Shown in pieces: positions 1 to 26,317 of a stretch of 26,317 bases of DNA (positions are counted from its first letter, which is position 1; every line of letters begins with the position of its first letter). This DNA is from a virus. The stretch lies in IMG/VR virus record IMGVR_UViG_3300043772_000538, positions 1 through 26,317 of that record. The stretch is one strand, 5' to 3'. A program made the position numbers and the translations under genes. The notes under the pieces are model-generated. The model worked only from the letters and a program-made list of their open reading frames with translations, was not told where the DNA came from and searched no databases.

Positions 1-3000
1 GCCTCGGGGGACGCGCCGGCCAGGTCCATCACTCCTTCGATGGCGGCCAGCTGCTCTCCGATCACGCGGCTCATCTCGGCATTGGGAGACTGCACCAGGC
101 GAACGAGGTTGATCTTGGCAGGCGCCGCAGGGGCAACCTTCTTTGGCCCGAACTGTGTCCCCTTGAACCGGCCACGGATTACGTCCTGGGCAAGTTTCAG
201 GGTGGTCGGCGAGTAGTTCAGGAACCCGTCGCGGATCGTGCGCCAGTGGGCGTACTTCGGGAGGTCGAGACCCTCCTCGATCGCCTCTGGATCGGGCTCT
301 TCTTTGGCGTCCATGGCTTCCTGGTACTGAGCGCGAAGCTCTTCGTTGCCGGCTGCGCTAGCCATCATAACCGCCCATCCGGCGTTGAACTCAGCCTGCT
401 TGACGGCGTCCTCGGTAGCCTTCTGGACCTTGGCCTGGGTCGCAGGCTTGGTCATCAGCGCTAGGCGCTCGTCGGCCGTGAGCTTTCGATTCGGAGGCTG
501 GGGAGGCTCGGTAACCCCAAGCATCCGCGCGTTCTGGATGATCTGCTCGATAGCTTCATTCTCAATCTCGCGTTCCTGTTTCTCCTTCTGAGTTTTCGGC
601 TTCTTGGTAGTCAGGCGCGCCTGGACAGTGCGGTAAACGCGGCCACCGGTATCGGCCAGTGCCAGGACTCCAAACCGATTCAGCATCTCCCGGAGGTCAG
701 GCTTCTCGCCAACGATCTTCTGGATATCGGCCTCGGTAAACTGACCACGGAACTCGGTCATGATCTTGTCCATCACACCCTTGACGCTCTCACCGTTGAA
801 GCTGTCGTAGATGGCTGATGTAAGGAATCCGCGCACATTGCGAGCCATGGCCACGAAGTCCTTCACGGACGCCCTCAGGCTCGCCAGGTTAATACCAAAC
901 TGGGACGCCTCAGACTGACCGATCAGGTAGAGTTCATCTCGGGTATCAGGGCTGAATGCCTCGGATGCGCCGAAGTGGTTGCGGAGCGACTGGATTAGTT
1001 CTGCGATGGTATCGCTGCGGCCATCGGCCTTGGCCTTGGCGATCTTCTTTTTGGCGACCTCGATCAGCTTTCTTCCAGCCGCCTCCTGGTCAACCCCATC
1101 GACAGGCGCGAAGAGGGTGTCTCCCACTTGGCGGAACTTTACACCCGCCTCGTTGAACGCATCAACCGCCAGCTGGATACCAGCGTTTACAACCTCAGGA
1201 GTCCTAGACCGTCGGCCGGCGACAGTGTCCTCGTATGCGCCACGCTTGGTGGTTACAGGCTTGCCGGGCGTACTGTAGATCACACCGAAGTCGCTGCTAT
1301 TCGCACGCTCCGGCAAGGTGGCTACATCAGCGATAACCTCTGGTGTGGGCTCGACCGTAGATCCTTGAGCGCGGTCCCAAGCGTACTGCAACGCCGGACT
1401 GAGCTTCATTTGCAGGCTGGTCGCCCATCGTGAGGCGCTCTGGATGCCGGAGAGGATTGCTTTGGACGCCAGATTGGTAAGGGTTTCAAGAACCCGGCGC
1501 GCAGAATCCTCGGGCGTCGGGCCTTCAGTGATGCCAGCCTTGGGAGTGATAGACTCGACGAACTGGGCGATAGCGTCGGAGACTTCGGCGACGGCGTCGC
1601 TGAGGTCATCGAAAGAGGGGGTGAGGCGTACTGTAGGCCCACTTGGATCTGACGACAGCTGCCAAAACGAAACCCTTCCAGAAGCCTTTGGATTGCTTGC
1701 AACGATAATGTTTCCAGAGGTCCGCACGTCTCCAAAGTGCTTACGAACCTCAGCAACGTAGTCGGATGTCTTCTTGTTGTTCTGGAATCCTTTGGATGTT
1801 CTGCGGCCATTGCCAGATCGGTCACCCTCGTAAATTTGGAAGTAGGCAACTCCGTTGGGCTCAAGCGCCTGAGCAGCCTGAAGAATGACATTGTCTCTAG
1901 CGGGAGCCTCAGCAACGACATTCAATACGTTAGGGACGGTCGTGGTTCCAAATCGCTCGCCTGACTGCAACCGATTGACAGCTGCACGATTGGATTCAAC
2001 GCTTCGATTGAACGGATCAAACGGAACACTCTCCGTGACACCCCGCTCGCTCTCAAGGTACTGCTTCCCGAGGTCGAACTTACCGGCACCAATGTCCAGG
2101 TTTTTGCCGCGAGGAACGAAGATCTTACTCTTAAAGACTGCGGGGATCTGGGCCAGTGAAGTGTCGGCTGAGGAGACGTCTTGAGACGGTTGATCTGGCA
2201 TGAGGCTAATCAGCCGGTTAGACAACTCGGCATCATTGACAGGGTCATTTGGGTAACTTTGCCGTGCCTGTGCAACCGCCTGGCGAATTGCGCGATCCAC
2301 AGCCATGCCGGTGTGAATCAACCCCTTGGCGATCTGAAGGGCCAGCTTCGCCAGCGGCGTTAAAAGCAACGGATCCGAGTATTGATTTTCGTCGATGTTC
2401 CTAGTGATCTGATCAATGGCATCAATCGCTGATTTGCCGGCCCGTTGAATCGGACTTTCGTCAAAGAGATTCATCTGCGCCTTATCCTGGGCAGCCTTAG
2501 CTTCAGCAGCGGCGCGGGCTTCAGCTTGAGCCTTTTCTCTGCGAGCCTCCAGGTCGATGCCTTCCTCTCCAAGCAGGGTAACCTGTTCGGATTGCGTGCT
2601 GGTAATCAGATCACCCTGGTTTTCTTTAGCTGTAAGGCGGGGTTTGCGTTCGGCGGGCGCAGCCGGCCCTTCGGTAGGAAATTCAAACGCATCTCCGCCT
2701 CCGCGATCAGGAGGTTCATCCACGAAGATCGTGTCGTATTCCGTCAGTTGCTGAGCTCCAAATTTATCGCCATCGCGAATCGTGTAACCTCCATCTGGAG
2801 TAACAACTGTAACCTCGAATTGCTCGCCTTGAACCGAGAACTTGTCTCCAAGCGCAAGGCTTCCAACTGATATTTGAATAGGTCCATCTGGTTCTCCAGC
2901 ATTCTGCATCCCCTCAGTTTGAGCATCAACGAACGCATCATCCTGCGCCTGTAAGAACGCATCGAGACCCATCGCTTCTTTGGCGCCGGCTTCCGCTGCC

Positions 3001-6000
3001 TTAGTTTCCTCTTTAGCAGCAGCGACGTCTCCTTTGCGACCGCGTGCTGCCTTCTTAACTTCATCCCAGAACTCAGACACGCTCATGTCCCCATACTTAC
3101 CGGGGTTTTGCATGGCAAGCTCCTGGAGGAGTACGTCTGGCAGATTCCGGCTTGTTGTTCCGCGCGACCTTCCTGCGAAGATTTTATTGAAGTACGCATC
3201 CAGTTTTGGAGCGTCGTCGTAGAGGTCTCTGATCCTATTTAGGCGTCCTTCATTGTTGGCCTGCGTTTTAGACATGACGCCACCGAGAGCAATAATGTCA
3301 TCAAGGATGTCTCCTTTGAACGCCCACGCGCGGGCTTTGTAGCGCTTCTTAGGAGCGGCAGGTGTAGCTGGAGGTGTGGGGACAACAGGAGGTGTGGGTG
3401 CCACCGGAGGCGTCGGCTCCTTCTTCGTCAGGTCCTTCTTGGCCGCCTCGGCAGCATTAGCCCCTGAGAACGACTCATCCTCGAAATTGAAGTTCTTAAT
3501 GTTGGTAGCGGTAGCTCCCACCTCTCCTTGAACCAGCGCGCCCATGTCCCTCATGCGGCCACCAACTCGGGTCGCCAGTTCGCGCTCAAACGGAATGTTG
3601 TCCGCGAAGAGCCACATCATCTGGGCTTTACCTCTGAGTCCGTAGCGCGCAGACCGCAGCGACACCTGCTCCACCTGAGATGCGGTCCACGGCAAGTTGA
3701 CGTTGATCTGGGTTGTCGGGTGCGTTCCAGTCTTGTCGTGTAACGATAGCCCTGTGCCGCCCTTAGCCATCGTGGCGACCAGGACCATAGGCTTGTCGCC
3801 GCGCCAGAGTTCGAGATTCTTCTGGGCCCGCGCATCTGTCACCGAACCCGTGAAGATTGCGACATCGTTGGCGCCAATCTCGTTTTTGATCACGTCTTCA
3901 GCGGACGGTATCGAAATTACAGTGGTGTCAATTCGCTCCATCGTCGCTTCCAGCACGTTAATTATGCCGTCTGACAGCAACCCTTGGTAATCCGAACGCT
4001 TCGGCTTTTCGCCTCCCGTCCTCTCTGCTATGGCTTTGGCTCGCTTGAATTGCTCCTGGAGCCTCAGCTGCTCTTGAATGTCGATGCTTCTCTCTGCCTT
4101 GGTCTCAACGAATATGATCGGCCATCTTCCGGCACTGAGGGCCCGGCGTGCTTCGCTGATTGCGTTCTTGATCTTAGACGCTTCCAGCAGGCGCTTCTTG
4201 TAGTTGATGATCCACATCTTTTCAGTGCCATCGAGGGAGCCCTTTTGAGCCTCGGCTTCAGCCGCAAACGCATTGTAGGTGTTGGTCCATTCTTCATCCC
4301 CTTTGATGGGCACCAGGCGCGAATCAACTTGGCTTGCTGGCAGTCGGGTCTTTCGAGCCGTGAAGATACCTTCCTTGCGGAAGAAATTTCTCGCCGCAAT
4401 TTGATCCTGCTCGTTGGTTTTAGTTGGGAACCAAATGGTTCGGACGATGTTTCCTCCGCTGTCCCTACTCGGTGTCGCACCGTACGCAAGAGCGAACTGT
4501 TTGTAATCACCGTTGAACGAATCAAAGATTCCAGTGTTCAGTAGGTAGGCCGTCTGAGTCGGGTTCTCGAACGGCGTCGCGGTTGAGAAGATCGGGAACT
4601 TGGTCTTAAGAATCCACTCTTGAGCCTTCTTGGCCTGCTCTGATCCGCTTCCAGCCAGGTTCTTGATCGCGTGCGCTTCGTCGAAGATTATCACGTCTGA
4701 GTCTTCCGCTTGGAGATCCTTCATCTCCGAGTAGGTGATAAACTTCACGGGGCCGATATTGTAAGCCTTGAGATCCTGTTTGATCTGCTTAATCAACCCT
4801 TGATTGAGGGTCACGTAGATGATCTTGCGGGCGAAATAATTATCCTTTATCTCGCGAATAGCAGCCCCCAACACGAAGGTCTTTCCGGTTCCAGGTGCGC
4901 TGGAAAGCATGAAGAACGGCCGGGTGTCTCGTTCCGCAAACGCTCGCACTATCATGGCCGCGTCTTCAATCTGCTCATCTCCAACTTCTCTCGGGATGCC
5001 AAACTCTTCGCCTTGGCGGATAAGCTCCTGAGTTCCTACGTCAAGATACTTGTCAACGCCTCCGTCCAATCCGCTTCGGTCGGGCCGGTTGTCCGCATTC
5101 TCTCGGAGTTTTCGGAGTTCAACATCACGGGAATAAGCCGGGCCACTACTTCTTTGTCCGCCAGCAGCTCCCGAATCAGCTCTTGATCGCTCGATAAACT
5201 GCCCAAGACCGGCGGCAGAGATCGTGTAGAACTTGTCATTCCCGATTTGGGAATATCGTCCGCCGGCATTGGTAAGTTCTTCTTTGCGGTCGTAAGTCTT
5301 ACCCCGGAGGGTGATGCTACCATCTGGGTTCTGCCGGGCGTTAATCTTGAGGCCAGTGAGGAAGGATTGGTTTTCATCGGTAAGGATTGCTTCGGCTTTC
5401 GCTCTCTCTTCTGTGACCGCGTTCTGGTATTCCGGCAGTGAGTTAATGTAGTCGCCAACTTGGCGCGAGCGCGACCCAAGGGCGGCGCTCCTGGTGCTTC
5501 GGACCAACCACATAGCGTAGTCCGGCTGTTGCGCGAAGAGGTCTTTGACTAAGAGGGCGGCGTACTTCCCGTGGCTAACGTTTTGGTTGGCGATTGCGGG
5601 GGTAGCAGCAGGGGCGGGGCGGGGTGCGGGGGCGGGGGGCTTAGGCGCGGGCGCGGCGGGCGCAGGTTTAGGTGCAGCGGGAGTCGCCGCCGGCGCAGGA
5701 ACCAGCGCGGCCCTCAAGGCTTTAATGGTCCCGACGGGATCTAACTTTAGACCGCTGTTAACACCGCTCATCTGGCCGCTATCCATCCGCATTCCGATTT
5801 CGGATTGGGCAAATCCTTCCGCAGTTAGACGACCTCGTTCCGCTTGTGTTTGAAGTCTCTCCAGCTCGAAGTCCGCGTCTTTGTATAAAAGCGGGCTAAA
5901 CCCGTAATTCGGAGCCTCCGTGATCGTGTACCGGAAATCAGGCGCCACCTGGAACGGGGTTGGCTCCTGTGGCGCAGTAGGCGTTTCTGCCACGGCTGGC

Positions 6001-7514
6001 GTTTCTGCCACGGCGGGGGTCGCCGCAGCTTCAGGCTTAGTCCACCCCGTGGTCTCATCGAACTGAAACCCAGCATCTTGCAGCTGGCGAATACGGCCAA
6101 CAAAACCCTCGAAACGAATCAACTCTTCATCAGTAAGGAGAACATCAGTGACTGAGCCTTCTCCGATGGCGTCAACGATTGAGAGAAATTCCTGAGTCTC
6201 CTCAACCGTCAGCGGCTGGACTTCGGTGGGAGTAGCAGAGACCGATGTCTCGGAGGCAGCGACCGTCTCAGGAGCAACAGCGGTAACTTCGACTGGGGTC
6301 TCCTCATCAGCTACGTCGGTCTCCAGAGCCATGTCTGGAATCTTGGCTTCTTCATCTGCCGGCACAACAGCCCTACCTGGAGGTACGAGCTTAATCGGTC
6401 CAGAAGGCGCGCCGCCGGAGTTGATGCCAGCAAGGGTGGCGGTGGCGTTGGGGAGTGGGAGGTTGGGATCGCCGCCGATAGCAGCGACGCCGGCTGCTTG
6501 GCGGTCGATGATTTCCTGAAGGCGCTGCCCTCCAGGTGCAGGCCCTTCGACAAGGCGTTGCTCCTGGATCTGGCCCATCCTACGAACTCGTCCATAACGG
6601 CCTGCTCCGCCAGTCACTAATCCAACCAGGCCACCTACCGTTCCGCCGACTGAAGTCGAATCATAAACGCCTTCGCTTAGTTTCTGATCGGGGTTGTAAG
6701 TCTTCCTGGCGACTGCGTTGCCAAGCCATTGCTCTGACCCCTCCTGACCAGCTTCTCCGACCAACGGTTTTAAGATATCTTCTAGGAGGTTTTTTCCTGC
6801 CTTGCCCGCTATCGCCTGATTGATTGCCGGCACCGCTCCGATAGCTCGCTCCGTAAGCCCACCAATCGGCGCAGTGTAAAAAGCCGCTTGGTACTGTTTG
6901 GTAGGCTTTTCAGCTTGTAGGCGATTGACCTCTGTTATGTTCCCTTCAGCCAATGCCTGCGCGATCTTGGCGTCGTAAAACTGGCCAGCGCGTTGAGCCG
7001 CATCTTCTGCGGTGCTGAATGCGTAAGCCGCTTGCCCGACACCAGGCACTATCGACACAGGAAGTGACCCTAGTCCGCTGGCGACCTGGGTGAGAAAATC
7101 ATCTTCTCGAAGGGGATTGACTGGGAATGCTTCTCTTGCGCCCTCTTGAAGCGCCTTGCCCATCTGGAATGTCGGGCTGGCCTCAAGCATCGCTGCACGA
7201 GCCATGGTTTCCTCCGGCGACACCTCCTTGACGCGCTTTTCCCAGGCTGCCTGCCTACGTTCGTAGGCCGCCATCGCAGCTGGGCTTTCAGCCTGTGCTG
7301 CTGAGATTAATGGCGCTGGCTCTTCGAGGCCTACACGCGTCAGGCCCATCATACCTCCACCGACCATGCGGCCACCTTCGCGCATGAGGGCGTTGCCAGC
7401 AGCGGGCAGCGCGCCTTGATCAATAGAATCAACAAGCTCTTGAAGCTCTTGGTCAGTGGCATCATCGGGAACCTCGATCAGGCCGATGTCCTGGATATCA
7501 ATGAGCTTAGGCAT
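1..7514 (-). CDS. Giant polyvalent protein: SF2/SNF2-type helicase plus SAM methyltransferase (C-terminus off window)
   Basis: At least 2504 residues in one uninterrupted frame from an ATG at 7514, open at the left edge. Residues 14-31 read EVPDDATDQELQELVDSI, a short N-terminal motif common in phage injected and polyvalent proteins. Residues about 253-305 hold a Glu/Gln patch and a Gly-rich hydrophobic stretch. About 643-675 resembles the ExoX C-terminal-like module (HGKYAALL...DYAMWL). About 738-765 resembles a small KALGGRW-type domain. The helicase follows: Walker A APGTGKT (873-879), DEAH (945-948), STATPF (about 977), GGTGLSLHD (about 1250) and an arginine motif RSARYGLRG (about 1287). 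About 1543-1595 looks like a small beta-barrel. The methyltransferase starts with LDIGAGKFD (about 1806) and DPFNRS (about 1832). The C-terminal 600 residues are helical and unassigned. Phage P1 DarB, which also joins a methyltransferase and helicase, is packaged and protects injected DNA. That role is inferred here. The start lies 3 bases after the upstream stop, with no Shine-Dalgarno sequence. Confidence 0.88.
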   Translation of the reverse strand, partial: MPKLIDIQDIGLIEVPDDATDQELQELVDSIDQGALPAAGNALMREGGRMVGGGMMGLTRVGLEEPAPLISAAQAESPAAMAAYERRQAAWEKRVKEVSPEETMARAAMLEASPTFQMGKALQEGAREAFPVNPLREDDFLTQVASGLGSLPVSIVPGVGQAAYAFSTAEDAAQRAGQFYDAKIAQALAEGNITEVNRLQAEKPTKQYQAAFYTAPIGGLTERAIGAVPAINQAIAGKAGKNLLEDILKPLVGEAGQEGSEQWLGNAVARKTYNPDQKLSEGVYDSTSVGGTVGGLVGLVTGGAGRYGRVRRMGQIQEQRLVEGPAPGGQRLQEIIDRQAAGVAAIGGDPNLPLPNATATLAGINSGGAPSGPIKLVPPGRAVVPADEEAKIPDMALETDVADEETPVEVTAVAPETVAASETSVSATPTEVQPLTVEETQEFLSIVDAIGEGSVTDVLLTDEELIRFEGFVGRIRQLQDAGFQFDETTGWTKPEAAATPAVAETPAVAETPTAPQEPTPFQVAPDFRYTITEAPNYGFSPLLYKDADFELERLQTQAERGRLTAEGFAQSEIGMRMDSGQMSGVNSGLKLDPVGTIKALRAALVPAPAATPAAPKPAPAAPAPKPPAPAPRPAPAATPAIANQNVSHGKYAALLVKDLFAQQPDYAMWLVRSTRSAALGSRSRQVGDYINSLPEYQNAVTEERAKAEAILTDENQSFLTGLKINARQNPDGSITLRGKTYDRKEELTNAGGRYSQIGNDKFYTISAAGLGQFIERSRADSGAAGGQRSSGPAYSRDVELRKLRENADNRPDRSGLDGGVDKYLDVGTQELIRQGEEFGIPREVGDEQIEDAAMIVRAFAERDTRPFFMLSSAPGTGKTFVLGAAIREIKDNYFARKIIYVTLNQGLIKQIKQDLKAYNIGPVKFITYSEMKDLQAEDSDVIIFDEAHAIKNLAGSGSEQAKKAQEWILKTKFPIFSTATPFENPTQTAYLLNTGIFDSFNGDYKQFALAYGATPSRDSGGNIVRTIWFPTKTNEQDQIAARNFFRKEGIFTARKTRLPASQVDSRLVPIKGDEEWTNTYNAFAAEAEAQKGSLDGTEKMWIINYKKRLLEASKIKNAISEARRALSAGRWPIIFVETKAERSIDIQEQLRLQEQFKRAKAIAERTGGEKPKRSDYQGLLSDGIINVLEATMERIDTTVISIPSAEDVIKNEIGANDVAIFTGSVTDARAQKNLELWRGDKPMVLVATMAKGGTGLSLHDKTGTHPTTQINVNLPWTASQVEQVSLRSARYGLRGKAQMMWLFADNIPFERELATRVGGRMRDMGALVQGEVGATATNIKNFNFEDESFSGANAAEAAKKDLTKKEPTPPVAPTPPVVPTPPATPAAPKKRYKARAWAFKGDILDDIIALGGVMSKTQANNEGRLNRIRDLYDDAPKLDAYFNKIFAGRSRGTTSRNLPDVLLQELAMQNPGKYGDMSVSEFWDEVKKAARGRKGDVAAAKEETKAAEAGAKEAMGLDAFLQAQDDAFVDAQTEGMQNAGEPDGPIQISVGSLALGDKFSVQGEQFEVTVVTPDGGYTIRDGDKFGAQQLTEYDTIFVDEPPDRGGGDAFEFPTEGPAAPAERKPRLTAKENQGDLITSTQSEQVTLLGEEGIDLEARREKAQAEARAAAEAKAAQDKAQMNLFDESPIQRAGKSAIDAIDQITRNIDENQYSDPLLLTPLAKLALQIAKGLIHTGMAVDRAIRQAVAQARQSYPNDPVNDAELSNRLISLMPDQPSQDVSSADTSLAQIPAVFKSKIFVPRGKNLDIGAGKFDLGKQYLESERGVTESVPFDPFNRSVESNRAAVNRLQSGERFGTTTVPNVLNVVAEAPARDNVILQAAQALEPNGVAYFQIYEGDRSGNGRRTSKGFQNNKKTSDYVAEVRKHFGDVRTSGNIIVASNPKASGRVSFWQLSSDPSGPTVRLTPSFDDLSDAVAEVSDAIAQFVESITPKAGITEGPTPEDSARRVLETLTNLASKAILSGIQSASRWATSLQMKLSPALQYAWDRAQGSTVEPTPEVIADVATLPERANSSDFGVIYSTPGKPVTTKRGAYEDTVAGRRSRTPEVVNAGIQLAVDAFNEAGVKFRQVGDTLFAPVDGVDQEAAGRKLIEVAKKKIAKAKADGRSDTIAELIQSLRNHFGASEAFSPDTRDELYLIGQSEASQFGINLASLRASVKDFVAMARNVRGFLTSAIYDSFNGESVKGVMDKIMTEFRGQFTEADIQKIVGEKPDLREMLNRFGVLALADTGGRVYRTVQARLTTKKPKTQKEKQEREIENEAIEQIIQNARMLGVTEPPQPPNRKLTADERLALMTKPATQAKVQKATEDAVKQAEFNAGWAVMMASAAGNEELRAQYQEAMDAKEEPDPEAIEEGLDLPKYAHWRTIRDGFLNYSPTTLKLAQDVIRGRFKGTQFGPKKVAPAAPAKINLVRLVQSPNAEMSRVIGEQLAAIEGVMDLAGASPE
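3364..3417 (-). repeat. Three tandem 18-bp units coding a Pro/Thr linker
   Basis: Three imperfect 18-base units (3364-3381, 3382-3399, 3400-3417) code for PTPPVA-like hexapeptides in the giant protein. They lie between the end of the helicase and the next helical domain, so they most likely encode a flexible interdomain linker. Confidence 0.8.
5590..5702 (-). repeat. Low-complexity Pro/Ala-rich linker coding segment
   Basis: A very G-rich stretch on the plus strand that codes on the minus strand for about 35 residues of almost only Pro, Ala and Lys. It lies just before the ExoX-like module of the giant protein (residues about 605-641) and separates the N-terminal region from the enzymatic part. 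It is probably an extended linker. Confidence 0.8.
5981..6016 (-). repeat. Two tandem 18-bp units in the giant gene
   Basis: Two adjacent 18-base copies that differ at one position (5981-5998 and 5999-6016). They code for repeated AVAETP-type hexapeptides and look like replication slippage in a linker. Confidence 0.8.
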
Positions 7515-7517
7515 GAC

Positions 7518-8486
7518 TTATTTAGTGAGGACAAGTTTGCCGTTGATCGGATCTCGTTTCCAGACTCCTTTTACCTCAAGCGCGGGGGCCGCATTTGTTG
7601 CGGAAGGTAAACCGGGAGGCGCAACAAGCCTATCAAGTCCAGCATCTACCTCCTCCTTTGTGTACTTCATTTCAGTTTCGTTTCCTTCAGCATCTTTCAC
7701 CTTGACGGTTTTAACGAAAACCGGCCGATCTGACTTCGTTGCTTTAGGTATCTTTATAAGGGCTGTTTTGCCTCCTCCAATGTCAATATATTGATATCCT
7801 TCTGGAGGTTTTTTAAGAGAAGTCCTTGCAGGCGGTTGAACTAAAGTTTCAGGGACACCTTGTGTTTGCCTAATCTCATTCAACACGTTTAACTCAGTGT
7901 CTTGTGACGGCCCACTGATTGCTGGCTCAAGATCTGCCGGTATCGCTTTCGGTTGCAGTAACATCCCCCCTTGCGACGCCAGAACCTTTTGAAGCGCGAT
8001 ATCGTTCTTCAGATTTTCCACCATCCCTAGCGCCACGCCCCTCTGATATGATTTGGATTTAAGGATATTAGGGTCAATTCCCTCTAGTGGTTTTCCAAGG
8101 GCTGCGGCTAATCCAGCGGTCTCGTTAAATATGTTTTGACTTTCAGATTCTTCTAATTTGGCGGCAGATGCAATCAGGTCAATGTTTCCTTTTGCATCAC
8201 GGACAAGGCTTTTTCCAAATTTAAGTCCCAGCGTGTCGTCACGCTGCTTTGCTGCTAACACGTCTGCGTCAGTTCGCCGTTTTAACTCATCCGCGCGCCC
8301 TGTTGCCGCCAACGCCGCCGCCTCTCGCCGCTGGTCAACCAGATCCTGATAATACTGCCCTCGCATCCGCGTCTCTTCAGCACGCTGCGCTGTTGCTTCC
8401 TCCCTGGCCTGGCGTTGATTCGCCAGCTGCACGCCTTGGAGGTACGACTGCCCGATGTTTTCGAGTCCTGAGAAGGGGTTTGCCAT
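7518..8486 (-). CDS. Coiled-coil phage protein, putative internal virion or ejection protein
   Basis: A 322-residue protein starting MANPFSGLENIGQSYLQG. Residues about 15-80 are rich in Gln, Arg, Glu and Ala with heptad-like spacing, suggesting a long helix or coiled coil. The rest is mixed, with a basic beta-like region near the C-terminus (about 230-320). I do not recognise a defined family. It sits between a glycine-rich internal virion protein and the giant polyvalent gene, the place where podoviruses often encode proteins ejected with the DNA, so a virion-internal role is inferred. The ATG is 6 bases beyond the stop of the gene before it. Its TAA is 3 bases from the start of the giant gene, which suggests coupled translation. 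A weak AAGGA lies too far upstream (about 15 bases) to be convincing. Confidence 0.75.
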   Translation of the reverse strand: MANPFSGLENIGQSYLQGVQLANQRQAREEATAQRAEETRMRGQYYQDLVDQRREAAALAATGRADELKRRTDADVLAAKQRDDTLGLKFGKSLVRDAKGNIDLIASAAKLEESESQNIFNETAGLAAALGKPLEGIDPNILKSKSYQRGVALGMVENLKNDIALQKVLASQGGMLLQPKAIPADLEPAISGPSQDTELNVLNEIRQTQGVPETLVQPPARTSLKKPPEGYQYIDIGGGKTALIKIPKATKSDRPVFVKTVKVKDAEGNETEMKYTKEEVDAGLDRLVAPPGLPSATNAAPALEVKGVWKRDPINGKLVLTK

Positions 8487-8492
8487 AAAATT

Positions 8493-9263
8493 TTAGCTTA
8501 GTCCTTGGCGACCGTAACCTGTCGGCATTCCAGTTGAATAATTCCAATCACCACCTGTGCCAGCATTAGCGCGAGTTTGCGCCCCCAGCTGCGCGAATCC
8601 AAGGTTGGTTAACCCTGATCCAAGCGATCCGAATGCCTGACCAGCAACTCCAGTTGCGCTCGGCATACCGGCAACACCAAGCAGCGCCTGTTGCTGGGCG
8701 CCACGCTCACCGCCTCGCAGGGCTGCTATCTGTTGCGGAGTGAACTCGTAGTTGGCTAGCGGTGCCATTGGTGTGGTTCCGATTATGTTGGCGAATTGTT
8801 GTTCACCGAGTCTTGCGGCTTCATAAGAACCCCGACCAAGGTCTCGAAGAACCAAATTCTTCCCGGCTCCACTTCCGGCAAACCCTTTCTCAAGAGCTTG
8901 ACTGGCCGCTCTACGTTGAATCTGCGCCGCGACATCAGGTGGTAGTTCTCCTCGAAGCAGCGCTAGCGCGTTCTGCGTGCGCTGAGCTTGGCCTTCCTGA
9001 TAACCAGGAATCTGAATGCCGAGTGACTCCAGCAGCTGGGCGCGACTAATCGCATTTCGCTCAGCCTCCATTTCACGGGCACGAGGCGCGTTTAGGGAGG
9101 ATTCTCCCATCACTGAGCCAATGTTGATTCCCGGGAGGTTAGCGGCGTCACGGCCTTGCCGGCGTGCTGCGCTGGCAGACGATGCCGACATACCGGCACC
9201 AATCCCTGCCGACACAATTCCGCCTGCGATTACTGGCCCAACTGCTGATGCGAATATTGACAT
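8493..9263 (-). CDS. Gly/Ala-rich putative internal virion protein (gp14-like position)
   Basis: 256 residues. The N-terminus (about residues 8-30) is hydrophobic and glycine-rich, AGGIVSAGIGAGMSAS, like the membrane-active N-termini of small podovirus ejection proteins. The middle (about 60-160) is rich in Arg, Gln and Ala with helical character. The C-terminal 90 residues are Gly/Gln-rich low complexity. Family membership cannot be proven by eye. The position next to the coiled-coil and giant genes and the composition support a T7 gp14-type internal protein, but this is an inference. The start overlaps the end of the cupin-like gene by 34 bases in another frame. A GAGGG lies about 18 bases upstream, too far for a usual ribosome binding site. 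An alternative is a generic structural protein with no membrane role. Confidence 0.75.
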   Translation of the reverse strand: MSIFASAVGPVIAGGIVSAGIGAGMSASSASAARRQGRDAANLPGINIGSVMGESSLNAPRAREMEAERNAISRAQLLESLGIQIPGYQEGQAQRTQNALALLRGELPPDVAAQIQRRAASQALEKGFAGSGAGKNLVLRDLGRGSYEAARLGEQQFANIIGTTPMAPLANYEFTPQQIAALRGGERGAQQQALLGVAGMPSATGVAGQAFGSLGSGLTNLGFAQLGAQTRANAGTGGDWNYSTGMPTGYGRQGLS

Positions 9264-9727
9264 AGTAAGTATTGATTTTCCCTCACGGACGCAATGTCGT
9301 TCAGGATGTCTTCGTGATCCGTCTTATTGCTGGGGTTTAAGTGGACCGTCGTCCAAGTGGTATCTTCATGGATAAACAGCACACGGCGGGTTCCTGGCTT
9401 CGTGATGCCAGAATACGGCGCTACGTAGGTGACTAGACCTTCGTTCTCGCTAATGACCGTGACCCTGCCTTTGGTGATGAAGAACGGGTTGTCGAACTTA
9501 TGGATGCGACTGGTTACGATTGACCCAGCCGGCATGAAGATTTCACGCACGTACATCCCCTCTGGGAACGTGTGTTTTAGCGGACACTCCTGTTGAGGAA
9601 GATTCGCCACAAACGCTTCCCATCTGTCCAGACGATCGTCGAACGTGATAGTTTCATCCGTCAGGATGTCGAGCCACGTCACCGGCTGCGTCGCTACTGG
9701 AAGCTCTTCGGTAATCAGGGTCATCAT
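9230..9727 (-). CDS. Cupin-like small phage protein
   Basis: 165 residues. The central part (about 60-130) reads as a small double-stranded beta-helix: EIFMPAGSIVTSRIHKFDNP, then KGRVTV, then a GITKPGTRRVLFIHEDT strand pair. Histidines at 76, 120 and 129 could form a metal site. Similar cupin-like proteins are common among phage structural genes, but their role is not known to me. The start ATGATG overlaps the TGA of the adaptor-like gene. A GGTGGA five bases before the first ATG is one of the few Shine-Dalgarno-like sequences in the window. The 3' end overlaps the next gene by 34 bases. Virion association is inferred only from the neighbours. Confidence 0.8.
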   Translation of the reverse strand: MMTLITEELPVATQPVTWLDILTDETITFDDRLDRWEAFVANLPQQECPLKHTFPEGMYVREIFMPAGSIVTSRIHKFDNPFFITKGRVTVISENEGLVTYVAPYSGITKPGTRRVLFIHEDTTWTTVHLNPSNKTDHEDILNDIASVRENQYLLCQYSHQQLGQ

Positions 9728-10812
9728 ATGAATCCACCAAACCGAAATTGAATCTTCGCGGACCCGAACGGCTGCACGTTGATTACGCTGCGCTCGTTGG
9801 GGCTGTACGCCTCAAGCTCATTCCGAAGCGACCGCAGTGCTAGCTGGATCTCGCGCTCAGCCTCGGTGTACTGATTCCGGTCTTCCTTCTGGATCGCCTT
9901 CATCATGTGCTTGATCGCCTGGAGGTTCCCGATAAACAGCCAGTCTGAATCAACGATCGCTGGAATGAAGTCCAGACGAACGATCGCTTCCACGACCGTG
10001 TTGGTGCAAGCCTCGTCTGCTGGCACGCAGCCGTCTCCGTTGTCGATGCAGCAGTTGTCTTGGGTGGTGCTGCACGAGTTGGCGCCACCGCACACCTCGG
10101 GCATACCGACAAGGTAGGTGCGACGATACTCAGGGTTCTGCTCGCTTGGGCCCCAGACTGCAACCTCTGTTTGTAGAAGGGTTGTCGGGTTGTACGCCAG
10201 AATCGTCAGGCTCCCTTGAGTCAACGGCTTTTGGGCGCCAGTCAGACCTGGCTGCTTGAATAGCTTGCTTGTCTGGACGTAGGCCGAGATGGAAGGGTTT
10301 GGAAGCGTGACGTACTCGCCCCAGACGTATTCTCCAGTGACCGAGTCCAGTGTGCGGATTGGGATTCCATTGAAATCAAGCCCCTGCAAAAGAACGCGCT
10401 TACCGGCATCGGCTGCTAGCTGTGGTGTCACCCTGAGGTAGCAGTTGCCAACCGAGTCGCGAAACTGCGTCACCATGCCGCGATCTAGCAGCTGGTCTTG
10501 CTCGCATCCTTCCCGGCCGCATCCGGTGCGCGGTGCCCGGGTGTCCGTCTGGAACTCGTACCACTGGTTCTGGATGGGGATGTTGTAGCCGCAGAGGTTC
10601 ATCGCCTCAATCGTCTTGACCTCGCGAGGCCAGGTGATGCAGCCGGCGGTGACGCAGACACGCAGCTTCTTGTACGTACCCCACCACTTACCCATGTCCG
10701 CCAAACGAGCCTGAGCCTCGTTGAGCAGCTGGACGAAACGCTCGTCGCAGGTGGCCAGACCGACTGCCTGCGGGATCGTGGAGTTCTTGGCTTGGGCGAG
10801 GGTTTTTCTCAT
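9724..10812 (-). CDS. Putative head-tail adaptor / tail tubular A-like protein
   Basis: 362 residues. The N-terminal 70 residues are helical (DERFVQLLNEAQARLADMGK). The middle is beta-rich, and the C-terminus ends NVQPFGSAKIQFRFGGFI, an ending I associate with podovirus-like adaptor or tail-tube proteins. The C-terminal helix (about 305-340, with many Glu, Arg and Gln) fits a connector ring protein. The gene follows the fibre and precedes internal virion proteins. A cysteine cluster at about residues 237-268 (CGGANSCSTTQDNCC and neighbours) is odd for this class and could bind metal or form disulphides. The ATG overlaps the TGA of the fibre gene by four bases (ATGA). The function is assigned by context and general pattern, so an unrelated minor structural protein remains possible. 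Confidence 0.7.
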   Translation of the reverse strand: MRKTLAQAKNSTIPQAVGLATCDERFVQLLNEAQARLADMGKWWGTYKKLRVCVTAGCITWPREVKTIEAMNLCGYNIPIQNQWYEFQTDTRAPRTGCGREGCEQDQLLDRGMVTQFRDSVGNCYLRVTPQLAADAGKRVLLQGLDFNGIPIRTLDSVTGEYVWGEYVTLPNPSISAYVQTSKLFKQPGLTGAQKPLTQGSLTILAYNPTTLLQTEVAVWGPSEQNPEYRRTYLVGMPEVCGGANSCSTTQDNCCIDNGDGCVPADEACTNTVVEAIVRLDFIPAIVDSDWLFIGNLQAIKHMMKAIQKEDRNQYTEAEREIQLALRSLRNELEAYSPNERSVINVQPFGSAKIQFRFGGFI

Positions 10813-11792
10813 GGGACGTAAGCCGGGTTTAGTGCTGTGGCGTAGACTTTGATCCTGTAATCTGACGCGTTACTTGAGGTTCCAAGCGGAGAAGTCATGT
10901 AAGGAAAAATAATGCCACCAAGTGATGTATTGAACGCCACCGCTTGAACATTAATTTGACCTGGATCGCAAAGATATTTAAACGCGGGAAGATTCGTTGA
11001 TCTATTACATACGAAATGTAAACAATCCACTTCTTGTCCTTCGTACCAATCAAAAAAAACCGTAGGGGTTGGTAGACTATCAGTGAATCTAGTGTATGTT
11101 CCCGGCAATCCAGTTGCGCGAATTAAAACCGCTCTAACCATGAACGGCATCGCGCCAAAACCGTGGTTGAACGGCATTAAATCGCCATTCTGAACGATTG
11201 GTATTGGTGCTGACGCATAGGTCAAAAACTGCTTTAAACTCAGCCGTGTAAAATCCCGCTTCTGCGTAAGCAACTGGAAATTCACCCCGTCGTACAGCAC
11301 TGAAACCACCTGCCCAATCAAGATGTCATTCGCTATCAGTGCCACCGTGCCGTCCTTCGTAATCGTCTTAGCACCCTGGCCATCGACGTTCAACGTACAT
11401 CCGGCAGTGTTGGTATGGTTCGCGAGGAAGGTGTAAATCTGTCCGGTCCGATAAGCGGACCCTGGGCTTGGATATGGCGGCGAGTTTATGACTGCGTAAA
11501 CTCCAGCGGCGCCGGTAGAGGTGCCAGCAAACACAACTTCGCTCGACAGTCGAATGAACGCGGAATCTCCGGCAACAGCCGAAAACTTCATCACCTCAAC
11601 TGGGCGATTGCTGATGTCGGTGCGAAGCCAGTACAGCCCAGTGTTGCCTGGCACAACCTGAGACGTGGACCACTCTGCCCCGGTGTTGATGTTGGCAATC
11701 AACGCGGCGGCGTAAGCGTCGAGGCGATCCTGTTCGGAGGCGTAGCAGGTTGGTGGCGGCAGTGTGCCGGCTGAAATATCAACGGTTGGCAT
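10809..11792 (-). CDS. Tail fibre-like protein
   Basis: 327 residues. Residues about 130-185 contain CTLNVDGQGAKTITKDG followed by IGQVVSVLYDGVNFQLL, a pattern typical of phage tail fibre and collar proteins. The N-terminal 90 residues may attach to the virion. The C-terminal part (about 200-327) is beta-rich and unassigned. The DNA of that distal half (about 10850-11250) is visibly richer in A and T than the flanking genes, as is common for exchanged host-binding tips. The gene starts 2 bases after the tailspike stop and shares ATGA with the next gene. The likely role is adhesion together with the tailspike. I am confident of a fibre-like protein, less so of its receptor role. Confidence 0.82.
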   Translation of the reverse strand: MPTVDISAGTLPPPTCYASEQDRLDAYAAALIANINTGAEWSTSQVVPGNTGLYWLRTDISNRPVEVMKFSAVAGDSAFIRLSSEVVFAGTSTGAAGVYAVINSPPYPSPGSAYRTGQIYTFLANHTNTAGCTLNVDGQGAKTITKDGTVALIANDILIGQVVSVLYDGVNFQLLTQKRDFTRLSLKQFLTYASAPIPIVQNGDLMPFNHGFGAMPFMVRAVLIRATGLPGTYTRFTDSLPTPTVFFDWYEGQEVDCLHFVCNRSTNLPAFKYLCDPGQINVQAVAFNTSLGGIIFPYMTSPLGTSSNASDYRIKVYATALNPAYVP

Positions 11793-11794
11793 GG

Positions 11795-14700
11795 CTAGAT
11801 GCGGTAAAGGTAGTCGTTTGGCTTACACGGGCCTGGGTCGCATTCAAGCGCCAAACAAGCCTCCGGACAATCGAAATAGAAGAATTGGTTCAGCGGCGCA
11901 ACGCATCCCGATGATCTTCCGCTAATGAAAAAGGTCGCGAACCTGCCACCGTTGTTGATCACCAGCGGGTCTCCACTCAAGCGGCGCACCGTGTTGCATC
12001 CAATCTGGATGTTCTCGACGTACCTTAGGAAGTTCCCGGTTGATGATGTGAACGCGACATTGGGGCCAGGACTCGCGCAGGTAAACGTCGTCAGCGTAGG
12101 AATCCCAGTCACGATCACCTCGTCGTTGAACGAAACATCGCTGAGCCCCTCAACGGTTGCGTGGTATCCAACGACCATCTGGTGCGCCTTGTTCGTCGTG
12201 TACGTGGCCACCCCTGCGGTGCGCTGAAATCCGATGGGTTGGATTTCCCAAGGAAAGTCTACCGGGCTATCAATTCCCAGAAGCCCTCCAGTGGTGCTTT
12301 CGTTTACGCCTGGATTTAAGACGGTGAAAGTCGTGGTAGTCGGAGTGGCTATAACCGTGAATTTTCCAATGAAGCTTCCGATGACGGTTTTCAGAATCGT
12401 CACCTTAAAACCAGGTTGAAGCTCGTGCGCTGAAGCCGTTGTAAACGTCGTTACGCCAGTAAGGCGCGTCGCTGATGTAACAGGAATTTGATAATCCGTT
12501 GGATAGTAAAAAGCAGACTTATCTACATCGTGGTTGTTAATAAGAAACGGAGCGTTGATCGGAGGATAGGCTGGCTGGTAATACCATGAATCAGGCCCAG
12601 ACAACAAAACGTCGTTGTTTTCAATTACCATGTTCTTATGCGCCGCTGTAAACGGGGAATAAAACTGGGCGTTATTTAGTGCGTAATAATCTACAGTTTG
12701 CAGCGCAATAAAAGAACTAACATTCAACGCTTCATTGTGGTGTAGGTGGGTTCCTTTATGAAAAAACGAATCAACGTAGAAACAAGTTCCAATATAACCA
12801 TTGAAATTGTTGTACCTTACCTCTGCATCAACCGTTTCCCTCACCGTCACTGCGTGTAGCGGGCTTTGAGCATCCGGTCTATTCGGTCCAGATATAAATT
12901 TGTTTTCTTCTACGACACAATCCGATGCAAAGATGCGCCGGCTGCGAAGCATCATTACTGTGCCATCTCGGTACAGGCCAGGGAGGACGTTTGGGTTAGC
13001 GTTTGCAGCTGTAAATTTATACTGATCTGGTATGGTAAGAACGGTGTATGTGCCGTTGAATGTCGCGTCTGAAAAACCGCTTACCACCACTACATCACCC
13101 ACCCTCAACGTGTGCTTCATCACGCAGGTGTATGTAGCAATTCCGGCCGATCTTGATATGATATTAATCGGATCTACTATTGATGAATATCCGCCAACCA
13201 CAACCTCCGTAACAGCCTCTGCGTTTCCAACGTAAAGTGTTCCTTGAACCGAGTTGCTGCCTTCGTATCCGAACTTATTTCTTAGAACTTTGGCTCCTGG
13301 CGTTCCATCCTCCACCGTCATTGGGAGGAATGTTTTAACCACAAATGATTCTTGGTTCAACGTCCCGTTCCCAAAATCGTAGAACTCGCAATCTTGAATC
13401 AGTGCGTTCTCTCCTGTGTGGTTAATGCCAGCAATAGTGTAGACCGAGTTTGCGCCAGCGTTTACTTGCGGTGTTAGGAGGACATCTGGAGCGGACCATG
13501 CGCGGCCGTTTTGGAGCAGGTCAACGGTGCCTAAGTCTGGAATTGGTCCAATGTTGGTTCCAGGGTTAGCGCAAGTAAACTGAACCGGGCTTGGATATCC
13601 ATTTACGACAAACGTCCCGTTAAACGACGCATCGGAAAGACCTTGAATCAGGACGTTTTCTCCGCCCACGAAACCGTGCGGAGTTGCAGTATCGTAAATT
13701 GCATTTCCAGCTAACCTTTCAAATCCATTAATCTGAACAGTCGTCGTAGGCCCAACATTAACACACAACACCTCGTTGATTGAAGGAAACGATACAACTA
13801 CAAATGTTCCATTTAGCGTTGCGTTTGAAAATCCAGTTACAGTAAACGAATTTCCAATAGTAAAAGGGAAATACCAATTAGGATGGCGAGTGTAAATAGC
13901 TTGATTTACAGAATTTCTTTTTGCTTGAATTAATACAACGCCAACGTCTCGTTGAAACGAAAATTGAGTGATGTTCTGAACTTGACCATAACCCACAAAT
14001 GTAACATCAGCTCCAGTTCCGGCGGTTATAACATTACTGATATATTGCTGATATATTCCTACGTTTGTATACAACGGAGGAATTGGAGGGACGTATACAG
14101 GAGGTGCCTGTGATGAAAACTGAGTTGTTAAACCATACGGATGAACAAATGCAATAGGTATTGCAGAGTTGTAGGTATTTATTCCGTTAGTTCTCTGAAC
14201 TGATACTATTTTAACATCAGCAACGGAATTGTTTCTGTAATTTCCATCAATAGTAAGACCTTGTATTAAAGTATTTTTGCAATTTGTAGCATCTGCTGGG
14301 TTTCCTTTTACGCTTAAAGGAACTCCAACAACTCCTGATCCAGTGGCGGTCCCGATAGTCTTAATCATCTGGGCGCTTAACCCATACAAATCAAATATCT
14401 TTGTCGATGTATGATCTGCAAACTTAAGGATAGTTTTTCCTGCGCCTTGACCAGTGATCTCAATATTGTTGATCGCCGCATCGTATCCAAGTAGAATTGA
14501 GGATGTAAATCCTCCGCCAACAAGGTTTATCCATCCATCTTCGGTGACCAATCCAGAGTTTGGTCCAGGAACCGTTGCTGTAAACGTAGTTGAGCTTGGG
14601 GTTGCATCGACGCGGAAGCCATAATAAGTTGCGGGATTTCCGTCAGGTCCGTTGAACGTAGGGTCCGTAAAACCGTACAGCGTAATTTTCTCTCCAACAA

Positions 14701-14911
14701 CCAGTCCGTGGGCAGTAGAGGTGTTGAACGTCGCAACGCCTCCGGTGCGGACACGGTTGATAATCTTCGCTCCCGGGCTCGATCCAAGCAGAAACGTGCC
14801 AACCGGAAAATGGCATTTGCCAGTGAGATTCAAGCATTCACTGATCGCCCACGCGCTGTTTCTTAGTCCGCAGGGATCGGCGCCGTAATCGACTGGATTG
14901 TATGATGGCAT
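11795..14911 (-). CDS. Tailspike, right-handed beta-helix with six inserted repeat modules
   Basis: 1038 residues. I chose the ATG at 14911 over the longer frame to 15106 because it begins 1 base after the upstream stop and opens directly with the pectate-lyase-like entry MPSYNPVDYGADPCGLRN...CHFPVGTFLL (residues 1-42). Short PbH1-like turns recur (LIQGLTIDGNY, LIQDCEFYDFGNG, VIENNDVLLSG). Six copies of a roughly 68-residue module are set into this scaffold (residues 51-126, 320-392, 396-463, 584-652, 812-877, 894-960). Each has a GVATY..AHGL..G start, a G(F/L)SDA(S/T)FNGT middle and a FT..NPGPN end. The last 40 residues hold five cysteines. It is presumably a trimeric host-polymer-binding or depolymerising spike. 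No catalytic residues can be named by eye. Confidence 0.88.
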   Translation of the reverse strand: MPSYNPVDYGADPCGLRNSAWAISECLNLTGKCHFPVGTFLLGSSPGAKIINRVRTGGVATFNTSTAHGLVVGEKITLYGFTDPTFNGPDGNPATYYGFRVDATPSSTTFTATVPGPNSGLVTEDGWINLVGGGFTSSILLGYDAAINNIEITGQGAGKTILKFADHTSTKIFDLYGLSAQMIKTIGTATGSGVVGVPLSVKGNPADATNCKNTLIQGLTIDGNYRNNSVADVKIVSVQRTNGINTYNSAIPIAFVHPYGLTTQFSSQAPPVYVPPIPPLYTNVGIYQQYISNVITAGTGADVTFVGYGQVQNITQFSFQRDVGVVLIQAKRNSVNQAIYTRHPNWYFPFTIGNSFTVTGFSNATLNGTFVVVSFPSINEVLCVNVGPTTTVQINGFERLAGNAIYDTATPHGFVGGENVLIQGLSDASFNGTFVVNGYPSPVQFTCANPGTNIGPIPDLGTVDLLQNGRAWSAPDVLLTPQVNAGANSVYTIAGINHTGENALIQDCEFYDFGNGTLNQESFVVKTFLPMTVEDGTPGAKVLRNKFGYEGSNSVQGTLYVGNAEAVTEVVVGGYSSIVDPINIISRSAGIATYTCVMKHTLRVGDVVVVSGFSDATFNGTYTVLTIPDQYKFTAANANPNVLPGLYRDGTVMMLRSRRIFASDCVVEENKFISGPNRPDAQSPLHAVTVRETVDAEVRYNNFNGYIGTCFYVDSFFHKGTHLHHNEALNVSSFIALQTVDYYALNNAQFYSPFTAAHKNMVIENNDVLLSGPDSWYYQPAYPPINAPFLINNHDVDKSAFYYPTDYQIPVTSATRLTGVTTFTTASAHELQPGFKVTILKTVIGSFIGKFTVIATPTTTTFTVLNPGVNESTTGGLLGIDSPVDFPWEIQPIGFQRTAGVATYTTNKAHQMVVGYHATVEGLSDVSFNDEVIVTGIPTLTTFTCASPGPNVAFTSSTGNFLRYVENIQIGCNTVRRLSGDPLVINNGGRFATFFISGRSSGCVAPLNQFFYFDCPEACLALECDPGPCKPNDYLYRI
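12032..12232 (-). repeat. Tailspike repeat module copy 6
   Basis: Residues 894-960 of the tailspike. It opens FQRTAGVATYTTNKAH, continues EGLSDVSFND, and ends TTFTCASPGPN. This is the copy nearest the consensus. See the finding on the repeat family. Confidence 0.85.
12281..12478 (-). repeat. Tailspike repeat module copy 5
   Basis: Residues 812-877 of the tailspike. It opens TSATRLTGVTTFTTASAHEL and ends TTFTVLNPGVN. The middle GFSDA segment is diverged (TVIGSFIGKF). Confidence 0.8.
12956..13162 (-). repeat. Tailspike repeat module copy 4
   Basis: Residues 584-652 of the tailspike. It opens IISRSAGIATYTCVMKHTLR, contains SGFSDATFNGTYTV, and ends YKFTAANANPN. Confidence 0.85.
13523..13726 (-). 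repeat. Tailspike repeat module copy 3
   Basis: Residues 396-463 of the tailspike. It opens FERLAGNAIYDTATPHGF, contains QGLSDASFNGTFVV, and ends VQFTCANPGTN. It directly follows copy 2, so the two form a tandem pair. Confidence 0.85.
13736..13954 (-). repeat. Tailspike repeat module copy 2 (diverged)
   Basis: Residues 320-392 of the tailspike. The opening is diverged and longer, but TVTGFSNATLNGTFVVVS and the downstream VGP ending identify it. It lies in the A/T-rich part of the gene. Confidence 0.7.
14534..14761 (-). repeat. Tailspike repeat module copy 1
   Basis: Residues 51-126 of the tailspike. It opens INRVRTGGVATFNTSTAHGL, contains YGFTDPTFNG with a short insertion after it, and ends TTFTATVPGPN. 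It lies immediately after the N-terminal beta-helix entry motif. Confidence 0.85.
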
Positions 14912-14912
14912 A

Positions 14913-16952
14913 CTATTCGGAGAGTAGCGGACACGCGACGCGGCTGAGATCGCCGTAAATATCCTCTTGAAGGCGTTGAGCAACCATCGCCACACGTTTG
15001 AGGCGGAAGCGGCCGGTGTTGACGTATCGAAGCTGGAACTCATAGCCATCGCGGGTAAATCCCCCGGTCTGCACGTCGCACTTGTCCGGAGGCTGCGGTA
15101 GGGCAATGCGCGATCTTGCAGGGGGCTGGTAGTATTTGACCTCCTGGCAGTTGATCACCGCAGGAGGGCAGGAAATCTCGCCTGGTTCGCAGTTGCGGTA
15201 CTTCGCGCAGTCCTTGATCTCGGCCCACGGATGCCAGCACTCACCCTCGTTAGCCTTGAAGTAGACCTTTGATTCAATGTCGCCCATCACCTGGTCGTAC
15301 CACTGCTCGGCGCTGACAAGGCGCTTCTTGTTTGTAGGTTCACCAAACGTGATCGACCGGGTCTCAATGGTCCATTCGATCGGAGCATCATCGTATCCAT
15401 CGAAGTCAAACTGGCCGTTCTTGGTGACCTCAAAGAGACCGATGTCCCCTTGATTCAGTCCAAACATGAAGCAGTGTTCTTGTTTCTGGATTCGGATCGT
15501 CAGCATCTGGAACACATCGACTCCAGTCCATACACCCTCCCATGCCGGCGGCAGCTTCCGGCCCATTCCGGAGACGAGATCGAAGTCTAGGGCTACGACT
15601 CCTCGGTGTACCGTGCCTCTACCGTTGACCTTCTGAGGCTGAATGGTCATCAGCATCCGGTTGTCGAAATTTACCGCGCTGGCTGCGGTCAGGTAAAACT
15701 CCGTGTCGTAAGCTATCGCACGAGTAACCTGCCGGCTAATCGGTGTATTTCCAAACTCAGTGAAGTCGCGTCTGGCGTAGATCAACGATCGGATGCCGTC
15801 CTGAGCACGGAAAAACAGGTCGCCGTTTACCGGCACGATGGATTCGTGGTTGAACGATCCGAAGTTCAGGAGCGCGAATCGCTGGATTGGATAGCTGAGA
15901 TCCTTCCAAACATCCCGGTCCACAGGCGCGTTAAACGCGTAAGTGGCGGTCGGGGTAAACACCAGTAGGTCTCCGTCGCCAAGGGACGTGTCCAGGTTGG
16001 CCGCGAATGCCAGCCCCGTGATCGGGCCGTTTGAGACCGCAAAGGCACCGCCTTCATTGATAAATGTGTTCTCGGTGAATCGAATCACGCTGTCCCGGCC
16101 GTAAGCAGGATCTCCGTAGACTAAGTCTCCACCGTAGTATTCCGATCCACTGGCTACCCAAAGGCGTCCTTTTCCGTAAGCCATCGGACCCCCAACTGGA
16201 ACCTCATCACTTAATGCTCGTCTCAACGAAGTTCCATCGTAGAGATACGGAGCATTCTGTTGATCTTGAATAATCAGCCAGTTTTCCGCCTGCTGAAAGT
16301 AAACGTGAGCTGCGCTGGGATTGTTGGTTGAAAGCAGGTAGCCAAAAAAGGCTGGCCCTAGAAATGGCCCAACATCAGCTCCTGGAGAGTATGTCGTGAA
16401 GCTGTCAAAAGTCGGGATGTTTTGGACAATAAAGTCCCCAAAGAACCCAGCTGGCGAGGTAGCCCCAGGAACCTCCGGCAACCTTACTACCATGCCAGGG
16501 AAAAGCCCGTGCGCTCCACCAGTCACGTAAGTCGCAACATTGGCAACGCGACCACGGGTAAAAACGACAAACTGCGAAGCGATTGCGGAGAGATCGGTGA
16601 CCTTAAATTTATTTTCGATGTCGATCTTGAAGACCTTGCCGCTAATCGACGCAAAAATGTAAGGGTCTCCGTTATCAGAAACGTATGTTCCGCACCCCTG
16701 GAACTGGCCTTCTTTAAATCCCGATTGCACCGCAGCGTTGTAGTAACCTCCGTTGTAGAGAACGCTTGGATCGTCAAAAGTCAGCAGTTGGGTCCAAATC
16801 CCAGGTCGCGCTTTCGGGAATCCTCCGCGCACCGTCGTGTTTACCGCCCATGCTAGCTGGTTCGGTTGAATGAGTGAGGGCGAAAAACCGCTATCCACCC
16901 CACCTTCAGCGGTGAGGAGGCCATCTACTATGCGATTTTTTTCTGCGACCAT
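14913..16952 (-). CDS. Putative tail tubular B-like / tail stabiliser protein
   Basis: 679 residues from the ATG at 16952 (MVAEKNRIVDGLLTAEGG). A TTG 14 codons upstream is in frame but is rejected because the protein pattern begins at this methionine. The sequence is beta-rich with propeller-like segments (GGPMAYGKGRLWVASGSEY, GDGDLLVFTPTATYAF, VNGDLFFRAQDGIRSLIYAR). This fits the large beta-structured tail-tube or nozzle proteins of podoviruses. Residues 131-199 carry a seventh copy of the module found six times in the tailspike next door. A cysteine-rich segment lies at about 569-608 (GECWHPWAEIKDCAKYRNC and following). The C-terminus is basic and helical. It is the first gene of the long minus operon, and its start overlaps one candidate start of the divergent terminase. 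Assignment rests on context and composition. Confidence 0.75.
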   Translation of the reverse strand: MVAEKNRIVDGLLTAEGGVDSGFSPSLIQPNQLAWAVNTTVRGGFPKARPGIWTQLLTFDDPSVLYNGGYYNAAVQSGFKEGQFQGCGTYVSDNGDPYIFASISGKVFKIDIENKFKVTDLSAIASQFVVFTRGRVANVATYVTGGAHGLFPGMVVRLPEVPGATSPAGFFGDFIVQNIPTFDSFTTYSPGADVGPFLGPAFFGYLLSTNNPSAAHVYFQQAENWLIIQDQQNAPYLYDGTSLRRALSDEVPVGGPMAYGKGRLWVASGSEYYGGDLVYGDPAYGRDSVIRFTENTFINEGGAFAVSNGPITGLAFAANLDTSLGDGDLLVFTPTATYAFNAPVDRDVWKDLSYPIQRFALLNFGSFNHESIVPVNGDLFFRAQDGIRSLIYARRDFTEFGNTPISRQVTRAIAYDTEFYLTAASAVNFDNRMLMTIQPQKVNGRGTVHRGVVALDFDLVSGMGRKLPPAWEGVWTGVDVFQMLTIRIQKQEHCFMFGLNQGDIGLFEVTKNGQFDFDGYDDAPIEWTIETRSITFGEPTNKKRLVSAEQWYDQVMGDIESKVYFKANEGECWHPWAEIKDCAKYRNCEPGEISCPPAVINCQEVKYYQPPARSRIALPQPPDKCDVQTGGFTRDGYEFQLRYVNTGRFRLKRVAMVAQRLQEDIYGDLSRVACPLLSE
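16356..16562 (-). repeat. Seventh repeat module, in the tail-tube-like protein
   Basis: Residues 131-199 of the 679-residue protein. It opens FTRGRVANVATYVTGGAHGL and has FPGMVVRL, GDFIVQNIP and FTTYSPGADVGP in the same order as the tailspike modules. It has an extra loop where those have the SDASFNG segment. Confidence 0.75.
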
Positions 16953-16995
16953 GACGCTTGAACGTATTGAAAGGCCGCAGCAGCATTCCCGCAAG

Positions 16996-18768
16996 ATGAA
17001 TGAAAGCCCAGATTACCTGTCTATACCGTGGCGTACAAAAGACCGTTTTCTCATCGAAGCCGAAATGGTTCGTCGCGGCGGTTACATAATGTCCGGTGGC
17101 GTCAAGTACGGATGCGGGAAATATCATCACTTCAAAGCGGCCATGACGGCGCTTTGGCCTCACTTCGATTGGCACATCTGGTCTGACCTGCTGATTAAGA
17201 CTTTCGCGGAAAATCAAGAGGTTGGAATCATGGGCCCAGGATCATCTGGCAAGACCTACACCTCCGCAGCTTTTGGGCTCTGCACGTTCTACATCTACCC
17301 CACCGGCACCTCGATCATCATGTCGTCAACTACGCGTGAGGGTCTTCAGCTGCGAATCTGGGGCTCGATCAAGGAGTTGCACAACAAGGCAAAGGCTCGC
17401 CGGGAATGGCTTCCTGGGCGCGTTATCGAGAGCCGGTTTATCCTGACCAGTTCTGACCAAGACGCCGAGGCGCAGGACTTCCGAGACGGAATCATCGGTG
17501 TAGCGTGCAAGGTCGGCGGCACGTTCGTTGGTCTCTCGAACTACGTCGGGCTCAAGAACGATCGAGTGATGCTGATTGCAGACGAGGCGTCTCTTATGAG
17601 CCGAGGGTTCCTCGATTCAGTCGCCAACCTTCGCAAGAATCCTGAGTTCAAGCTGATCGCGATGGGGAATCCCAAGGATCGCAACGACGCGCTCGGGGTT
17701 GTCTGTGAGCCGCACTCTACGATGGGCGGTTGGGAAGGCATTGAATACCTTGAGCAAACACGCACCTGGAGAACGCGGGCGCCAGGAGGGGTTGCTGTCC
17801 AGCTATGCGGATACGACACGCCGAACGCAAAGTTCCCGAAAGGCACCAATCCGTACCGAGGCATCATCACGCCAGAGCAGATTCAGGCGGACTTGGATTA
17901 CTACGGCCGAGACTCGTTGCAGTTCTCGATGATGAACCTCGGGCTGCTGCCCCGAGACGGCGGTACACGGCGCGTGGTCACCATGTCGCTATGCGAGCAG
18001 AACCAGGCGTTCGATGAAATTGTTTGGCAGGGCGCCGACAAGATCACACGAATCATCGGGATCGACGCGGCGTACTCAGGCATCGGTGGTGACCGATGCG
18101 TTATGATCGACCTTCAGTACGGCCCGGACAGCACTGGACGCATCGTGCTAGCATTCGCTGAGGCCCCGATCGTAATCCCTGTGACGGCCGTCAAAGCGCA
18201 GCAGGCAGAGGAGCAGATTGCCGAGTACGTGCTTCTCTACTGCAAGCAGCGCAACATCCCACCTAATCAAGTGGGATTCGATTCCACCGGACGCGGCACG
18301 CTGATGTCTGCGTTTGCCCGCCTGTGGTCGCCCGAGGTGGTGCCGATCGAGTTTGGTGGTCGGCCAACGGATCGCCCTGTTCGGAAAGGTGATCCGAAGA
18401 CTGAGCGGGAAGCCTACGGCAAGATGGTCACAGCCCTTTGGTACTCGTCGCGCCTGCTGATTGAATCCAAGCAGCTGAGGAAACTCCCTCGGGAAGTCGC
18501 CGAGGAAGGATCGATGCGCGAATGGGGAATCTCCCGCACTGGTTTGATCGACGTGGAGCCCAAGCACAAAACCAAGGAACGCATGGGCCGATCCCCTGAT
18601 TTATGGGACTCCTTTGTGGTCGCACTCGAAATGGCTCGCAGAACGGGATTTGAGATTGCAGGCGGGCAGGGGGTTGGTATTGTCAAGCGACAGACACCAA
18701 AGTGGCTGACACGTCTGTCAGATAAGCGTCGCACGATGGATACTGAGCATTCGCTAACCTATTCCTAA
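16996..18768 (+). CDS. terL: Terminase large subunit (TerL)
   Basis: 590 residues from the ATG at 16996. The ATPase domain has Walker A GPGSSGKT (80-87), Walker B VMLIADEA (191-198, Asp196 and Glu197) and a coupling segment around IAMGNPKD (221-228). The RNase H-like nuclease has IIGIDAAYSG (Asp357), VGFDSTG (Asp429) and RSPDLWDSF (Asp535 and Asp538). Together these drive DNA translocation into the prohead and cut the concatemer. Longer starts exist at 16951 and 16870. I prefer 16996 because the extra residues are low-complexity and overlap the divergent gene, but 16951 is not excluded. No Shine-Dalgarno sequence is visible at any of them. No small-terminase gene is seen next to it. It is followed after 4 bases by an SSB gene. 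Confidence 0.95.
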   Translation: MNESPDYLSIPWRTKDRFLIEAEMVRRGGYIMSGGVKYGCGKYHHFKAAMTALWPHFDWHIWSDLLIKTFAENQEVGIMGPGSSGKTYTSAAFGLCTFYIYPTGTSIIMSSTTREGLQLRIWGSIKELHNKAKARREWLPGRVIESRFILTSSDQDAEAQDFRDGIIGVACKVGGTFVGLSNYVGLKNDRVMLIADEASLMSRGFLDSVANLRKNPEFKLIAMGNPKDRNDALGVVCEPHSTMGGWEGIEYLEQTRTWRTRAPGGVAVQLCGYDTPNAKFPKGTNPYRGIITPEQIQADLDYYGRDSLQFSMMNLGLLPRDGGTRRVVTMSLCEQNQAFDEIVWQGADKITRIIGIDAAYSGIGGDRCVMIDLQYGPDSTGRIVLAFAEAPIVIPVTAVKAQQAEEQIAEYVLLYCKQRNIPPNQVGFDSTGRGTLMSAFARLWSPEVVPIEFGGRPTDRPVRKGDPKTEREAYGKMVTALWYSSRLLIESKQLRKLPREVAEEGSMREWGISRTGLIDVEPKHKTKERMGRSPDLWDSFVVALEMARRTGFEIAGGQGVGIVKRQTPKWLTRLSDKRRTMDTEHSLTYS

Positions 18769-18772
18769 CCTT

Positions 18773-19192
18773 ATGGCATCATTCAACAAAGTCATCCTGA
18801 TCGGCAACCTCACCCGAGACGTAGAACTCAAACACCTTCCAAAAGGGACTGCTGTTTGCAACCTGAGCTTGGCCGTCAATCGCCGCTGGAAGAACGAGGC
18901 CGGTGAGGAAAAGGAAGACGTGTACTTTGCTGAGTGCAAGGCGTTCGGGAAGCAGGCTGAAACGCTCGCTCAATACGTCAGGAAAGGTAATCCGTTGATG
19001 ATTGAAGGGCGCCTAACCCGGGAAGAGTGGGACGACAAGAAGACCGGAGACAAGCGATCCACCACGCGGATTATGATCGAAACCTTCCAGTTTCTTAAGG
19101 AACGTAGCGAAGGTGCCACGTCCGCGCCGCGCCAGGAGTCCGCGCCGACTGCGCCGAAGCCTGATCTCGACGCCGATGATCTGCCGTTTTAA
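18773..19192 (+). CDS. ssb: Single-stranded DNA-binding protein
   Basis: 139 residues, of the usual bacterial SSB type. The OB-fold starts MASFNKVILIGNLTRDVELK and runs to about residue 105 (IEGRLTREEWDDKK, RIMIETFQF). A short Ala/Pro linker follows, and the protein ends DADDLPF, the acidic tip that in SSBs recruits replication and repair partners. It would coat single-stranded phage DNA in the cell. It starts 4 bases after the terL stop and is followed after 12 bases by the next gene, so it belongs to the packaging operon. That is unusual, because phage ssb genes normally sit with replication genes. No ribosome binding site is obvious. Confidence 0.95.
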   Translation: MASFNKVILIGNLTRDVELKHLPKGTAVCNLSLAVNRRWKNEAGEEKEDVYFAECKAFGKQAETLAQYVRKGNPLMIEGRLTREEWDDKKTGDKRSTTRIMIETFQFLKERSEGATSAPRQESAPTAPKPDLDADDLPF

Positions 19193-19204
19193 AAATCAGG
19201 CAGC

Positions 19205-19483
19205 ATGAATTACAACACGTTTCCAAACGGTGGATGGCAGTTCTACGAACCCGCAACCAAGTGGACCGCGCCAAACCCGATGAATTACGATTTTCATTCG
19301 ATGGCGCGATTGATCCAGCAGCACAGGATTGCCAACCACCTTCCATCGTCATTTGAACAAGCGGTGAGTGATCTGGAAGCCTACACAAAAGCTCGTTTTC
19401 CCCAGCAAACAACAACTCAATCCACTCAAACCAATGCTCAACCAAGGGTATCAGGCTGTCGCTCGTGCGGTGGAAAGGGTTAA
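19205..19483 (+). CDS. Hypothetical small protein with C-terminal Cys knuckle
   Basis: 92 residues. It begins MNYNTFPNGGWQFYEPATKW, is aromatic-rich, and has a helix at about 30-65 (MARLIQQHRIANHL, FEQAVSDLEAYTKARF). A Gln/Thr-rich tail follows, then a terminal CRSCGGKG. No family is recognised. It starts 12 bases after ssb, and its end overlaps the next gene by 50 bases in another frame. The position between ssb and portal is conserved structural-operon territory, but no role can be assigned. Confidence 0.75.
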   Translation: MNYNTFPNGGWQFYEPATKWTAPNPMNYDFHSMARLIQQHRIANHLPSSFEQAVSDLEAYTKARFPQQTTTQSTQTNAQPRVSGCRSCGGKG

Positions 19484-19826
19484 AAATACGGCGCAAGGGG
19501 TAAGGATTCTTGCGGAATGGCTGGGCGATGGCGGTATTCCCGTTGATCGCTCAGTAGCGCAGCATCGTCTTGATACGTGTCTGCACTGCCTGCACAACAA
19601 ACCCACCAAGCCAGACGCAATCGAGAAGACTGTCGCTGAGGTTATCATTGAGCAGGAGCAACTGCGCCACGACATGGCTATGATCCTTCAAGGTGAGTCT
19701 AATGCTGGCACCTGCGAAGTCTGCGGCTGCTACCTGAAGCTCAAGGTCTGGGTGCCATTGAGTTACCTAGGCGATCGTGAAATGCCTGATAAATGCTGGA
19801 TTTCGCAGGAACGGAAAGCAATCTGA
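19434..19826 (+). CDS. Hypothetical Cys-rich (putative zinc-binding) protein
   Basis: 130 residues from the ATG at 19434 (MLNQGYQAVARAVERVKNTA). The frame is open further upstream, but those residues run against the previous gene and look unrelated. Two cysteine pairs, TCLHCLHN (about 50-57) and CEVCGCYLKLKVW (about 92-104), plus DKCWIS near the end could bind one or two metal ions. Helices lie between them. I have an impression of similar proteins next to phage portal genes but cannot name the family. It overlaps the previous gene by 50 bases and ends 7 bases before the portal start. A role in head assembly is only a guess. Confidence 0.75.
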   Translation: MLNQGYQAVARAVERVKNTAQGVRILAEWLGDGGIPVDRSVAQHRLDTCLHCLHNKPTKPDAIEKTVAEVIIEQEQLRHDMAMILQGESNAGTCEVCGCYLKLKVWVPLSYLGDREMPDKCWISQERKAI

Positions 19827-19833
19827 GATCAAT

Positions 19834-22107
19834 ATGAGTTTCAAAGAACCAAGTAGAGTCTGGAATGTTGTTAGTGCGATGCTAGAGGCTGAACAGCCTC
19901 GTTCTCGCAATCGCGCTCGCATTAACGCTACCTTTAACGGTAATCCTCCATACAGCGAAGAGGAGGCTCGCGACAACAAGATCCAGACAAACGTCAACTT
20001 CCTGGAAGGTACGCGCATCATTCATGCGGCACGCCAGCAGTTTACGAACGCGTTCCTGAAGCCTCAGAATTACTTTTCTGTGGGCCTTGATACCGGCCCC
20101 CGGGATAAGCGCACCGAGTGGGGCAACATCATCACCAAGCAGTTGAACCGCGTGATGAAGCGGTCTCCGAAGTATTCCACGGTCTTGGAATCTCAGTTTG
20201 CCGCGACGGTTCTTCACGGCATTGGGCCGGTGACTTGGTTGCGTGACCGTGAATGGTGCCCGTCGGCCCGTGGAACTGAAGACATTCTGGTTCCTACGAA
20301 CACGCTGACCACGATGGAGAATATGTCGCACTTCGCGATCTACACCTCCTTCACAGCTGCGGACCTAATCCGCATGACTCGCGGTGAGAACGTCGATCCC
20401 GGCTGGAACCTAAAGCTGGTGAACGAGCTGCTGGCCGCGATGATCCAGCGCGAGGCATCGAGTCTCCAGGTGAACGATTGGTCCGGCCAATACTTCCCTG
20501 AAAAGGTTGAGGAAGACTTCAAGGAGAACTCTGGTTACTGGGGTTCCGATGCGACTCCGGTGCTGCGGTGCTACGATTTTTACTTCCTAGACACGACCAG
20601 CGACGATCCTTCTTGGCGCCGCCGCATCATCGTTGACCAGTACAACAGCGGGATCGGTAATATGCAGACCGCTGGCCAATGGCTCTTCGATGCCGGCGAT
20701 CGCTGTTACGGCCGGGATATCTTTGAGCTGATGCACATCCAGTTCGCTGACGGCGCTGTGGTTCCGCCGTTCCGCTGGCACTCGGTGCGTTCCCTTGGCT
20801 ACCTGCTTTATGCGGTGTGCCACCTCCAAAATCGCCTGCGTTGTAAATTCACCGACTCAGTCTTCGAGCAGATGCTCTGGCTCTTCCGCAATGTCGCTGA
20901 TGGTGACATGGAACGGATGGAGAAGATCGACCTGGTGAACATGGGCGTGATTCCCGAGGGCCTCTCCTGGGTTCCGCAATCTGAGCGTCACGTTGTCGAT
21001 TACCCGATGCTGTCCGGCGCTATGGCGATGCACCGCCAGATCATGTCTGAGTCGAGTGCTGCCTACACGCAGGACGTGAATGACGGATCATCGAAAGAGC
21101 TGACCGCTACCGAGGTTATGGCTCGCGTGAACAACGCCAACGCGCTGATGGGCTCCATGCTAACACGCGCCTACACTCAGCAGAATTTCCAGTACCGTGA
21201 GATCGCTCGCCGGTTCTGCACGATCGACCATCCCGACTGCAAACAGTTCCGTCGCAAGTGCGAGGCGGACGGAGTCGATCCCTCCGTCTGGAACAACCTC
21301 GACGCATGGGACATCATGCCCGAGCGCGTCATGGGTTCCGGCAACAAGATGCTGGAGATCGCTCAGGCTGACCGCCTGATGGCTATCCGACCGCTGCTAG
21401 CTCCGGATTCTCAGGCCGAGGTTGTGCACATGTATGTCGAGGCCAACACTGATGATCCCCTTCTGGCAAATCGCTTGGCTCCGATCGACAACAAGCCGGT
21501 CTCCCCGGCTGTCGAACGCGCTACCCTGGCGTGGGGCACGCTTATCGACGGTCAACCTGTCGTTATCGCAAGCGCACTCAATCGCCCCGAGTACATCCAG
21601 ACGCTGCTTCAGATGCTTGGTGGCGCCATTGGTCGTATTGAAAAGGAAGGTGGCGGCATGACCACGATGGATCGCGTGCTGGGATTGGCCAACGTAATCC
21701 AGCATATCCAGGAGCAGATTCAGTTAATCTCTCAGGACCCGGGCCAGGAGCAGAACATCAAGCTCTACAACGACGGCATCGGCCAGGCTTCAAACTACAT
21801 CAAGGGCTACGTGCAGCGCCTTCAAGAGCAGGCTCAGGCTCAGGCCGAAGCCGGCGCAGCTGGCAACGGAATGGACCCCGAGACGGCTGCAAAGATCCAG
21901 GCGATGCTTATCACCGCGCAGTCCAAGTCACAAATTGCTGCGGCAAACTCCGAACAGAAGCGGACTCAGAAGCAGGTCGCCTTCGATCAAGATCAGCAGC
22001 GCAAGAATGCTAGCACGATCGCTGAAGCTCAGCGTAAAGGCGCTCTTACCCGCGCAGACATTGCCGCCATGGATCTCAAGACTCAGGCCAATATTCTCAA
22101 CCAATGA
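19834..22107 (+). CDS. Portal protein
   Basis: 757 residues from the ATG at 19834 (MSFKEPSRVWNVVSAMLEAE). This start lies just after the upstream stop, and a longer frame begins inside the previous gene. It is of podovirus-type portal length. The core contains a beta-rich wing with VLRCYDFYFLDTTSDDPSW, then the stem/crown helices with KELTATEVMARVNNANALMG and MLTRAYTQQNFQYREIARRF, typical of large portals. The last 130 residues are Gln/Ala-rich and helical (QEQAQAQAEAGAAGNG onward), the likely barrel. It forms the 12-fold ring through which TerL packages DNA and to which the tail attaches. It ends in an ATGA overlap with the next gene. No Shine-Dalgarno sequence is seen. Confidence 0.92.
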   Translation: MSFKEPSRVWNVVSAMLEAEQPRSRNRARINATFNGNPPYSEEEARDNKIQTNVNFLEGTRIIHAARQQFTNAFLKPQNYFSVGLDTGPRDKRTEWGNIITKQLNRVMKRSPKYSTVLESQFAATVLHGIGPVTWLRDREWCPSARGTEDILVPTNTLTTMENMSHFAIYTSFTAADLIRMTRGENVDPGWNLKLVNELLAAMIQREASSLQVNDWSGQYFPEKVEEDFKENSGYWGSDATPVLRCYDFYFLDTTSDDPSWRRRIIVDQYNSGIGNMQTAGQWLFDAGDRCYGRDIFELMHIQFADGAVVPPFRWHSVRSLGYLLYAVCHLQNRLRCKFTDSVFEQMLWLFRNVADGDMERMEKIDLVNMGVIPEGLSWVPQSERHVVDYPMLSGAMAMHRQIMSESSAAYTQDVNDGSSKELTATEVMARVNNANALMGSMLTRAYTQQNFQYREIARRFCTIDHPDCKQFRRKCEADGVDPSVWNNLDAWDIMPERVMGSGNKMLEIAQADRLMAIRPLLAPDSQAEVVHMYVEANTDDPLLANRLAPIDNKPVSPAVERATLAWGTLIDGQPVVIASALNRPEYIQTLLQMLGGAIGRIEKEGGGMTTMDRVLGLANVIQHIQEQIQLISQDPGQEQNIKLYNDGIGQASNYIKGYVQRLQEQAQAQAEAGAAGNGMDPETAAKIQAMLITAQSKSQIAAANSEQKRTQKQVAFDQDQQRKNASTIAEAQRKGALTRADIAAMDLKTQANILNQ

Positions 22108-22361
22108 CCCCAAAACAAGAGTTTCAAAAAAACCAACAGCGCCTCAACGAGCTTAAGCGCCTCCTGGATAATCAGGACTTACAAGCTGCCCTACTCGTTG
22201 CGTTCAATAATTTCTGCTGGAACCTGCCAGCCTCAGAGAATCCTCAACATGGATGGAATGCCAACTGTCGCAGACAGGGGGCTAAAGCCTTGATTGATGA
22301 ACTCAACGGGCTGGCAGAGATGCGGAAAGAAAAACCGACCACCACTCAAAACCTCGAATGA
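22104..22361 (+). CDS. Small hypothetical protein between portal and scaffold
   Basis: 85 residues, helical. It begins MTPKQEFQKNQQRLNELKRL, then LLDNQDLQAALLVAFNNF, and ends with a helix, RRQGAKALIDELNGLAEM. Small proteins of this pattern are common between portal and scaffold genes in podovirus-like genomes, and their function is not known to me. It overlaps the portal stop and the scaffold start by 4 bases each (ATGA), so it is probably translated by coupling. It has no transmembrane segment. Confidence 0.8.
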   Translation: MTPKQEFQKNQQRLNELKRLLDNQDLQAALLVAFNNFCWNLPASENPQHGWNANCRRQGAKALIDELNGLAEMRKEKPTTTQNLE

Positions 22362-23605
22362 GAATCCTATTATCACCTGATGCCCCAACTGATCGCGGGG
22401 CGGATTACGCTGACGCGTTTGCTGGCATTGACGCCATTGAAGGCAGTGGGCTGGACAACCCGATGGGGTCACCGTCCCAGCAGGCTCCTCAAGAAATAGC
22501 TCCTGCGCCTGCGGTATCCGCGCCAGAAGTTACGGCCCCTGCACCTGCTGACCTTGCCAAGCCCAAGAACGAGGATTTTTTCAACCTCGATAAGTTCACC
22601 CCCAAGAAGGATGAAGCAGCGCCGACCGCTAAGGCTGAGCCCGCCAAGCCTGAGCCCACGTCCATCAAGCAGTTCCGCGAGCAGTACGACTTGACCAAGA
22701 AAGAGCGCGATGATTTCGCGGCTAAGGTCTCTGAGCTTGAGCGTGCTAGGTCCGAAGGCACTCGGAAGGAAGTCGAAGAGGCTACTAAGTCGCTGAAGGC
22801 CGAGATGGATTCCATCCGGAAGAACGCCGAGGAGCTGGACACCGAGGTGCGGTATCTAAACTACACGCGTTCTGGTGAGTACAAGCAGAAGTACGAGACC
22901 CCTCTGCGCGAAGCGTGGCAGACCGCCCTAGGCGATATTGACGGAATCCGCGTCACTGATGCCGATGGCACTGAGCGCGACGCCAGTCACCATGATATCA
23001 TGGCGATTTTGAACGTGCCGGTCGCCAAGGCCGCGATCATCGCTCAGGAGACGTTCGGGCCAGCTGCGCCCGAGATCATGGCCCACCGCCGTCGGTTACT
23101 CGAACTTACTCAGTCTCGCGATAAGTCCATCGCTGAATGGAAGGAAAAGGGAGCGCAGCGTGAGGTTGAGCGATCGAAGCAGGTGGAAGGACGTCAATCT
23201 CGTTCGCGTGAGCTGTTTGAATCGCAGTTCTCGGATTACGAAAAGAGCCACCCGCAGCTGTTCGGTAGGGAAGATGGTGACGATGATGGCAACAAGCTCC
23301 TGGACGAGAGCGATCGGCTGATCCGAATCGCGCTGAAAGGCGAGGGCGTCGATGCTGACATGGGCTACGAGGACAAGGTTGACCTCATTACGAAGGCTCA
23401 GGCACAGGTTGCCCTACGTGCTCGGGCCTACGGCCGTGAGCGCCTGCGAGTGATCCGTCTTCAGCAAAAGGTAGCGGAGTTGGAGAAGAAGGTTGGAAAG
23501 GTCCGATCCTCGGAACCCGGTCAGGGTGAGGGGACTTCGACTGCGACGCGCATAGCTCCTAAGAGTGCTGAAGACGCGATCGACGAGCTGCCGTCGGCGT
23601 ACTGA
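22358..23605 (+). CDS. Putative capsid scaffolding protein
   Basis: 415 residues. The N-terminal 95 residues are Ala/Pro/Glu-rich and disordered. Residues about 100-165 are highly charged and coiled-coil-like (TKKERDDFAAKVSELERARS). A helical, Arg/Glu-rich C-terminal half follows, ending KSAEDAIDELPSAY. High charge, no hydrophobic core and a place downstream of the portal are typical of scaffolding proteins, which template prohead assembly and are then removed. It starts in an ATGA overlap. It is the last plus-strand gene: its stop is 1 base from the stop of the convergent minus gene, and a probable terminator follows about 35 bases later. No major capsid gene follows, which is unusual. Alternatives are another charged head protein or a fusion with a protease; no protease motif is visible. 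Confidence 0.8.
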   Translation: MRILLSPDAPTDRGADYADAFAGIDAIEGSGLDNPMGSPSQQAPQEIAPAPAVSAPEVTAPAPADLAKPKNEDFFNLDKFTPKKDEAAPTAKAEPAKPEPTSIKQFREQYDLTKKERDDFAAKVSELERARSEGTRKEVEEATKSLKAEMDSIRKNAEELDTEVRYLNYTRSGEYKQKYETPLREAWQTALGDIDGIRVTDADGTERDASHHDIMAILNVPVAKAAIIAQETFGPAAPEIMAHRRRLLELTQSRDKSIAEWKEKGAQREVERSKQVEGRQSRSRELFESQFSDYEKSHPQLFGREDGDDDGNKLLDESDRLIRIALKGEGVDADMGYEDKVDLITKAQAQVALRARAYGRERLRVIRLQQKVAELEKKVGKVRSSEPGQGEGTSTATRIAPKSAEDAIDELPSAY

Positions 23606-23606
23606 G

Positions 23607-23852
23607 CTACCAGGCGGCGCAACTCCAGTGCTTCGCAGAGAGCTTCGTGCCCGGTGTGTCACAACCATGCCGGGCACGAAAGCTTTTACGGTTCTTCGGG
23701 ATGTGCTTCTTGATGGTCATGTTCGGATCACCAAAGCGCACGAGCTTTACTTGCCCGCCCTCCTTAGCCAAGACAGCGGACTTCTTGGAGGCGCCTGGCG
23801 TAGACTTCGGCTTGTTGTACCCGGCAAATTTCTGGCCTCGGTAGGTAATCAT
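23607..23852 (-). CDS. Conserved basic phage protein of unknown function
   Basis: 81 residues from the ATG at 23852 (MITYRGQKFAGYNKPKSTPG). It continues SKKSAVLAKEGGQVKLVRFG, then KNRKSFRARHGCDTP and SAKHWSCAAW. I recognise the KSFRARH and C-terminal W-S-C pattern as recurring in small phage proteins close to head or lysis genes, but the family function is not known to me. It is basic and likely nucleic-acid- or capsid-associated. The ATG overlaps the lipoprotein stop by four bases (ATGA), which supports this start over a longer one at 23876. A probable terminator of the opposing operon lies inside its coding sequence. Confidence 0.85.
   Translation of the reverse strand: MITYRGQKFAGYNKPKSTPGASKKSAVLAKEGGQVKLVRFGDPNMTIKKHIPKNRKSFRARHGCDTPGTKLSAKHWSCAAW
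23641..23687 (+). terminator. Probable rho-independent terminator of the packaging operon
   Basis: The left arm AGCTTCGTGCCCGG (23641-23654) pairs with the right arm at 23670-23684 (14 base pairs, one bulged A, 15-base loop), followed by TTTT. It lies about 35 bases after the plus-strand scaffold stop. The run of T is short, so it is strong as a hairpin and only moderate as a terminator. It sits inside the coding sequence of the convergent small gene. Confidence 0.7.
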
Positions 23853-24067
23853 TTGGCTTTCGGTAGTACGTACCACCCAGCTGGAAGGGTAACCCGACTC
23901 GGCCCAGAGAGTTTACCGTCCTTGTCAAACGCGTAGACGCGAGCGCGGACGGGCTCTGCTAGCATCACGGGATCACCGCTAGGAACGAGGATTACCTTCG
24001 TCTGCTGGCAACCCAGGCAGATCGGCAACACGAGCAGCCAAATCGTTCTTGAGAGGCTTTGGTGCAT
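23849..24067 (-). CDS. Small lipoprotein, putative lysis-associated protein
   Basis: 72 residues from the ATG at 24067 (an in-frame ATG at 24073 is an alternative). The signal region is SRTIWLLVLPICLGC, with an LGC lipobox that is unusual in having Cys at -3. The mature part (QQTKVILVPSGDPVMLAEPV onward, ending VTLPAGWYVLP) matches a small-protein pattern I associate with phage lysis clusters. It probably sits in the outer membrane or periplasm. A GGAAG about 7 bases upstream is a rare Shine-Dalgarno-like site. It overlaps the upstream 55-residue gene by 89 bases in another frame, as nested lysis (Rz/Rz1-like) genes do. It also overlaps the next gene by ATGA. The spanin role is inferred, not shown. 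Confidence 0.75.
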   Translation of the reverse strand: MHQSLSRTIWLLVLPICLGCQQTKVILVPSGDPVMLAEPVRARVYAFDKDGKLSGPSRVTLPAGWYVLPKAK

Positions 24068-24146
24068 TTCCATCTTCCACTTTTGGTGCAGGCGTCTCTC
24101 GGAGAAAATCCAAGAGAGCCTTCACGAGTTGGTAGATCCAGTTCAA
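23979..24146 (-). CDS. Small protein with amphipathic N-terminal helix, TTG start, nested with lipoprotein gene
   Basis: 55 residues. It begins with TTG, which overlaps the TGA of the previous gene (TTGA), the same pattern as the ATGA junctions nearby, and there is no in-frame ATG close by. It starts LNWIYQLVKALLDFLRE, an amphipathic or membrane-peripheral helix. A charged Pro/Lys-rich part follows, ending GLPADEGNPRS. I have an impression of similar proteins between holin-like and lipoprotein genes, but this is not verified. A role in lysis or membrane association is inferred from position. The 3' half shares 89 bases with the lipoprotein gene in another frame. Confidence 0.65.
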   Translation of the reverse strand: MNWIYQLVKALLDFLRETPAPKVEDGNAPKPLKNDLAARVADLPGLPADEGNPRS

Positions 24147-24337
24147 ACCGGAGGAACGACAGGAGTCTTCTCGGCGTCCTTGGCCATTATAAGACCGATG
24201 CCGGCGGTCACCGCTGCAATGGTCGAAGCGATGTCGATGTTGGTGCTGGGATCGGCGTCGAAGGTGGCCCGTAGGGCGCCTCCAACAGCGATAAGGATTG
24301 CACCAATGCCAGCGAGAGTTGTTTTTGTGTTTTTCAT
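24143..24337 (-). CDS. Two-helix membrane protein, holin-like
   Basis: 64 residues from the ATG at 24337 (MKNTKTTLAGIGAILIAVGG). Two hydrophobic stretches, residues about 7-22 (TLAGIGAILIAVGGAL) and about 37-52 (ASTIAAVTAGIGLIMA), are separated by a short acidic loop. The small size, short charged ends and place directly before the lipoprotein pair fit a holin or pinholin-type protein that permeabilises the inner membrane. A minor phage membrane protein is possible. The start ATG overlaps the TGA of the preceding mini-gene (ATGA), and the end overlaps the next gene by TTGA. Confidence 0.75.
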   Translation of the reverse strand: MKNTKTTLAGIGAILIAVGGALRATFDADPSTNIDIASTIAAVTAGIGLIMAKDAEKTPVVPPV

Positions 24338-24507
24338 TTGGATCGAAATAAGCGATATGCGGCGTAACAGGCGCAAACTAAGCCAACCACTGCGGTTATA
24401 AGTCTAACCCAGTCGGTGAGGATTGGCAGGAATGATGCAGCGGTAGCACCTGCTGCTGCTGCTAGGCTTAACCCTGGGCTGGCACTACCGTTGTTCGTTG
24501 GTTCCAT
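24334..24507 (-). CDS. Small one-helix membrane protein, possible holin component
   Basis: 57 residues, MEPTNNGSASPGLSLAAAAG, with a hydrophobic segment at about 32-50 (WVRLITAVVGLVCACYAAYR) and a basic end, LFRSK. An Ala-rich helix (about 13-30) comes before it. The ORF is too short for standard ORF thresholds but is bounded by exact overlaps on both sides: TAATG with the previous gene and ATGA with the next. Basic C-terminus in the cytoplasm is predicted. It may act with the adjacent two-helix protein, either as a second holin/antiholin or as an anchor. No homology can be named by eye. Confidence 0.7.
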   Translation of the reverse strand: MEPTNNGSASPGLSLAAAAGATAASFLPILTDWVRLITAVVGLVCACYAAYRLFRSK

Positions 24508-24680
24508 TACTCAGGTTTGGCTTGAGAGGCTTTGAACTCCGCTTCTTGTCGCAGGAGTTCGTCGATGATCGGCGCCGCAGTACGAGCAACGTCCCAGCCA
24601 TTGACTCTGATCGCGACTTGAAGGTTCGCAATCAGAGCCTTGGCGGATACGGGGTCGAGGTTCAGCGTCAGTATTTGCAT
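24507..24680 (-). CDS. Small protein, probable tandem paralogue A
   Basis: 57 residues, MQILTLNLDPVSAKALIANL, then QVAIRVNGWDVARTAAPIID and a charged tail. The pattern of hydrophobic and charged positions matches the neighbouring 50-residue gene: M-x-I, a leucine-rich helix, and an A...PIID/PLVD helix. No function is known. It looks like a compact helical protein that may bind another phage or host protein. It overlaps each neighbour by TAATG, so translation is probably coupled. Confidence 0.7.
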   Translation of the reverse strand: MQILTLNLDPVSAKALIANLQVAIRVNGWDVARTAAPIIDELLRQEAEFKASQAKPE

Positions 24681-24832
24681 TACTCGGATTTAGGTTGTGC
24701 GGCGTTGACGATTAGATCAACAAGCGGCAAAGCAACTTTGGCGTTTTGAATGCCTCCAGCTTTGACTGCAATGTCGATGAGTTGCAGCAAACCGTTGGCT
24801 TGTTCTTGAGTGAGTTTTACGGTGATTTCCAT
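24680..24832 (-). CDS. Small protein, probable tandem paralogue B
   Basis: 50 residues from the ATG at 24832, MEITVKLTQEQANGLLQLID, then IAVKAGGIQNAKVALPLVD and LIVNAAQPKSE. The frame is open to 24874, but the extra residues look unrelated and overlap the previous gene. It resembles small phage proteins with a L(T/S)..E.N.LL.L pattern, of unknown function. It begins 1 base after the previous stop and overlaps the next gene by TAATG. Confidence 0.7.
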   Translation of the reverse strand: MEITVKLTQEQANGLLQLIDIAVKAGGIQNAKVALPLVDLIVNAAQPKSE

Positions 24833-24833
24833 A

Positions 24834-25190
24834 TTAGGTGACGGGAACTTCAGCGACAGGAACGATCTCCGCAACTGGATTCCACGGCAACGGCAGCGTC
24901 ACCACGGGCGGATTGATCTGATTCTCGATCTGCAACGAGACGTTGGCTTCGATAGCCGCTTGATCGACTCCATTGCTATAGCACCAACCAAGCACCTGTT
25001 CCTGCGTCAGATCCTCGTATGGCGTGAACTCACCAGACGGCGGAGCGAACGAGCAGGAGCCGTAGCAGGTGCCGCTGTATTGATCCTGAGTGCCGTTGCA
25101 ACGCCAATCGGCGGTGATTACGACATCGGTAAGGGAGCCTTCGGTGGGTTTGACGAGAAGGCGTTCGATGATCCAGAGGATGGTGGGCAT
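24834..25190 (-). CDS. Small phage protein with Cys cluster, DUF7936-like
   Basis: 118 residues. It begins MPTILWIIERLLVKPTEGSL, then VVITADWRCNGTQDQYSGTC with a Cys pair, then EFTPYEDLTQEQVLGWCYSN. It ends with PPVVTLPLPWNP and a flexible tail. The order (a beta hairpin, a second strand set, the FTPY.DLT.EQV.GW helix, a Pro-rich end) matches a small structural-cluster protein seen in many phages, which I recall as DUF7936. The function is unknown. Four cysteines in the first half are uncommon for the group. It starts 11 bases after the fibre-like gene and has no Shine-Dalgarno sequence. Confidence 0.8.
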   Translation of the reverse strand: MPTILWIIERLLVKPTEGSLTDVVITADWRCNGTQDQYSGTCYGSCSFAPPSGEFTPYEDLTQEQVLGWCYSNGVDQAAIEANVSLQIENQINPPVVTLPLPWNPVAEIVPVAEVPVT

Positions 25191-25201
25191 AGTCGTTTAA
25201 A

Positions 25202-26092
25202 TTAGGCTGCTGCGATTGTGGTGATTGTGCCAGAGCTTCCACGGAACTTCAGCGCACCGGACTCGACGTAAAGTTGACCCATACCAGCAGGGGAGGTGCT
25301 TGGAGCGGTTCCATTTGCGATACCAATAACACCAACCGCAGATGTACCGAATGCAGAAATGTTTCCAACCCCAACATTTCCACCATTTTGTATAACAAAA
25401 CGAGTTGTTCCATCCTCCTGAATCTCAAACTGAAACGTTCCAGAGCGGTATCCAGCGGACCATGTTTTTGCTCCTACCTTGGAGTTGAATTTAGCATACA
25501 AGCCAGCGGTTCCTTCGACCAAAATGATCGGTGCATCTCCCGTTGCAACTCCACCCACACCCAACCCCTTAGAGTCGAGGGTCATGGCGGTGGCAGCAGT
25601 GCCAGCAATACCGAACGTCAATGATCCGAGTGCGGATGAAGCGTTGAGCGTTGGTCCAGTAGCACCGGCAGACAGCGTTGCGAACTGAGTCGGTAGACCA
25701 GTGCGACTAACACGCACTCCATTAGCTCCATTTCCGACAACCTCAAAAGTGTCCGTAGTCTTATTATAAGTCAACCCAGCATCCCCCGCCAACACCCCAC
25801 CATCATTAAAAATCACCTGCTTATCCGCACCAGCGCCACCGGGAGCCGGCGGGGAGAACACCATCCGCATCATCTGATCGACGACGATCGACATGATGTC
25901 GTCGCTTGGCTGGCGAACGATCTCGTAGAACTCGTCCCACAGCTGTTGCGTGGTCAGGTTCGGATTGAGCGGGGTGCCTACGTTTGCGTTAGCAAGTACG
26001 GCGGCAAGCGTGGCGCGGATCTCATTGGTAGACTTCAGGTTTAGAACCTGTTGAGCCTGCGTAATAAGGGTTTGGATCGAAGGAGTGGACAT
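25202..26092 (-). CDS. Tail fibre or head-fibre-like protein
   Basis: 296 residues. The N-terminal 75 residues are helical ([20 protein letters not shown]). The rest is beta-repeat-like, with [20 protein letters not shown] and [18 protein letters not shown]. The C-terminus, [20 protein letters not shown], then [10 protein letters not shown], is a recurrent tip sequence in phage fibre-like proteins. It may be a second receptor-binding or decoration fibre, separate from the one in the tail operon. The A/T content rises in the middle (about 25320-25500), as in the distal parts of other host-recognition genes. It starts 3 bases after the stop of the partial gene. Confidence 0.82.
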
Positions 26093-26095
26093 AGG

Positions 26096-26317
26096 TCAGA
26101 CAAATTCAGCAAAGGTGTAGGACGGGGTTCCGGTGGCAGTAGCGACGCTGATCGCGCCAGTGTAGCCTTCAAAAGTCAGGGATGATGCGTGGGCGCCAGC
26201 GGTTGCGGCGCTCAGCAAAGTGTAGTGGTAGTCAGTCGTTGTGCATCCAGTTCCAAATTTTAGGTGGAGATGCTCGGTAGTCTTCTGATTCTGGATTACA
26301 AACCGACGGCGACCAGG
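26096..26317 (-). CDS. C-terminal part of a small phage structural protein (partial)
   Basis: The last 73 residues of a gene entering from the right. The sequence includes RRRFVIQNQKTTEHLHLKFG, then a beta-rich end, GYTGAISVATATGTPSYTFA, and EFV. This resembles the small single-domain beta-sandwich proteins often found next to fibre genes in phage genomes; none can be named with certainty. The stop is 3 bases from the next start. The N-terminus is outside the window. Confidence 0.75.
   Translation of the reverse strand, partial: PGRRRFVIQNQKTTEHLHLKFGTGCTTTDYHYTLLSAATAGAHASSLTFEGYTGAISVATATGTPSYTFAEFV

Follow-up and report, generated by a model that had tools for sequence, protein, structure and literature searches.

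The window analyzed here is the whole of IMG/VR record IMGVR_UViG_3300043772_000538 (26,317 b), at the left end of which lies a single minus-strand frame of 2504 codons that is open at the window edge. IMG/VR contig 3300034093_000692 (hereafter L002) is 100% identical to the window over 17,514 bp, with zero mismatches, and supplies the remainder of the gene: the complete protein has 3517 aa, of which the window encodes the first 2504, and its conserved C-terminal part of ~1440 aa lies only partly inside the window. The frame of at least 2504 codons on which the original prediction was built is real and belongs to a longer gene. Its length is not due to chance, since frames of such length recur in the 17 members of the family described below and the helicase region shows a dN/dS of ~0.12 to 0.22; both the helicase and the C-terminal part are under purifying selection according to the dN/dS analysis. 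The features of the giant gene and of the genes directly upstream are as follows.

3..7514, minus strand: giant polyvalent gene, codons 1 to 2504 of 3517 (open at the window edge, completed by L002)
6615..7514, minus strand: N-terminal constant part, residues 1 to 300 (in all relatives, including those without the helicase)
5694..5957, minus strand: variable module "PFxVAPDF," residues 520 to 607 (some relatives only)
5400..5582, minus strand: ExoX-C-like module, residues 645 to 705 (sub-threshold match to Pfam PF20600)
5184..5384, minus strand: pre-helicase module, residues 711 to 777 (family module mapping)
3522..5093, minus strand: predicted SF2 helicase/translocase core, residues 808 to 1331 (Pfam, PHROG, invariant motifs)
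4878..4904, minus strand: Walker A motif SSAPGTGKT (invariant across relatives)
4671..4682, minus strand: DEAH box (invariant across relatives)
3645..3668, minus strand: motif VI QVSLRSAR, arginine finger (invariant across relatives)
3030..3338, minus strand: post-helicase module, residues 1393 to 1495 (retained in relatives without the helicase)
2715..2873, minus strand: small conserved module, putative barrel, residues 1548 to 1600 (module mapping)
2232..2471, minus strand: helical linker A, residues 1682 to 1761 (only window/L002, L003, and L007)
1653..2195, minus strand: SAM methyltransferase cassette, residues 1774 to 1954 (predicted fold, Pfam matches of relatives, invariant motifs)
1362..1598, minus strand: helical linker B, residues 1973 to 2051 (family module mapping)
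3..1292, minus strand: start of the C-terminal conserved part, residues 2075 to 2504 (runs on to residue 3517 in L002)
7518..8486, minus strand: putative ejection protein, 322 aa, directly upstream of the giant gene (by position; no family match)
8493..9263, minus strand: putative ejection protein, 256 aa (by position and Ala/Gly-rich composition; no family match)
9230..9727, minus strand: short tail fibre protein (PHROG_12032, 1.1e-29)

As originally predicted, the giant gene is the last of a minus-strand tail/ejection cluster, both in the window and in its relatives; no clear Shine-Dalgarno sequence precedes its start codon, upstream of position 7514 of the window or in the relatives. Genes for RecT and a DUF3799 exonuclease come next on the same strand. 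The gap between the giant gene and RecT (48 bp; L002:20552-20599) is conserved and promoter-like and ends in a near-palindrome overlapping the RecT start; no terminator was found in it. On the opposite strand of the related record L004, a replication module includes a primase gene and a distinct SF2 helicase gene (PHROG_16, 5.9e-103), so that the helicase of the giant is not the only one of that phage. No major capsid gene was recognized within the 26,317-b window. Elsewhere in the window, an 1103-aa tail-spike-like frame (positions 11795 to 15106; 990 to 1271 aa among relatives) lies in a stretch of lower G+C (0.466 at 12001 to 14000). Positions 23606 to 25200, between a 415-aa plus-strand protein and a 296-aa minus-strand protein, hold no large frame on either strand and several small minus-strand frames, one of which has a hydrophobic holin-like segment.

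The giant belongs to an IMG/VR family of 17 distinct members including the window (L013, which equals L005 in modules and length, was counted with it), three of which (L011, L028, and L047) are truncated where their contigs end; the complete members have 2584 to 3584 aa. Module mapping across the 17 members showed that every complete copy has residues 1 to 300 and the ~1440 residues at the C-terminal end. Between these ends, the content varies. In L023 (2584 aa) and L026 (2609 aa), the helicase is missing and an upstream module runs straight into the post-helicase module, with both ends retained; no helicase of the giant family was found anywhere in these two (incomplete) records. A second variable slot (~residues 1680 to 1970) is occupied by a helical linker and the methyltransferase in window/L002, by the linker together with an unrelated domain in place of the methyltransferase in L003, and by the linker alone in L007, the 13 other members having no cargo there. 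The flanks of this slot are 88 to 95% similar in DNA between L002 and L003. Small modules upstream of the helicase, among them the ExoX-C-like and "TSRTFPF" modules, are likewise gained or lost among relatives, and all of these differences are in frame. What this comparison of 17 giants newly shows is a pair of conserved ends around a modular middle.

Three smaller elements of the original prediction can be placed on this map. The ExoX-C-like module is recognizable and missing in L010, L012, L019, L023, L026, and L028, but its Pfam matches are weak and sub-threshold (E 0.00059 in L008 and 0.23 in L003). The N-terminal motif, described as phage-type, is kept within the family but matches no profile. 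The segment proposed as a beta-barrel (residues 1548 to 1600) is a conserved module of the family, for which the barrel stays putative.

Neither constant end could be assigned to a known family. A tblastn search with the N-terminal 500 and the C-terminal 1067 residues found no relative in 50,697 phage records, and the C-terminal part had none in GTDB genomes, neither in prophages nor in hosts, which argues for an uncultured lineage. A shared "DD..E..PGGK..RI" pattern prompted comparison of the C-terminal part with LPD38, an assignment that was unsupported (hhalign E 0.84); the LPD38 model (PF18857) detects four other giants and found nothing in the records of four relatives. No LPD family came up at E<=1 when P0002 and P0003 were scanned against Pfam, whose LPD36 model may miss a divergent copy, and the zincin motif HExxH occurs in none of the giants. 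Structure prediction, proposed at the outset, was unusable for the last 950 residues (pLDDT 43.9; the model was not used) and succeeded for the methyltransferase, as described below. A tandem duplication of ~108 aa in the C-terminal part, after residue ~2350 to 2500, was seen only in L003, L005, and L007.

The helicase announced by the original prediction as a DEAH-box SF2 enzyme gave significant profile matches in the window copy itself: residues 808 to 1331 match Pfam ResIII (2.1e-9, above the model cut-off) and the DNA helicase PHROG_62 (1.5e-15), and the Strawberry-notch models AAA_34 and Helicase_C_4 also match, both below cut-off. Walker A, DEAH, STATP, motif V, and motif VI are invariant in eight relatives, down to 62% identity. 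The helicase is homologous to that of Skulduggery gp28, annotated as "DarB-like antirestriction" (blastp 2.9e-11); P1 DarB is barely detected (E 0.0078), and a PDB sequence search gave zero matches. Altogether, these matches indicate that the helicase of the giant is genuine, retains every SF2 motif, and stands near the Strawberry-notch/DarB-like type.

The methyltransferase, also foreseen, needed its relatives to be recognized: Pfam detects nothing in the window copy, its relatives exceed the Methyltransf_23 cut-off, and a PDB sequence search gave zero matches. An AlphaFold2 model built from 42 sequences reached a pLDDT of 92.7 and matched PDB structures (Foldseek E 1.3e-5; VIA Z 13.2). The top structural matches listed are all SAM methyltransferases, mostly of small-molecule, peptide, tRNA, or rRNA types, and no DNA methyltransferase is among the best 50 listed. 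The model shows a Rossmann fold with a Gly-rich motif I and an acidic residue after strand 2, and motif I LDIGAGKFD (D34, G36, and G38) and D60 are invariant in the 42 sequences. From the Pfam matches of the relatives, the model, and its fold matches, this minimal ~170-aa domain is therefore, as predicted, a genuine class I SAM methyltransferase, and nothing indicates DNA as its substrate. The [NSD]PP[YFW] pattern is absent from every giant examined; it is also absent from P1 DarB itself, and the mismatch with the DarB type thus rests mainly on the profile test, in which the methyltransferase matched neither P1 DarB nor Skulduggery gp28. Since it is not a DarB-type adenine methylase, DNA methylation is unsupported.

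Within the 17-member family, the methyltransferase occurs only in this virus (window/L002), and it was not found elsewhere in the records of 13 relatives (a search run without a positive control). At the protein level, it shares 83% identity with a copy carried by L049/L062 within a different protein of 1646 aa. The edge of the cassette is sharp, as only residues ~1774 to 2028 of the giant (the cassette and a short flank) align to L049. Synonymous sites are saturated between the two copies, which at 83% protein identity argues for an old exchange and a protein under selection; a recent transfer of the cassette from L049 was rejected on the same ground. Among the relatives of the methyltransferase, 22 of 43 are part of frames 1000 aa or longer, and in many unrelated long phage proteins it adjoins ART-PolyVal, InPase, phage lysozyme, or LPD38; in L082 and L110, it is combined with an SF2 helicase. 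No short N-terminal packaging-type motif common to the giant and the other methyltransferase-bearing giants was found. A compact protein of 422 to 430 aa in L050/L066 consists of ART-PolyVal fused to the same methyltransferase. Hence, the helicase and methyltransferase do not form a fixed pair: one is absent from two relatives, and the other is an accessory cassette of a single virus.

The domain that takes the place of the methyltransferase in L003 (L003:15320-15751) corresponds to PHROG 30118 and 12224. It also occurs as a solo early gene in T7-like phages, as well as in many phages of enterobacteria and Vibrio; in the T7-like phage IMM-002, it lies immediately 3' of gp0.3, where T7 has its antirestriction gene ocr. 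In CRP-212, it is part of a 1203-aa protein encoded between the portal and coat genes. We regard it as a candidate counter-defence domain.

With constant ends and middle enzymes that are gained, lost, and swapped, the giant resembles a delivery arm with interchangeable tools. We propose, as the probable reading, that it is an ejection-type virion protein with constant delivery ends and an exchangeable cargo middle, likely serving counter-defence or takeover. The phage is probably short-tailed, and the giant would be packaged in its particle; we infer packaging and injection from the gene position, which Skulduggery gp28 shares after its virion structural genes, and from the virion proteomics of JC1 gp69 (PMC9144972). 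The N-terminal ~300 and C-terminal ~1440 residues would act as the scaffold that places the giant in the particle and crosses the cell envelope, and the middle would be a cargo bay, whose domains the family comparison indicates are exchanged as in-frame cassettes. The SF2 translocase would engage the DNA as it enters, either travelling along it or displacing host proteins bound to it, and the methyltransferase, given its predicted fold, could modify some host or phage molecule soon after entry. The most likely purpose would be counter-defence or takeover ahead of the onset of phage gene expression. A bolder extension, which we consider possible if doubtful, is that the ends form a general injection scaffold for any inserted domain, armed in each lineage against local host defences, with the methyltransferase as an injected effector whose target is not DNA.

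The original prediction had taken P1 DarB as its guide, and a true DarB-type antirestriction protein, whose injected methyltransferase and translocase would act in cis on the phage DNA, by modification or coating, to block restriction by the host, could draw on the helicase homology with Skulduggery and on the DarB-like giants that occupy the same gene position and occur in virions. We consider it rather unlikely, as the minimal methyltransferase lacks NPP(Y/F), resembles small-molecule, tRNA, rRNA, and peptide enzymes, fails to match either DarB-like protein, and is not found in the relatives searched. Protection by DNA methylation does not follow, because the DarB dyad has an adenine-type methyltransferase, unlike this one, and the relationship of the giant to P1 DarB is slight and was detected in the helicase only.

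It is unlikely, too, that the giant stays out of the particle and is instead synthesized during infection to serve, together with RecT and the downstream exonuclease, as a helicase of replication or recombination. These genes follow on the same strand with no terminator found before RecT, so a transcript common with early genes is conceivable, which may count against packaging; however, the conserved promoter-like gap separates the giant gene from RecT, the giant gene comes after the ejection-position genes in relatives, the helicase is dispensable in two of them, and L004 encodes a primase and an SF2 helicase elsewhere. As to an assembly chimera or a decaying gene, the presence of the cassette in just one virus of the family might suggest it, but the mismatch-free agreement of two records largely refutes it, the frame is intact and under purifying selection across the family, and the methyltransferase retains its conserved motifs; we give this reading hardly any credence.

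The main interest of the proposed ejection-type protein lies in its swappable cargo and dispensable helicase rather than in the helicase-methyltransferase pair. Relatives with different enzymes make it possible to tell the constant delivery part apart from the cargo. Sequence data by themselves delimit candidate minimal ends for packaging and injection and yield a list of counter-defence candidate domains, including one found alone by the T7 ocr position.

Polyvalent proteins are phage-encoded multidomain giants in which unrelated enzymes are fused (Iyer et al. 2017, PMC5512222). The window giant resembles them in fusing unrelated catalytic domains (helicase and class I SAM methyltransferase), in adjoining late/structural genes in the window and relatives (tail fibre and ejection-position genes upstream), and in sharing its methyltransferase domain with other polyvalent giants, through the ART-PolyVal, InPase, and LPD38 proteins. 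Unlike the described dyad, it has another methyltransferase type in place of an EcoKI/TaqI-like adenine methyltransferase with NPP(Y/F). No HExxH peptidase motif, LPD39, or C-terminal LPD38 was found in it, and no LPD36 was seen in the Pfam scans; the Strawberry-notch/SNF2-type helicase of the DarB dyad is present, as judged from sub-cut-off Pfam models and the Skulduggery homology. P1 DarB likewise joins helicase and methyltransferase in one packaged polypeptide (PMC5512222, PMC9024508), and its packaging was probed with residues 1 to 30 joined to a fluorescent reporter (PMC9024508), but its ends and methyltransferase have no match here and it belongs to another phage type; in order and kind of modules, the window giant is the distinct variant that had been suspected. 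The N4/DEV virion RNA polymerase (~3400 to 3500 aa), a giant enzyme proposed to be ejected with the DNA, is by description similar in size and proposed role, being a polymerase and not a helicase. Compared by description, JC1 gp69, Bcep22 gp75, and CSP3 orf43 are DarB-like podovirus giants with a HepA-type helicase and RecT in the genome. CSP3 orf43 is annotated with a lytic transglycosylase, a HepA-type helicase, and an adenine-specific DNA methylase (PMC10269572), and differs from the window giant in the first and last of these. Skulduggery gp28 (Pseudomonas phage, 3695 aa) is a giant single protein with a homologous SF2 helicase and a methyltransferase downstream of it, as in the window giant, but has its own SLT transglycosylase, LPD39, an NPPF-type methyltransferase, and ends not detectably related. 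Burkholderia phage JC1 gp69 (4515 aa) closes the virion module and gave 51 unique peptides in purified virions (PMC9144972). The closest known counterparts of the window giant are these DarB-like giants of short-tailed phages, JC1 gp69 and Skulduggery gp28.

Follow-up and report, generated by a model that had tools for sequence, protein, structure and literature searches.

The module repeated in the tailspike and in the adjacent gene of IMG/VR virus record IMGVR_UViG_3300043772_000538 is a known domain with an unusual evolution, in which whole cassettes are exchanged at specific slots and modules are recurrently nested within modules. Ongoing change consists mainly of allelic replacement and nested insertion, both of which lay out of sight of the original prediction. 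Based on sequence profiles and structure models, we favor on balance a joint reading, in which the repeat is a small beta-barrel of the endosialidase/FCCH type, with five to six strands, and the tailspike a beta-helix bearing an array of exchangeable barrels that contact glycans.

Copies of the module and their genomic setting

The window, i.e., the whole stretch of 26,317 bases that was analyzed, contains a large-terminase gene recognized by a PHROG match, an SSB-like ORF, and a 776-aa ORF without PHROG match that probably encodes the portal. A run of tail genes is probable on the minus strand. The same strand holds a 2504-aa open frame with DNA-helicase matches (3–7514) that runs off the window; it contains long Pro/Ala-rich linkers, is polyprotein-like and is unusually large for a phage gene. 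A small gene (9230–9727, minus strand) matches short tail fibre and tail fibre adhesin families. The longer relatives usually measure 43–49 kb; contig L060, at 92.5 kb about twice that size, may be a concatemer or reflect another genome size.

Six copies in the tailspike and one in the adjacent gene had been predicted, and all seven were found on the minus strand at the claimed places, so that a single domain is indeed repeated across two adjacent virion genes (Table 1). The residue limits of the tailspike copies did not hold as given and were redrawn by HMM. The copies are ~66 residues long, with a mean column identity of 43% across the seven aligned segments. Leave-one-out HMMs scored 25–76 bits per copy; the best of 2000 shuffled sequences gave 10–15 bits, and none reached the real score. 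In the full tailspike model, all six clear copies are predicted to share the same strand pattern. S3 and S4 are directly tandem and form the sole such pair, as had been proposed. No further credible copies were seen in other frames of the window.

Table 1. Positions in the window of the two genes and of the module copies
Feature	Residues	Position	Strand	Remark
Tailspike gene	1038 aa	11795..14911	-	ORF; start ATG at 14911
Adjacent gene	679 aa	14913..16952	-	ORF; directly upstream of tailspike
Module S1	50-123	14543..14764	-	Allele-variable slot, 9-aa loop extension
Degenerate eighth copy S2x	234-322	13946..14212	-	Long Pro-rich insertion
Module S3	328-394	13730..13930	-	Most divergent among clear copies
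Module S4	394-458	13538..13732	-	HMM boundaries
Module S5	582-646	12974..13168	-	Plain allele in this phage
Module S6	811-875	12287..12481	-	Allele-variable slot
Module S7	893-956	12044..12235	-	Stable slot
Module N in adjacent gene	131-199	16356..16562	-	Leave-one-out profile

Homologues brought out one more tailspike segment, S2x, which is a decayed eighth copy. Its opening, IVSVQRTNGINTY, matches the first 22 positions of the module (hhalign E 2.9e-6; non-module controls ≤1.3% probability). Its second half gave weak matches of 6–10 bits in homologues, with the FNG-like half placed after the Pro-rich insertion.

The two proteins as wholes returned nothing useful in Pfam or NCBIfam scans and no match to solved structures in PDB sequence searches, and neither matched named phages by tblastn. 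No sialidase domain was found in the tailspike. The product of the adjacent gene is possibly a tail nozzle or tail-tube protein, a label guessed from position and size. Cysteine-rich segments that are highly conserved across homologues lie at the C-terminus of the tailspike (11795–11900, minus strand) and in the C-terminal part of the adjacent gene (~15000–15200, minus strand). A separate 668-aa virion family (phrog_3287; L174:4584-6587 and relatives L153 and L175-L181) has two module copies, one of them placed similarly to that of the adjacent gene. Kinship between this family and the adjacent gene was rejected, as no similarity was left once the modules were masked.

Predicted fold and relatives of the module

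AlphaFold2 run on an alignment of 37 copies gave a module model with pLDDT 88 and pTM 0.75. Foldseek searches of the PDB with this model placed the K1F and phi92 endosialidases first (1v0e, 3gvj, 4hiz; TM 0.70, 2.5 A, 27–28% identity, probability 1.0), with UBA1/UBA6 as the next group (probability ≤0.99, TM ≤0.63). A profile of the 37 copies searched against PDB sequences independently put the same endosialidases on top (phi92 E 1.3e-4, K1F E 2.5e-4). Toward the Pfam family End_beta_barrel (PF12195), S5 alone reached E 3.5e-4 (20.9 bits) and the consensus 1.4e-4 (22.2 bits), both short of the curated cut-off of 35; toward E1_FCCH (PF16190), the consensus reached E 0.005 (17.3 bits; cut-off 29.5). 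The module is thus a relative of these domains rather than a formal member.

The endosialidase barrel is the best match in both sequence and fold, and is likewise an accessory barrel of a trimeric tailspike. In the endosialidases, however, a single barrel sits on a beta-propeller enzyme, whereas here six clear barrels would sit on a probable beta-helix, with nesting, allele exchange, sub-threshold Pfam scores and no known link to sialic acid. The E1 FCCH domain shares the same small barrel fold and a matching H-G-x-x-x-G-D-x-V region; unlike the endosialidase barrel, it scores more weakly with the module and is a cellular enzyme domain with no sugar-binding role.

The tailspike backbone is modeled as a probable right-handed beta-helix with inserted modules. 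The full model is weak (pLDDT 61, pTM 0.47). Its Foldseek matches comprised LKA1 gp49, AP22 gp54, HK620 and GH110 (E 6e-9 to 1e-3; 6e-5 to 1e-3 for the tailspikes). These tailspikes and the GH110 galactosidases (7jw4) resemble the model in their beta-helix backbone, in distant, low-TM matches.

Old slots, module replacement and nesting

The family comparison comprised 60 distinct tailspikes and 58 distinct adjacent-gene homologues. Copies from the same slot are 53–81% identical between proteins and copies from different slots mostly 21–42%, and the latter are hardly more alike within one protein than between proteins. In the module tree, the copies group almost entirely by slot, with 11 label changes where 10 is the least possible. 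The slots are therefore positional orthologues of old duplication, without homogenization; concerted evolution between slots was rejected, since similarity within proteins is no higher than between them.

Unequal exchange, which the irregular order of the copies had seemed to make likely, does not hold as a general mode, given positional slots, lack of homogenization and no DNA-level repeats found linking the copies. It remains plausible for S4, S4b and S4e, the sole supported cross-slot cluster (support 97/90), which is consistent with local tandem duplication. S4 is missing in 23 of the 60 tailspike homologues, and extra copies adjoin it in nine. Module N is kept in all 58 adjacent-gene homologues and forms its own long-branch clade. 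A single clade of both genes' copies that excludes outside modules gave p = 0.375 in the AU test, a value compatible with either a tailspike copy or the wider module pool as source of module N.

Close pairs of tailspikes (backbone DNA distance ≤5%; pairs not independent) differed by >20% at S1 in 25%, at S6 in 30% and at S5 in 54% of cases, part of the S5 figure being misalignment of nested with plain alleles; none of the pairs differed to this extent in any of nine backbone blocks. Silent codon differences in the replaced modules amount to 0.56 at S1 and 0.49 at S6, whereas the backbones of these pairs show 0.06; the modules were thus replaced whole, by recombination, and not altered by fast point change. 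On the backbone tree, the allele classes of S6 take 19 changes although nine would be enough, and the backbone blocks require exactly the minimum. One pair, L010 and L047, is 94–100% identical in DNA over most of the gene; its differences are concentrated at S5, and lesser peaks appear at S1 and S6. S7 showed no such replacement in close pairs; it and the adjacent-gene copy are stable.

At S5, 27 of the 60 tailspikes are nested: positions 1–30 of the host module are followed by a complete second module and then by the rest of the host, which in most of these copies resumes from about position 40. On a tree built without the module columns, the best estimate is 15 switches between nested and plain forms, at least nine of which are forced by well-supported branches. 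The guests fall into two classes, both persisting across many backbones. Plain and nested forms both occur across independent metagenomes, and L014, L015 and L037, themselves from independent metagenomes, have nested alleles with the same module layout. An assembly artefact was ruled out by this recurrence of nested alleles.

Gain and loss of modules might be neutral, with exposed loops tolerating insertions and recombination products surviving without selection. The recurrent insertions in tolerant loops (the Pro-rich stretch of S2x, the S1 extension, the S5 guests) would fit. We nevertheless regard neutrality as quite unlikely, as the alleles remain intact open frames, the two guest classes persist, and S7 does not vary in like manner.

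Possible role of the barrels in the virion

K1F endosialidase has three binding sites for polysialic acid, one of them its barrel, and the small residues S460 and S468 are reported to lie in the pocket of this barrel; whether the exchange S460R is tolerated depends on the strain (PMC12632334). In an ungapped alignment, both residues fall on serines, at model positions 30 and 38, with an inferred chain offset of 244, the sole offset found to put serines at both. As these positions bracket the point of guest entry, the guest appears to enter the loop equivalent to the pocket loop of K1F. The suggestion that the module binds carbohydrate thus gains support from homology to the polysialic-acid-binding barrel, which makes binding by the present copies probable by analogy.

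In the mechanism that we favor, barrels would be inserted at fixed turns of the right-handed beta-helix and hence probably project from the trimer shaft, a projection that we infer, the full model being weak. Their role would be accessory: in contact with glycans, they would hold or discriminate polysaccharide of the surface, which the beta-helix would meanwhile bind or cleave. The homologous barrel has such a role in K1F. S1, S5 and S6 would diversify through recombination between related phages, which either swaps a whole module or places a second one within the host module, on the side of its binding loop. S7 and the copy in the adjacent gene, both of them stable, may be mainly structural. 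A stronger version, a modular glycan-reading tailspike whose specificity is retuned when single barrels are exchanged and when a barrel gains a second one in its ligand loop, is put forward tentatively. Such nested-lectin diversification of phage adhesins was not found reported in the literature searched.

Alternatively, the barrels might be exposed insertions without a ligand, serving as spacers or stability elements that make the beta-helix trimer stiffer or shield it from proteases. The copies do sit within conserved beta-helix flanks, the S7 and N copies are stable, and E1 enzymes use this fold as a protein scaffold. A pure spacer would not be expected to have whole modules replaced at S1 and S6 or guests nested at the counterpart of the K1F pocket loop, and we consider this explanation rather unlikely.

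A close parallel for small repeated beta domains in tail-associated proteins is provided by the tandem BACON repeats of crAss-like phages, which evolve by duplication and by the horizontal transfer of individual domains and have been suggested to act in host binding (PMC6949934). They belong to another fold family and form tandem arrays instead of being dispersed in a beta-helix; nested insertion, seen here at S5, is not mentioned in the abstract of that study.

The module also occurs well beyond this tailspike. A consensus of the module matched 314 named phage records, mostly of cyanophages; this wide occurrence indicates that the domain itself is already known. A description of the module was not found in literature naming the Pfam families. 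Among the matches listed in named phages are proteins annotated as baseplate wedge, major/minor tail, structural and fibre proteins, and in viral contigs it sits in connector-like proteins and in others that match families of major head, major tail and Baseplate J proteins. The BFVD entries with the module include tail sheath, baseplate and tailspike proteins; one of them is named "Endosialidase, beta barrel domain". It is, therefore, a promiscuous virion module. Orphan cassettes elsewhere in the genome were looked for and not seen: among the matches listed (21 long contigs), only tailspike- or adjacent-gene-sized frames appeared. Two proteins matching major head protein families (L192:1647-2822, L201:3948-5279) contain the module, which may also decorate capsids, and a fibre-like protein (L184:1415-5347) combines three copies with CBM_5_12 carbohydrate-binding domains.

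Occurrence in major capsid, major tail and connector-like proteins, together with the FCCH domain not binding sugar, means that the fold alone is no proof of glycan binding; the Pfam scores below curated cut-offs are a further counterpoint, and the fast turnover of slots may stem from loosened constraint on insertions that are exposed. The module could instead be a generic virion decoration like Ig-like domains, sticking weakly to environmental polysaccharide and letting the phage linger near cells, with receptor specificity not involved. Its presence in head, tail, connector-like, Baseplate J and fibre proteins, once beside CBM_5_12, agrees with such a role, but allele exchange is concentrated on particular slots rather than spread over all copies, and we deem generic decoration unlikely.

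The module is widespread in phage virions and mostly filed as unknown. Through its link with the endosialidase barrel, hundreds of tail, capsid and baseplate proteins acquire a function that can be tested. Near-identical tailspikes that differ by one module or one nested guest are a natural experiment on the role of the module, and the repeated replacement of single copies among related phages, together with nesting, suggests a set of interchangeable parts for surface recognition.
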